Shown here one piece after another: positions 1 to 64,000 of a DNA stretch of 64,000 nucleotides (the stretch's first letter is position 1; the number at the start of each line of letters is the position of its first letter). The position numbers and the translations under genes are program-made. Source of the stretch: Stropharia rugosoannulata (taxonomy: Eukaryota; Basidiomycota; Agaricomycetes; Agaricales; Strophariaceae). Location: positions 2,046,001-2,110,000 of the forward strand of contig JANCIK010000013.1 in NCBI GenBank assembly GCA_028532985.1. Reading direction: 5' to 3'. Under the pieces are notes generated by a model. The model was given only the letters and a program-made list of their open reading frames with translations, searched no databases and had not been told where the DNA came from.

Positions 1-861
1 ACACACTTGGCAACGTTTTTCTTCGCCGCCAGTGCTTGAACTGCTGGCATCTCCACAATTTCAATATCACTGTCTTCCTGTCATGCCTTCGCCCTCTTGA
101 TCTTGGGCACTTTGGACGGCAGAACTGCAATCATGACTTCTGTGACGTCCCTGAAGGCCGCCAGATGCATGCCTGTGGGGGAGGGCATCTTCTCCCTCGT
201 TGCCAACTTCGTATTTTTCTTTGCCACTTTGGTGGCAGGTGCAGGGGCAAGGGCGGGCACAGGTGCAGGATTGATGGCAGGGATGGGGGCCGGTGATGGC
301 ACAGGGGGAGGGGCAGGGGCGGTGACAGGCGGGGCGGGTGCAGCCTTCAATGATGATGCCGCCGGTGTGGCCGCCGGTGCGATCCCAACCACGGCTGGGC
401 GCTCAGCTATCCATCATTCAGTAAAGTTCAATGCATAAAATTTTTTGTGACTCACCTATGATAGGTATGGACTTTGTGTCCACCTCTACCGTGCTCTGCT
501 CCTGCTGCTGGAGCACGTACAGCCCGGTCTCCACCATTTCCTTGAACATCTCCCACTTGACATTCTCCACGTCCCTTCCGTCTGAGTTCGCATCCTTCGG
601 CAGCAACTTTCGAAGGTAGTTGTACAATGTCAGACCCACTGCACGGCCTGCAGGGGTCTGTTTTCTTGCACGAAGTTCAACCTATCAAAGAAATAAGAAA
701 GTCATACTTCAATAAAAAGAATAAGACTTTACTAATGACTTCCAGACCCTGTTCCTCTCCTTCAAGAATACCTGGCTTCCTCCTTGCCAGACCTTGACAC
801 AGTCATGGTGAAAAGCGACGAGCACCACGCAGATGTCAAGGCTGCTGTGTGAAGAGGCCAT
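1..861 (-). pseudogene. KDZ accessory gene B, second copy (partial, one stop)
   Basis: Homologue of gene B at 36893-38874. Exon 1 is 861-733 (129 nt) and exon 2 is 681-456 (226 nt). Both lengths and intron phases are identical to gene B. Exon 3 starts at 406 and runs off the left edge. The start is MASSHSSLD, aligning with MATTYSNME of gene B. Exon 2 shares the VKWE...MVE.GLYVL pattern. Exon 3 opens with a Pro/Ala-rich stretch and the shared TREKMPSPTG motif. An in-frame TGA at 81-83 interrupts it, and the same frame stays open beyond (QEDSDIEIVEMP...). GCA-TGA-CAG could have been GCA-CGA-CAG, a CpG transition. No other break is visible. Function is unknown; a DNA-binding or regulatory role is inferred from gene B. 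Confidence 0.75.
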
Positions 862-1859
862 AGTTTGAGAGTGGATAGAAAGGGAGTGGACAGGGTGTGT
901 TTTTGCAAAGTGGGTACAGAGGTGTGGGAGAGATGAAAAGTTCCGTTGATGGATGGTTGGTATTATAAAAATGAACATTGTACAAATAATGGTCAACATT
1001 CTCATGCCGCCATTCAACAAAGATCCTCGTCATGTAAAGTTTGAAGACAGCCGGCTTTTTCTGCCGGCCTCAAGTTGCCATGGATGTAAAGACTGCTTTG
1101 TTAGACTAGTTCAGACAAAGTCTTCTATTTTTCCAAAAGATCACAGATAAATGATGGGCTAGCAATTTGCCTGTATCCATTTGCCCTCAATGTCTTAGAG
1201 CCTTCCAGACTTGAAGACAAAATGATTGAATGAAACCAGCGGCAACACCAGCGGTCTCAACATACTCAGTCATTTGATTTGCACAAGTCTTTTAAATGTA
1301 CCCTAATATATGAGAGTGTATATTTACTGTAAAGCAGGTATTCCGACTTTGTAATGGGAAACCGCTGGCCTAACCTCCGGCCTTATACCACATTTAAACA
1401 CTTTGTTTAGACTAGCTCAGACTGTATCTTTGCATGAATAAAACACTAGTTATTTAACTGTATGCAACCTGGCCTACCATACATGAATACTAGTTGATGA
1501 AGAAGAACCGCCGGTCTGACCACCGGTGTACATTCTTTTAGAACCCCGGCAAATCCATCACAAGCATAGAAGATCATGTAACTCACTGTTGCATTTGTGC
1601 TTACGACAGCCGGCCAGATTTGTACCAGGCAGCCAGTGCTGATGCCTAATGATGCCGGCTGTGTATCTGCCAATTGCCAGTCAATCATAATAAAATTAAT
1701 TGGATTGCCGGTCTCAAATGAAATATGGAACAGGCAGCCGGGTACTGAACATGAAACCGCCGGCCTAAATGACATTTGCTGGCCAATATATACAATTTTT
1801 GAATATAGCGCCAAAAATGTTTCCAGTCACCGGTTCAAAATCTGACATTTAGTGGAACA

Positions 1860-2087
1860 AACTGGCCGTCATGTCCTTCAATCGCCGGTTGTCGTTCTCC
1901 CCTGTGGCCATTCCATTTGTTGAAAATGGCCCTGTAATTCACAGTCAAATACTAGCTTCCCATTAGTCCCGTGTAGCACAGTAATATACTAGGTTTTGAT
2001 TAGCTCAAAATAACTCCATGATCCACAGTATAATAATAGGTCACTGTACTACTATAGATCACGGTACCCAGCCACTGTCCTATGTGG
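1860..2087. repeat. Terminal inverted repeat of the old KDZ copy
   Basis: Contains CCATTTGTTGAAAATGGCCC, two degenerate 'ATCACGGTA/GATCCACAGTA' blocks and the terminus GTACCCAGCCACTGTCCTATGTGG seen at 47628-47648. The order matches the outer part of the complete element's repeat, with many substitutions and small indels. The other flank is off the window, so no target duplication can be checked. The element stops at 2087 and unrelated sequence begins at 2088. Confidence 0.8.
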
Positions 2088-2700
2088 TACCTGGCCTGCA
2101 AGCATTGCTTAATGCAGATCCAGACTCGGACTCGGACTTGGACATGAATGAACACAAATCAGACGCCAAAGATGTTGATTTGGCTGAAAACCTTGCAAAG
2201 CAGTGCACTTCAAAACCGTACATATTCATTTTTGATCATCCATGCCGGATTGCTCAATGTGCTCAGAACAAACGCCCCCCTACACCTGCCCCAAGCACGG
2301 ATGGTGCCTCTCAAATTGCAGCTACTCCAGTAGCAGCTAATGCAGTAGCGGCTAATGCCCAACCATGTCGCAGTGCCCAGCCCACTGCCCTCATTGCCTC
2401 TTGCAACAATTACAAATGTTGTCACGAGCTCAACTGGCAAACAGAAGGTGGAGGATGATTTTGGTGTATGTACCATCTGCTAGTCCCATATGCATGCTAA
2501 CAATTTCTTTAGATCTTGTCTCCTACACACGTCTCAGATTTTGACACTTTATCTGAGCTGTCAGACTTGTCAGACGATTCAGCACCACCAGCTTTGCCAA
2601 TCCCAGTGTGCAAACCTGCTAAGAAGTCAAAAATCACAGCTGCTGCTTCCACAGCCCTGTGCCGATCCTCCTGCCATGTCTGATAATGGCTAGTATCTTC
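2088..2700 (+). other. Exon-like coding debris, not recognised
   Basis: Immediately after the transposon terminus an open frame runs to 2458 with an acidic stretch (DPDSDSDLDMNEHK), a Cys-containing middle and an Ala/Pro-rich tail. A GTATGTACC donor near 2466 and a TTTCTTTAG acceptor near 2513 could join it to a second acidic then basic stretch (DFDTLSELSDLSDD, then KPAKKSK) ending near 2690. The composition is protein-like. It may be the disordered N-terminal part of the DUF6698-type relic downstream, cut by the transposon insertion at 2087. Nothing in it identifies a function. The stretch 2701-3213 has no supportable gene. Confidence 0.35.
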
Positions 2701-3213
2701 CCAGTATGTCGCTGCCAATATTCTTTGCCTTGTAATCCTTGTAAAACTGCCTATCAATTCACCCGTGTAGATATATTGCTTGTTTTTGGACAATGTTGCT
2801 ACATGCTATTTCTGTGCTTTGTTCTTTGTTTGCTATGTCTTTGCTCTGATTTTTGTGCTGCTTGCTGCTCTGCCCAGACATGTACAGTTGTATACAAATG
2901 TTAATTATCAATAATATTAGCTCTTGATAACTTGATCACAATTACAGTGGGCACTCCCAATGACTTGATAAAATAGAGAACAATGTCAAATCTAGGCAAA
3001 AGATATGACAGTATATTCTCTGGAGAGAATATATGGCAATATATACATTTTACATCCATATCTAAGCATACTTGCAGCTCAAGCGGACTTTAACAAAACT
3101 GGACTCTCAAAGTCACGGATGCTAGCAGTCACATGTGCTTATGTGTACTTGACATGTACCTCCTTCTCTTTCCTCTCTCTGTTTAGTACACCCACACTCA
3201 CTGCTTGTTCATC

Positions 3214-5020
3214 ATGCCCAAGCTCCCTCTTTCTGACATGGTCTGCATACTGCGTGAAAGTCACAACAAGAATGAGATGTAAGTACTCAATAACTACCAC
3301 TCATGTAATCTTCTTCCAGCATGACTGCTTTGGATCCCTTTTTCAAGAAGGCTGGGTGGATAACAAGATCTATTCACCTGTATACCGACATTGAATATAT
3401 ACTGGGATCTGAACCCCTGTAAGTGTCTTCCAATGCAGCATGTCATTCTATCCTTTACTTACAGCAGTGAACAGAACCACCGGCCCTGAGGTCAAGATAT
3501 ATGAAATGATTGTTGCCTTACATCCAAAATTTGTCAATCTTTTGGACCTCTTTTACAAGGAAGATGATGACTCATGTGCATACAGCGAGTTTCTGGCTCA
3601 TGTACATTGTTTCTACTACTTTTGACTGCATATACTTACCATTGTCTTCGTGTATGCATATATGTAGATGAGAATCTGAATGAATGGAGCCTGGAACACT
3701 GATACTGGCCTGTTCAAGTCCCACATCCTCGACTTCTTACCTGGAAACCTGTATATGCCCATTGCAAGTATGCAACTTAAGGATCTCAGGGGGTTTCATT
3801 ACAAGGCAACTGCTCATGCACTTTGTCTGTTGAGCATGGTGGATCAGTTTGACAAGGATCCAATGTATGTGATCCAAACAAATGTTCTACTTTTGTATTC
3901 TAATGTCCAGAATAATAAGTCTTTTTATGAAGAAGGTTGAGAACAGCACAATCAAGCCTTGAGCAAAAGACCTGCTGACATTTCTTTACCCTGCCGGTAT
4001 GGTATACAAGGAGGATAATCTGAATGAGGGCCTCTGCAGGTCTGAAATCATCATCAAGGTATGTTACTTTATCATTAACAGTCAATTCTAATTGCATACA
4101 GGGCCTCTGTCTTGTTTTCACGGGCCTGTCATCCACTGAAGATAGGTGCCGTGCCTAAACAAAGCCAAGCCAAGCTGAAATGCATGGCATGCACACCATT
4201 ACTGGGAGAGCAGTGGCATATGCTGCATGTTATGTATATCTAACATTTCCACCTTCAACAAGCCACTCACTCGATACACAAGTTTATTTTGCACTCTCCA
4301 GCTTGCCTAACTGGGAGACAAAAATCAGAAAATTTGACCTACAGCAATTTTTTTCAATCATTGTGGCTTACTTTGAAAGCAACCCGAACAACCCCTGGGT
4401 GACCAGCACTTTACAGTTTCTAACCGAGTAAGTCTTAATGTTTCATTCTATTATCCACTACACTGACTGTTTGTAGCACCATACCTGCCCTAAAGCAGTC
4501 AACTAAACGACAATGTAACGAAGTATCAGATTCAGAGGACAGTGACCCCAAAGATCCAACAGGAGTACTAAAAGCTCGCACAGCTAAATGCACAGCTGCA
4601 GCTGAGAAGGACACAGAAGATCACAGTGGAAATAACGAGGAGACTAACAATGGTCAGGTATATCATTGGCAATAGTTAATGGTACAGCATACTAACAAGG
4701 AGAGTGACACCTCAATTCAGCTGCCTACCCCCAAGAGAGAGACCTTGAACCGACTGCCCACACCTCCCCAAAGCTCTCCTAATCGCTTGACAGGCAGTGC
4801 TGCCAATCAAAATGAACCATTGTCCCCACAAGATTCGAATACTTAGTCTGTACCAGTGCCTGCAACACTTACTCAGTCTGTACCAGCACCCAAAACACCC
4901 ACTCAGGCCAACTCTGTGACTGTCAACAACAAAGCTGCAGCTGCAGGCACACCTTGCGAAACCAAACTGGAAGTTCCTCGTAAGCGCAGATGTGGCTGCC
5001 CCAGCAAGACCAAGCACTAA
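3214..5020 (+). pseudogene. Decayed DUF6698-domain gene
   Basis: Exons can be laid out from ATG at 3214 with introns near 3278-3319, 3419-3470, 3603-3666, 3865-3918, 4060-4101, a probable one after 4220, then 4429-4477 and 4659-4689. The conserved order of the fungus-specific DUF6698 family is recognisable: RSIHLYTDIEYIL; a WNTDTGLFK motif; LRGFHYKATAHALCLL; FDKDPMYV; then LCRSEIIIKG..LVFTGLSS; a MHGM..ITGRAVAYA segment; and WV.STLQFL. A long Ser/Pro/Thr tail ends in a basic KRRCGCPSKTKH. Frameshifts at the second and third junctions, TGA after IKP (about 3959), TAA after DRCRA (about 4156) and TAG in the tail show it is dead. Family function is unknown. Copies are common in repeat-rich mushroom DNA. 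Confidence 0.7.
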
Positions 5021-5419
5021 TTCATAGCTCTGACCTTGGTCTACATACTTGTGTCAACCTGCTCTTGTCAACCTGCTTGTCTACGTGCTCTCGTCTACAT
5101 GCTCTTGTCTATGTGCTCTCATCTGTGCTGTCATCTACCCATTCTTTCCCATGTGCTTTATGCTCTGTTCTTCTATTATTACATGTCAATGTGTACAACT
5201 ACCTACTGAATACATTTGCTTCCATTGCTAAAGTAAATTGTGTGAATAAAATGAATTCCAACTGAGATCTCCTGTTTCAACAATTTTTCATGTTTGGAGA
5301 TAGTCTAATTGAGGCAAAATAATTGTCCAAATTGCAACTACTTGTATTGATGGAATTGGTTACCTGCACCCCAATTCTTGGGCACTGTTGTAAGTGATTC
5401 TCTGGTTACATTCTTCCAA
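5021..5419. other. Non-coding gap with CTTGTCTACRTGCTCT repeats
   Basis: 5040-5130 carries short imperfect copies of 'CTTGTCTACRTGCTCT', directly after the DUF6698 relic. The rest, up to the copia-like relic, shows no coding signal, LTR end or primer-binding site that I can support. Confidence 0.4.
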
Positions 5420-6165
5420 TTATTGTTTAGCTACAACTCTTATGTACAATATATTCAAAAATGCTTTAATATATTTGACAAACAAATAATTGTGCTTATA
5501 TAACCAATTTGGTAGGTATGTAACTAATTGGAGGTGATTATACAACATGTGACTTTTTACTGATGTGCATAGTTTGACACCAGTAATGAATGTGGATTTG
5601 TTGTCAACAATAGTGTGTAGGTACACCCCCTTACAAGGGCTTTGCACTGGGAAAGGACCAATGAGGTCCATGTGTATAAGAGCAAGAAGAGTAGTAGCTT
5701 GTCTGTCTTGGTGTAACCGATAAGGACATTGTGCAGTTTTTCCAAGGATACATGCAACACAATGAAAGTTGGTAATCTTGCTAGTGTATGACACCCCCAT
5801 GACATAACCAGGTTTAGTCAGAGCAGTATGCAATGTATCCATTCCTGGATGACCAGCACAGCAGTGCCAGAGTAAGAATCTGCAGGAGTTGTAGGAACAG
5901 CATCAGAGGATGTGGCAACATGTGCTTGAGGACCCTTCAAACATAAAGAAGCTTGACATGCAAGGACTTCATCCTGCTTGCCTTCCATTGCACCACCAGG
6001 TTGGAAACAATCAGAGTCTTCATGATTGACCTTCTTGCAATGCTTGCAGATAGGTCCATGTATGGCAAGAGTAGTAGTCTTGACAGAGGAAAGGGCAGTT
6101 GGGATAGATTGTTTTGGCTTAGCATGCAGACATTGCAAATTAGTTGAGAGACCAGTGTAGAGCAA
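5420..6165 (-). pseudogene. Zinc knuckle and integrase start of the divergent copia-like relic
   Basis: Two overlapping frames. 6165-5818 carries CKHCKKVNHEDSDC, a CX2CX4HX4C knuckle of nucleocapsid type. 5842-5420 carries a gag-pre-integrase CVACILGKTAQ motif followed by IHMDLIGPFPVQS, which contains the first catalytic Asp of copia integrase, and then TIVDNKSTFITGVKL. The frame change between them and the loss of the rest of integrase mean it is not functional. Confidence 0.6.
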
Positions 6166-6306
6166 CAGGTTTTTGTCAAGAATGTGTTTTATTGAAGGGA
6201 GATCATGGGGAGGAGCATTACCAACTATTTGCTGTATATCATGGCAATGGATGAGAAATAAATAATGATCCTGAGGTAAGCCTTTAAGGAAAATCTGTAG
6301 ACCTTG

Positions 6307-7395
6307 TCAAATGTCCATCAGGAATCCAGCATGAGCCATCTGTACCAAGGATGTATGCCAAGTAGCAATGTAACATGGCATGTAATTGATAGTATTGCAT
6401 TTTAGTTTCTGGAGTGATGAGAGGAGAGCATAAGAAGAGGTGAAATCACCTGAGCCATAATAGCAATGCAGGTCATGATATAGTTTGCAAGCCAAGTGCA
6501 GAGCTTGACCTGAGAAAACATCTTCAACAGGCAGAGTAGCAAGTAGTGAAGCCTCAAGATAAGACACCAGAATGTGTCGAGCAATATTGTCCTTGGCCCA
6601 CCAATAGTGATGAGTAGATTGATCTGCAGCAGTAGAAAAGCATGTAAAGGAGGTGGAGGATATGTAAGATGGTGACAAAGCATAAGATTGATTGATAGCA
6701 GAGCAAGAGTCAAGAGGACCAACAATGTGTTCAAGACAATCTGAAGCACATAGAGCAGTGAGGATGCCATTATGCCAAGTGCCCCAGTCAACCTTCCCTG
6801 TGAGTTCCAGTATAAATTTAGTAGAAGAAACCGAAAAATTGGGTAGACAAGAGTTAGATGAAACAACAAAGGGATGATGAAGAGGAGTAGGTAAAAATTG
6901 AGAAATGACTGGAGGATTGAATAACTGAGGGACTAAAGGTGCAAGAGGATGAGCAGGAGCCAGAGAGAAAGAATCAGTGTGAGCAAAAGGTGGTATATGC
7001 ACATCCACCCAAGGATTAGGCAGAGAAACAGCAGGCAGTTGAGGAATAGGATGAAAAAAAACTGAGAAAGGAGAATGCCAATGTGGCAAACAAACAAGAG
7101 AATTATCAGAAAAATTGTTAAGAGGAGGAGCTTGAATATGCATAAAACTCATATGAGTTAAATTAGAATGGTGACTATGAAAAGCAGGAGTTAAATTAGA
7201 ATGGTGACTATGAAAAGCAGAATGTGGACAACCAGGAGGAGTATGATGTTGTGTAGAAGGGGCATGATAGGATGGCAGAGGGAAAGAAACAGGATGAAAA
7301 GTCTGTACAGCATTATTTAAAATGTGTGGTGATGAATGAGTAGCAGATATATGCATTACAGGAGTGATAGAAGCAGAATTAAGTAAAGGAGCCAA
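6307..7395 (-). pseudogene. gag of the divergent copia-like relic
   Basis: A 362-codon open frame. Residues 1-200 are low-complexity (Pro, His, Ser). From about residue 200 it reads as a UBN2/copia-type gag: FILELTGKVDWGTWHNGI, ALCASDCLEHIVG, then HYWWAKDNIARHILVSYL and a helical stretch to the end. Gag forms the particle that packages element RNA. The frame continues upstream with shifts to about 7740 and downstream into the zinc-knuckle segment with shifts, so it is not intact. It contains a 33-bp tandem duplication. Confidence 0.6.
7155..7220. repeat. 33-bp perfect tandem duplication in gag
   Basis: Two adjacent identical 33-bp units (7155-7187 and 7188-7220) starting GAGTTAAATTAGAATGG. 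They encode FHSHHSNLTP-like repeats in the minus-strand gag frame, so the duplication is in frame. Replication slippage is the simplest origin. Confidence 0.9.
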
Positions 7396-7724
7396 GTGTG
7401 GGGAAGGATCCTGAACAAATTGAGAAGAATTAGAAGATGTTGGAGCAAAATATTAAATATTAGGAGGTTGGTATCCCTTAGATTGAGGGTTTCCGACATT
7501 TGAATGAAGGTATGATGTACAATCACCAAGTGTATGTGCAGAAGAATGTGGCTGTTCACTAGGATATGGAACAGGGAAAAAATGAAGTGATGAACAAGGA
7601 ATAGAAGAAACAGAAAAATGAGGAGGGGATAAAGCAAAGGTGATGTTTTCTGAAAGAATGGGAGGAACTTGCGGGAAAGAGCCAGCAGGACCATACTGCA
7701 TATGTCGGAAACTCCCTAGGCCCC

Positions 7725-7960
7725 TGATCATGCCGATCATGGCCGTTTAGACGTGCCAGCCTGATTATGCCTGAACAAGGGACAAGTCACCATGATCAGA
7801 TAGACAGTTTAGTCTGATCAGATAGACAGCTTAGTCTGATCATCCCGGCCTACATAATATTAGCAGTCTGATTATGGTCGTGGCTATGTCAGCCTAATTA
7901 GCCTGACTGATCAGGGTATGATCAAGCTTACATAATCACCTATGGTGATCAGACAGTACT
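7725..7960. repeat. TGATCA-rich non-coding segment
   Basis: About nine TGATCA or near-identical sites lie within ~235 bp, several in a 'TGATCAGATAGACAG..TTAGTC' context that is directly repeated. There is no open frame. It could be a degenerate regulatory or terminal region of an element. I cannot assign it. Confidence 0.5.
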
Positions 7961-8581
7961 TCGACACGTCATATCCTATCAGTTTTATTCTCTTACTTGA
8001 CACTTTATTGCTTATAGTTACTGATATTATAGTCCCTTCACTTATTTGTATTAATACTTGGATATTGATTTAAAAATTAGATAGGAAAATAAATTTATAT
8101 TTCACTAATTAAACACTACTGTAATACATTGTCTGTACATTGCAGAGACTAAAGCAATTACTATACTACATGATTTCACTAATAATACTACAATTTAACT
8201 ACTACACATTCTTTCGACACTCAACTCAGTAAAGGAACAGTGGGGGGGCTCAGAATGCAAGAGGCAACACAAGTCAGCCCCCTTTATACATTTTCCATAT
8301 GCCACACCCTAAAGAATGTCTCGTGATATTTAATAGGTTGGCTGACTGGGTTGTCAATTCAGACTGGGCTATAAATAGTCATCTTTAATCTCCGCTAAGT
8401 AGTAAGGAGAGTAAGGTGTACAAAGTGCTATGTGTGGTGGGCTCAGAGAATCAGAGGTTACAACTTACCAGCCTCCTTCGGAAGGTACACATGCCTACAA
8501 GTCCTAATAAGGAAGTATGACTAAACTTCATTTAATTGTAGATGTGAAGTAAATTAACATATGTGCATCAGATCTGTAAGT
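7961..8581. other. AT-rich non-coding stretch, no gene seen
   Basis: Mostly AT-rich, with a short G run at 8243-8250 and a 'GGGCTCAGA' motif near 8249 and again near 8450. No supportable frame, LTR boundary or RNA gene. It lies 3' of the intact gene at 8582-10601 and probably holds its 3' untranslated region. Confidence 0.4.
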
Positions 8582-10601
8582 TCATTTGCCACCGCGCCCA
8601 CGAGTCGACTTTACATTTGCACCACACTGTGCAGACCTAAGTCTCATGGCAGGTGCATCAATGGTAGGCTGTACAGCTAAGGTGGAGGCGGCTGGCGCTG
8701 ATGGAAGTTCATTTGTCGAGATGCGGCCATCAGTCAAAGAATTTGTCAGGTTAACAGCCTGAGATCTAGTTTGATTGCAACCTGACAATTTGGCAGGCAG
8801 ACTGCTAGGTAATGTGCAAGACTCTATGGAGTCGGAGCTATTACCCAAGTGCTTGTCCTTGGCCTGTGGTGGTATAGAGACCTGTTCAGGTATGTTACCG
8901 CTATTATCAGTGATGATTGAATCAATAATTGATGGGGATTCCATCAATGCTGCTATATTTAGGTCTGCAGCTGTGTGAGTCGGGGTGACTGATGGCTGCT
9001 CCTCAGAGCTTGGTGGATCTAGAGATTATTAGTATGTTATATGTCTTGTTAATAAAGAATTGTGAATACCATTAGAAGGCCCAGTATTAACTGTTATGGC
9101 TGTGGTAATAGAATCAGGGGCTGTTGCAGTCGAAGGGGAATCCAATAATGCAGGATCTGACAAGTACATGTCATCTGTACTATCATTTTCGCTGATGGGC
9201 GACATCTTGACAAGGGCTCCCACAGTGTTCTCAGTGCCCTCTGTAGTGCTGTTTAATGTGATTTGACTTAATATAATAAGGCAAATGTACTACATACCTT
9301 CCATTTGCAAGCTAAGCATGCACATCTTGGACTCAATAGAGGCAGAAGCAGTGAGAATTTGAGTGGTTGAAAGTGACTCCTGGCTGGATCTGCTGAGATT
9401 GACAGTTCCCGAGCCCGATGCATGAGGATCAAGGTTCCCCTTGATGGTGTTGTGGCTTAAAAATACCTCAGTATCCCAAGTGTGCAAAAGATTCTTTACC
9501 CAGACTGGATTATGTACAGTCGCTTCAATGAGGTACTGCTTGTAGTAGTGATAGTCCTGTGCATAAGTAATGCCCGTTTGTGGTCCGATGCCTGTGATTG
9601 TGTCAAAGACTTTGTCAATCGAAAGAACATAGCACCCCTGATTCAAATATTTAGTCATCAGAACTAAAAATGTTATCTATGACGACAGTGTACTTGCCAC
9701 GGTTGAAACCCATGCAACAAATCCAAATGTTGTTGCAGGCACTACATCATTGTGCAAGTACATGCTGGCCTTTCTCGAAACAGCACTTTGTGTACTGAAT
9801 GTTGCTCCTTTACCAAAGACTACAGTGCGAGCAAGCTAATATCATAGATAATGTGCGTGTGCAATCATTTTAATCAGTGTGTAATACATGTATAATATTT
9901 GTATACTTACCATGAACAGTTCATCTCGGAGAAAGTATCTGCTTATGTTAGTTGTATCACCATTTTTGCATAGAAGCAGTGGGAAGCATGCATAACCACC
10001 CGAGCTGTCTTCACCCTCGGTGCCATGTCCAAGAAGTTCCATGATCTTGGGAACGGTGCTTCGCAAGAATGACTTATCTTTGAAATATTTTCCCTGCATG
10101 GAGAAGATTCCAGCTGTGGATTCTTGAGCCCTTCTTTAGCATCAGCAGAAACCTTGTTCTCGAGAGAGTCAATGTGAAGTTGCAACTTGGAAATATGATG
10201 CTTGAGATCCTTGTTCTCTGTTTGAGCAGTGTGCATATTGCGAAACGTCTGCATATATATCTTGAAGAATTAGGACACAGAGATCAGATTTAGAGTATAG
10301 TTGGTGCTATTATAATTAAGGGACATACCCCATAAAGTCGAAATATGTCATGAAGATTGGTTGGCATTTCAAATGGAACAGGTTCACCATTTTCTCCAGT
10401 TCTGTGTATGTATGGCTGAGCAGCAGGTGAGTTTGATTGTCCGGATAGAGATGGTGAGGTTGATATATGATCAGCAAGCAAGGTGTCTGTAGAGCTGGCT
10501 GACAAAGAGGACTGAGAAGACTGAGAAGACTGAGAGCTCCCAGAAATGTTCAAAGGGTACTGTGCATAGCTTCGAGATAAGGGTGTCAAGCAGCTAGACA
10601 T
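8582..10601 (-). CDS. Intact seven-exon gene, hypothetical protein (DUF6698-like pattern)
   Basis: Exons 10601-10329, 10260-10153, 10093-9911, 9835-9701, 9637-9298, 9240-9070 and 9018-8582 join into 549 codons including stop, with no internal stop and matched phases at every junction. The N-terminus is Ser-rich (SSQSSQSSQSSLS), followed by a short helical segment. A domain at about residues 130-290 has the order FLRSTVPKIMELLG, YACFPLLL, FLRDELFMLARTVVFGK and a VPATTFGFVAWVS segment, ending in LLHTWDTEVF. That order of features resembles the DUF6698 relic at 3214-5020, which is an inference from pattern, not a search. The C-terminal half is Ser/Thr/Pro-rich and acidic and ends in a basic RGRGGK, reminiscent of an AT-hook. 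Introns of 57-75 bp are typical. The exon 2/3 and 4/5 donors (GTTTCT, GTGGCA) are the weakest. Function is unknown. It is the only long intact non-transposon frame in the window. Confidence 0.7.
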
Positions 10602-11403
10602 AGTTTCAGAGTAATAGAAAACAAAGTGTAGGTCTCAGAATTTTGGCATAAAAAAGATCCCCTGGAGTCAAGTACGGTAGATTGTTGAGGTTTATACTAG
10701 CTGCTGAGCTTGTGAATGAGAAATTTGACTATAATTAACTCTCTCTCAACTGTCGGGACATTTTTACTATCTATGGTTAATTAAAGCTATTCTAAAATCT
10801 CTGTGAACCATCAGGTGCAATTGACATCTATTGCTATCAAGCAAAGGCATGGGTACAGTACACATGACATTGCATCCAGAGAAGCAATTAAACCAAATGG
10901 CACATAGATCAATTTATTTCTACTTATAGATTCTTGGATACCATGTGAGAACAATGAGCAGTCACTGCCTCAGTGGACTCAACTAATTCTACTCATAGCA
11001 GGCTCCAACGGGACCAGTATTATTAGAAAACTTGTAGATATGATGGTATACATATACAGATGACATCTATATGTGTGTAAAGAGGACCCCTCATCGATAA
11101 CATAATTAAAAAGCCCAAGTATGCTGCATAGCCATAGAAATATTGCACATCAGAGACTGCCGCGTAAACTCTCACGCCTATATGTGGGGCCAAATCACGC
11201 TTGAACTTTGCACTAGAATCAATTACAATCTAGTTGGTATAATACCTTGGGCATAAGCAGCATACTCCGAAGGTGATACAAACTCCAAAATCCTGCCTAA
11301 TTCTACTCCTAGTGCACTGTAGCTGTGAGAATTCCCAAGACAATGTAAAAATAATAGCATTCAAAGCCTTGTGTAATGTTCATAGTTTGTAAACTACATT
11401 GGT
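10602..11403. other. Intergenic, no gene seen
   Basis: Upstream of the 548-codon gene and downstream of the Plavaka relic. AT-rich, with no frame above background and no repeat pair. The promoter of the minus-strand gene should lie in 10602-10800, but I see no distinctive site. Confidence 0.4.
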
Positions 11404-14370
11404 ATGTTTGTAGGTAGGCTCATTGACTTCAATTGCATCCACATATCTTCATCCACAAAAGGAACAACCAAATGTTCACCACTAGGTGAAGATGGATCTT
11501 CAACTAGTAAAGCACCACAGATAATGCTATTGGTATCAATAAACACACTTGATGCCCGAGGCCGTGGACATACACGGTGGAGTCATAGATCTCTGTCACG
11601 GTGGTGATGCATTTGCAAGAGAGGGCAATCATATGGCAGAACAAGTGCCATAAAATGTTTGATGTCCTTGTATGTAATCTGGAGTATAAATAGAACCTGG
11701 ACAAAAACAGAGCTCGATTCATTGATTTTCACAAGGGCAAAGTCGTATCGTGGCCTGTTATGAAACTTTGGATTTGCTCTGATTATGTTGGAGTTAATGT
11801 GCCAGTCAACAACTGACATGAACATAGCTTTAATGTTCTGATAAGGTGTGATCTAAAAACATTACATTGATGCTGGTCAATAGAACTAGCAAATCATGCG
11901 TAGCAGACTTGCATACCATATCAGAATCATGCAAGGTGATTCGTGGTGTGTTGAGTTTTTGTTCAAGTGACCTGCCTAATTTTCGTCGTAGATTAGTAAA
12001 GGCAGAATCATCCGAATGGCCATGTGCAAGTTGCTCCAGTGTACATGGTGAAAGACATGAACCATGAAGCACATGAGGTGTCTCTATATCACCACCTGAG
12101 TTACCTGCATCCTGATTGTTGTTTCGATCCACAATCTCTGCTTTATTCTCCCTTGCAATTTCTGCTGCAGCATCAAAAAGGGTAATATCTGTTTGTATTA
12201 ATGTTGCAATGACATCCTTTTCTTGGACTGCAAGAACCTATCAGATTGTATGAGATATTAGCATCAAAAATACATGCTATTATACACTACCTGTTTTGCA
12301 ACATTCTTGAAGTTGGTATGTCGTTGATAGTATTTTTTCAAAGGTCCATTGGCCTTCTCACTTGGTTTGGTATTGTAATTCCGAGTTGCTCCTTTCTCAA
12401 TTATGTCTTGGAACATATGCTGGTGAGTATGAAGCTTGGGAAAGTTCCATTTTTTTATTTATTTGATGTGCCCTTCAGATACTTCTAAAACATAATCACA
12501 ATTTATTAGCTATCTGTATTCACATTATATAAATTAGAAAAGGTGCAGCTCACTTTAAGTGCACTTTCAAATGTGAGAAGTTCAGCTTCCCCAGCAGCAA
12601 TAGTTGATGTTGTATGGACTGTCAATCCTGCATACATGTCAAGCTCAAGGTAGCTATGTATAACTCTTAATAGGTTGTATCCCTCTCGTGAGTATTCATG
12701 GCCACTTCAAGGATCATCTTCGGCATAGTGTGTGACCGAGTTAGACTGGAATGCATCTAGTGATGCAAAGATAATAACCTGATAGAGTGCCACAATAATA
12801 TTTTGAGTAAACAAAAGTCTTGCAAGCTAATACAAGACATAATTTACATACCTTGGAAAGGTCCTCAAACTTTGTTCCATCGGCAAACTCTCCAGTTGCA
12901 GCAAGTGATTTAAAATGATTCAAATCACTCCATGGCAGAATTTTGCCTAAGCTTTAATGTAGAATTAATTATATTATGAGCATTCTCTGATTTTAAAATT
13001 AATTAGGACAGCTCATGCTTTATTGATTTTCTCTGCAAGCACACGCCCTGATGCCTCTTTCAAAATATGCTTGACTTCTTCAAGAAGATGGTCCTCAAAC
13101 AATCCTCCGTGGTATGCATGCAGGCAATCCCAACAGGATAGTTGATATACATCAGCATCCTTCAAGCTCCAAAATACATTCTGCCGCAATGCAATTAATA
13201 ATTAAAGTTCACAGGAACATTATTAGTCTGATTAATGAATTTGACATGTAAAATAGCATGGCTAACCTTAACATCCTGAAGGCCATGGGCCTTTAATAAT
13301 TTCTCAGCTTCTGTTTTGCTCAGGTCTTGAGCCTTGTTCCAGATCTTTTCCATTGAGCTCAAGGTTCGTGGTATCCACTGCTTAGACAAGTTTATGATTT
13401 CGTCTTTTGGAACAAGGCATCTTGGGCATGGGAAATGGCTCTTGCCTCCACGGATTAGAGTATTCATGGATCTTTGAGAGAACAAAAGAAGTAGAATTAG
13501 AATTATGTCTGTTACTACAAACATTCATTTAGTAATATGTGATACATACTGCTCTTCATAGTCGGCTGATAACATTAACAAATGTGGGAAGATTTGATGC
13601 TCGACATTGTTGTCACATTTGACAGATGCCCCAAAGGATGCATATGCTTCGATAGATTTGATTATTTCATGGAATGCCTTGTGCCAGATAACATGTTTCA
13701 AATTTACAAAATCCTTTTTAGCACTGTCTTGTGCTGTTTCCTCAGGCTAAATGGAGATTTAAATAATGAGTGATTGATAATAACTGAGAAGTGTGCATCA
13801 AACATACAATGGGTAACCAGCCAACCAAACGACCACCACCAGATGTTGTACTATTCCGAATGGATATGGGTAGGTTTGCACACTGTGCAAGAACTGGATA
13901 ACCCTTCTCTGTGCCAAATGATGATAGCCTAGTCTTGTCTGCATACATAATTATAAAGAAAGGTGATGCAGTTAGAGGCATACCACTCTAATAAAAATTT
14001 AGCTTGTGTTAGCTTGTGTTAGATCATACATATTAGAAGAGAGATTTTACCTGCAGGGACCACCATAAATCTGCAGTCCAAGGTTCATCAAGAAAACGCT
14101 CAAACTCTTGGCCATTAAACTTGTAAAGCCTTTCTGCAGTCCAGTGAAACTCATGTATGAGAGCTTTGTCAGTAAGCAGCTCGATACACCAGTCCCATAA
14201 TGGCCTGTACCACACATCATATACAAGTTCTTCTCCCTTGTAAATTACTGGAAAGGATTGTTTCACAAACTAGTGGATAAAGAATATGTGTTAGGGTATT
14301 GTTAATTAAATAGAATTATAATAAATAGACATGATTAGCTCACCCCAACTGTGTGTGTTCTACGTGCATG
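11404..14370 (-). pseudogene. Plavaka-type DNA transposase, broken
   Basis: Plavaka is a CACTA-like cut-and-paste superfamily of mushrooms. Read 14370 to 11404, the conserved order is clear across many short exons: VWYRPLWDWCIELL, RFLDEPWTADLWW, MYADKTRLSSFGTEKGYPV, SIRNSTTSGGGRLVGWLPI, LIRGGKSHFPCPRCLVP, CWDCLHAYHGGLFEDHL, EFADGTKFEDLSK, KWNFPKLHTHQHMFQDI, RNYNTKPSEKANGPLKKYY, LSPCTLEQLA, HNRPRYDFALVKI and PRPRASSVFID. Breaks include a TGA after AEDDP (about 12705-12720), a frameshift in an A-run near 12455 and a TGA within the C-terminal RDRDL..LHRV motif near 11588. The N-terminus is cut by the Gypsy fragment at 14373. No terminal inverted repeats were found. Confidence 0.75.
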
Positions 14371-14372
14371 AT

Positions 14373-14838
14373 TGTAAGGGCGACTCTGCGCAGTGTCGAG
14401 CTCACACGAGACCTAGCAGAGGGATTCCGAAGTTTATTAAGTTGTAAACTATAAATACAATAGAAGTGCACCTAGCAGAGGGATTCCGAAGACAAAAGCC
14501 TAAGGAAACCCGCTGCCGGGCGCCACAGTACATAATAGAAGCATTGATTGATGCATGAGAATAAACTATACAGTTGATCCGCCACAAGAAGCCACCACAT
14601 CACGCCCTCATGTGATGTGCATCATACATCATATGCACAACACATGATGGACGTGTCCCATCAGTATGTCACATGATGTAAACCGCGTGCGCCTGTGCAC
14701 AGTACACACTGCAGAGCATAGTGTACACTGCACGGGCTGCGCACGGCGTAAGAAATAAGAATAAAATAAAATAAAAGAAAGTGAAGGAAGACGAAATGAA
14801 ATAAAATAAAGGGTGATGCACAGTGTCCCTTTACATCA
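14373..14838 (-). repeat. 3' LTR of a chromodomain Gypsy element
   Basis: On the minus strand the pol stop is followed at once by a polypurine run (AAGGGGGGG, 14839-14847) and then TGATGTAAAG, the expected start of a 3' LTR. The far end, near 14373, reads CCCTTACA on the minus strand, where Plavaka sequence resumes. Inside it a 21-bp sequence (CCTAGCAGAGGGATTCCGAAG) occurs twice, at about 14411 and 14470. No matching 5' LTR is in the window. The left boundary is approximate. Confidence 0.6.
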
Positions 14839-14846
14839 CCCCCCCT

Positions 14847-15401
14847 TCAAGACACGGCATCCCGGTGTGGTAAGGTGATCCACTTGCCACCATTGACTGT
14901 CCTATACTGTCCAGGTTTAATTGCCAGGGATCCAATAACCCGCGGAGCATCAGGATGTTCCCGGTAGAACTTGGCAACCAATTGAGGTGAGAAGACGTCT
15001 TCAGCATGCTCCCAGGTGTTCTCCTCATACCCATACCCCTTCCATTTGACCAGGAACTGAAGCCTGTTCCGATGAATGCAGCTATTGAGGATGGCCTCAA
15101 CCTCATACTCCAGCTCATTATCCACCAGCTCAGGTTCCAGAGGAGGCACTGCAATGCAGCCCGGAATAGGGTCAGGGAGACAGGGCGTGAGCTTGACGAC
15201 AGGGAAGACAGGGTGGAACTCTAGCTTGTCCTCTGTTTCTTCTGTTCTATTGTCCTTGGTTTCTGCATCATTGACAGCTGCACTATGGTCGCTTTCTTCT
15301 TCTGTGGTAGGCTGATCATCGGATACTGGCCTATTCTCGTCCAGCACAGATTTCTTCTTTGGTGACAAATATCCATACTGTATAGGCTTTGTGGAAGACA
15401 T
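14847..15401 (-). pseudogene. C-terminal end of a chromovirus (Gypsy) polyprotein with chromodomain
   Basis: Contains FHPVFPVVKLTPCLPDP, the conserved end of the integrase C-terminal region. A chromodomain follows: EYEVEAILNSCIHRNRLQFL, then VKWKGYGYEENTWEHAEDV, in which W and Y/E residues form the methyl-lysine pocket in known chromodomains. The frame ends two bases from the polypurine tract, as in chromoviruses. Upstream of KLEFHPVF the sequence (acidic, Ser/Thr-rich, 15230-15401) is not integrase, so the element is truncated and fused to other DNA. In known elements the chromodomain targets integration to H3K9-methylated chromatin. Confidence 0.75.
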
Positions 15402-16340
15402 GGGCTGTGCAAGTATTTCGTCTCGAGTAGCACATTGTGAGGTGCGAAGTTGGGTAGGACTGGTCTGAAAAGCCTGTCTCTATAGTTCACAATGTGCGAA
15501 GACAACATGTGTACAATGATAGCACGTTGAAAAGGTTTTACTTGTTTTATAACAAGGAGCTTCCAGTGTGCAAGGTTTAAACAATGGTTTCCGATGCGAA
15601 CTGGTATGATGTGTGTAGGTAGAATTTAACCCTGGAGGAAGCTGGAGAAGTACAGAGATATTCTACTCCTTAAATACCTGTTTGGTTGCCATGCCCAGAT
15701 CGTACCTTATACATCCATGAAGATCCGACCGCCCATGCTGATTTTATCTCGTCGGAAACCATGCTGCACAACAGCATGCTTCATATCTTGGCCACAAATT
15801 TCCTTATCTTCGGAAACCAAGCCCAAGCACGAGAAATCTTCCTGTGGCCAAATCATCTCCATGTTCACCCCTGAACATACATCTCCTCCAACCCTCTTTC
15901 CACACCTATGTCCCTTGTGTTTGTGTCGAGGTTCTTCTGCTTTCTGCTACCACACGCCTGTATGTCGTCAGAAACCCCTGCATATTGTCGGAATCCGTTA
16001 CCCCTTTGTGTCCCAGGTCGTATGTATGAGTATTTTCATGTGATTGACTCCCTTGTGGGTCCATAGTTACATCAGATTGTTAATATTGATCTGATGTTGT
16101 CAGCATCAGAAGTCCAATATTGCTCTGATGTTGTTGTCTTTCTTGATCTGCCATAGAGTTGTAATAACATCTTGAGTCTTCCTTGTGCTTGTCTTCTTGT
16201 TTCATCATGTACATATTTCATATCTTCGAATAAACTTGCATCTTCATATCTCAGTCTTCATATTTTGTGCTTCTTCTTGTTCTTTCAGTTTCTGATTGTA
16301 GTTTCCGATCGTTATGGCAGATATGTTGCTTCTTGTGTAT
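15402..16340. other. Non-coding, pyrimidine-rich; possible LTR remnant
   Basis: Contains several copies of TCGGAAACC/TTCCGA near 15588, 15747, 15810 and 15985, and a CT-rich AATAAA-like stretch ending about 16290. This resembles LTR or untranslated sequence of a retroelement, but I found no paired copy or PBS. No protein can be supported. Confidence 0.35.
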
Positions 16341-18252
16341 CTATGTTCTAATCCTTATGGTTTTTCTTGTTTTCACGAGGGGCCAGCCCCAGCCCCTCAC
16401 AACATATAGCAGAAACACTAAAAAATATGGAATCAAAATATGGATTGAAAAAGAAATAGGAGTGTACTGTTTTTTACTGTGTGTTGTCTTCACAACTAAA
16501 CCATGGCCGCAATATTCCAATGGCCCTACTGCAACACCATTCTTGGCTTTAATCATGTTTAAGAAAAACATTGATGATCTTTGAGCTTCTGCTACAGGCT
16601 CAAGACCTTTAGGCAGTGTGGCACCTTTATATGCAAATGAGTTCGCAGAAAAAGGAGGAGATATTGACCAGATTTGTTTTGAGCTAATCCAGGAAGTTTT
16701 TATTGTCCATTTCTTTCGGGTTTTTGGATTCTGTTGTTCAAAAAGATCCACATACTGGCTGAGGTGCGTTGAGACACCTATCCAGCCTAGTTTAACATGA
16801 GCATTATGTTAAGATAACACCAAATGTAAATTTAAGAAAATACCCATCCTACAATACAATGCTGTTATTGGATCATCTCTAGTCGGCATAGATTGACCAA
16901 AGCCCTTCCACTGCTCTTCTCCAAAGATTAAGTGTCCAAGATTCAACTCTTTCAGAGAAGTATTCAGTGCATTTTCAATTAAATCAGGATCGAAAATGTC
17001 AAACAAGCCATTTCCTTTGTCATTCCGATACCACAGCTGACCATTGTTCTCCAAATTATTTAAGACACTCTGGACTTGATATTAGTGTATGTACATTATG
17101 AACAATAGAGGCCAACATACATTATAGGTGTCTGCTAGCACATACATGCGATGAGATAATGCAGAGTACTCTCTTGCATATACATGTAGCCAGCTATTGT
17201 ATTCCTTTCTTTGCCTATATGTAGGAGCAATAATGCCCCCCTGCAATGTCTTGGACAAAAGGTTTCTATATGTAATTAGTTATTTACATACATGATTTTA
17301 AGGATAAGTTGCATATGGTAATTTAGTGTGCGACTTGTATGCAAATTCCCAGAAGGCCTCACATAACCGGGCCACTCGAGAAGGACAATTGAATATTTCC
17401 AACTCAGTAAGATATGGAGACAATCCTAGTCACTGGTTAGATTATAAGAGACAGTTAAACATTATTACAATACATACCTGCATCAAAGAATATTTCATTG
17501 ATTGTGTAAACTCCAACTCCTCCAAATACCTCATTTGCTCCTCTGATAACAGTACATGCATAGGATAATCTTCTAGAATCGGCCAAGTCAAGGCTGGATT
17601 CAATCCAATTGGCAACAACTTGAAGAAAGTCCTTGAAATTGTATACATCTGCTGGCAGTAATTTGAGCCCTGACTTTAGCGTTGCCCATTGTGGCTAAGA
17701 CAGATACTGTAAGTAAATACTCATGATAAACATAATAAAGATACTACAAACTTGAAACAAGTTATCAAGAGAAAGAAAGGCTATAACACTATTTGGAAAC
17801 TCAAATGCTATAGCAATTCTGTACCCTCGACTTGCATTTGGAGTTATCTTGACAACATTATTCCAGGTGTCTTTATTGTACCATTGGACGGATGTATGAG
17901 TTAGGTAGGCCAACTGTAAAATGGTGGTTATTTTTACTAGCATATAAAGATTTAATAAGCTTACTTGAAATACTTGAGAAGTAAAATCCAAGATAACAGA
18001 TCTTGGAGTTGACCATAAACCTCTCCATACAAGTGTGTTAACCTCCGGTGGATTTGGGTTGCTTTTTGTAAGAAGTAGAGCTGGAGGAAAAAGACTAGCC
18101 ATATTATACTGGCTGCCTCGTTTAGCAGTAGAGGTATTTTCTAAAGGAGTGACTAAGCTGTTTTTGCTATGCTGTTTCCCAGTACTAGTTTTAGGCTTTG
18201 TTTCATCTGCCCACAATTGTTGAACCAAAAGATCATAGCCTTTATCTTTCAT
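16341..18252 (-). pseudogene. Unrecognised multi-exon coding remnant
   Basis: Start at ATG 18252 (MKDKGYDLLVQQLW). Good exon-like segments are separated by short GT-AG introns: 18252-17967 (ends FTSQVFQ), about 17913-17752 (LAYLTHTSVQWYNK, then RIAIAFEFPNSVIAFLSL), about 17690-17478 (two frames open, so the phase is ambiguous), 17054-16840 (FGEEQWKGFGQSMPTRD) and 16751-16440 (VDLFEQQNPKTRKKW, KGATLPKGLEPVAEAQRS). The last segment ends in hydrophobic non-conserved sequence. I recognise no family or motif. It may be a fungal orphan gene in decay. Confidence 0.4.
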
Positions 18253-18774
18253 GTAGTTCAGAGGACTGGCCTGATCAGGCTAGTTTGAAGTTTCCAACAT
18301 ATATCCACTTATCATACCCGAGAATCCAGAGTTTCAAGTTGTGCTTTGAGAGTCTGTCATATTAGCAGTTATAGCCTGAGTAATCCAGAACCAAAGACAG
18401 AGTGGTCATTTGTTTTCACAGGGAAGTCTTTGTCATTGACAGGGCTCATAACCTAAAACAAGGGAAACAATGCTAGCTCAGTGTCACTTGTATGAGAGAA
18501 TGACTGAATTCATTCTATATCTAAGACAAGGGAAACAATACCAGCTACAACTATGCATGAGGACTCAAGGTAGATATATGACAGAATGGGAGACTCACCT
18601 CAGTGTCACTCATATGAGAGAATGACTAAGGAGAGAAGAATGAATATGGGGAAATAAGTGTACTAGCAGGTGTGGGAATAAGATGTGTATGTAAGTGTCA
18701 TGAACTAGAGATATATATCTGACAATTATTGGTTCCAAATGCCTAATCCCCACAGAAGCAAAAGTATACACTCT
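18253..18774. other. Non-coding with an internal duplication and an iMet-like site
   Basis: Two degenerate copies of a block 'ACAAGGGAAACAAT..AGCT ... CTCAGTGTCACT..TATGAGAGAATGACT' lie at about 18454-18505 and 18521-18630. At 18437-18451 is CAGGGCTCATAACCT, the same 14 bases that form the copia primer-binding site elsewhere in this window, in minus orientation. It may be the edge of another retroelement leader, but no LTR end (CA) abuts it. Confidence 0.35.
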
Positions 18775-19371
18775 TCACTCATACTTTCCTTTTCTTACTG
18801 CTTGGGTCCTCTGTAGTTCCAGGTCAAATACTGCATTAAATGCCATAAACAAACTTTGCACAGCTATGGTTGTATCTGAATTAGCTAGGAACTTTTCATA
18901 CATTCTATCATGGTTGGTCATTCCAGCCTTAAGCAGGGCCTTGAAAGACAATTGCTTGACTAATGCCATTTGGTCCCAGTTTGCTTCACTTTCATTCTGT
19001 GCAAGGGCAGGAAAATCCTTTGGTCAACTGAAGGGATCTCAGACAAAGCTACCTTCTGATTCATCCACTTTGTCAAGGAATACTTTTGCAAAGGGTGGCC
19101 AATTGTATCCCAAGGTTCTCACTGGTGAAGTGGCATTGTGCTTGAAGTGATCCTTGTCAACAAAGTATTTGTAACACTGGAGCAGCTGAACTTGGTGCTC
19201 AAAGCAGTTCCTTTCAAAATTGCTGACAGATATGACGTTTTCTTCATTGTTATCAAAGGTTGTAACAATTTCATAGTTAGTGTCAGCCCATAGCAGCAGT
19301 TCTGCACACTGCCTGCATGTATATTGATTTGCCAAATGTTCCTCAGGTGGAAGAGATGGTGCATCCATCAT
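18775..19371 (-). pseudogene. Unrecognised coding tail downstream of the JmjC relic
   Basis: 19371-19039 reads MMDAPSLPPEEHLANQYTCR..CAELL and ends VDESEGSF. After a frame change, 18990-18775 continues with MALVKQLSFKALLKAG and QSLFMAFNAVFDLEL to a stop at 18775. Position and strand suggest it is the C-terminal part of the same gene as the JmjC segment at 19509-20330, but I cannot identify a domain. Confidence 0.35.
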
Positions 19372-19508
19372 TTTTAAGCCAATCTTGATATTAATAGTAA
19401 GTCATTTTCAAGTTTGCCTTGTCATATGTTCTGCAGTCAATGAAATTGAGGAATTTTCCAAGAGAACAGTAGATCTATCACATCAGAGATATGAGTCTTT
19501 GCAGGGTC

Positions 19509-20330
19509 TTATTCTGCATTTAATAAGTGATTCTGCTTCAAGATAAATAGTAACTCACCATTATTGTCTATATTGCCTTTAATTAGTACATGGTAGTACA
19601 GGTCTACCATGTGGTGAATTGAAGCATATGCAGGTGGATGATTGCTATTTGTCATTAACTGATTAAGAACACAAGTGTGCAAAGTGACAGCAAGGCTATC
19701 TCTCATTGTTAACATCAAGTAAAAGTGGCCTCCATGGACTACCGAGCTTGAGAGAGTGTACACTACATGAATGATATTAGGTTGCATAATACTATAAATT
19801 ATTAGAGAGATAAAAACACAGATAAGAAGCAGATTTTATGGTTTCACACCTGGCAACAGAAGAATGGCTTTTAAATAAAAAAACCCTTGCCACTCCTATT
19901 GATATCAAAGGATTTGTTGAGAAGGAGATTGATATCTTGAAATATAGACTAGTCCAGACCTTTAATAGGACAGGCTGCTATCCACCATTTGGCACCAGTA
20001 AGAAGAGTCACAAATGTTCCAAGCCTGTTACTGTCAACATAAAAAGCATGGAATGTACCTGAAGTAGCAGCCAGGCCCCAGCAAAATTTGCCAACAGGGA
20101 ACCACTCAATCAAATCCAATTTTGGATTCTAAACTGTTTGTAAAAGTGTATAAGCATCTGATGAAAAGGGAGTTGGAGTCATTAATGCATGATGCATTAG
20201 GGAAATCCAGGGCATTTAAGGTGTTTCCTGTTAAAGAAGTAGCATGATTGAGAAGGTTGCAGAGGGTGCCTACACAAACAATTTTATTGTGATTTGCAGC
20301 TAATGACATAGATTGGTCTATTTTTTGGTT
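19509..20330 (-). pseudogene. Fungal JmjC-domain gene, decayed
   Basis: JmjC proteins are 2-oxoglutarate/Fe(II) dioxygenases. Minus-strand pieces follow the fungal JmjC order: HATSLTGNTLNALDFPNA (20309-20106), GLAATSGTFHAFYVDSNRLG followed by TGAKWW (about 20085-19950), then IIHVVYTLSSSVVHGGHFYL and TMRDSLAV (19787-19560). The usual H-x-D iron motif reads Y-V-D (20033-20041), a His to Tyr change, and a TAG follows KGLD, so the enzyme is inactive. The second-His region (GGHFY) remains. Confidence 0.55.
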
Positions 20331-20726
20331 AGATCATGGAAAGTCAAAAGAAGAAATGCAGAACTTGGAGTTGGATCTTTCTCTCCAAACTGCCACCTAA
20401 AGTTTGTAGTGCCTCACCAAACTGTAGCTCCTTGAAAGGTAGATCATAAATGACAATGTGCTGGCACCAGAAAATCTCTTGAATTGCTTTATTTGATAGT
20501 CCATCAAACTCCTTTTGTGATATAACATGAAATATAAAGTATCGCTTTCAGCGATAGGGCCTTGCTGAATTTTTATTTAATTGAGGAGAAAATATAAACG
20601 TCATGTTATTTCCATGTAAAGCATGTATTTGTCAATGTTAAATATTAGATACAATCCACTCTAATAATAACCTAGAAAAACTACGTGTTGACACCTCGAT
20701 GAAACTTTACTACACTCATGACGAGT
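20331..20726. other. No gene seen
   Basis: AT-rich sequence between the JmjC relic and the small gene at 20727. No frame, repeat or boundary that I can support. Confidence 0.35.
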
Positions 20727-21265
20727 TTACGCCTTACAGCCAGTGCGAGCACGCTTGGTAGGGCTGGGGTTTGTCATTTCAAGGCTTTCGTCATCACTGT
20801 CAGTCCCTGATATTATCATTAGCTTACTTATAGACATGTTCATCATTCAATACAACTTACTTGTGCGTCCTGTAGCCTCACTGCCGGTTTCCGTCTGATC
20901 GCCCCGAGTCAAGGTCCCTTCGCTGGTGGTGGTCCCGGTAGAAGCAACCACAGACAATGAACCCGCCACACTGTCCGCACTCGAAGAACCAGACTCTGTT
21001 GCAGCAGAAGAAACGGCACGCGTACCAGAACTCCCTTGGACAAAGTTGAGTTGACAAATAGGACGGAAGGGTGAACTCCATCCGAACGACTTCGCAGCTG
21101 CAACCTGCTCCTTTCGGGTCGGTGTCTGGGGCATAGGTCGCGGCTTGCGATCGAAAATCGTCTTCTTGTACGGGCTTGTTGAAATCTTGGGGGCTGGTGC
21201 CAAAATAGAAATTGTCTCTATGCGTGCCGTGAAAGTATCGCTACCTTCGTGCTCGCCACTCCCTG
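20727..21265 (-). CDS. Two 3' exons of a small unrecognised gene
   Basis: Exon 21265-20861 joins exon 20806-20727 through a clean GTAAGT...CAG intron with matched phase. Upstream, a TATTAG acceptor at 21266 implies at least one more 5' exon that I could not place. The protein has a Thr/Ser-rich start, a basic KPRPMPQTPTRKEQVAAAK segment, an SFGWSSPFRP motif, a Ser/Ala/Gly-rich middle, and an acidic DSDDE then basic KRARTGCKA end. The exon is GC- and CpG-richer than its surroundings, so it is younger or better maintained. No domain recognised. Confidence 0.5.
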
Positions 21266-21469
21266 CTAATATCACTCATCTGAAGATCTGTGTAAAGACA
21301 TGGTGAGATTAGAAAAACTTAACAAGGAAACAAAAGAGAGTTACAATAGAGGAGACATAGGCAGAGTAAAAAGAGTATAGTTACTACAAGCGCAGCTATA
21401 GAATTGAAATGAAATGGCCTGATAGTATTTGTTAGTATAAGGAAGAGATGGGAGAGACAAACAATGCAA

Positions 21470-21660
21470 AACTGACCAACATTTGAACAGGGGGAAACTT
21501 GAGATTGTTTAGACATGTGAGGATAAGAAGGGCATACAAGCAGAGACAATCCGACCAACATTTGAACGGGGGGAAACTTGAGATTGTTTGGTCATGTATG
21601 CAAGGGAAGAACACGGACAAGCAGGGGCAAACCGACCGAAAGTAGAACGTGGGGAACCTT
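21470..21660. repeat. Tandem direct repeat, ~78-bp period
   Basis: GACCAACATTTGAACRGGGG followed by GAAACTTGAGATTGTTT occurs at about 21474 and again at 21552. A third, degenerate copy (GACCGAAAGTAGAACGTGGGG) is near 21630. The intervening AAG/ACAAGCAGRGRCAA segments are also repeated. Non-coding. Confidence 0.75.
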
Positions 21661-21774
21661 ACTTTCAGCAAGGCCATTAATTGAGCCTGCTTGGTAGGGT
21701 GGCAATGAAGTATCATTTTGTTGATGTAACAGTTCTCCACTACTTGTACCAATGCCTTAATGTTGTTGAGGACC

Positions 21775-23574
21775 TCAATGTCCTGTTAAAGTTAGCTGAA
21801 TATATATTGTATCCATGGTAAAAGTAGTTGTACTTACATGCACCTGTGGCCAGAATTGGATCTTGCTGTCTAGCAGGGGACCATATGCATATACTTCAGT
21901 CATGGACTTGATTTTAGGTTGCTCATCAATGTCAAAATTGCAGTGTATATTTTGTGGAACTTTGATCCAGATATCTTTTGCAATTTTTTCATATGTAGCA
22001 TCTAAGCCTTCTATCCCAGGTTGCACCTTTTTAGCCCTGCAAGTTTTATTGTTCTTAAAAGGGTTTAGTCTGGCAGCAGATAAGCTTGCCTGATTCATTA
22101 CAGAGATGAGTTTCTTCAAAATTGCACTCTTACTAGGTCTCCTTCACTTTTCTAAAGAAGGTACAGTGTAAACATTCAGTCCTATTAACATCTGGGTTGT
22201 GTCCAAATTAAGTAGTATTCACCCTTTCTAGGCTTTTTAACACCCTGTAGAGAATGTCTCATTGATAGAGTCTTATCACAAGTATGCTGGCTACAGCCTT
22301 TTTGGTATGATCAACTCAGGTGCTAATCTAATATCTGAATTAAAAACTTACCTGTTCCAGATTTATATGCTGTTTCTGGTAAGGCTGCCTTATGAGCATG
22401 ATCATCTTTGCTGTCACTCACATAGTGAGAACCTTTTTCCATATCTTCATCTTTATCACCTTTGGTTTTACCAATCTTGGTAGAACTTTTGCTTGCATTT
22501 CCATTATCTAATTCCATGCTATTGTCTTTCTCCATGCTATGAGAGGATACAATACACACTAACTCAATTGCACCTCCATTTACTAGTGCAGGTACATTTG
22601 ATATCCTAGTATCAATATCTATTTGTAGATTGCCCTCATGCTGATTAGGAGCAACATCAATGTAATTGATATTCTGGGGTAAATTGTCAAGAGTAGTGAC
22701 AAGAATGGTTTGCAACCTTTCCAGACTGGTGTTAGTAAAACCACTTTGAACCTCCTGCATTTTGAAATTAGGGGTGGTAATGGCTGCAATAGGTTGAGGC
22801 AGCTGTTCAATGGCAGTATCTGGCAGGAGAGCCCTGTTGGATGGGTAGTGCCTATAAAGGATCTTCAAGCTCTTCATTTTCTCCTGATAATAGTCCAAAG
22901 GTAAGATAGGCAGGGTGGGATTTGGTGATATTTATCCCTGCTTCAAATTTGAGACTTTGGATAATATGTCAGATGGAATGCAAAATATAAGTACAAGATA
23001 TTGTTGGGCAGGTGGCCAACTGGAATAATTGGTTCCAGATTTTGTTCTCAAGGAGCCAAATAATTGGGAGCCTTCATGATCCTAGCACTATGAAATTCTT
23101 GGAAAATTCATAAGATTCAACAATACTAGCACCAGGATAAAATGATCAGCCTACCATTAAAAGTAAATCATGCTTGAAGCTTTGGTTACCCAGCCAGATT
23201 GCCATTAAGAGCATCAGTGGAGACAATAGTGTGGCCCTAAGCAAGGGTATTCAGATATGTTGCAGGGTATGTCTTTGAGACCATATTTTTTTTGCCCTGC
23301 ATTTCTTCAAGAAGATCATACAATTTTTTCTTTTCATCAGGGAGGTTTGGAATACCACAAGAAATTTGACAGCCTCCAAGCATGATCTGAAAAGTGCAAG
23401 ATAGCAGTGCAGAAGGTTTGTGCATATAGCACAAAAATTAGTGTTGTTGTTTAGTGTATCCATGAATTTGAGTAAGGTTTGCTCTTGTTCAACAGACAGG
23501 TTGAGACTCCTCTTATCTTTTTCAAAAAAGGCTTGACAAGTGGTGGAAAGGATTGATGGCCACTTGACTAACAT
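21775..23574 (-). pseudogene. Unrecognised coding remnants
   Basis: Three minus-strand exon-like pieces. 23574-23237 (SILSTTCQAFFEKDKRSLNL, with a frame change to LPDEKKKLYDLLEEMQGKK). 22898-22353 (MKSLKILYRHYPSNRALLP, then an acidic/basic KIGKTKGDKDEDMEKGS tail). 22119-21840 (NQASLSAARLNPFKNNK and EKIAKDIWIKVPQ). They may be exons of one gene, but junctions are not clean and no family is recognised. 23575-24849 holds only short frames in both directions and nothing I can support. Confidence 0.35.
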
Positions 23575-24849
23575 CCTACTAAGAAATTTTTGATAACAAG
23601 GAGGAGTTACATAGGTTGGTTAAACAATGATAATGGGGACATAAAGCTACCTCCAACTTGATCTGCCCACCTGTCTGAAGTGGTTGTGTAGCCTTGGTTC
23701 CTCCTTTAATAACTACATCTGCTACTACCAGCTATGCCTTGATATATAACAGCTAGTAGACCGTTGCATAGGCACAAGCTGTCTTCCACCCTTTGTCCCA
23801 ACTGGTTTTGCTTAGAACTAAGTCCATAGACAATGCCTTTCCAAAAGCCTTTCTTATTCCCTAGCCATATGCATTAGTACTTATTGTAGAGTTTTCTATT
23901 TTTGAAAGTGCCTTATAAATGGCTGTCTTCAGTCATTGTAGAAGAATATGGGACATTATCTACATACAGGTAATTCCAACCTTATGGGCCCTGATTGGAG
24001 AACATTGGGCAAACATTAGCTTAGATGAAGTGTTGCCAGTTTACCTTTTGACACTCACCAGAATTTTCATGCAGTTGCACAAGGGCTATCTTCCTTTGTT
24101 TGTTTTGTTTTACCTTAGATATGTGGTGTACACATTCAAACATGCCCATTTCAAGCTCTACATAATCTGAATCAATCTCTGCCATTTTTGAGTGCATTTG
24201 CTATCCTGAGTCAAATATTATATCTATGTTCTGAATTTTTGGCATACAAGTATTTTAGAGTACTGGCTCTATATTGGTAAAGAGTTTGAGCCTTAAGTAA
24301 ATGCCCCTCATATCTAATTGTAGCAACTATCAATGCCCAGCTAGTGGTGCAAACCGGCGGGAGTATGTCACATGATATCATCCCATGGCAGCATAGCCTG
24401 ACATTTGAAGCTTTTTTGTATGACATCATCAGATCAGGTCCCAACAAGAACTTCAGCCTTGCCTGGAGAAAAACAGTGTCCATTTCAATGGTCATGTTTG
24501 TAGCCCACATATTTTTAAGTGATCTATCTTCAACCTTACATCAATACAGACAGAGTACAACAACAACAACTTTACTTACATAGGTCAATTTTAAAAATCT
24601 TAACAGTCCAGCTGTCCCTCAACATACGGTATGTTGATATGGCCATTCATAATGCACATTACTTCTACTTACCTATATCCAGGCTGAACTGTCTGATGGC
24701 AACCACCCTGGTCCTTCTCTTCTGGAAGACCACATTTCATGCAAGACAATCATGAGATTTGACCACAAGCATATTCCTGAATGTGTTGTTCATGTGCAAG
24801 GGATGATGGCCATTTCTATGTCTTCAACAACTGTGCATCCAAATGGACC

Positions 24850-25969
24850 CAGCGGATTTCTGTGTAAACACAGCCTTCGTGTAAAATAACATTGTGTGGT
24901 GGCATCTCTTAAGTGTATTAATGGACTAGGCTGTTCACTTCATCTTCGGAAGCTAATACAGAGGTGCAAATATACTATCAAGCAACCACATGCTTTATGG
25001 CATCTTGACAGCCATCACAAACTCATTCAATAGGGATTTGTTATCCATGGATTTGTTGATGAGTATAGCTATACAGTCAGTGTTTTTTTTACATCTACTA
25101 CACATGTTTGGATTAACATATTACTAGGTTGTTGCTTTACATACAAGCACAAATAACCATGCTTCGACTGTTCTTGATCTATTTCTGATAGCTATTGATG
25201 AATTTGGATTGCTATCCTGTCTATGCAGTGATCACAGAGGTGAAAACATGGCATGTGCTGTTTATATGGTGTTATGACAAGGTCCAAATAGAGCCAGTTT
25301 TATGTGGGAATTGTAAGAGTATCATACTTAACTAGACCTACATTCTTTTCATCTCTGATTACAGATCAACACATAATACATGCATTGAATGTATATGGGT
25401 TGAGGTTGGCACACACTTTGCACAGCAATGGCAGGCTTTCTTTACATGTTTAGAATGTCAACATCACCTTGATATTGGCAATGCAACACATCTCTGGCTT
25501 CTTTAGACCCTCTTTTTTCCTGACATGAATAAATATTGTGATGATTTCAAGAGAACATGGAACAGTCATCCAGTATGCAGAGCAGGTGGCAGTCCCAATG
25601 TATTGCATTTTGATGTCAGCACTTGATTTAAATTAATGAGTTTCTATATTTAGGATCTTTGGTTAATTGGTCAAGCTCGATTTGGAATTTACCAAGATGA
25701 ATGCAATGGACTCCATCCAAACACACTCAATGAATATTACAGAACTGATCAAGCAAGTCATCACATGGCAGCCAATGAAGATGTAATAATTGAGGATCTT
25801 GCATCAAAAATCTATGTAGGATAAAGTACTGAAACTTGTCATAAAGGCATCAATGTTGCACAAGGGCATAACCCATTTGACACTAGGAAAACAGAGACTC
25901 TCTTCTTCTCTGTCCTTGAAAATGTGATCAAGGCACAAGTGATACCAGCCAGGTTTGGAGTACTAAAGG
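24850..25969 (+). pseudogene. rva_4-type integrase core relic
   Basis: Matches the order of the integrase-core (RNase H-fold) proteins common in mushroom genomes: YTIKQPHALWHLDSHHKLIQ, then GFVIHGFVDEYS; TNNHASTVLDLFLIAIDEFG, then CSDHRGENM; a GPNRASFMWE segment; a WQAFFTCLECQHHLD..NATHLWLL piece; DLWLIGQARFGIYQDECNGLHP; and NPFDTRKTETLFFSVL. HHKLIQ-stop-GF should be HHKLIRWGF, so CGA-TGG became CAA-TAG. More stops and frame changes follow. It ends directly at the copia LTR at 25970. In the family this is a DDE-type core; here it is dead. Confidence 0.65.
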
Positions 25970-26172
25970 TGTTAAAAGCAGACGCTTATAGGCACAGAGA
26001 GCGCCCCTAACTCAGGTGGGATGGTAGTGGTAATAGATTAAGAGGCATCTACACTAGTACATGTTATATATACTACCAGAAGCGAACTAAGCTAAATGTG
26101 GAGCGAACTAATTATAGTCCACACTATCTAATCTTAACTGCTGATGGTGATGATTGCCTATGTAATCCAACA
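25970..26172 (-). repeat. Copia LTR (203 bp), 3' LTR of copy G
   Basis: Begins TGTTAAAAGCAGACGC and ends GTAATCCAACA. It pairs with the 203-bp LTR at 29752-29954 (same length and orientation, a few substitutions). The LTRs at 32355, 48432, 48902, 60112 and 63768 belong to a close subfamily. The flank is integrase relic sequence. No matching 5-bp target duplication is seen at 29955. Confidence 0.85.
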
Positions 26173-26904
26173 CTATCGGATGTCAAAACCTAAACAATTA
26201 GTCTATACCTATCTGTAGTAAAAGACTCCAAAAAGAATTAGGCAAAAATATGAACAGAAACCCAAGATATAAAGTACTTTACCTAGAGGGGGGAGGGGAA
26301 AGAAAAGTACATGGTGGGTTTTTGGGTTCCAAACAGCAATATAGAGTGTTTGATGAATTGTTAGAAAGCTACAGGCAAGGTGAGTTCAGCATAGAAAGAA
26401 TTAAGGAGATTGGAGACAAATCTATGTCAGAATCAATCAAATACCTCAAAACTCTGAAGTTTCACAACAACTTGAGATGGAGGATGCTTTGTCACCCCAC
26501 AAATCAAGCTGTCACAGGAACAGGTAGCTGGTGTAATTAAGTAGGTTCTCCAAATGTTTGATGCCCTGAAACTGTCTAGAAGCACACCTATGAATTAATC
26601 TGTCCCACCTAGGGGAAGGAGGACACCCAGATTGAGATTGCCTTTATATTCACTAAATTGTGCAATGAATGGTACTGTTAGATAGGTATTAATGAGATGA
26701 ATCAGGAAATGCAAATATGATAGTGTTTGGTCAGGTATTGATAGATATATGAGGAAAAATGTGTCCTAAGGGCACTTAACACCTATAAGATGGTACTTGG
26801 CAAGTACAGGATGGATTGCCATGATCTTGGAGACAGTTTGCAGAGGATTAGAATGCTCTTGAAGGTGCAATGAGAATTGAGAGTAAAGGTAGACAGAATC
26901 TGGA
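26173..26904. other. Unrecognised stretch inside copy G
   Basis: Lies between the 3' LTR and the broken pol of copy G, where reverse transcriptase and RNase H should be, but does not resemble them. A plus frame at 26250-26540 (SIERIKEIGDKSMSESIKYL) looks protein-like but is unidentified. It is probably foreign sequence acquired after deletion of the pol 3' half. Confidence 0.35.
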
Positions 26905-29043
26905 GTTATGGCATATTCAAGCAGAGACATATACAACACAACCAAAGACACAGAGATGGCTCATATCTGGTTTCTTGCCAAACCACTCAGTGTAGGGCAC
27001 AGAGTTGATCAGAGACAATGTAGGAAGCCTATTCCACATGTGAATGTAGGCCATGACAGCAAGTCACCAGAACAAGAGTGGGAGCTTTGTTTCTACAAGC
27101 ATTGCAGTGACGTGCTCAGCAATAGTGCGATTGGCACGTTCAGCTACACCATTCTGCTGAGGCTGATTGCATGTGCTGTGTCGTCTGTGAATGCTGCATT
27201 GCTCCATAAACTGTATGAACTCATTTGACATGTATTCACCAACCTTGTCATCCTGCATAGCCTTGATTTTTGCGTTTAGCTGATTCTCTGCATATGCCTT
27301 GTACACCTTGAATGCATCAAATGCATCTGACTTGCACTTCAGGAACATGACAGCATGCAGGTGAGTGCAGTCATCAATGAATGTGATCCAGTAGCAATGT
27401 CCCTCAGGTGTAGGCACTGAGAGCAGACCATGCAAGTCAGAATGCACCAATTCAAGAGGTTTGGTCAATTTGCGAGTTGAGCTTGGAAATGTGCCAGACA
27501 TCATCTTGCCAGCTAAGCATGGTTTGCAAATTGGATCTGGTTGCTGTTTTGACATTACGAGCATGCCAGTGACCAGGTCCTTGGAAAGCAGCTTGTTGAT
27601 GTGTGCATGGCTGTGATGTCTGCAACAACAATGCCAGAGCTCAGCATTCAGAGGTAGAGTTGACATTGCATTTGCAGACTGTGTAGCAGACTCTGTGAGT
27701 GCATTCAGGATACCACTGTGAGATGCAGTAATCGTTGCAGTGAACAGAGTCTTGCTGTTTTGCTTGAAGTGCATAGTACTGTCATCAACTTCCATAATCA
27801 TGCCTTTGTGTTTGGTGAGGTATAAACATGCAAGTAGATTATTCTTAAGCAATGGTACATGTAAAACACAAGATATCTCTACAGAAGGCACTTCCTTCCC
27901 ATTAATAACCGGGTGGATGACAACTGACCCTATACCGGCCGAGTATACTATAGTATGGTCTGCAAGACAAATGGGAACAATGTGAGGCTTGTAATCGTAC
28001 ATCCATTCTTGATGAGGCATCATATGGCTAGTAGTGCCCGTGTCTGCAAGCCATTCATAGTTAGTGTCAATGCCAGAGTCATTAGAAGAGCAAGCACTTG
28101 CAGAACCAGCAAACTCTTCAGTTGATTCACTTTCTTCCTTCGCAGCATTTGCCTTCTGCTTGCCCTTCCCTCTTCCCTTCGATTTCCCTTGCTTCTGCAA
28201 TGCGCCCTGTTGTGCAGACGACCTTGCATCCTTCTGTGCATGCTCAAATCGAAAACACATCGGTTGCATGTGTCTGTCTAACCTGCAAAACATGCATGGG
28301 CCAGTAGGCGAGTCCGAGACCGCTTTCTGGCATGCAGCAAGTGCAAGTGCAACAGCAGATGCTTCAGCAGCACGATGTCGACATTGTGCTTCCTCTGTCA
28401 CAAAGGCCTGCTGCAGCACAGTCTTGTTGAGAGTGTCTCGAAGCAACAGAGACAATGCAAATGCACTGTACTCATCTGGTAGTGCACAGATAAGTGTCAT
28501 GCAGGTGAGTTCTTCATCCAAGTTAGTGAGGTTGTACTTGTCAGGTTGCAAATCCTGGATCCTGCGAATGGCAGTGTCCACTCTGTTCATCTAAGACTGC
28601 AAGGTCTCGTCTTCCTGCTTCCTGATAGAGAACAGGTCGTCGTAGGCATTGAAGCATGTACATGGACGCTTCTGGAGGTGCACAGATGCGAGTGCAGACC
28701 ACATCTTGACTGGATCGTCAGAATCATTGTTAAGATGTATCATTTGGTCATTCTCCACTGCCAGGAAGATAATGCCAGCTGCCTTGTCCCATTTCGTTAA
28801 CCATGCTTCAAGTGCAGTCTCCTCAACTGCAGTAGGCGGTGAGGACACTCTGGGTTTGGTAGATTCACCAGAAACGATGCACCAAACACCATGAGAACGA
28901 AGCCAGTCCTTCATGGATGCAGACCATGATGGATAGTTGACAGAGTTCAATTTGGGGAATTGAGGTGTTGATGAAGAAGACATAATTGCGGAACAATGAG
29001 AGATGCAATTGACGTGAGAGTGGGTGGACCGATAGTCGAACAC
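26905..29043 (-). pseudogene. Copia copy G: gag-protease-integrase, no reverse transcriptase
   Basis: Read from 29043. The gag start is MSSSSTPQFPKLNSVNYPSW, then a stop after DETLQS (about 28591). From 28590 a 508-codon frame carries the end of gag, the CCHC knuckle CMFCRLDRHMQPMC, protease active site WLADTGTTSH, the gag-pre-integrase H/C motif, and integrase (LVHSDLHG, FIDDCTHLHAV, then NGVAERANRTIAEH). It continues with shifts to VFGC near 26930 and stops. Everything from there to the 3' LTR is replaced, so it cannot transpose by itself. Confidence 0.8.
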
Positions 29044-29751
29044 GCGAAACCTAGGACTGCCAAGTTATAGGGGTAACAATGACAAACTCGAGGCATGGCG
29101 ACAACGACAAAATTGGAGTTGCAAACTCGAGGAGTTGAGCACTTGGGTACTAAAGTGTGAATTGCTCAACAACAATGCAACTGATCAAGATGAGAGTTGG
29201 GGGCTCGATGTATCGATGATGAAGGAAATGGTATGCTGAGTTGCAACGGAGTCAACGTCGATGCAAGGCCCCAGTGAGCTGAACAAATTTTGAGGTCCTA
29301 ACTTGAGGAGTTGAGCACTCTGGTGAAGACCGGTTGATTGCTGAAGAACAACAGATCATAGTGACGTGGCAGTTGGTGGGCAGCAAGGGGATTGTATGAA
29401 GAGTGAATCCTCGAAAGAACGGAGTGGGGCAACGATCAGGGAAGCTGTAAAAGTGCAAAAGAGCGGACAGCTCTGGGAAGCCAAAAGCTGAAGCAGTCTC
29501 TGGTGAAACCAAGAGAGTGCAGAGGACCTGTAAAGAAAAAGAGCGAATTGTGCAAGGACTGATTGAGCTGGCAGAACAAGAGTGGTACCAGAACAACAGT
29601 CGTGACATGGCAGTTCTGCTCGTGACACAACAAGGCAAAACGAGCACGAATAAGTGTTAGGTTAAGTACCAAGCCACCCAGGTGAAAGGAGAGTGAGAAT
29701 AAGAGAGAGTAGCAATGAGTAGGTACTGTTCAGAGCACAGGGCTCATAACC
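29044..29751 (-). promoter_or_regulatory. Copia leader with half-tRNA primer site
   Basis: The 5' leader of copy G. Next to the LTR, 29738-29751 reads CAGGGCTCATAACC on the plus strand (GGTTATGAGCCCTG on the element strand). It is complementary to the anticodon stem-loop of initiator tRNA-Met rather than to a tRNA 3' end. The rest of the leader has no ATG-initiated long frame and resembles the leaders at 47714-48431 and 63050-63767 only in part. Confidence 0.7.
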
Positions 29752-29954
29752 TGTTAAAAGCAGATGCTTATAGGCACAGAGAGCGCCCCTAATACAGGTG
29801 GGATGGTAGTGGTTATGGATTAAGAGGCATCTACACTAGTACATGCTATATATACTACCAGAAGCAAACTAAGCTAAATGTGGAGTGAACTAATTATAGT
29901 CCGCACTATCTAATCTTAACTGCTGATGGTGATGATTGCCTATGTAATCTAACA
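29752..29954 (-). repeat. Copia LTR (203 bp), 5' LTR of copy G
   Basis: TGTTAAAAGCAGATGC to GTAATCTAACA, directly preceded on the left by the primer-binding site. On the right it abuts, without spacer, the pol sequence of a plus-strand copy at codon GWQFYNPS, giving a head-to-head junction. Confidence 0.85.
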
Positions 29955-32311
29955 GGCTGGCAGTTCTACAATCCGTCCACTAAGAAGTATGTGATCTCTG
30001 AACGTGCTATCTTTGATGAACACAGTTTTCCTGGTTTGAAGGTCACTTCACCAATCAACCTGTTTCCAAAGGGCATGCCTTCACACTTCTCATATATGCC
30101 AGATTCTGGGGGGGATTCAACTGCTGCCTATTTGCCTGACTTGGATACTGATGACTCAGACACACCAACTGCACCACCTTTGGTGGGACCAGCACCATCT
30201 GACTTGTCATCTGATGACGAACAAGATGCACCTACTCCCAAATCGCAGAAACCAACTGCTAGTGCGAAATCATTGAGTTTACCAAAGTTCTCAACTATGC
30301 CCAATTCACATTCTGGGAAATTGCATGTGCATTCCGGTCCAACTACTGGTCCTAGCAAGTCAAGTCAAGTACCATCAGATAGGGCATCAAAAGACAAGTC
30401 TGACAGTACCACACCCAAGTTGGAGTCATCACATCACATTCTGCAATCGTCGAAAACACCAACATGCTCAACTCGACAAGATCAGCATTCTGCTGCAAAT
30501 GTGCCCCAACTGCCTTGCACTGTTGCAACTCCCATTCCTGTGGAACCCAAAGTTATTGCTGAGCCTCTGAGACGCACTACACATGAATCTCGTCCTCCTG
30601 GCGAATGGTGGAAAGTCAAACCTGCTGCTGTACCTCTACTGCTGTCTACACCACCTTCTGAGACAGACAACCTTGATAACAACGAACTTGACAGTTACAC
30701 TGTTGACAAAGGTTTGGAAGAGGTTCAGTTTGCTGGTGCTGCTACTGTCTTGGATCCCAAGAACTACAAGCAGGCACTCAAGGGCGACAATGCAGACAGA
30801 TGGCGAGATGCAGCAAATGCAGAGTACAACACACTGCTGCAGAACAACACATGGGAAATTGTCAACTTGCCACCTGGTGCAAAGGCTATTGGTTCTGGTT
30901 GGGTCTTCAAGGTCAAACGTCATGCAGATGGCACTGTGGAGCGTTATAAGGCTCGTATTGTCGCAAAGGGCTACAGTCAGCGTCCTGGAGTTGATTACAC
31001 CGAAGTCTTTGCTCCCACCTTCCGTCCAGCAACCTTGCGCATGATACTGGCTATTGCAGCTGCAGAGGACCTCGAGCTACGCTCTGTGGACATTTCGTCT
31101 GCATTCACCAACGGTGACTTGGATGAGGACATCTACATGCTGCAGCCTGAGGGATTCCATGAAGGTGCACCAAACAAGGTCTGCAAGCTGCGCAAGTCAC
31201 TTTATGGTCTCAAGCAATCAGCTAGGCAGTGGAACACGAAGTTGCATTCAGTTCTCACTGATATGGGTTTCAAGCGAGTGGAAGCAGACAGATCAGTGTA
31301 CATCTACTCAGATGGCACAGTTCGCATTTCTGTGCCTATCTACATTGACGACATCACGTTTGCATCCAAATCGACTTCATCCATTGACCGTGCTGTGAAG
31401 CAACTCAGTGAATGATTCAAATGCAGGGATCTCAGTGCTACGGAGTTTCTACTTGGTGTTGGCATTACCAGGGATCGCAGCAAACGCAAGATTTTGCTTC
31501 ACCAGCGCCAGTTCATTCTGGACATGCTTGAACATTACAGTATGCAAGATGCAATTCCTGTCACCACTCCCATGTCAGCTGGCACTGTCCTCACTCGTGC
31601 AATGGCACCTAGCAGTTCTGACGACATCGAGTTCATGCAAAATGTTCCCTACCTCAGCGCCATTGGTTCTCTCCAGTATCTCGCTACAATGACATGTCCT
31701 GACATTGCACACACTGTGTCCTATCTCGCACGCTTCAACAGCAATCCTGGACCGCAGCATTGGACAGCAGTCAAGCACTTGTTCAAGTATCTGAAAGGAA
31801 CACTTGAGTACAAGTTGGTTTACTCTGGTTTGCTTGGTACAGACCTTTTCACAACTTACTGTGATGCTGCACACAGCAATTGCAAGGACACTGGATGTTC
31901 TACAGGTGGATACATCGTTCTAATGGCTGGTGGTGCAATTAGCTGGTATAGCAAGTTGCAGAGCATTGTGACGCTCTCTACCACTAAAGCTGAGTTCGTT
32001 GCTGCTGTTAAGGCTGGCAAGGAGATCTCCTGGATGCGCAACATACTTCGCGAGTTTGGCTTCATGATTCTGGTTCCCTCCACACTGCACATTGACAACC
32101 AGTCTGCTATCAGTGTATTGAAAAACCCAGAGCACCACAGACGCATGAAGCACCTTGACCTTCGTTTTTACTGGCTACACGATGCTGTACAGAACAGAGT
32201 CATCACACCTTCATTTATACCCACAACACAACAGGTGGCTGACATTCTTACCAAACTGCTCTCTGCAGCGAAAGTAGATTACTGTCACTCTCACATGGGA
32301 GTTCGACCATA
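29955..32311 (+). pseudogene. Copia copy H: reverse transcriptase-RNase H half
   Basis: Starts inside the integrase/RT linker (GWQFYNPSTKKYVISERA), followed by a Ser/Pro-rich linker and reverse transcriptase. RT motifs include TWEIVNLPPGAKAIGSGWVF, VDISSAFTNGDLDEDIYM, YGLKQSARQW and an active site IYIDDITFA (YxDD type). A TGA at 31413-31415 replaces an Arg codon (R in copy K). The same frame resumes with RNase H (YCDAAHSNCKDTG, TTKAEFVAA) and ends at 32311 with MGVRP. It differs from copy K at many CpG sites by C-to-T/G-to-A. It is missing gag, protease and integrase. Confidence 0.85.
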
Positions 32312-32354
32312 GTGTATATACTGTAGTATAGAGACTGCCTTGGTCATGGGGGAG

Positions 32355-32558
32355 TGTTAGATTACATAGGATTGGACTGACCATCAGCAGTAGATTAGAT
32401 ATTGCGTACTATAATTAGTACGCTCCATATATAGTTAATCTCGCTTATGGTAGTATATAAGGCATGTACTAGTGTAGATGCCTCTTAATCTCTTACCACC
32501 ATCATCTCTGTGTGAGTTAGGTTCGCTCTCTGCGCCTGTAAGCAGTCTGTTTTCAACA
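32355..32558 (+). repeat. Copia 3' LTR of copy H (204 bp)
   Basis: Preceded by the polypurine tract ATGGGGGAG (32346-32354). TGTTAGATTACATAGG to CTGTTTTCAACA. The right flank is a LINE fragment, not a target duplication. Confidence 0.85.
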
Positions 32559-33437
32559 CGCAAAGCGGTAGCTGACCAGCAACTATGAGCCTGGTGTCAA
32601 CTGTTCTTTCGAGACACAGATCAAGCAGGACATAATTTCCTCCAGCTCGATTCTATCAACAGAGAGCATTGTATCAAGCCATCATACACCAAGGGCAGAT
32701 CATGGCTTTCATCTTGTGGGGATTCTATTTCTCTCACATCGTGCATGACCCGGTGCCTACTAGGGCATGCGCCCATCGGCGCTTATTTTAAGTGCTTCAA
32801 TATCGACGAACAATACTCCTGTAACTGTGGGGTCCTCCTCCAGACCAGGCAACATCTGTTTGAATGTCCCTTACTCAAACACTCACACGATGGTGTTCTG
32901 ACTTACCTCTCTATGCTCCTCAAATTCTTGCAAGACAACCCTACTGTCTTTGCTAACTCTCCCCCTGCTGGGGTAGGACAACAGCTTTGGAGGCCTTGCA
33001 GTGATTGTGATGATTGCCAGTCTTGGTCAGCTTCGGCATTAATGGCTTGTATCCCACCAGCCTGTCCCCCATCCTTAAATGGTGCATGACAAGTGACTGT
33101 TGGGGTTTTCCAGGTCTCATCACCAGAAGGGGTTTGGACAAAGCCATTAGGTGCGGTGCATGGTGAACCATACTGGGCACTTCGGCCATCACAGAGTAAG
33201 GAGCCTCCTCTAGCTTTTCTGCTATGACACACTTCGAGTTGGTGTGTCTCGGCCTTGTCTGATGCATTATGTGCTTTGCCCATTCCATGCATCGCATCTC
33301 ACCCAGGGAGGATGCTTCCCCATCTACTGTAGGTAGTATTCTGTGATGTAAATTACAGCGCGGACTGTGTTCGGACACCGCATAATAAATTGGCTCATGC
33401 CATGAAAAAAAATAAAAAAATAAAAAATAAAAAAAAG
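32559..33437 (+). mobile_element. 5'-truncated LINE copy with A-rich tail
   Basis: Matches the 3' ~880 bp of the full-length LINE at 50642-57014. It begins CGCAAAGCGG within ORF2 after RNase H, includes the C-terminal frame (RCLLGHAPIGAYFKCFNIDE, CNCGVLLQTRQHLFECPLLK) ending near 32970, then the 3' untranslated region and an A-rich tail broken by single Ts (33402-33437). 5' truncation and the A-tail are hallmarks of target-primed reverse transcription. The two flanks are copia sequences in opposite orientation with no clear target duplication. Confidence 0.9.
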
Positions 33438-34805
33438 AGTAGATGTACACTGACCTGTCTGCTTCCACACACTTGAAACCCATATCAGTGAGAACTGAAT
33501 GCAACTTCGTGTTCCACTGCCTAGCTGATTGCTTGAGACTGTAAAGCGACTTGCACAGCTTGCAGACCTTGTTTGGTGTGCCTTCATGGAATCCCTCAGG
33601 TTGCAGCATGTAGATGTCCTCATCCAAGTCACCATTGGTGAATGCAGACAAAATATCCACAGAGCATAGCTCAAGGTCCTCAGTAGCTGCAATAGCCAGT
33701 ATCATGCACAAGGTTGCTGGACGGAAGGTGGGAGCAAAGACTTCAGTGTAGTGCAGTTGTTGATGAATGTGATCCAGTAGCGATGTCCCTCAGGTGTAGG
33801 CACTGAGAGCGGACCATGCAAGTGAGAATGCACCAATTCAAGCAGTTTCGTTGATTTGCGAGTTGAGCTCGGAAATGTACCAGACATCATCTTGCCAGCT
33901 AAGCATGCTTTGCAAATCGGATCTGGCTGCTCTTTCGATGTTACAAGCATGCCAGTGACCAGGTCCTTGGAAAGCAGCTTGTTGATGTGTGCATGGCTGT
34001 GATGTCCGCAACAACAATGCCAGAGCTCTGCATTGAGGGGTAGAGTGGATGACAACTAAGCAGAGCATGCAGATTCGCAAATGGGATGTGTGAGACCATC
34101 CAGAATGGCAGAGTGCGATGCATTGATAGTTGCAGTGAAGATGGTCTTGCCAGAGCAGTTGAAGTACATCTTCTTTGCATCAATCTCAATCAGGATGCCA
34201 GAGCACTTGGTGAGGTACAGGCATGCAAGCAGGTTGTTGTGCAACTTGGGGACATGCAGAACGTGTTTGATGACTACAGCATCTGCTTTCTTGCCATTGA
34301 TGACTGGATGGAACACCACATTGCTAACACCCTCAGAGTAGACGATAGAATCATCTGCAAGACGAATTGGGACACAGTGAGGTTTGTACTCCACAATCCA
34401 GTCTCGATGAGGCGTCATATGGCTAGTTGCACCTGTATCTGCGAGCCAGTCGAAATCGTTGCCTTGTGTGTCACCCGTAGCAAGTGCAGACGCAAAACCT
34501 GCATACTCCATGATTTGCAACGTCTCCTCTGCTGGGGGCAAAGCAGAGTGTGCCATTGCACCAATAGCTGCCAGAGTCGACCACATGCTAACTGGGTCAT
34601 GCAGAATGTGAGCCAATTGTGATTAGAGCTCGTTCTGAACATGACTGTGGATGTAGTCAGCAGCAGCAGTTGACTTGCTTGTCCATATGTTGTGTGCCTC
34701 GATCTCAGCCATAGACAGCGTGAGAGAGAGCACAGGACACTTGCATTCACCTGTAACCAAATGCCATAGCTCCTGAGAGCGTAACCATGCTTTCATGTTG
34801 CAAGA
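33438..34805 (-). pseudogene. Copia copy I, 3' part (left of the KDZ insertion)
   Basis: Read from 34805: gag (continuing the frame interrupted by the KDZ element), a stop after HVQNEL near 34623, protease WLADTGATSHM, a stop after SACSA, gag-pre-integrase, and integrase to WITFINNCT. A deletion then fuses integrase to reverse transcriptase (FAPTFRPATLCMILAIA) near 33748. RT ends at YIYS, where the LINE A-tail begins. Several stops and this internal deletion make it inactive. The other half lies at 47649-48431. Confidence 0.8.
34801..34805. repeat. Left target-site duplication of the KDZ element
   Basis: CAAGA at 34801-34805 repeats at 47649-47653. The empty site, seen in copia copy M near 62990 (GTTGCAAGACCAGAG), has it once. 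If the terminal CCA of the element is counted as target instead, the duplication is the 8-bp CAAGACCA (34801-34808 and 47649-47656). The sequence cannot separate the two. Confidence 0.85.
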
Positions 34806-35640
34806 CCACATAGGACAGTGGCTGGGTACCATAGTATATGGGACCTCAGTAAACTATTAGTATACCGTAGATCACGGGCCCATTTTCAACAAATGGCAAC
34901 CTAGTATAATACCGTGATCTACGGGGCTAATGGCAACCTATCTTAGTACCGTGTTTCACAGGGCCATTTTCAACAAATGGCATCCGCATAAATAGGTAGG
35001 TAAATCCGGCAGAACCAGAAAGTTAAATAATTAAAAAGCGGTAAAATCGGCAGCGATGTGCGTAAAAAGAGGTAAATTCGGCGGCATTATAATTTTCACA
35101 AAATGAATTCCGGCAGTTGTACTGAAAACACCATTTCTATCCGGCAGATATAGTCACATGATTTTCTCAAATTTCACGGGGCTAGTGGTAAATATTTTAA
35201 TACCATGTGCTATAGACTCATTTTCAACAAATGGACTTGTGAGAGTTTCGATGAGCCGGCTGGAAGAAATCCGGCGGCAAGGTGATGGTGGATGAGAATG
35301 GCCTGTCACTCCTCTCCGACTTATCCAAAGCTGATGGAATGTACCCAAACTGCCCAAAATACTTCCACCCAGCTATCCTTTACGGAGTGGACCAATTGGG
35401 TTACCAGGGGCATGTATTCCTTGCCTGGAACAGGGAATCATTTTAGCAGGTGAAGCTAAGCGGTCTGCCAAACCACCAAATTGGCTTTCTCCGCCGGTAA
35501 ATGTGATATTCCCGGCAAGAACCTAGTGCAATTCAGCGTCACAGGAGCGAAGAGAGTCGGTCACCAGCATCATAAGGGTTTTTGGAAGATTTGGATTTGA
35601 TGCCTACAACAGAGACATAACTCCAAATGTTACCCCATGA
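34806..35640. repeat. Left terminal inverted repeat of the KDZ element
   Basis: Near-identical in inverse to 46815-47648. For example, 35154-35357 and 47097-47300 translate to the same 67 residues on opposite strands. The outer ~180 bp contain repeated blocks CCATTTGTTGAAAATGGGCC / CCGTGATCTACGG, good candidates for transposase-binding sites. The inner part continues as the arm of a large palindrome. Confidence 0.9.
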
Positions 35641-36366
35641 TGGGTGTTTGTTCATTGCAAAACACCCCCAGCGACCAGGTGGAGCTGCCAGCCAAACAGC
35701 GCAAGTAGGCGGGGGCGGGGGCTCAAGGGGACCAAAAGGCGCAAAGCGGCGGGGTCGGGGGCACGAAGAGGACCAAAAAGCCCAAAGGGGCGGGGGCAGG
35801 GGCGCAAAGGGGACCAAAAAGCCCAAAGGGGCGGGGCCGGGGGCCTAAGGGGCGGCGGAGCAGCCGGCGGCCGGCGGCCTTGGGGCCCAAGGGGGGCGGG
35901 GGCCCAAAGGGTGCGTGAAGGAGCCGGCGGCCGCCAGCCATACGTGGGGGCCTCCGCCCCTTTGGGCCTTTTGGCCCCCCTTGGGCCCCATGGCCGCCGG
36001 CTGCCGGCTGCTCCGCCGCCCCTTAGGCCCCCGGCCCCGCCCCGTTGGGCTTTTTGGTCCCCTTTGCGCCCCTGCCCCCGCCCCTTTGGGCTTTTTGGTC
36101 CTCTTCGTGCCCCCGACCCCGCCGCTTTGCGCCTTTTGGTCCCCTTGAGCCCCCGCCCCCGCCTACTTGCGCTGTTTGGCTGGCAGCTCCACCTGGTCGC
36201 TGGGGGTGTTTTGCAATGAACAAACACCCATCATGGGGTAACATTTGGAGTTATGTCTCTGTTGTAGGCATCAAATCCAAATCTTCCAAAAACCCTTATG
36301 ATGCTGGTGACCGACTCTCTTCGCTCCTCTGACGCTGAATTGCGCCAGTTTCTTGCCAGAAATATT
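35505..36366. repeat. ~860-bp near-perfect GC-rich palindrome
   Basis: Symmetric about 35935/35936. The outer ~130 bp of each arm is the inner part of the terminal repeat (GACGCTGAATTGC, ACCGACTCTCTTCGCTCC). The inner ~290 bp is low-complexity G/C with runs such as GGCGGGGGCGGGGGCTCAAGG. Because of the symmetry both strands show almost the same 191-codon open frame, which is a by-product of the palindrome and not a gene. The right end of the element lacks it but has a related GC-rich stretch at 46560-46720. Confidence 0.9.
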
Positions 36367-36892
36367 CTACTGACACACGGAGATAGATGGCCCTGCTGTG
36401 TCAATGGGTGCACATGCGTGCAACACATCCGGCGGTTTTGCCGCCGGATCCATCGCACCTTGACCCTTCCCTGATGTGAAACAATTCTGCAAATGCTTTT
36501 ACTACTTCTGTCCTTTCCTACCTCAGCATCCTTTCCATACACCCTTGCATCATTTACTTAGGTCAAGCAAACCACTTTCAATGTTACCTCAAGATGCAGC
36601 TATTATCAGTAATAATCGAGCTTTGTTAACACCTTATTGGTGGGGCTGATATAATGTAGGCTGGCGCATTATATGACGCCAGGATGTGGCACTGAGATCA
36701 CGTAAGGCCGGTGGAAAGTGAACTTTAAATGTTCGAGCTATGTTGATTGGTGCCGTGGGAATGTTTGCTATTCTTTGTACAATGTTGAACTTTATAATAG
36801 CTCTAGGCAATCACCGGTTGTTTTCTTCTCTCCCACACCTTCATACTCTAAAAAAATCCCTCTCCTCCTCATTTTTCAAGTCTCGTCATCAA

Positions 36893-38874
36893 ATGGCCAC
36901 CACATACAGCAACATGGAGCTCCGAGAGGCAATTCTTGCCTTCCACTTCGATTGCATCAAGGTTTGGGAGGGTGGGGAGCAGGTATACCTGCTCAAGAGG
37001 AAGAGGTTATGGAAGGCATTTGTGAGTATTGATTTCATTTATTATTGGATACTTACATTCTGTGAATAGATTGAACTTCGAGAACGCAAGAAGACTGCTG
37101 CCAGCCCTCGAATCGGGTGGATGCTGTACAGCTATATGCTGAAGCTCGTGTCGTCGGACTCGCCGGCGGATGGAAAGGAGGCGGAAGGTGTGAAGTGGGA
37201 ACAGTGGAGAGGAATGGTCGAGGGAGGGCTGTATGTCCTGAGGCGAGAGGACCAGGCCAAGGTTGAGGTTGAACAGTCAAGCCTCCCTGTCATTAGTAAG
37301 TTCTGTTTCATTCATTAATATGTTATACTAATTGTCGCATAGAAAAACGGCCAGATATTGTGAAGGCCAGGGCACCAGTTCCGGCAGCTCAGCCGGCAGC
37401 GCAACCGACTGCGTTTCCCGCACCAGTCCCCATCCCAACCTGTGCGCCAGTCCCAATCCCTGCCACTGTCCCTACACCTGCGCCCACGCCCACTCTGCCT
37501 GCAGTGCCCGTGCCAATGTCCGCACCGGAGCAACCCTCAGGTGCAGTGCATGTCTCCCCCTCTCCGCAGGCCGTAATCTGCCAGCCAAGAAACAAGAAAC
37601 TGGCGGTGAGGGAGAAGACCCCATCCCCAACTGGCGCACATCCGGCAGCATTCCAAGATGTTGTCCAGTTGCAGAGGAAGGTCGTGGTCGAGGTGCCCAA
37701 GGGCAAGAAGACGCAGGGGAAGAATGCAAAGGGACCTGCAACGCAGCCGGCAGTTGTGGGTCCCTCCAGACTTCCGCCAGTTCAAGCAAGCGAAACCTTG
37801 AGTGATGACAACGAAGACCTGCCCCTGGCTCGCACTGTGAAAGTCAAGGGAAAGGGAAAAGGAAAGGCAAGGGCAATGGAGGTGGATGAACCCAGCCCGC
37901 GGGCGGCAGCGACCCCAGCCAGGAGAAGCAGGAGCAGGAAGACTGAAGACGAGGATAGCAATGTTCCGCCGGCCGCCGGCAAGGGGAAAGCAAAGGGCAA
38001 GGGCTCGCATTCGAAGGGGTTGCCCATCCCTGAGGGTTGTTATGCAAGCCAGACTCCCTGCTGGTCTTGCATCAACCACGGGACGACCTGTCACATCGAG
38101 TCGCCGGAACACGAGGCCGCTATGCTCGAGGACCCCATCAAGCCCTGCACGATATGCCAGCTATACAAGAAGCCTTGCTTGAAGACAGCCGGTGCGATCA
38201 CCCTCGACGACAAGGTCAAGCCGTGGGTAAAGCACCTCACGCGATTCATCACCCCAGATGGGGCACGGGCGTTCCCCACACCAACAACTGTGGGAGATAC
38301 CCTCTTACTGACTCTTGACGCGGCGCAGAAGGCAGTGTCAGGCCTCGAGAATGGCGTCGATGAAATCAGCACCGAAGTTCAGGCAGTGCAGAAGCAGCAC
38401 AAGGCACTATCGAAGAAGTTTGAAGATGGTGTCATCGCGATCGAAAACGTCGAGGACAAGGTCGAGACGGTGGAGAAGAAGGTGGAGATGATGCAGGCGG
38501 CGATAACAGAGCATGGTGAGATGCTCCTCCACATTGTGGAGGGGCAGGCAGCCATTGTGATGCTGTTGAGGGCTTTGGGGCGAAAGGTGGGCGGAACCGA
38601 TCCCGAGTTCTGCCGGGAAGACGATGGCGCATCGAGACAGGACAACTTGCAAAAGTTGTTCCCAATCTCGATGGCAATATTCCAGCGTCAAGATGCTCAT
38701 GCGGCCGCCGGACGTACACCGGCGGATGCAGGCACCATTCCCCCACCACCACCCATTGCTGCCCCGACACCACCCGCCCCCACAACAAAGGCAAGGTCAA
38801 GTTCACCACCGGGACCGCTGCACAACCTGTGTGTCATAACTCGAAGGCAGTCAGGGCCTAGTGCATATATGTAG
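36893..38874 (+). CDS. KDZ accessory gene B: Cys-cluster/coiled-coil protein
   Basis: Exons 36893-37021, 37070-37295 and 37343-38874, all phases matched, 628 residues, no stop. Residues 1-118 form a domain conserved with the second copy at 1-861 (HFDCIKVWEGGEQVYLLKR; VKWEQWRGMVEGGLYVL). Residues ~125-180 are Pro/Ala-rich. A basic stretch VKVKGKGKGKAR lies near residue 285, and a cysteine cluster CWSCINHGTTC...CTICQLYKKPC at ~350-400 resembles the paired CxxC-x6-C arrangement of fungal zinc-cluster proteins. A long heptad coiled coil (ENVEDKVETVEKKVEMMQ) follows at ~450-540, then a Pro-rich end. Inferred role: a DNA-binding, self-associating regulator encoded by the transposon. It overlaps gene D tail-to-tail by 17 bp. 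Confidence 0.8.
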
Positions 38875-39734
38875 TCATAATTATTACATACACTGTGAAT
38901 ATTGCATTTCCGTCAGGTTTGGTGAATGTTGTGATCCAGAAGGAGCATACACCCATGCTATCAAACATCTCCTTGTCAACCTCACAACAAATGTCTGCAC
39001 AATGTTTTACAGCCTGTCTAAAAACATATCAGAATGAAGCTGCTGCTCAGACAATTCACATACTTGGCTTGGACATCCAGCGGAACACCCTTTGCTTTCC
39101 ACTCCGAGACCTCATTTTGATACTCGGCTCGCTCCTCTTCTGTAAGCATTTCCTTGATATATTTCTTCGCCCCTGCATAGTACCTGATCCAGGATCGGCT
39201 GCTATAGCCAGCACCAAGGGAGGCGGTCTTGGCATCATCATCGCCAGATTCCGCCGGATCGTCTGCCGGATCGGGAATGAGATCTTCATCAGGATCGGCA
39301 GCTGCCTCTCGTGCTCGATGCTTTGCTTCTTCCTCAATCTCCTTGCTTTTGTGTGCTATCAGTACTAAATCGAAAGTGACTTCCATATTAAAGCCTTTGA
39401 TTTTCATACGTCTGGAGGTCTTTCCATTGTTCTTAAACCAATTAAATATTGACTGAGAGTATCGACATTGAGTAATGTGCACATAATATAATATTGTACT
39501 TGCCTTTTTCTTCTTCTTCCACTCTTCCTGGACCTTATCATTGAAATCTGGATTGTTTCTCTGGTACCTTGTGCCCCACAGTGCCTTGATCATTTTGATA
39601 ACCTTCTCAGCAACAAATGTTCCCTTTCTCTCCTTCACCTGTGCACGATAACCCTCAACATTGCTTCGTAGAATTTTCAATTCTTGTGCAGTCCAGATGT
39701 ATGTTGATGCAGCAGTTTCTACAGGTAGTGTCAT
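38858..39734 (-). CDS. KDZ accessory gene D, unknown function
   Basis: Exons 39734-39504, 39452-39064 and 39017-38858, 259 residues, no stop. The first intron is GC-AG (GGCAAGTAC donor, 51 bp). It is also in frame and open, so retention would add 17 residues. Residues 1-77 read TYIWTAQELKILRSNVEGYR..KALWGTRY and end in KKKKK, a Myb/SANT-like spacing of aromatic residues by eye only. QSIFNWFKNNGKTSRR follows, a WF.N motif frequent in mushroom transposon-linked proteins. Then an acidic ADPDEDLIPDPADDPAES segment and a Cys-containing C-terminus. It is divergent from the transposase gene (172 bp apart), so the two may share a promoter. Confidence 0.7.
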
Positions 39735-39906
39735 TGGAGGAGGGGTATAAATTGGTTCAATGAATGGATGTCACAATGGTATACGCAGTATATATATACA
39801 TACAGACATGTGTATCGATATCGATTATTATGAAGCAGTACACATGTGGCATTGGTTTCTTAATATAAGGTCGAACACCAAATGCACATGCAACTGTCTA
39901 CTCCCA

Positions 39907-42900
39907 ATGCGCCGTGTCCGTATAACCCAGCACAATGTGCCCAATCAAGCTGGTGGCATCCAGATAGAAGAGCGGGACCATAGAGGAAAGGTCATCACAA
40001 AGAAGCGTAAACGTGGTGGTGAACCTGTCACAGAGAATGTAGCACCGACTATTCCTGCTATTCCTGCTATTCCAGACATTCCACCAGGCTTTGAACCACA
40101 GGAAGTACCTGACCGTCTTGACTATGCTGGAGATATAACTGAGGATCAGGTTATCAAAAATCTACAAAACTTGGATCTACCAGTATACAGAGGCAAGGTA
40201 TGTTGTATCACCCACATAAATTGCATGCTGCATGTATTAAATTGTGCAGTCGCAAAACGATTTTCTTAGAGAATGGCTGGTCAGAAGGGATACCCACTTG
40301 AAGATTGTTATGGCATCCCATGCACCTGCCAGAGGGCTTGATACATGCAATGCCTGCAATGCACCTACTGCCAAATGGAAGTGTAAGGAATGTTTTGGAG
40401 GACGACTCTTATGCACGACATGTTGCCGGCAGATTCATGATTTCATGCCATTTCATCGTATTCTTCGTTGGGATGGTAGTGCTTTCACACCGGCGGCACT
40501 ATGGCAAGTCAGTGTAAAGCTTCATCTTGGCCATCAAGGAAATAGATGTCCTAATACAATGGTCGACTACAATGATATACAAGAAATGCAAGAGGCGCAG
40601 TATGGAGATGAACATGAAGACGATATCCGCCGGGCTTACAATGCTGGTCTGCAACCTGAAGCTGAGGAAGCCGCCGATGAATATATTGATGAAGACACAA
40701 TTGTCTTTGATATTGATGTTACTTACCCTCGAGTCTTACCGAGGCCAGCCCAACATGATACCCATGGTAATCCATTTGTTACAATTGTCGAAGTAAATGG
40801 AATCCATCACCTGCTGGCTGTCAAATGTCACTGCAACAATCAGCCGCCGGAGGATAACCAATACATGCAGCTGGCACTATTCCCAACCTCTTTCGATGTC
40901 ATCAAGACTGTCTTCACATTTGCTGTTCTTCGAGACTTCAGGCTGTCTAACCTGGAGTGCAAGACATCTGCATATCAGTATTACACAAAGCTCTGCCGGT
41001 TGACCTGCCCAGCCTTCCCACAGGCAGTATTGGATTGATACCGTGAGCTCTGCCGGCTGAGTAGACAATTTTGCAACATAAAGATGTGGACCATGCATGG
41101 CCGAGCTCATGGACTATGGCACCCAAACCCTGACCCACCAGCTATCCCGGAAGTGCGGATCCTTGCTGATAATGAAATACCAAATGAGGATATTATGCCT
41201 CCACCAGTTGCAGAACAGTCTGAATCAGACAGTGAAGATGAGGCACCAGAAGATGCCACCGGTAACACCGCCGGAGCGATTAAAATGACACCATCAATGT
41301 ACGGCGATATACTGGCTCTATTTTTCCCTGCTTGTCCTCAACCAGAAATCAACCTCCCTGAAGACTGGAAAGAGAATGACAAGAAGTTTCTTTTTATCCG
41401 CAAGTACTGTGCTGATGGCAATTTCAAGGCTGACCATTTGAATCAAAAGAATGCACATGACAATATTCATTTGACAGCCGGCCAGGCATTCATGACAGCT
41501 GCCGGTCCTTACCAGGAGCATTTGAAGGATGCCAAAAAATATTCCAGGAAATTCAAAGAGCCGCCGACTTGCCATTCTCACCGTGCACAGCTTGACAGTG
41601 AAAAGGTTGTTTCTGGCCGCTGGGTCAGAGGGATTGGTGTACAGGCATGTGCAAGACATGGCTGCTTCTGTCCAGGCAGTCTTGTTGACTTTGAATTGGG
41701 CGAACGTCAAATGTGCATGGACTACAGTATTTCTGAAGCACTCAAGCATACCAATACCAGCAGCATCGAGACTGTCATGTTCATTTATGACATTATGTGT
41801 CAGTTCTACAAGAATATGACTAGGTGATTTCGAAATTGCGGTCCCATGTCCACCGTATGCCTCGAGACCCAACAGTGGCTCAGCATCAGGATCTTGTACG
41901 CCGCCGGCACACACTTTGCAAGCAGCTGGACAAATTTGCTTGCAATGCTGTCGACATCATGGGCATTGACATTGTGAATGCCTTTAATGATGAGCATGAA
42001 GTTGCCATTCTTGATGGTGCACAAACAGATGAAGAGGGGGAGATTGCAAATGAAGCAGTCAGTTATGCTGACCCAGAAAGGCAGCTGATGGCCTTCCCTT
42101 CAGAAATCACTGAAGAGATTTTGACATCCGCCAGTGCATCTGCCCAGGATAAATCTGTTCTCTGCCGGTTGCAAAAAACAGAGCTAAAGATCAGAAAAGC
42201 TCATGCTGATGATTTATTAGAATCAATTTGTGGAGAAATTATTCAGAAATCTTGGCTATATGCATTTGACGTCAGGAGGACAGATGGTGCACATCACACC
42301 AGAGCTCAGGATCGCGTGGTCGTCTTGGCACAGGCAACCAGTACACACCGGCGGAAATATAATCAGAATCGATTATCCATGCTATGCCTTGCAAGACATG
42401 ACAATGATAGGGCTGCCATTGAACAACAATTCCCCATCATGTCAAAAGCTGATACAAATACTAGTGCATCAATAACTGAACCGAATGCAAGAGGGGGTAG
42501 CAGTTCTCAAATGTCTTGGATATGGAGAATAGAACATAATATGGATCTGCTGGATGGTAATCCGCTGGTCGCAGGAAATCTCAATCGCGAAAGAATCAAT
42601 GATTGTAAGTTTTATTGATATTCATCAAGCTGTGACTAAATACAATTGTAGTCTATCGAATTCATTGGCTACGAGCAAGAGCACAGAAAATGCGCTGGGA
42701 GGAAGAGGTTGTGCTATGTCAGCATGAAATGGACTGGACAGTCTGGTTCTATGTGCATATGGCAAATATGTGGAAACACCAGCGGAACGTCTGGGCAGAT
42801 GCAGTGACCGCCATTCAAAACCCATCAAATGACGCTGCCGGCCAATTTAATGCTCACCCACTAGGTTTCCAGGCTTACGCACAGGCACAGATCAACTTAT

Positions 42901-42983
42901 GGAATGAGTTAGGTAGGGTAGCGGATGCTAGATTTAGTAAGGCACATGTACATTATATAAGCCACTGGTATCATGTGGCCTGA
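39907..42983 (+). pseudogene. KDZ transposase gene A with CxC2-like cluster, inactivated
   Basis: Exon 1 39907-40197 (MRRVRITQHNVPNQ, then KKRKRGG); exon 2 40250-42604; exon 3 42652-42983. A CxC2-like cysteine cluster, CNACNAPTAKWKCKECFGG followed by CTTCC..H, lies at ~125-170. The KDZ order then follows: HLGHQGNRCP, KTSAYQYYTKLCRLTCP, a TGA at 41036-41038 where the family has Arg before YREL, FPACPQPEINLPEDW, QACARHGCFCPGS, and IYDIMCQFYKNMTR. At ~41825 the frame changes and the usual core (KFHL..H, GAG..DGE, LDDHMNDSNWKK) is absent. Sequence resumes with RRRHTLCKQLDKFACNAVDI and the normal C-terminal domain (NDFYRIHWLRARAQKMRWEE). The catalytic core therefore appears deleted. The start is chosen for its good N-terminal basic motif and its position after the shared intergenic region. 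Confidence 0.85.
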
Positions 42984-43084
42984 GAAATGAATACATGTGA
43001 CCTTATCGATCTGCGATCAACATCAACAATCCTCCAAAATTTCTTCTTCGACACTCCTAACACCTTGTCATCATCTATCTACTA

Positions 43085-45042
43085 ATGTCCTCCTCCATCT
43101 CCATTGAGAATTCCACGGCCGGGACAACCAAAGACTCTCTCATTGACAAGATTCAATGCAACATCTTTTTGTATATTTGCATGGTATGAATCCGCTGCGC
43201 GCTCTGCTGCCATCCTACCCCCCAGGACATTTCACCAACACACATGTATTCAAGGCTATTCCTGCGAGAAATTGTAGGGAATATTTATGATATCGGTATA
43301 TTATTAACTGAAAAAACCATCTTTTCAGGAATTGACTCTCATGCACATCGGCGCTTGTAATTTGAAGGGATATCAGATGTGCAAACCGTATCTTCTCGAT
43401 CAAATCGCGTCCGCCGGATATGGCATCGCCCGCCGGCCAACCGAATTCCCACTTCCACCAGCCTACGATCCCGAATTCATGCAAGGGGAAGACATTATTC
43501 ACATTGCTGTCACAGATAATCTGCCCACATGGTGGCTGATGGATGACAATGAGCTTTATGACCAGGATGTCACCTGGGACGACCTTCATCATCATTTCTG
43601 CAAATTCTTGGAGGTTATGCACGAAATGTACAAGGATACAAAGAAAATCCCTGACTTGCTAGCCGGTTGCGACTACCCATACGAGTACATTCCTGGGCTC
43701 GCAGAACGTCTGCCGGAATTAGCTCCGCCGGTTACAATGTGCCTCTCATGCCAGGCCTACCAGAAGAAAATTTGGTGGCTGAAGTTCTACCATAACATGA
43801 TGGAAGAAGAATTCGATAGGGAGCCATGTGTTCAGAGAAGCGAGCCAAGAGAAGTTTTGTGGGAAATGAGAGGGGAGCCTGCGGATATTCCGCCGCCGGA
43901 AATGAGCATCCACGACATTCTCCCAGGGTGTCTACTCATAAGGTATGTAAATTCACTGTCAGATCCTTATGTCATCCCATCTCCCTCACTTTAAAGACAC
44001 CAACATATCAAACATTTGCTGTCTCCGAGCAAATCAGATAATCAAACGGGTATGATAAGTCGATCTCCCTCTCCCTTCCACCCAAAATGGAGTCGTTCCG
44101 CCGATCTGTCCGGCAGCATTGCGCGACCCATTCCCAGAGTCACAAAACCAGGGCATGCATCTGAAGCCGAAATGCAGGCAATGTATGCTGCACGCTACCG
44201 TTGTTGGAGCCCATCCCCGGAAGTATCCCTGCCTCTGGTCGACTATTCAGTGCCCTGCAACAGGGATGCACCAATATATATCTCATCAGACAATGAGGCA
44301 CCCGATGACGCACCCGCCGGCAAAGATGACAGCGAAGATGATGCCCCCCTTGATGCACTGGAGGGTACACAGCAGACAGAGGACAGAGACAGCATTACAC
44401 GTGATGGTGCTGATGAAGAAGAGGAAGCCCCCCTCAATGTCACAGTAGGCTCTCGGGATACTGACAATCTGCCAATGGATGAGCAGCCACCCCATACATC
44501 TGCCAGCGAAATGGAAAACGATGTTGATGCCCCCCTTGATGCAACAGAGGGTAAACAGGGAAGCGAGGGACCATTAAATGTTCCCGGGATTGATAATGAA
44601 GATGAAGTGGCCCCCCTCGATGTCCCAGTAGGCTCCCAGGTTACTGACAATCAGCAAATGGATGATGAGCCTCCCCACACATCCGCCGGCCATCAGCAAG
44701 ACGATGATGATGCCCCCCTCGAAGCACCAGCGGGCACACAGGAGAGGGAGGGTCCTGATGAAGATGAAGAGGCCCCCCTCGATGTCCCAATCGGCTCTCA
44801 GCCTACTGAGGATGATCCTATGGATGAGGATGACGCCCCTCTGAATGTTTCCGCCGGATCGGACAATGACAATGATGCACCACTGGGCAAGTCTCTCATT
44901 TATTACCTATATATTACATACTAATAAATAGACACTAGATGTGCACAATGACGAAAATATGGATGACATCAGCTCGGTATGCACTTCTATTCCCAATTCC
45001 TGGAGCCCCAACTCAAGCTCCAGTTCTGACCTTTCTGATTAG
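43085..45042 (+). CDS. KDZ accessory gene C: acidic repeat protein
   Basis: Exons 43085-43183, 43329-43942, 44030-44886 and 44939-45042 join to 557 residues with matched phases. The last intron is GC-AG (CTGGGCAAGT donor). The N-terminal half is globular-like (NLKGYQMCKPYLLDQIASAG, WDDLHHHFCKFLEVMHEM, a CLSCQAYQKKIWW motif). The C-terminal ~250 residues are very acidic, with about three repeats of ~60 residues built on DAPLDxxxGTQ...APLDVPVGSQ.TDN..MDDEPPHTSA. It ends SSSSDLSD. The frame after the TAG stays open for EADADGESDTEM, so the original end may have been 12 codons later. Acidic repeats suggest a histone- or protein-interaction tail; no family recognised. Confidence 0.7.
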
Positions 45043-45253
45043 GAGGCCGATGCAGATGGTGAAAGCGACACTGAGATGTGACACAGACGGCGGGATTAAT
45101 TTTTGCTTGTCATCGAATCCGCCGGCCTCATCTATTTTTCCATTTTTTTTTTCGTTTCTTGTCACCTGCTCAAGGCCTTTAGGCCTTCGTAATATCTCAA
45201 TTGTAATGTGTTTGGCCTGCTGGCCAATTTTAATAATAAAAATTATAATATTT

Positions 45254-46496
45254 CTACTCTATCTGTCTAAACATATTTACATTTGCCCAAGTGCTAACAG
45301 TGTCAGTCAAATCTGATATTGCAGACTTTGAGTGAAAAACTAAACAAGTCCTGTCACCTTCACAGTGAGCACTGTGAACCACTAGCCTACTAGTCAAGGC
45401 AACAAATGTTCCAGCCTTATACTCTAAATCCAATCCCAACCCTGGGAGAGCCATTTCACCCTTTTTGTAAGGACCCAAACTAGTGATGATATCGAACATT
45501 GAATGGCTTCCGCCGGAATCTCAATGCGGCAGCGAGTCTCTATTGTTGATGACCGTAAGCACCCCAAATGGAACACTCCAATGTTCAAGTAGTCCCTCCA
45601 ACTCTGGACCATGCTGCACTTCATCAGGGTGATCACTTAGCCAGCTAAGCATTTTCAGTCCGGCAGCATACTGGCTGGGGTTGACAATACTGAGGAGACC
45701 ACCGATCAGCGCAAAAAAATCCTTTTGCTTCTTTATCCATGCTCAGTCACCGGACATCCTAAGTTTGCGACCAACAATGGGTGGCCCAAAGCACTAGTTT
45801 TTGTCAGACACAGTATTTATTTGTTCCGCCGGACGTACCCCATGCCCCATCTCAAACCATGCAATTGCAAGGCTAACATTGCCCACCTTTCTCCACCCAT
45901 CTCTTTGATGATAATGATCAAGCCCGCTTCTCCAATTTGCTTTACATTTGCTGGTCTTCATCAAGCATGTTAGTTCGTCCACACTTTGCCATAGTTCCTC
46001 CTTTCTCTGCTGGTTAACTCTCTAGGCCGGCGGAGAAATGACACAATCTTACCTGCAGATATGACATTATTGCATTTGGAAGGTACCATACTAATATGTT
46101 GCCCTCCTTGTCGGTCACCAAGCAAGGCTTCCTTAAATGCTGTGTCTCTGTAAATATTGGCGGGTACTTCTTCAGCATTTTATTTTCAACATTTTCATTC
46201 TTCCCTGTTTGTTTACTCGACATGCTCTGTTTGTAGTCATGGACACTCCAAGATGTTGAATCTGATTTATTTTAGTAACACTTATATTGATCATCTATTA
46301 ATGTCTTACATTTGTTCTTGAATGCTGTCACCAGAGAGTCAATAATATGCTCGCATTCCCATGTCAAATGTGCTGTCAATGCTGTTGGTGACTCAGGGGG
46401 GCTGGTCTTGTTGACATGGCACAAGAATGAGGTATGCATATATGCAGCCACAACCTCTGTCATCTCTCTTGGGCTATATGAAAATTTGGGAGTCAT
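45254..46496 (-). pseudogene. TET/JBP-family 2-oxoglutarate/Fe(II) dioxygenase, three stops
   Basis: Exons 46496-46310, 46261-46053 and 46009-45254, 384 codons in one frame. The family oxidises 5-methylcytosine (or thymine) in DNA. Order seen: PCLVTDKEGNILVWYLPNAI; NVSLAIAWFEMGHGVRP; LIGGLLSIVNPSQYAAGLKM; VPFGVLTVINNRDSLPH; then H-stop-D-SGG for the H-x-D iron motif; MFDIITSLGPYKKGEMALPG with LGLDLEYKAGTFVAL; then the distal iron His and 2OG-binding Arg in LVVHSAHCEGDR. Stops are TAG 45794-45796, TGA 45743-45745 (GD-stop-AW) and TGA 45521-45523 inside the H-x-D motif. Both TGAs fit CGA (Arg) with CpG deamination. A GC-rich stretch lies upstream at 46560-46720. Convergent with gene C, 211 bp apart. 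Confidence 0.8.
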
Positions 46497-46814
46497 GGTT
46501 GATTGAAGGAAAGAGGTGTGTTGATCATGTGATTGAAATATTTCTTGATTTTCTCATCAGGTATAGGGGGAGGGTGCGAGGGCGGGGACCCAAAGGCGGC
46601 GGGGCCCAAGCGGCAGAGTACGCTGCCGGCCATTCGGCGAAAGAAAACGCTCAAAAGTCCCGCAAAACGCCCCAAGGGGCCTCAAAGGGGCGCAAGGTGA
46701 CCCAAGGAGGAGCAGGTACGTGTTAGCCACTGTCTCCATACCAACCTCTGGTGCCTCTTCAACGGTCTGCGCTGTAATGCTCTATGAGTATTTTTTCTAA
46801 TAAAGACAGACCAA
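46497..46814. other. GC-rich segment between gene E and the right terminal repeat
   Basis: 46560-46720 is GC-rich with CCCAAAGGCGGCGGGGCCC and CAAAGGGGCGCAAGG motifs like those in the arms of the left palindrome. It is probably the remnant of the same inner terminal sequence and the upstream region of gene E. No coding claim. Confidence 0.5.
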
Positions 46815-47648
46815 TCATGGATAACATTGGGAGTTATGTCTCTGTTGTAGGCATCAACTCCAAATCTCCCGAAAACCCTTATGATGCTGGTGACCGACTC
46901 TCTTCGCTCCTGTGACGCTGAATTGCACTAGGTTCTTGCCGGGAATATCACATTTACCGGCGGAGAAAGCCAATTTGGTGGTTTGGCAGACCGCTTAGCT
47001 TCACCTGCTAAAATGATTCCCTGTTCCAGGCAAGGAATACATGCCCCTGGTAACCCAATTGGTCCACTCCGTAAAGGATAGCTGGGTGGAAGTATTTTGG
47101 GCAGTTTGGGTACATTCCATCAGCTTTGGATAAGTCGGAGAGGAGTGACAGGCCATTCTCATCCACCATCACCTTGCCGCCGGATTTCTTCCAGCCGGCT
47201 CATCGAAACTCTCACAAGTCCATTTGTTGAAAATGAGTCTATAGCACATGGTATTAAAATATTTACCACTAGCCCCGTGAAATTTGAGAAAATCATGTGA
47301 CTATATCTGCCGGATAGAAATGGTGTTTTCAGTACAACTGCCGGAATTCATTTTGTGAAAATTATAATGCCGCCGAATTTACCTCTTTTTACGCACATCG
47401 CTGCCGATTTTACCGCTTTTTAATTATTTAACTTTCTGGTTCTGCCGGATTTACCTACCTATTTATGCGGATGCCATTTGTTGAAAATGGCCCTGTGAAA
47501 CACGGTACTAAGATAGGTTGCCATTAGCCCCGTAGATCACGGTATTATACTAGGTTGCCATTTGTTGAAAATGGGCCCGTGATCTACGGTATACTAATAG
47601 TTTACTGAGGTCCCGTATACTACAGTACCCAGCCACTGTCCTATGTGG
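46815..47648. repeat. Right terminal inverted repeat of the KDZ element
   Basis: Inverse of 34806-35640 with very few differences. Ends GTACCCAGCCACTGTCCTATGTGG at 47648 and is followed by CAAGA. Near-identity of the two repeats contrasts with the diverged repeat at 1860-2087 and implies a fairly recent insertion or gene conversion. Confidence 0.9.
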
Positions 47649-48431
47649 CAAGACCAGAGTTGATAGTTGGCAGTGCTCAGTTTGTCCAACTGAGGTGTTG
47701 CAAAGAAACTCATGGTTGCAGGTGAAGCAAAGTGGTGATAGACATGAAGTGGTATGAGGTGGTAGCTGAGAATGGCACAAACGATGTGGCGAACTTGCGA
47801 GGCGAGCTGGGCTGAAATGCACAAGCAGTGGACAGGACACTTGCAGTATCACAATTAGGCCGAGTTGAGCACTTGCAGTAAAACGTCAATTGCACGAGCA
47901 GCAGTGAACCGATTGACACGAGATTGAACGAAGGTATAGTTCAACGATGCGGAACGTGTGTGATCGAGTTGTGCAAACGACAGTGACAATGTGCGAGTGC
48001 AGTGAGCAAAACTGTTTCAGAGTGTCAATTAGACGGAGTTGAGCACTCTGGTGAAGAACAGTGTATCGCGAGTGAACGGCTGAGCGTAACAACTTGTGAG
48101 TGGGCAAGTGACGAGAGGCACGTGTAACGATGAGGTGCTCGAAAGAACCACGTGTTTCGACGATCAGGGAAGCCCGGGGAGCAAAGTCTCTGGTGAACAC
48201 CAAGAGAGTGCTATTGACCTAAAACCAAAAGAAGCAGATTGCTCGATAACCGTGTAAGCTGGTGGAATGCAGGTGGTACCAGAACGATGGTCGTGACGTG
48301 GCAGTCGTGCTCACGAAAAAACGAGGCAAAATGAACGACGATGAGTGTTAGGTTAAGTACCAAGCCACTCAGTGGAGAAAGGATAGTAGAGAAGTGATGA
48401 GTAGGATGCTTAGAGCACAGGGCTCATAACC
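47649..48431 (-). pseudogene. Copia copy I, 5' part (right of the KDZ insertion)
   Basis: Gag start ATG at 47713 (MSFFATPQLDKLSTANYQLW) reads left into the KDZ element. To the right is the ~715-bp leader, and the half-tRNA primer site abuts the LTR at 48432. The leader shares long identity with that of copy K at 49106-49823. Together with 33438-34805 it forms one interrupted element. Confidence 0.85.
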
Positions 48432-48636
48432 TGTTGAAAGCAGACTGCTTACAGGCGCAGAGAGCAAACCTAATTCACACAGAGATGATGGTGGTAAGAG
48501 ATTAAGAGGAATCTACACTAGTACATGCCTTATATACTACCATAAGCGAGATTAACTATATATGGAAGTGTACTAAATATAGTATGTGATATCTAATCTA
48601 CTGCTGATGGTCAAGTCCAATCCATGTAATCTAACA
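48432..48636 (-). repeat. Copia LTR shared by two minus-strand copies
   Basis: TGTTGAAAGCAGACTGC to GTAATCTAACA (205 bp). The primer-binding site on its left makes it the 5' LTR of copy I. On its right the polypurine tract (CTCCCCCGTG) and the RNase H end make it also the 3' LTR of copy J. A single LTR serving two internal regions indicates LTR-LTR recombination between tandem copies. Confidence 0.85.
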
Positions 48637-48901
48637 CTCCCCCGTGACCAAGGCAGTCTCTATACTACAGTATATACACTATGGTCGAACTCCCATGTGA
48701 GAGTGACAGTAATCTACTTTCGCTGCAGAGAGCAGTTTGGTAAGAATGTCAGCCACCTGTTGTGTTGTGGGTATAAATGAAGGTGTGATGACTCTGTTCT
48801 GTACAGCGTCGTGTAACCAGTGAAAACGAAGGTCGAGGTGTTTCATGCGTCTGTGGTGCTCTGGGTTCTTCAATACACTGATAACAGACTGGTTGTCAAT
48901 G
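48637..48901 (-). pseudogene. Copia copy J, RNase H end fragment
   Basis: Minus-strand polypurine tract followed by the last ~70 codons of pol (ending MGVRP, with KNPEHHRRMKHLDLRFHWLH). It breaks at TTGTCAATG where the plus-strand LTR of copy K begins. Confidence 0.8.
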
Positions 48902-49105
48902 CGTTAGATTATATGGATTTGACTTGACCATCAGCAGTAGATTAGATATTGCGTACTATAATTAGTACGCTCCATATATAGTTAATCTTGCTTATGGTAG
49001 TATATAAAGCATGTACTAGTGTAGATGCCTCTTAATCTCTTACCACCACCATCTCTGTGTGAGTTAGGTTCGCTCTCTGCGCCTGTAAGCAGTCTGCTTT
49101 CAACA
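48902..49105 (+). repeat. Copia 5' LTR of copy K (204 bp)
   Basis: (T)GTTAGATTATATGG to CTGCTTTCAACA. The first base appears changed (CGTTAG). Its partner is 60112-60315. Head-to-head with copy J. Confidence 0.85.
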
Positions 49106-49119
49106 GGTTATGAGCCCTG
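49106..49119 (+). promoter_or_regulatory. Primer-binding site matching initiator tRNA-Met anticodon arm
   Basis: GGTTATGAGCCCTG starts at the first base after the LTR. Its complement CAGGGCTCATAACC is the anticodon stem-loop sequence of eukaryotic initiator tRNA-Met, with CAT at its centre. Drosophila copia uses a cleaved half of the same tRNA. The same 14 bases follow the LTRs at 29751, 48431, 60316 and 63767. Confidence 0.75.
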
Positions 49120-49823
49120 TGCTCTAAGCATCCTACTCATCACTTCTCTACTATCCTTTCTCCACTGAGTGGCTTGGTACTTAACCTAACACTCATCGTC
49201 GTTCATTTTGCCTCGTTTTTTCGTGAGCACGACTGCCACGTCACGACCATCGTTCTGGTACCACCTGCATTCCACCAGCTTACACGGTTATCGAGCAATC
49301 TGCTTCTTTTGGTTTTAGGTCAATAGCACTCTCTTGGTGTTCACCAGAGACTTTGCTCCCCGGGCTTCCCTGATCGTCGAAACACGTGGTTCTTTCGAGC
49401 ACCTCATCGTTACACGTGCCTCTCGTCACTTGCCCACTCACAAGTTGTTACGCTCAGCCGTTCACTCGCGATACACTGTTCTTCACCAGAGTGCTCAACT
49501 CCGTCTAATTGACACTCTGAAACAGTTTTGCTCACTGCACTCGCACATTGTCACTGTCGTTTGCACAACTCGATCACACACGTTCCGCATCGTTGAACTA
49601 TACCTTCGTTCAATCTCGTGTCAATCGGTTCACTGCTGCTCGTGCAATTGACGTTTTACTGCAAGTGCTCAACTCGGCCTAATTGTGATACTGCAAGTGT
49701 CCTGTCCACTGCTTGTGCATTTCAGCCCAGCTCGCCTCGCAAGTTCGCCACATCGTTTGTGCCATTCTCAGCTACCACCTCATACCACTTCATGTCTATC
49801 ACCACTTTGCTTCACCTGCAACC

Positions 49824-50627
49824 ATGAGTTTCTTTGCAACACCTCAGTTTGACAAACTGAGCACTGCCAACTACCAACTCTGGTCTTGCAACATGAAAGC
49901 ATGGTTACACTCTCAGGAGCTATGGCGTCTGGTTACAGGTGAATGCAAGCGTCCTGTGCTCTCTCTTATGCCGTCTATGGCTGAGATCGAGGCACACAAC
50001 ACATGGACAAGCAAGTCAACTGCTGCTGCTGGCTACATCCACAGTCATGTTCAGAATGAGCTCAAATCACACTTGGCTCACATTCTGCATGACCCAGTTA
50101 GCATGTGGTCAACTCTGGCAGCTGTTGGTTCAATGGCACAGTCTGCTTTGCCCCAGCAGAGGAGATGTCACAAATTGTCGAGTATGCAGGTTTTGCGTCT
50201 GCACTTGCTACATACAGGTGACGCACAAGGCAATGATTTCGACTGGCTTGCAGATACAGGTGCAACTAGCCATATGACGACTCATCAAGACTGGATTGTG
50301 GAGTACAAACCTCACTGTGTCCCAATTCGTCTTGCAGATGATTCTATCGTCTACTCTGAGGGTGTTAGCAATGTGGTGTTCCATCCAGTCATCAATGGCA
50401 AGAAAGCGGACGCTGTAGTCATCAAACGTGTTCTGCACGTCCCCAAGTTGCGCAACAATCTGCTTGCATGTCTGTACCTCACCAAGCGCTCTGGCATCCT
50501 GATTGAGATCGATGCAAAGAAGATGTACTTCAACTGCTCTGGCAAGACCATCTTCACTGCAACTATCAATGCATTGCACTCTGCCATTCTAGATGGTCTC
50601 ACTCATCCCATTTGCAAATCTGCATGC
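49824..50627 (+). pseudogene. Copia copy K: gag and protease region, cut by the LINE
   Basis: ATG at 49824 (MSFFATPQFDKLSTANYQLW). Gag contains WSCNMKAWLHSQELWRLVTG. Around 50150-50215 one C is lost and four bases are gained relative to copy M, so a ~20-residue stretch is read in another frame before the protease motif WLADTGATSHM is restored. It ends in CMLCF-like readthrough at the poly-T of the LINE. The frame upstream of 49824 (from 49713) is open but is leader. Confidence 0.8.
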
Positions 50628-50641
50628 TCTGCTTCATCGTC
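50628..50641. repeat. LINE target-site duplication, left copy
   Basis: TCTGCTTCATCGTC. The right copy at 57015-57028 is TCTGCTTCGTCGTC (one difference). Copia copy M has the sequence once, near 62236. Confidence 0.85.
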
Positions 50642-51090
50642 TTTTTTTTTTTTTTTTTTTTTTTGAAATCATGGCTTGCGCCAATTTATTACGCGGTGTC
50701 CGAACACAGTCCGCGCTGCGAAATACATCACAGAATACTACCTACAGTAGATAGGGAAACATACTCCCCGGGTGAGACGCAACGCGTGGAACAAGTCAAA
50801 GCAGGTAACGCGTCAGACAAGGACGAGACACGCTAAGAGGCGTGTCATGTCAGAAAAGCTAGAGGAGGCTCCTTACTCTGTGATGGCCGAAGCGCCCAGT
50901 ATGGTTCACCATGCACCGCACCTAAAGGCTTTGTCCGAAACCCTTCTGGTGATGAGACCTGGAAAGCCCCAACAGTCACTCATCATGCACCATTTAAGGA
51001 CGGGGATCAGGCTGGTGGGATGCACGCCATTAACGCCGAAGCTGACCAAGACTGGCAATCATCACAATCACTGCAAGGCCTCCAAAGCTA

Positions 51091-54000
51091 TTATCCAACC
51101 CCAGCAGGGGGAGGGTTAGCAAAGACAGTGGGGTTGTCTTGCAAGAATTTGAGAAGCGTAGGGAGGTAAGTCGGGACGCCATCGTACGAGTGCTTGAGTA
51201 AAGGGCACTCAAACAGATGTTGCCTGGTCTGGAGGAGGACCCCACAGTTACAGGAGTATTGTTCGTCGATATTGAAGCACTTAAAATAAGCGCCGATGGG
51301 CGCATGCCCTAGTAGGCACCGGGTCATGCACGATGTGAGAGAGATTGAGTCCCCACAGGATGAAAGCCATGATCCGCCCTTGGCGTATGATGGCTTGATG
51401 CGATGTTCACCGTCGATAGAGTCGAGCTGGAGGAAATTATGTCCTGCGTGATCTGTATCTTGAAAGAACAGCTGACGCCAGGCCCGTAATTGTTGGTCAG
51501 CAACCGCTTTGCGGCAGCTTTCCAAGGAAGAATCCTGGTACCTGCCGAGTACCCGGGGTTGGGCCTTTAATAAAAGGTGAGCTTCATGATGAATACCCCA
51601 TTCGGATTTGGATGGGACATCGACGAACGTAATGGAGTGCGAGGGGTCCTTGGAAAACCATTCGCCTAAGACACGGCAAACAGCCAAGGAGTGACCTTGG
51701 CCGGAGTGGATGGATGGGTCAAGGGCTCTCTTAGCGGCAGATAGAGAGTCCGTGAATAAATGTATGTTAGTGCAGTTGTCCCGTTGCAGAGCACGGACAA
51801 TAGCATAACGAATAGCCGCAAGCTCCGCATCAGGGGCAAGGACCTTACCGGCGATGTATTTGACATCATCAATGCGTGCGCCGTTTTGATATAGCACCGC
51901 GCCCGCGAGGGCTTGGTGCAACTTGCTGGCAGGAACCGAAGCATCCGTGCCAATCAAGATTGCGTCATGTATCTCCTCTGCTTTATTGCGGATGGAGTTA
52001 TAATGTTTATGACGCGCATTTTCGATGTGGAGGCGAATCCACTCGTGGTACACAACTAGGTCACCGTCAAAATCAGATACATCCTTGTGTTCAACAGGGA
52101 CATACTCAGATCTAGGACGGAAATGTATGCGGTTTGGAAATAAATCCAAGAGCCGCTTTCCTGGCTGAGCCTCATCCGCGCACGGGGAGAAAATCTCAGT
52201 CATGAAAGGAAGGTCGATTTGGATATCAGGGATACTGCCCCTGAGCTTCTCGCGAACTCGCTCAGGGATGCGATATAAGGCATGGTAGTGGGGGTCACTA
52301 TTCTTGGCATATGGATCCGCTAATAGGGATCTTGTAGGATGGGTGTCCGACAGAGTTGCCACGCGGTAAACCGACCTGAGTCTAAGTTTACGAAGGTGGA
52401 GGTGAATAGGCATAAGGCCAGCGATGGCCTGAACGCCGCCAGTTGGTGAGGTGCGAAAAGCACCTGTGATCCATACAGCTGCTCTGCGCTGCATGCTAGT
52501 AAGGTTCTTCAAGATGCCCTCCATGGGGGCAGACTTGTAGTACCAGAGCTTATAGCCATACGTCGCAATGGGTAGGACGCATGACCGGTAGAGGAGGCGT
52601 CTCTGTTTAGGAGATAAGCCTCTAGCTGAATTGCCAAGCATGCCCATGGCTTTCACCGTGGTCAGTGCTTTGGTGGAGTAGAAACGGACGTGTTCGTGAA
52701 ATCTGAGCTCACGATCGAAGAAGAATCCCAGGTAGCGCCAAATGGGCTTAGGGGTAAGTGGGGTATTTCCAGTGAACGGGGCGAACCCAGTGTCCAGAGG
52801 AGGATTGAAGCCGTCTCTCGACCGAGAGAAGTGGAAAAGCTCAGACTTGTTATGTTCCATACGAAGTCCAGCGGCAGTAAATAGGTCAACAAGGTAGGCG
52901 TAGCCAGCCTTGAGAATAACATTGTTGGTGCCCAAATTACCTGATTGAGTGATTAGGGTACCATCATCAACGAAAGATAGGAGCGTCGTGTCTACGTTCA
53001 CGGCTCGAAGATCATATATCTTCATGATGGGAGATATGTAGATGGAGGATAAAACAGGGGAGAGGGCGGAGCCTTGGCCACACCCAACATCCGCCTGTTT
53101 AGGACCAGACGAGTAATTGTTCCAGAGGTACGATGTAACTCTGTCAACAAGGTAAGAGGCAAAGAATTTCGTCACAATGTGAGGAAAGCCAAGCCTTGCA
53201 AGTGTCGCCAACAAGAAGTCGTGGTTAAGCGATGGAAAAAACTGTGCGATGTCAAAGGCCACCACACTGGTTTTGAGTCCCCTGGCCCATCCCGCGCGAA
53301 CGAGATGGGTGAGGTAGACTCCTGCATCTTCCGTCAAACGCTGGCGGATACTGCCAAACTGGTTCGGGTGGACAAGGTCAAGTTTGATCATATCAAACTG
53401 GAAGCGATTGGCAAGAAGCTTTTCGAGAAGTTTCCCAAGGGTATTCAGGAGGACGATAGGCCTGAAGTCCTTTGGTGTAGTGTAGGAAGGTTTATTGGGT
53501 TTAGGAATGACCACAGAAACCGATTCCTTGAAGTGTTTAGGCCAATGGGAAGCATGGATGCACCCATTGGCCAACGCTAGGATCACGCTGCGACACGCGT
53601 CATTGCGAATGATCCTTTTCAAGTGCCGCCATGTGACATGGTCGGGCCCAGGAGATGAATTGTTAGAACAAGACGCCAGTGCGTCAGTCAGTTCTAGCTG
53701 AGAGAAGTTGACCCATTCCCTCACAGGGACCTGGTCCATTTCTTCAAGAATAGAAACATCACAAACACAGTCGGACGCCGCGTTGTATGTGTTGTGGAGT
53801 GCATCCCAGAGGTCTGGGAGATCATGACATGGAGTACCATTATAGAGGATGGACTCGCAGGGGGGATTTTTACGCTGTTGGATCCAATTCATGAGATCCC
53901 ATGGGCGTTTCTTAGATTCAGAGATTTCCTTGATACGGTTATCAAAGAAAGCACGTTTAGCGCGTCTGGTGTTAGCGCGGAATTTTCTCCAATTTGTAGC

Positions 54001-55002
54001 AGAGTGATCAGCTTTGTACAAATCAAGGGCGTCTTGGCATCCCCAATCCCACCAGGGTTTGGAGTGAGGGACAATACGGGCCTCAACAGCATGTTTATTC
54101 CATGCTGTGGAGAAGGCGTCAGCGATAGCCGAAGCACACGCGTCCACCTGAGCCGGACTGGCAATAGCACAGCTAAGCGCGCTTATTGCTTCCATGATGT
54201 CAGAGAGAAAGGCCTCTTCGGCCTCGGATCCTGGTTTGATAGATTTACGGAGGGTATCCGAAACAATAAGAGATAGGGGCAATGACACCGCTAAAGGGCA
54301 GTGATCAGAGGCCAGTTTGAGATCTTCGACTTGCTCAATGAGGCAAGTGAGTGAGTCAGAAGTCGGGATGAACATCAGGTCTATGACTGATGGGGTAAGT
54401 CTCGCATTACGCGAAACAAAAGTAGGGCCTGGGTTGCGGAAGCGGCCCAAGCTGAGAGTGAAAGTGGAAGCCATGTCAAGCAACCGGTCAGCGGCACTCC
54501 TGTGATGAGGGACATTAGGATCCCATTCACGAGAGTGACAGTTGAAGTCCCCGCCCATGTAACATAGGTCGATGGGGAGATTAAGGTCGTCGAGGAGGCG
54601 AACCGCAGAGTGGCGCTCGTCGTTGTACACGTTGAGTAGATTAAACGATGCCCCCTGGTGGAAAAGGGAGACAAGGAGTAAATCACGGTGATTGATCAAG
54701 TCAGATCTCATCGTGGGACGTAGTGTGGACAGTCGACTAGCGACATAAGCCATGACCCGAGGGGGGCCTTCACTGTCAGGGGGGCGTACCATTGGAACCC
54801 AGTTAGGGTTGCGCAGTGCGCCAGTAACATCATCACCATCTGTGTTAGACGTTGATGGGGTGGATCTTACAGTCTGCCAAGCAGGTTCTTGTATAAATAT
54901 TAAATCATACTTGTTATGGCATAGATTTAGAAGTACATCAATAAGCAAATAATTTTTCGCTACATTGAAAGATAAAACCCTAAGACTCTCCGGCCCTCTC
55001 AT
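51091..55002 (-). CDS. LINE ORF2: endonuclease-reverse transcriptase-RNase H
   Basis: 1303 residues. APE-type endonuclease at ~1-245: LRVLSFNVAKNY, FIQEPAW (catalytic Glu), GGDFNCHSREWDP, SVIDLMF, ASDHCPLAV (SDH). Reverse transcriptase at ~460-760: PKDFRPIVLLNTLGKLLEK, FDIAQFFPSLNHD, GCGQGSALSPVLSSIYIS, active site SFVDDGTL. RNase H at ~1000-1130: IGTDAS, APDAELAAIRYA, LFTDSLSAAKR; the last motif is SEWGIHHEAH, unlike the usual HxGI.GNE.AD. The C-terminus carries RCLLGHAPIGAYF and a CNCG..QT..HLFECPLL motif. The start ATG overlaps the ORF1 stop as ATGA (54999-55002). The protein nicks target DNA and copies the element RNA in place. Confidence 0.93.
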   Translation of the reverse strand: MRGPESLRVLSFNVAKNYLLIDVLLNLCHNKYDLIFIQEPAWQTVRSTPSTSNTDGDDVTGALRNPNWVPMVRPPDSEGPPRVMAYVASRLSTLRPTMRSDLINHRDLLLVSLFHQGASFNLLNVYNDERHSAVRLLDDLNLPIDLCYMGGDFNCHSREWDPNVPHHRSAADRLLDMASTFTLSLGRFRNPGPTFVSRNARLTPSVIDLMFIPTSDSLTCLIEQVEDLKLASDHCPLAVSLPLSLIVSDTLRKSIKPGSEAEEAFLSDIMEAISALSCAIASPAQVDACASAIADAFSTAWNKHAVEARIVPHSKPWWDWGCQDALDLYKADHSATNWRKFRANTRRAKRAFFDNRIKEISESKKRPWDLMNWIQQRKNPPCESILYNGTPCHDLPDLWDALHNTYNAASDCVCDVSILEEMDQVPVREWVNFSQLELTDALASCSNNSSPGPDHVTWRHLKRIIRNDACRSVILALANGCIHASHWPKHFKESVSVVIPKPNKPSYTTPKDFRPIVLLNTLGKLLEKLLANRFQFDMIKLDLVHPNQFGSIRQRLTEDAGVYLTHLVRAGWARGLKTSVVAFDIAQFFPSLNHDFLLATLARLGFPHIVTKFFASYLVDRVTSYLWNNYSSGPKQADVGCGQGSALSPVLSSIYISPIMKIYDLRAVNVDTTLLSFVDDGTLITQSGNLGTNNVILKAGYAYLVDLFTAAGLRMEHNKSELFHFSRSRDGFNPPLDTGFAPFTGNTPLTPKPIWRYLGFFFDRELRFHEHVRFYSTKALTTVKAMGMLGNSARGLSPKQRRLLYRSCVLPIATYGYKLWYYKSAPMEGILKNLTSMQRRAAVWITGAFRTSPTGGVQAIAGLMPIHLHLRKLRLRSVYRVATLSDTHPTRSLLADPYAKNSDPHYHALYRIPERVREKLRGSIPDIQIDLPFMTEIFSPCADEAQPGKRLLDLFPNRIHFRPRSEYVPVEHKDVSDFDGDLVVYHEWIRLHIENARHKHYNSIRNKAEEIHDAILIGTDASVPASKLHQALAGAVLYQNGARIDDVKYIAGKVLAPDAELAAIRYAIVRALQRDNCTNIHLFTDSLSAAKRALDPSIHSGQGHSLAVCRVLGEWFSKDPSHSITFVDVPSKSEWGIHHEAHLLLKAQPRVLGRYQDSSLESCRKAVADQQLRAWRQLFFQDTDHAGHNFLQLDSIDGEHRIKPSYAKGGSWLSSCGDSISLTSCMTRCLLGHAPIGAYFKCFNIDEQYSCNCGVLLQTRQHLFECPLLKHSYDGVPTYLPTLLKFLQDNPTVFANPPPAGVG

Positions 55003-56876
55003 TGAGCTGGACGGGGGGAGTTAGAATGGTTACGCTGGCTCGCATTTGGGGTGCGTACCTGGGCATATTTAGCAGTGATCCATTCGGGATCATAGCAGTG
55101 GCGCCAGAAGGGACAGTGCCTTCTGTCAGTGGCGCTATGGTCCCCCTTACAATTGGGGCACCTTGGCGCATGTGGGCAATCGTCGCCTTTTGGGGTGGGC
55201 GCGACTGGAGGATTTGCCTTGGGGTTTCCTTTGCAGAGACCACAGAGCTGACAGTGCGAAGCCGCATCGTGCGGACCGCTGCAATGAGGGCAGCGCACGT
55301 GGAACGCGCGGCATGCCGAAGTAGGGTGGCCCCACCTATAGCAACAAGTGCAGAGTGAGACACCGACGCGAGCCCTGGCAGCCATGATACAGCATGCCCG
55401 GCCCTTGAACATAATCGTGCGGCCAATAAGGCGCTTGGCGCGGGTGCCCTGTTGGGAGTCCCAGACCTCAAAGTACGCAGTAGAATTAGAACTGGCCTTT
55501 GAAACACGGTCAAGTCGAACAGAGGATCGAAGCTTGAAATCGGGAGCGAGGGGAGACGCCTTCATGACAGTCTCGACCTCGTCGGCAGTAGTCTTCACCA
55601 TGGTGAAAGGCAACATAAAAGTGGGGATGTCAATGATCTTAAGATAAGACCACGACTGGGGAAGATCAACGACATATTTCATACCCTCCCAGGGGGAGTT
55701 ACAAAACATGGGTTCAAGACTCCAATACAAGGCGTCCAACGTGTGAGCGTTGGGCACCTCGTTTGTGGCAAGGGACCAGCCTTCGTATGCGACAGAGGCA
55801 GAAAGGACCCGGAATTTCGACTTCTCAGCGATGAAGACGGAGTTGCAAGCCTTGACAAGATTATCAAGGCTAAGATTGTGCGCTTGTGGGCCCTTGGAAG
55901 GGTCCGCAAACGTGAGGAATGCCTGCTTCCGGGTGGGGCCGGAGGCAGTGTAAGAAGGAGGCCCGTGCTTGGGCTTGGGCTGGGAGCCAGAGGCTTGCTG
56001 CTGGATCTCAATGATCTGGCGAGCAGGTATGTTGGGGAGGGCCTGGGCGAGCTGAACGAGCCCGGCCTGGCCCTTGCCAACATTGGAAGGGGGAATGCGC
56101 GTTTTGGCTGCTGCCGAATAGGACTTACGAGGCTTAGTGGCGAGGTTGATAGCCGGCGGCTTGGGGGGCCGCTGATACTGGAGGATGGGTTTAGATGGCC
56201 GAGGGTTGACATGACCGGTTACCCGGGATCGTTTAGGAGCCGGGGTCTCGGTCTCGGCTTCCGAGGACTCTTCGGACCCCGACTCGGCCGACTCGGCTGA
56301 AGCCTGAGCCGAAGCCGGAGGGGGGCGAGGGACAGCGGAAGCAGGGGGGGCGATCGATGCAGTGGGGGCCCCTTCGCTATCAGAGGTGGTATCCATCGCA
56401 GCTTGAGGTTGTGCCCACGGGATGCCCGAAGCCCTGTTAACAAGGCCGAGCAGCACGAGGCGAAGATCGTGTGGGTTACGAGCCTCATCTTTGTAGTTGT
56501 CCCAGTTGGAATTAAGATCGAGCCAGGCCGTGGTCTCGTTCAGGGCGTGCACAATAGCTTCGAGGTCCAAATTTGCAGCCTCATTGGTGCAGACGAGGTT
56601 AAGGAATTGAGGCGATGGCAGATCGGGCTCCGGCCCCCCCCCGGAGGAGGAGGCAGGAAGAGAAGAGGAGCGGTCGTCGCCACGAGCCGTCCGAGAGTCG
56701 TCGTCAGAGGAATTGCTGCCCTGGGGAGTGACCGTAGGGGGGGCAGGTGCCAGCCTCGAACTGGATCGAGACGGAGGAAGGTTGGGAAGGGAGCTCGAGC
56801 GAGACGTAGGAGACGCAGCAGCCGAGGACTCCTTGGAAGATCCACGGCCGCGGCCAGCTCCTCCTTTGGGAGGCAT
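54999..56876 (-). CDS. LINE ORF1: nucleic-acid-binding protein
   Basis: 625 residues from ATG 56876. The N-terminal ~300 residues are disordered, Ser/Pro/Glu-rich with basic patches (GRGRGSSKESSAAASPTSR). A central domain has VKACNSVFIAEKSKFRVLSA and IPTFMLPFTMVKTTADEVET. The C-terminal zinc region has CTCCYRWGHPTSAC (CX2CX4HX4C), then CPHCSGPHDAASHC and CPNCKGDHSATDRRHC. ORF1 proteins coat LINE RNA. It ends TGA at 54999-55001, sharing ATGA with ORF2. Confidence 0.9.
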   Translation of the reverse strand: MPPKGGAGRGRGSSKESSAAASPTSRSSSLPNLPPSRSSSRLAPAPPTVTPQGSNSSDDDSRTARGDDRSSSLPASSSGGGPEPDLPSPQFLNLVCTNEAANLDLEAIVHALNETTAWLDLNSNWDNYKDEARNPHDLRLVLLGLVNRASGIPWAQPQAAMDTTSDSEGAPTASIAPPASAVPRPPPASAQASAESAESGSEESSEAETETPAPKRSRVTGHVNPRPSKPILQYQRPPKPPAINLATKPRKSYSAAAKTRIPPSNVGKGQAGLVQLAQALPNIPARQIIEIQQQASGSQPKPKHGPPSYTASGPTRKQAFLTFADPSKGPQAHNLSLDNLVKACNSVFIAEKSKFRVLSASVAYEGWSLATNEVPNAHTLDALYWSLEPMFCNSPWEGMKYVVDLPQSWSYLKIIDIPTFMLPFTMVKTTADEVETVMKASPLAPDFKLRSSVRLDRVSKASSNSTAYFEVWDSQQGTRAKRLIGRTIMFKGRACCIMAARARVGVSLCTCCYRWGHPTSACRAFHVRCPHCSGPHDAASHCQLCGLCKGNPKANPPVAPTPKGDDCPHAPRCPNCKGDHSATDRRHCPFWRHCYDPEWITAKYAQVRTPNASQRNHSNSPRPAQ

Positions 56877-57014
56877 AAGACTAGAGTGAGTATAAACTCA
56901 GATGTGTACTGCGATCAGAGATCGGGTCTGGTGGTGAAGAGTGTTGGTCGATATGAAGAGTGGTGAGCTAGACTGCACAGCCACCAGATGGGAGTACCGG
57001 AAAGAGAAGCGCTC

Positions 57015-57028
57015 TCTGCTTCGTCGTC
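57015..57028. repeat. LINE target-site duplication, right copy
   Basis: TCTGCTTCGTCGTC. See 50628-50641. Copia sequence resumes with GTCCACTCTACCCCTC. Confidence 0.85.
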
Positions 57029-60000
57029 GTCCACTCTACCCCTCAATGCAGAGCTCTGGCATCGTCGTTGCAGACATCACAGCCATGCACACATCAACAA
57101 GCTGCTTTCCAAGGACCTGGTCACTGGCATGCTCGTAACGTCGAAACAGCAACCAGATCTGATTTGCAAACCATGCTTAGCTGGCAAGATGATGTCTGGT
57201 ACATTTCCGAGCTCAACTCGCAAATCGACACAACCACTTGAATTGGTGCATTCTGACTTGCATGGTCTGCTCTCAGTGCCTACGCCCGAGGGACATTGCT
57301 ACTGGATCACATTCATTGACGACTGCACTCACCTGCATGCTGTCATGTTCCTGAAGCGCAAGTCAGATGCATTTGATGCATTCAAGGTGTACAAGGCATA
57401 TGCAGAGAACCAGCTGAACGCGAAAATCAAGGCCATGCAGGATGACAAGGCTGATGCTCGTAGAGGCAAAGCTCCCACTCTCGTTTTGGCAACTTGCAGT
57501 GTTTGCTTACATTCACGTGTGGAACAGGCTACCTACGTCGTCTCTGACTGACTCTGTGCCCTACACTGCATGGCATGGCAAGAAACCCGATATGAGCCAT
57601 CTCCGTGTTTTTGGTTGTGCTGCGTACGTCTTTGTGCAGAGAGACAAATGCAAGTCACTGCAACCACACATTGAGAAGTGCATTTTCGTCGGTTATCCTA
57701 CAGGCTACAAAGGCTGGCAGTTCTACAATCCGTCCACTAAGAAGTATGTGATCTCGGAACGTGCTATCTTTGACGAACGCAGTTTTCCTGGTTTGAAGGT
57801 CACTTCACCAATCAACTTGTTTCCAAAGGGCATGCCTTCACACTTCTCAGATGTACCAGATTCTGCAGGGGATTCAACTGCTGCCTATTTGCCTGACTTG
57901 GATACTGATGACTCAGACACACCAACTGCACCTCCTTCAGCAGGACTAGCACCATCTGACTCGTCATCTGATGACGAACACGATGCACCTACTCCCAACT
58001 TGCATAAACCGACCACTGGTGTGAAATCATCGAGTTTACCAAAGTGCTCAACTCTGCCCAATTTGCATTCTGGGAAATTGCATGTGCATTCCGGTCCACC
58101 TACTGGTCCCAGCAAGTTGAGTCAAGTACCATCAGATAGGGCGTCGAAAGACAAGTCTGACAGTACCACAGTCAAGTTGGAGTCATTGCATCGCATTCCG
58201 CAATCGTCGAAAACACCAACATGCTCAACTCGACGAGATCAGCATTCTGCTCCAAATGTGCCCCAACTGCCTTGTACTGTTGCACCTCCCATTCCTGTGG
58301 AACCCAAAGTCGTTGCTGAGCCTCTGAGACGCACTACACGTGAATCTCGACCTCCTGGTGAATGGTGGAAAGTCAAACCTGCTGCTGTGCCCCTCCCGCC
58401 TTCTACGCCGCCTTCTGAGACTGATGACCTCGATAATGACGAACTCGACAGTTACACTGTTGATGAAGGCTTGGAAGAGGTTCAGTTTGCTGGTGCTGCT
58501 ACTGTGTCAGATCCCAAGAACTACAAGCAGGCACTCAAGGGCGACGACGCAGACAGATGGCGAGATGCAGCCAATGCAGAGTACAACACACTGCTGCAGA
58601 ACAACACTTGGGAAATTGTCGACTTGCCACCTGGTGCAAAGGCAATTGGTTCTGGTTGGGTCTTCAAGGTCAAGCATCATGCAGATGGCACTGTGGAGCG
58701 TTACAAGGCTCGTATCGTCGCAAAGGGCTATAGTCAACGTCCTGGAGTCGATTACACTGAAGTCTTTGCTCCCACCTTCCGTCCAGCAACCTTGCGCATG
58801 ATACTGGCTATTGCAGCTGCAGAGGACCTTGAGCTACGCTCTGTGGACATCTCGTCTGCATTCACCAATGGTGACTTGGATGAGGACATCTATATGCTGC
58901 AACCTGAGGGATTTCACGAAGGCGCACCAAACAAGGTCTGCAAGCTGCGCAAATCGCTTTACGGTCTCAAGCAGTCAGCTAGGCAATGGAACACGAAGTT
59001 ACACTCTGTTCTCACTGATATGGGTTTCAAGCGAGTGGAAGCAGACAGGTCAGTGTACATCTACTCAGATGGCACAGTTCGCATTTTTGTGCCTATCTAC
59101 ATTGACAACATCACATTTGCATCCAAATTGACTTCATCCATTGACCGTGCTGTGAAGCAACTCAGTGCACGCTTCAAATGCAGGGATCTTGGTGCTACGG
59201 AGTTTCTACTAGGTGTTGGCATTACCAGGGATTGCAGCAAACGCAAGATTTCGCTTCACCAGCGCCAGTTCATTCTGGACATGCTTGAACGTTACAGTAT
59301 GCAAGATGCAATTCCTGTCACCACTCCCATGTCAGCTGGCACCGTCCTCACTCGTGCAATGGCACCTAGCAGTTCTGACGACATCGAGTTCATGCGAAAT
59401 GTTCCCTACCTCAGCGCCATCGGTTCGCTTCAGTATCTCGCCACAATGACACGTCCTGACATCGCACACACTGTGTCCTATCTCGCACGCTTCAACAGCA
59501 ATCCTGGACCGCAGCACTGGACAGCAGTCAAACACTTGTTCAAGTATCTGAAAGGAACACTTGAGTACAAGTTGGTTTACTCTGGTTCACTTGGTACAGA
59601 TCTGTTCACAACTTACTGTGATGCTGCACACGGCGATTGCAAGGACACTGGACGCTCTACAGGTGGATACGTCGTTCTCATGGCTGGTGGTGCAATTAGC
59701 TGGTCTAGCAAGTTGCAGAGCATTGTGACACTCTCTACCACTAAAGCTGAGTTCGTTGCTGCTGTTAAGGCTGGCAAGGAGATCTCATGGATGCACAACA
59801 TACTTCGCGAGTTTGGCTTCATGATTCCAGTTCCCTCCACACTGCACATTGACAACCAGTCTGCTATCAGTGTATCAAAGAATCCAGAGCACCACGGACA
59901 TATGAAGCACCTCGACCTTTGCTTTTACTGGCTATGCGACGCTGTACAGAACAGAGTCATGACACCCTCGTTTATACCAACTGCACAGCAGGTAGCTGAC

Positions 60001-60069
60001 ATTCTCACCAAACCGCTCTCCGCAGTTAAAGTAGATTATTGTCGCTCTCATATGGGAGTTCGACCATAG
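57029..60069 (+). pseudogene. Copia copy K: integrase (deleted), reverse transcriptase, RNase H
   Basis: Resumes with the gag-pre-integrase motif and integrase (LVHSDLHG, FIDDCTHLHAV). At ~57451 the sequence jumps from QDDKAD to MLVEAKLPLSFW. Relative to copy M it lacks the segment with the catalytic Glu (GVAERANRT) and shifts frame. From there an 875-codon frame is open to 60069: linker, reverse transcriptase (VDISSAFTNGDLDEDIYM; the active site reads YIDNITF, with the second Asp changed to Asn), RNase H (YCDAAHGDCKDTG, SKLQSIVTLSTTKAEF). The integrase deletion, the DD-to-DN change and the LINE insertion make it inactive. Confidence 0.85.
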
Positions 60070-60111
60070 TGTATATACTGTAGTATAGAGACTGCCTTGG
60101 TCACGGGGGAG

Positions 60112-60315
60112 TGTTAGATTACATAGGATTGGACTGACCATCAGCAGTAGATTAGATATCGCGTACTATAATTAGTATGCTCCATATATAGTTAATCTCG
60201 CTTATGGTAGTATATAAGGCATGTACTAGTGTAGATGCCTCTTAATCTCTTACCACCACCATCTCTGTGTGAGTTAGGTTTGCTCTCTGCGCCTGTAAGC
60301 AGTCTGCTTTCAACA
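60112..60315 (+). repeat. Copia LTR, 3' of copy K and 5' of copy L
   Basis: Preceded by the polypurine tract CACGGGGGAG (60102-60111) and followed at once by the primer-binding site GGTTATGAGCCCTG (60316-60329). It is therefore a second LTR shared by two internal regions. Confidence 0.85.
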
Positions 60316-60766
60316 GGTTATGAGCCCTGTGCTCTAAGCATCCTACTCATCACTTCTCTACTGTCCTTTCTCCACTGAGTGGCTTGGTACTTAACCTAAC
60401 ACTCATTGTCGTTTGTTTTGCCTCGTTTTCTCGTGAGCACGACTGCCATGTCACGACCATTGTTCTGGTACCACCTGCGTTACACCAGCTTGCACGGTTA
60501 TCGAGCAATCTGCCTCTTTTGGATTTAGGTCAATAGCACTCTCTTGGTGTTCACCAGAGACTTTGCTCCCCGGGCTTCCCTGATTGTCGAAACACGTGGT
60601 TCTTTCGAGCACCTCATCGTTACATGTGCCTCTCGTCACTTGCCCACTCACAAGTCGTTACGCTCAGCCGTTCACTTGCAATACACTGTTCTTCACCAGA
60701 GTGCTCAACTCCGTCCAATTGACACTCTGAAACAGTTTTGCTCACTGCACTTGCACATTGTCATTC
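60316..60766 (+). other. Copia copy L: leader fragment
   Basis: Primer-binding site and ~450 bp of leader, closely matching 49106-49556. It breaks at about 60766 where minus-strand pol of copy M begins. No gene. Confidence 0.75.
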
Positions 60767-63049
60767 GCCAGGAGGTCGAGATTCACGTGTAGTGCGTCTC
60801 AGAGGCTCAGCAACGACTTTGGGTTCCACAGGAATGGGAGGTGCAACAGTACAAGGCAGTTTGGGCATGTTTGGGGCAGAATGCTGATCTCATCGAGTTG
60901 AGCATGTTGGTGTTTTTGTTGATTACGGAATGCGATGCAATGACTCCAACTTGACTGTGGTACTGTCAGACTTGTCTTTCGACGCCCTATCTGATGGTAC
61001 TTGACTCAACTTGCTGGGACCAGTAGGTGGACCGGAATGCACATGCAATTTCCCAGAATGCAAATTGGGCAGAGTTGAGCACTTTGGTAAACTCGATGAT
61101 TTCACACCAGTGGTCGGTTTATGAAAGTTGGGAGTAGGTGCATCGTGTTCGTCATCAGATGACGAGTCAGATGGTGCTAGTCCTGCTGAAGGAGGTGCAG
61201 TTGGTGTGTCTGAGTCATCAGTATCCAAGTCAGGCAAATAGGCAGCAGTTGAATCCCCTGCAGAATCTGGTACATCTGAGAAGTGTGAAGGCATGCCCTT
61301 TGGAAACAAGTTGATTGGTGAAGTGACCTTCAAACCAGGAAAACTGCGTTCGTCAAAGATAGCACGTTCCGAGATCACATACTTCTTAGTGGACGGATTG
61401 TAGAACTGCCAGCCTTTGTAGCCTGTAGGATAACCGACGAAAATGCACTTCTCAATGTGTGGTTGCAGTGACTTGCATTTGTCTCTCTGCACAAAGACGT
61501 ACGCAGCACAACCAAAAACACGGAGATGGCTCATATCAGGTTTCTTGCCATGCCATGCAGTGTAGGGCACAGAATCAGTCAGAGACAACGTAGGTAGCCT
61601 GTTCCACACGTGAATGTAAGCAAACACTGCAAGTCGCCAAAACGAGAGTGGGAGCTTTGCCTCTACAAGCATTGCAGTGACGTGCTCAGCAATAGTGCGA
61701 TTGGCGCGTTCAGCAACACCATTCTGCTGAGGCCAATTGCGTGTGCTGTGGCACCTGTGAATGCTGCATTGCTCCAAAAACTGTATGAACTTGTTTGACA
61801 TGTATTCACCAGCCTTGTCATCCTGCATGGCCTTGATTTTCGCGTTCAGCTGGTTCTCTGCATATGCCTTGTACACCTTGAATGCATCAAATGCATCTGA
61901 CTTGCGCTTCAGGAACATGACAGCATGCAGGTGAGTGCAGTCGTCAATGAATGTGATCCAGTAGCAATGTCCCTCAGGTGTAGGCACTGAGAGTGGACCA
62001 TGCAAGTGAGAATGCACCAATTCAAGCAGTTTCGTCGATTTGCGAGTTGAGCTCGGAAATGTACCAGATGTCATCTTGCCAGCTAAGCATGGTTCGCAAA
62101 TCAGATCTGGCTGCTCTTTCGACGTTACGAGCATGCCAGTGACCAGATCCTTGGAGAGCAGCTTGTTGATGTGTGCATGGCTATGATGTCCGCAACGACG
62201 ATGCCAGAGCTCTGCATTGAGGGGTAGAGTGGATGACGATGAAGCAGAGCATGCAGATTTGCAAATGGGATGAGTGAGACCATCTAGAATGGCAGAGTGC
62301 AATGCATTGATAGTTGCAGTGAAGATGGTCTTGCCAGAGCAGTTGAAGTACATCTTCTTTGCATCGATCTCAATCAGGATGCCAGAGCGCTTGGTGAGGT
62401 ACAGACATGCAAGCAGATTGTTGCGCAACTTGGGGACGTGCAGAACACGTTTGATGACTACAGCGTCCGCTTTCTTGCCATTGATGACTGGATGGAACAC
62501 CACATTGCTAACACCCTCAGAGTAGACGATAGAATCATCTGCAAGACGAATTGGGACACAGTGAGGTTTGTACTCCACAATCCAGTCTTGATGAGTCGTC
62601 ATATGGCTAGTTGCACCTGTATCTGCGAGCCAGTCGAAATCATTGCCTTGTGCGTCACCCGTAGCAAGTGCGGACGCAAAACCTGCATACTCGACAATTT
62701 GTGACATCTCCTCTGCTGGGGGCAAAGCAGACTGTGCCATTGAACCAACAGCTGCCAGAGTTGACCACATGCTAACTGGGTCATGCAGAATGTGAGCCAA
62801 GTGTGATTTGAGCTCATTCTGAACATGACTGTGGATGTAGCCAGCAGCAGCAGTTGACTTGCTTGTCCATGTGTTGTGTGCCTCGATCTCAGCCATAGAC
62901 GGCATAAGAGAGAGCACAGGACGCTTGCATTCACCTGTAACCAGACGCCATAGCTCCTGAGAGCGTAACCATGCTTTCATGTTGCAAGACCAGAGTTGAT
63001 AGTTGGCAGTGCTCAGTTTGTCAAACTGAGGTGTTGCAAAGAAACTCAT
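60767..63049 (-). pseudogene. Copia copy M: intact gag-protease-integrase, truncated linker
   Basis: From ATG 63049 (MSFFATPQFDKLSTANYQLW) a 708-codon open frame holds gag, protease WLADTGATSHM, gag-pre-integrase (HRRCGHHSHAHI, CEPCLAGKM) and complete integrase (LVHSHLHG with His in place of the first catalytic Asp seen as LVHSDLHG in copies G and K; FIDDCTHLHAV; GVAERANRTIAEH), then the IN/RT linker. A TAA at about 60920 (CAA in copy K) ends it. ~150 bp more of linker run to 60767, where it meets copy L. Reverse transcriptase and RNase H are absent. Confidence 0.85.
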
Positions 63050-63767
63050 GGTTGCAGGTGAAGCGAAGTGGTGAACGACGTGAAGTGGTATGAGGTGGTA
63101 GCTGAGAATGGCGCAAACGATGTGGCAAAGTTGCGAGACAAGCTGGGCTGAAATGCACGAGCAGTGGGCTAAGCACTTGCAGTATCACAATTAGGCCGAG
63201 TTGAGCACTTGCAGTAAAACGTCAATTCCACGAGCAGCAGTGAACTGATTGACACGAGATTGAATGAAGGTATAGTTCAACGATGCGGAACGTGTGTGAT
63301 CGAGTTGTGCGAACGACAGTGACAATGTGCTAGTGCAGTGAGCAATACTGTTTCAGAGTGTCAATTGGACAGAGTTGAGCACTCTGGTGAAGAACAGTGA
63401 ATTGCGAGTGAACGGCTGATTGTGACGACCTGTGAGTGGGCAAGTGACGAGGGACATGTGTAACGATGAGGTGCTCGAAAGAACCACGTGTTTTGACAAT
63501 CAGGGAAGCCCGGGGAGCAAAGTCTCTGGTGAACACCAAGAGAGTGCTATTGACCTAAATCCAAAAGAGGCAGATTGCTCGATAACCGTGCAAGCTGGTG
63601 TAACGCAGGTGGTACCAGAACGATGGTCGTGACGTGGCAGTCGTGCTCACGAGAAAACGAGGCAAAACAAACGACAATGAGTGTTAGGTTAAGTACCAAG
63701 CCACTCAGTGGAGAAAGGACAGTAGAGAAGTGATGAGTAGGATGCTTAGAGCACAGGGCTCATAACC
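63050..63767 (-). promoter_or_regulatory. Leader of copy M with primer-binding site
   Basis: 718 bp between LTR and gag ATG. The half-tRNA site CAGGGCTCATAACC is at 63754-63767, next to the LTR. The leader has no ATG-initiated long frame. Open stretches shared with the other leaders start at TTG or GTG and are not credible genes. Confidence 0.7.
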
Positions 63768-63971
63768 TGTTGAAAGCAGACTGCTTACAGGCGCAGAGAG
63801 CAAACCTAACTCACACAGAGATGGTGGTGGTAAGAGATTAAGAGGCATCTACACTAGTACATGCCTTATATACTACCATAAGCGAGATTAACTATATATG
63901 GAGCATACTAAATATAGTACACAATATCTAATCTACTGCTGATGGTCAAGTCCAATCCATGTAATCTAACA
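63768..63971 (-). repeat. Copia 5' LTR of copy M (204 bp)
   Basis: TGTTGAAAGCAGACTGC to GTAATCTAACA. It abuts plus-strand pol sequence at 63972 without spacer, as the LTR at 29752-29954 does. Confidence 0.85.
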
Positions 63972-64000
63972 CTGACATCGCACACACTGTGTCCTATCTT
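63972..64000 (+). pseudogene. Start of another copia pol fragment at the window edge
   Basis: CTGACATCGCACACACTGTG continues as in copy K at 59457, the reverse transcriptase/RNase H connection region. It runs off the window. Confidence 0.7.

Follow-up and report, generated by a model that had tools for sequence, protein, structure and literature searches.

How might a transposon that encodes its own TET/JBP dioxygenase aim that enzyme at its own family? TET-bearing Kyakuja DNA transposons of Agaricomycetes were reportedly described by Iyer in 2014, and an element of this kind lies in a 64,000-nucleotide stretch of Stropharia rugosoannulata DNA (hereafter, the window). We analysed the window copy together with other copies of its family in the genome, which were sorted into subfamilies (clades 1-4) by match identity, without a tree.

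Boundaries and Insertion Site of the Element

The window copy has terminal inverted repeats (34806-35635 and 46819-47648) that are 99% complementary, BLAST aligning 834-835 bp at 99%. The preferred element limits are 34807-47647, with ends reading CACATAGG...CCTATGTG; an alternative boundary at CCACAT with a 5-bp duplication was dropped for CACAT with a 7-bp duplication because five further copies have it, one of them with a mismatch at one base. The 7-bp duplication is exact in five of the six copies examined (window, C11, C1, C10 and L077) and matches at six of seven bases in C3, and all six copies have 5'-CA..TG-3' termini. These common termini bound the window copy, C11, C1 and C3 from end to end, as well as C10, which was read except for about 10 kb; C3 matches both ends of the window copy over about 174 bp. 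The host of the insertion is a copia copy. When the flanks are joined, they match copia DNA at 50175-49589 (95%) and at 62697-63284 (93%), and in this empty-site match to the sister copia copies only the short duplication is missing. The long inverted repeats, the empty copia site and the target duplication of the original prediction were thus all recovered, the last being 7 bp long. The boundary features are as follows.

34800..34806, target-site duplication GCAAGAC, left, 7 bp
34807..35640, + strand, left terminal inverted repeat, clade-1 type
34881, 34965 and 35219, three copies of CATTTTCAACAAATGG in the left terminal inverted repeat
35485..36386, GC-rich near-palindrome inside the left end, 413-bp arms, 96%, units of about 41 bp
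46814..47647, - strand, right terminal inverted repeat
47220, 47474 and 47558, three copies of the 16-mer CATTTTCAACAAATGG in the right terminal inverted repeat
47648..47654, target-site duplication GCAAGAC, right, 7 bp
1..2086, end of a second element, clade 3, with a terminus as in the window element and 4 CCGGCGG; its gene B runs across the window start

Gene Content and Decay of the Window Copy

Five genes were located in the window copy.

36893..38816, + strand, gene B; approximate exons 36893-37021, 37070-37295 and 37345-38816 (ends by eye)
39021..39770, - strand, gene D, N-terminal part only, the remainder falling inside a deletion
39908..42983, + strand, KDZ transposase gene with CxC2 and KDZ domains (start codon picked by eye)
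43086..45044, + strand, gene C; approximate exons 43086-43186, 43329-43942, 43996-~44886 and ~44939-45044 (ends by eye)
45257..46553, - strand, TET/JBP dioxygenase gene with several exons and a Tet_JBP match

The two enzymes are those that had been predicted: the transposase matches Pfam PF18803 (CxC2, 3.9e-21) and PF18758 (KDZ, 2.4e-17), and the dioxygenase matches Tet_JBP at 45257-45742 on the minus strand (3.7e-12, with the stop read as X). The description of the locus as a complete transposon with three intact accessory genes had to be given up. Compared with C11, C1 and C10, the window copy carries deletions between 38816 and 38817 (about 1.8 kb) and between 41833 and 41834 (about 0.6 kb). 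The former takes the end of gene B, which encodes a Cys6 cluster followed by a predicted coiled coil, and most of gene D. The transposase is disrupted by the latter and by a stop at 41036-41038. The TET gene is broken by a stop at 45521-45523, between the two metal-binding residues of the HxD motif. Among B, C and D only C, a conserved core of about 228 residues followed by acidic repeats, reads through in this copy (open frames judged by eye). CpG decay has also been heavy: over two segments that were compared, 84 of 621 CpG positions show transitions, against 18 of 3,093 among the remaining C/G positions (p 1e-49). The element is, in sum, a decayed member of the TET-bearing Kyakuja (KDZ) DNA transposon family.

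A Shared Gene Set and an Exchanged Transposase

In the family as a whole the gene order is B(+), D(-), transposase(+), C(+), TET(-). Homologues of B and C are multi-copy in the genome; B, D and C occur together at 20 of the 25 places where B was found, with the transposase between them at 19. The partner genes therefore travel with the element, within copies bounded by the common termini, and are not single host genes lying outside such repeats. In clade 4, C-like, D and TET genes are present, and a genome search for B found no match there.

The genes differ sharply in their divergence. Clade-1 and clade-2 transposases are 95% identical (dS 0.23), against a dS of 2.4 for TET and 1.9 for B and saturation for C and D; dN/dS was below 1 in all eight computable comparisons. 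Because of these dS values, a module swap is indicated rather than merely slow evolution of the transposase. The clade-1 and clade-2 copies compared thus have in common their outermost termini and a near-identical transposase gene that was recently exchanged; their B, C, D and TET genes have diverged to synonymous saturation or near it. The exchange may equally have been gene conversion between homologous copies, confined to the gene that is best conserved, or one transfer the size of a gene. Its position in the window copy is as follows.

39834..43012, + strand, transposase segment exchanged between subfamilies (approximate limits, mapped from C11)

A protein database search with the clade-2 transposase returned 228 matches, the top-scoring one being from Flammula alnicola at 52% identity. 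At E 0.001, clade-2 C residues 1-240 gave no match (871 candidates) and clade-2 B residues 60-440 gave none among the best 7,985 candidates; B and C are either lineage-specific or too diverged for a word-based search, and we do not claim their absence elsewhere. A plasmid search with a transposase piece gave no match, as expected.

Neither C nor D has a significant Pfam match. A profile of C searched against the PDB yielded a single match, which at E 2.1 was put down to chance, and the single-sequence fold of C was unusable (pLDDT 32). AT-hook-like stretches were seen by eye in D of other copies.

A Dispersed CCGGCGG Motif

The elements of clades 1-3 are rich in the heptamer CCGGCGG, with dozens of occurrences in coding and non-coding DNA.

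34807..47647, 33 dispersed CCGGCGG on both strands, 0.77 expected

That expectation is the mean of an order-1 Markov model (maximum 4). C11 has 68 occurrences against a mean of 1.65 (maximum 6 in 200), C3 has 56 against 1.05 (maximum 5) and C1 has 67, and the roughly 49 kb of window DNA outside both elements holds 2. Among 35 composition-matched 7-mer classes in C11, CCGGCGG ranks first, the next two (34 and 32 occurrences) overlap CCGGCGG, and the median for composition-matched classes with two CpGs is 3. The motif is thus present in many copies and is specific to the element family. It co-occurs with B in clades 1-3.

Motif counts per B locus in clades 1-3 range from 0 to 24; of the 29 C loci, 10 contain three or fewer. 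The low-motif loci mostly hold many versions decayed by one CpG step (17 beside 5 intact at L026 and 13 beside 3 at L058, compared with 9 in the 49 kb of the rest of the window), which indicates that arrays were once there and then eroded. L031, L044, L062 and L068 have few intact and few one-step decayed motifs, the first three being strongly CpG-depleted.

Such enrichment could have arisen without any targeting: B, C and D would then have ordinary structural or passenger roles, and biased mutation, codon usage or the amplification of some CG-rich repeat would have produced the motif. The Pfam results for C and D fit passenger genes, and several motifs do fall within one GC-rich tandem zone close to the left end. 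However, 58 of the 68 C11 motifs lie to the right of that zone, and densities in approximate coding and non-coding DNA are similar (4.7 and 3.6 per kb). The derivative L077, which has no recognised genes and 39% GC, still has 15 motifs. Outside the transposase block, moreover, just 5 of 47 C11 motifs are in register with a C3 motif (8 more within 10 bp), which points to repeated independent gain. We consider this account very unlikely.

Flanks, Pairs and Spacing of the Motif

The bases flanking the motif are characteristic of the subfamily. Position -1 is A at 5 of 47 motifs in clade 1 versus 29 of 38 in clade 2 (p 4e-10), and position +7 is T at 2 of 47 versus 23 of 38 (p 1.5e-8); the flanks of the clade-3 locus L027 are like those of clade 2, and those of L077 like clade 1. 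There are only two flank classes, so few independent events lie behind the co-divergence of B and motif. Close motif pairs number 131 genome-wide versus 32 for a reversed control. Among 100 pairs listed, 85 fall inside intervals that we attributed to these elements and that cover 0.5% of the genome, and 44 are at exactly 12-bp spacing.

These observations bear on an alternative in which the motif is no anti-silencing address but is bound by the transposase, or by other transposition machinery, when a long element is packed or undergoes synapsis. Pairs set at a constant distance of 12 bp suggest that protein binds in an ordered way, and L077, the one derivative read that has no recognised genes, keeps the motif, which hence may be needed for movement. 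Yet motifs span the whole element and not just its ends, and clade 4, which has a related transposase, shows 1 CCGGCGG in 8 kb (one element). Since the transposase is near-identical in clades 1 and 2 but the flanks differ, the reader of the flanks should be a diverged protein; on this comparison the transposase is an unlikely flank reader, and transposition machinery is an unlikely explanation of the motif.

Alternatively, the motif may act via host factors, as a CpG-rich array organising nucleosomes or methylation across the element (linker-type CpG clusters) or by attracting a CGG-binding protein of the host. Each motif brings two CpGs, and in C11 29 of 52 gaps measure 140-250 bp against 14.0 expected, a near-200-bp spacing within a range picked after seeing C11; in its transposase block this holds for 12 of 15 gaps (CV 0.23). 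Both features fit a host factor. Even spacing is weak elsewhere, however (p 0.053 in C3 outside the block, p 0.09 in C1 outside it, and no significance at five of six further loci), and a general periodicity of about 200 bp is only partly supported. It would also be hard for one host factor to explain flank differences between subfamilies within one nucleus. On balance, action via host factors seems improbable.

Protein B as the Candidate Reader

Of the diverged genes, C-like, D and TET are found also in clade 4, where the motif is nearly absent from the 8 kb read of one element. Among the diverged proteins, B has features of a DNA-binding factor. A Cys6 cluster of two CxxC-x6-C halves, the second of which has x6 or x7, was found in 20 of the 23 B loci examined, the loop between the halves being long at 18 residues. 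According to the accessible text of PMC5559640, zinc-cluster proteins of fungi usually recognise CGG triplets as dimers. The Pfam zinc-cluster profile (Zn_clus) gave no match to the three B proteins scanned at E up to 10, and a PDB profile search with B returned no zinc-cluster chain, its best matches being weak (E 0.1 or worse) and mostly to helical or coiled-coil stretches. A single-sequence model of B, weak overall (pLDDT 55.7; block pLDDT 32-56 in the Cys region), places a helix at residues 85-188, with block pLDDT 58-76 over residues 101-190. B is likely to be a zinc-cluster, coiled-coil dimer.

Discussion

The interpretation that we favour is that CCGGCGG is the address of an anti-silencing system whose predicted reader is B and whose eraser is the TET encoded on board, which we rate as plausible, if just short of probable. 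As a putative zinc-cluster coiled-coil dimer, B would read the CGG-containing motif along the whole element and mark it as self; it would bring or favour the on-board TET, with D and C as possible chromatin helpers, and methylcytosine oxidation would thereby be aimed at the element's own family. A stricter form, self-addressed demethylation in which the element has filled itself, its genes as well, with sites for B, B guides TET to family members only, B and motif change together and the transposase is swapped as a shared part, is possible but on the doubtful side. The counter-silencing kit proposed in the original prediction stands in part: a dispersed motif tied to B, which that prediction did not include, adds support to it, but this copy is decayed and not every accessory gene in it is intact.

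The CpG state of the copies must be weighed here. CpG observed/expected is 0.76-0.78 in C3 and C11 versus 0.31 at window positions 2001-34805, with 0.71 to the right of the element in the window, and the high values of C3 and C11 may simply reflect youth. The window copy is strongly CpG-decayed although it bears the motif, and preferential protection of motif CpGs relative to other CpGs was not seen in any of four copies.

Comparison with Known Systems

The linkage of TET/JBP and KDZ genes in mushrooms, which the original prediction had invoked, is already published, including the 7-bp duplication and CA..TG ends (Kojima, 2025; PMC12730594, accessible text). Our elements share with the TET-bearing Kyakuja described there a KDZ transposase, an AG-type TET gene, 7-bp duplications and CA..TG ends. 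They differ in that the two Laccaria Kyakuja families are given as lacking inverted repeats, whereas those of clade 1 here measure about 835 bp, and the portion of that article available to us does not mention B, C, D or a dispersed motif for Kyakuja. The same source suggests, as speculation, that enzymes of the AG type have no target specificity. In the accessible text of the literature searched, mostly outside subscription journals and including PMC8889193 and PMC8290104, no description of the CCGGCGG motif or of genes B, C and D was found. What is new here is the CCGGCGG richness, the subfamily-specific flanks and the tie to B. Fungal transposons were known to carry TET/JBP genes; a dispersed, subfamily-specific motif together with B makes this a concrete targeting hypothesis, and the transposase exchange, by separating transposition parts from identity parts, offers a natural experiment on which protein reads the motif.

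The TET protein itself resembles CcTET of Coprinopsis cinerea (PDB 7vpn, 8jkk), which the C3 domain matches over 213 residues (2e-18); C11 and C3 both retain HxD and, by residue counting (cf. PMC12730594), the position equivalent to CcTET Asp337. Unlike CcTET, the TET here sits inside a defined transposon, with the window copy broken. B is like the Gal4-type Zn2Cys6 factors, as far as the accessible text of PMC5559640 describes them, in its two CxxC-x6-C halves, ahead of a predicted coiled coil, and in the CGG-containing motif, and unlike them in its 18-residue loop and the absence of a Pfam match.

The closest parallel is with the VANDAL elements of Arabidopsis and their VANC proteins (PMC5735166 and PMC10398659, accessible text). 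Pfam scans of the proteins studied here gave no sign of VANC homology. As in VANDAL, an element-specific short motif occurs in many copies and varies between related families, and its proposed reader is a diverging protein encoded by the element. The VANDAL motif is described as tandemly repeated and non-coding, whereas ours is dispersed and also coding; a dioxygenase is carried on board here, and B is a candidate reader. If the proposal is true, plant VANC would have a convergent counterpart in a fungal element that also carries the gene for the eraser enzyme.

The window copy and its ends

The element had been predicted to carry terminal inverted repeats, a target duplication and an empty site in a copia copy, and these three features hold: the terminal arms of about 834 bp are 99% complementary, the ends CACATAGG..CCTATGTG are bordered by a 7-bp target-site duplication (GCAAGAC), and the flanks joined across the element restore a copia stretch with matches of 95% and 93% to two further copia copies in the window. 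The features of the window are as follows.

34807-47647, DNA transposon inserted in a copia copy (the window copy)
35485-36386, GC-rich near-palindrome inside the left end, with 413-bp arms built from ~41-bp units and near-identical 192-aa open frames in both directions
48537-49000, stretch of ~464 bp with inverted arms of ~100 bp (90-97%), resembling a small inverted-repeat element
1-2086, another Kyakuja-type element (clade 3), present in the window with its end only and carrying four CCGGCGG sites there; the terminus lies at 2075-2086 on the minus strand, and the B gene extends across the window start

The same ends with an exact 7-bp duplication were found in the C11, C1 and C10 copies (named after their contigs) and in L077, a derivative in which no genes were recognised, while the C3 copy has the ends of the window copy and a duplication agreeing at 6 of 7 bases. 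In each arm, the window copy and C11 have three copies of the 16-mer CATTTTCAACAAATGG and L077 has two; a search allowing up to one mismatch gave none in C3.

The transposase of the window copy matches CxC2 and KDZ and its minus-strand gene matches Tet_JBP, in agreement with the original prediction. The element had also been called complete, with three intact accessory genes; alignment with C11, C1 and C10 instead showed that ~1.8 kb is missing between 38816 and 38817 and ~0.6 kb between 41833 and 41834. With the first deletion, the end of B and the greater part of the minus-strand gene D are gone, so that among the accessory genes only C reads through. The second deletion, together with a stop, breaks the transposase, and TET is broken by a stop within its HxD motif. 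Transitions were counted in four copies over two aligned segments: they affect 84 of 621 CpG positions versus 18 of 3,093 other C/G positions in the window copy and 15 of 622 versus 17 of 3,092 in C11, with 22 of 616 CpG positions affected in C1 and 47 of 622 in C10. Given this heavy load of CpG transitions, the window copy looks like a silenced relic, and its CpG decay may be the trace of past methylation. The CpG observed/expected ratio is 0.31 in window 2001-34805, 0.63-0.78 in KDZ copies and 0.71 to the right of the element.

A four-clade family with a conserved gene order

The 48-Mb genome (20 contigs) was searched with pieces of B, C, D, transposase and TET, which gave at least 40, 49, 78, 73 and 39 matches, respectively. 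Whether B, C and D co-occur had been raised as a question: B and C are multi-copy, and at 20 of 25 B places a C match lies within 22 kb with D between, the transposase also lying between in 19 of these. Identity of matches sorted the copies into four clades, the first two comprising:

Clade 1: the window copy, C11, C1, C10, C7, one truncated copy and one fragment
Clade 2: nine copies, including C3 (one of the nine without a transposase match), and two decayed copies

The order in clades 1 and 2 is B(+), D(-), transposase(+), C(+), TET(-), the exceptions being the clade-1 truncated copy and fragment. Clade 3 has the same order, and an 88-aa TET query gives weak, stop-containing or no matches there. 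Clade 4 has D, transposase, TET and a distant C-like match (22-28% identity), in unchanged order where checked (C2:1031-1042 kb); the genome search with B gave no clade-4 match, and no Cys6-pattern ORF was seen among those beside D in the 4 kb read of L079, a clade-4 stretch. In several clade-3 copies (e.g., G000:C1:2197826, C1:2412012) the B and C frames are open and TET matches are short with stops or missing; natural loss of TET in copies that retain B and the motif is possible.

Gene C has 29 invariant columns in an alignment of 16 of the at least 49 matches, and D of C11, C3 and one clade-4 copy has AT-hook-like stretches of RGRP type, recognised by eye. dN/dS was computed for two pairs. 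Between C11 and C1 it was 0.20 for B, 0.09 for D and transposase, 0.04 for TET and 0.41 for C, of which the C1 copy carries stops; between C11 and C3 it was 0.24 for B, 0.11 for transposase and 0.08 for TET, D and C being saturated at synonymous sites. The clade-1 C10 copy (G000:C10:915470-943939) is 28.5 kb long with a single matching 7-bp duplication at its ends, and thus probably contains a large nested insert; all but ~10 kb of it was read. Derivatives whose paired arms are the outermost 209 bp of the clade-1 repeat were found at at least 10 genome places (40 of 99 candidates scored); 7 of the 10 span 3.1-4.5 kb and look non-autonomous, and the one read, L077, has a motif array.

Exchange of the transposase between subfamilies

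In 300-column windows, identity between C11 and C3 is 90-98% in the transposase gene; outside it the range is 36-83%, with most values at 50-70%. The edges of this segment are sharp, lying ~75 bp upstream of the start codon and ~29 bp downstream of the stop codon (39834 and 43012 in the window), and dS is 0.23 for transposase, 2.4 for TET and 1.9 for B. Judged by dS, this segment is much younger than the remainder of the element, which indicates that the gene was exchanged between subfamilies. Since C11 and C3 also share their outermost terminal bases, transposase and ends act as a common part, and the remaining genes and sub-terminal sequence are the property of the subfamily.

CCGGCGG motif arrays

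Word counts gave CCGGCGG as the single dominant over-represented core, with 68 sites in C11, 67 in C1, 56 in C3 and 33 in the window copy (simulated means 1.65 for C11, 1.05 for C3 and 0.77 for the window copy). The rest of the window holds six, four of them inside the clade-3 element at 1-2086, leaving two in ~49 kb. Of the 68 C11 sites, 58 are to the right of the GC-rich left zone; per kb, approximate coding DNA has 4.7 sites and non-coding DNA 3.6. L077 (3.06 kb, 39% GC, no recognised genes) has 15. Genome-wide, 131 motif pairs lie within 30 bp versus 32 for the reversed pattern; among the 100 pairs listed, 85 fall within element-assigned intervals (0.5% of the genome) and 44 are spaced exactly 12 bp start to start, counts that are not independent because copies are related.

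Arrays vary among loci: at B loci of clades 1-3, ~4 kb holds from 0 to 24 sites, and three or fewer are present at 10 of 29 C loci. Most motif-poor loci are rich in versions one CpG transition away (intact plus decayed: L026 5+17, L057 3+12, L058 3+13; nine decayed in 49 kb of the rest of the window), and therefore arrays once existed there and have eroded. L031, L044, L062 and L068 have few of either version; CpG is strongly depleted in the first three (observed/expected 0.19-0.27) and stands at 0.82 in L068. The clade-4 stretches have 0+4 (L078) and 1+2 (L079).

For spacing, sites <60 bp apart were merged and a 140-250 bp range was picked after seeing C11, in which 29 of 52 gaps fall in range (14.0 expected); the transposase segment has 12 of 15 (4.6 expected). 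Outside the segment the counts were 12 of 30 in C3 (7.7 expected, p 0.053) and 13 of 36 in C1 (9.1, p 0.09). Of six additional loci taken singly, L048 alone gave a significant result, and four of the six, partly homologous, pooled to 24 of 56 (16.4, p 0.017). This gives only a hint of near-nucleosomal spacing.

Motif flanks and their candidate reader

C11 and C3 sites that lie outside the transposase segment differ in the bases next to the core. The preceding base is T or G at 40 of 47 C11 sites and A at 29 of 38 C3 sites; the following base is A or C at 43 of 47 and T or C at 34 of 38, respectively (Fisher p 4e-10 for A at -1, 1.5e-8 for T at +7). L077 resembles clade 1, and the clade-3 locus L027 showed no difference from clade 2 (p 1.0 and 0.19). 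The flanks are thus a subfamily signature. Within the exchanged segment the flanks of both clades are of a mixed, third type (p 4e-4 and 2e-4 relative to the outside sites of the clade concerned), which would fit an origin of the segment in still another subfamily; coding constraint may play a part. There, 17 of 21 C11 sites align in register with a site in C3. Of the 47 C11 sites elsewhere, 5 do so, 8 more lie within 10 bp of a C3 site and 34 have no C3 counterpart; repeated, independent gain of sites is the simplest reading, although alignment is unreliable at 50-60% identity.

Clades 1 and 2 have almost the same transposase and different flanks, which makes the transposase an unlikely reader of the flanks. 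Clade 4 has D, TET and C-like genes, and 8 kb of one such element contains a single CCGGCGG. B was found in clades 1-3 only. Its pattern CxxC-x6-C-x18-CxxC-x6/7-C is present in 20 of 23 loci examined (no open match in L025, L029 and L031), followed by a predicted long helix, a layout like that of Gal4-type proteins, which, according to PMC5559640, typically read CGG triplets as homodimers. The clade-1 cluster variant differs from the clade-2/3 variant in parallel with the flank types, and we infer that B is a candidate reader of the motif. Two points weigh against this reading: profile scans gave no zinc-cluster match for B, and the flanks fall into only two classes.

Proposed mechanism and comparison with known systems

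Alongside the observed architecture, motif array, flank signature, transposase exchange and CpG decay of the window copy, we propose that B would bind CCGGCGG and, once bound, recruit or favour TET, whose oxidation of 5mC would relieve silencing of the element; D and C might help at the level of chromatin. In C11 and C3, TET retains HxD and, counting residues from HxD, the equivalent of CcTET Asp337, and has Gly (C11) or Ser (C3) at position 331 (residue roles from PMC12730594); the C3 protein matches CcTET (2e-18). No description of B, C, D or the motif array was found in the literature searched, which did not extend to the founding paper, Iyer 2014; that paper could mention partner genes. 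The general anti-silencing idea has already been published, and published TET-bearing Kyakuja elements have ends and duplications as here. The closest functional analogue of the proposed system would be VANC, the anti-silencing protein of plant VANDAL elements.
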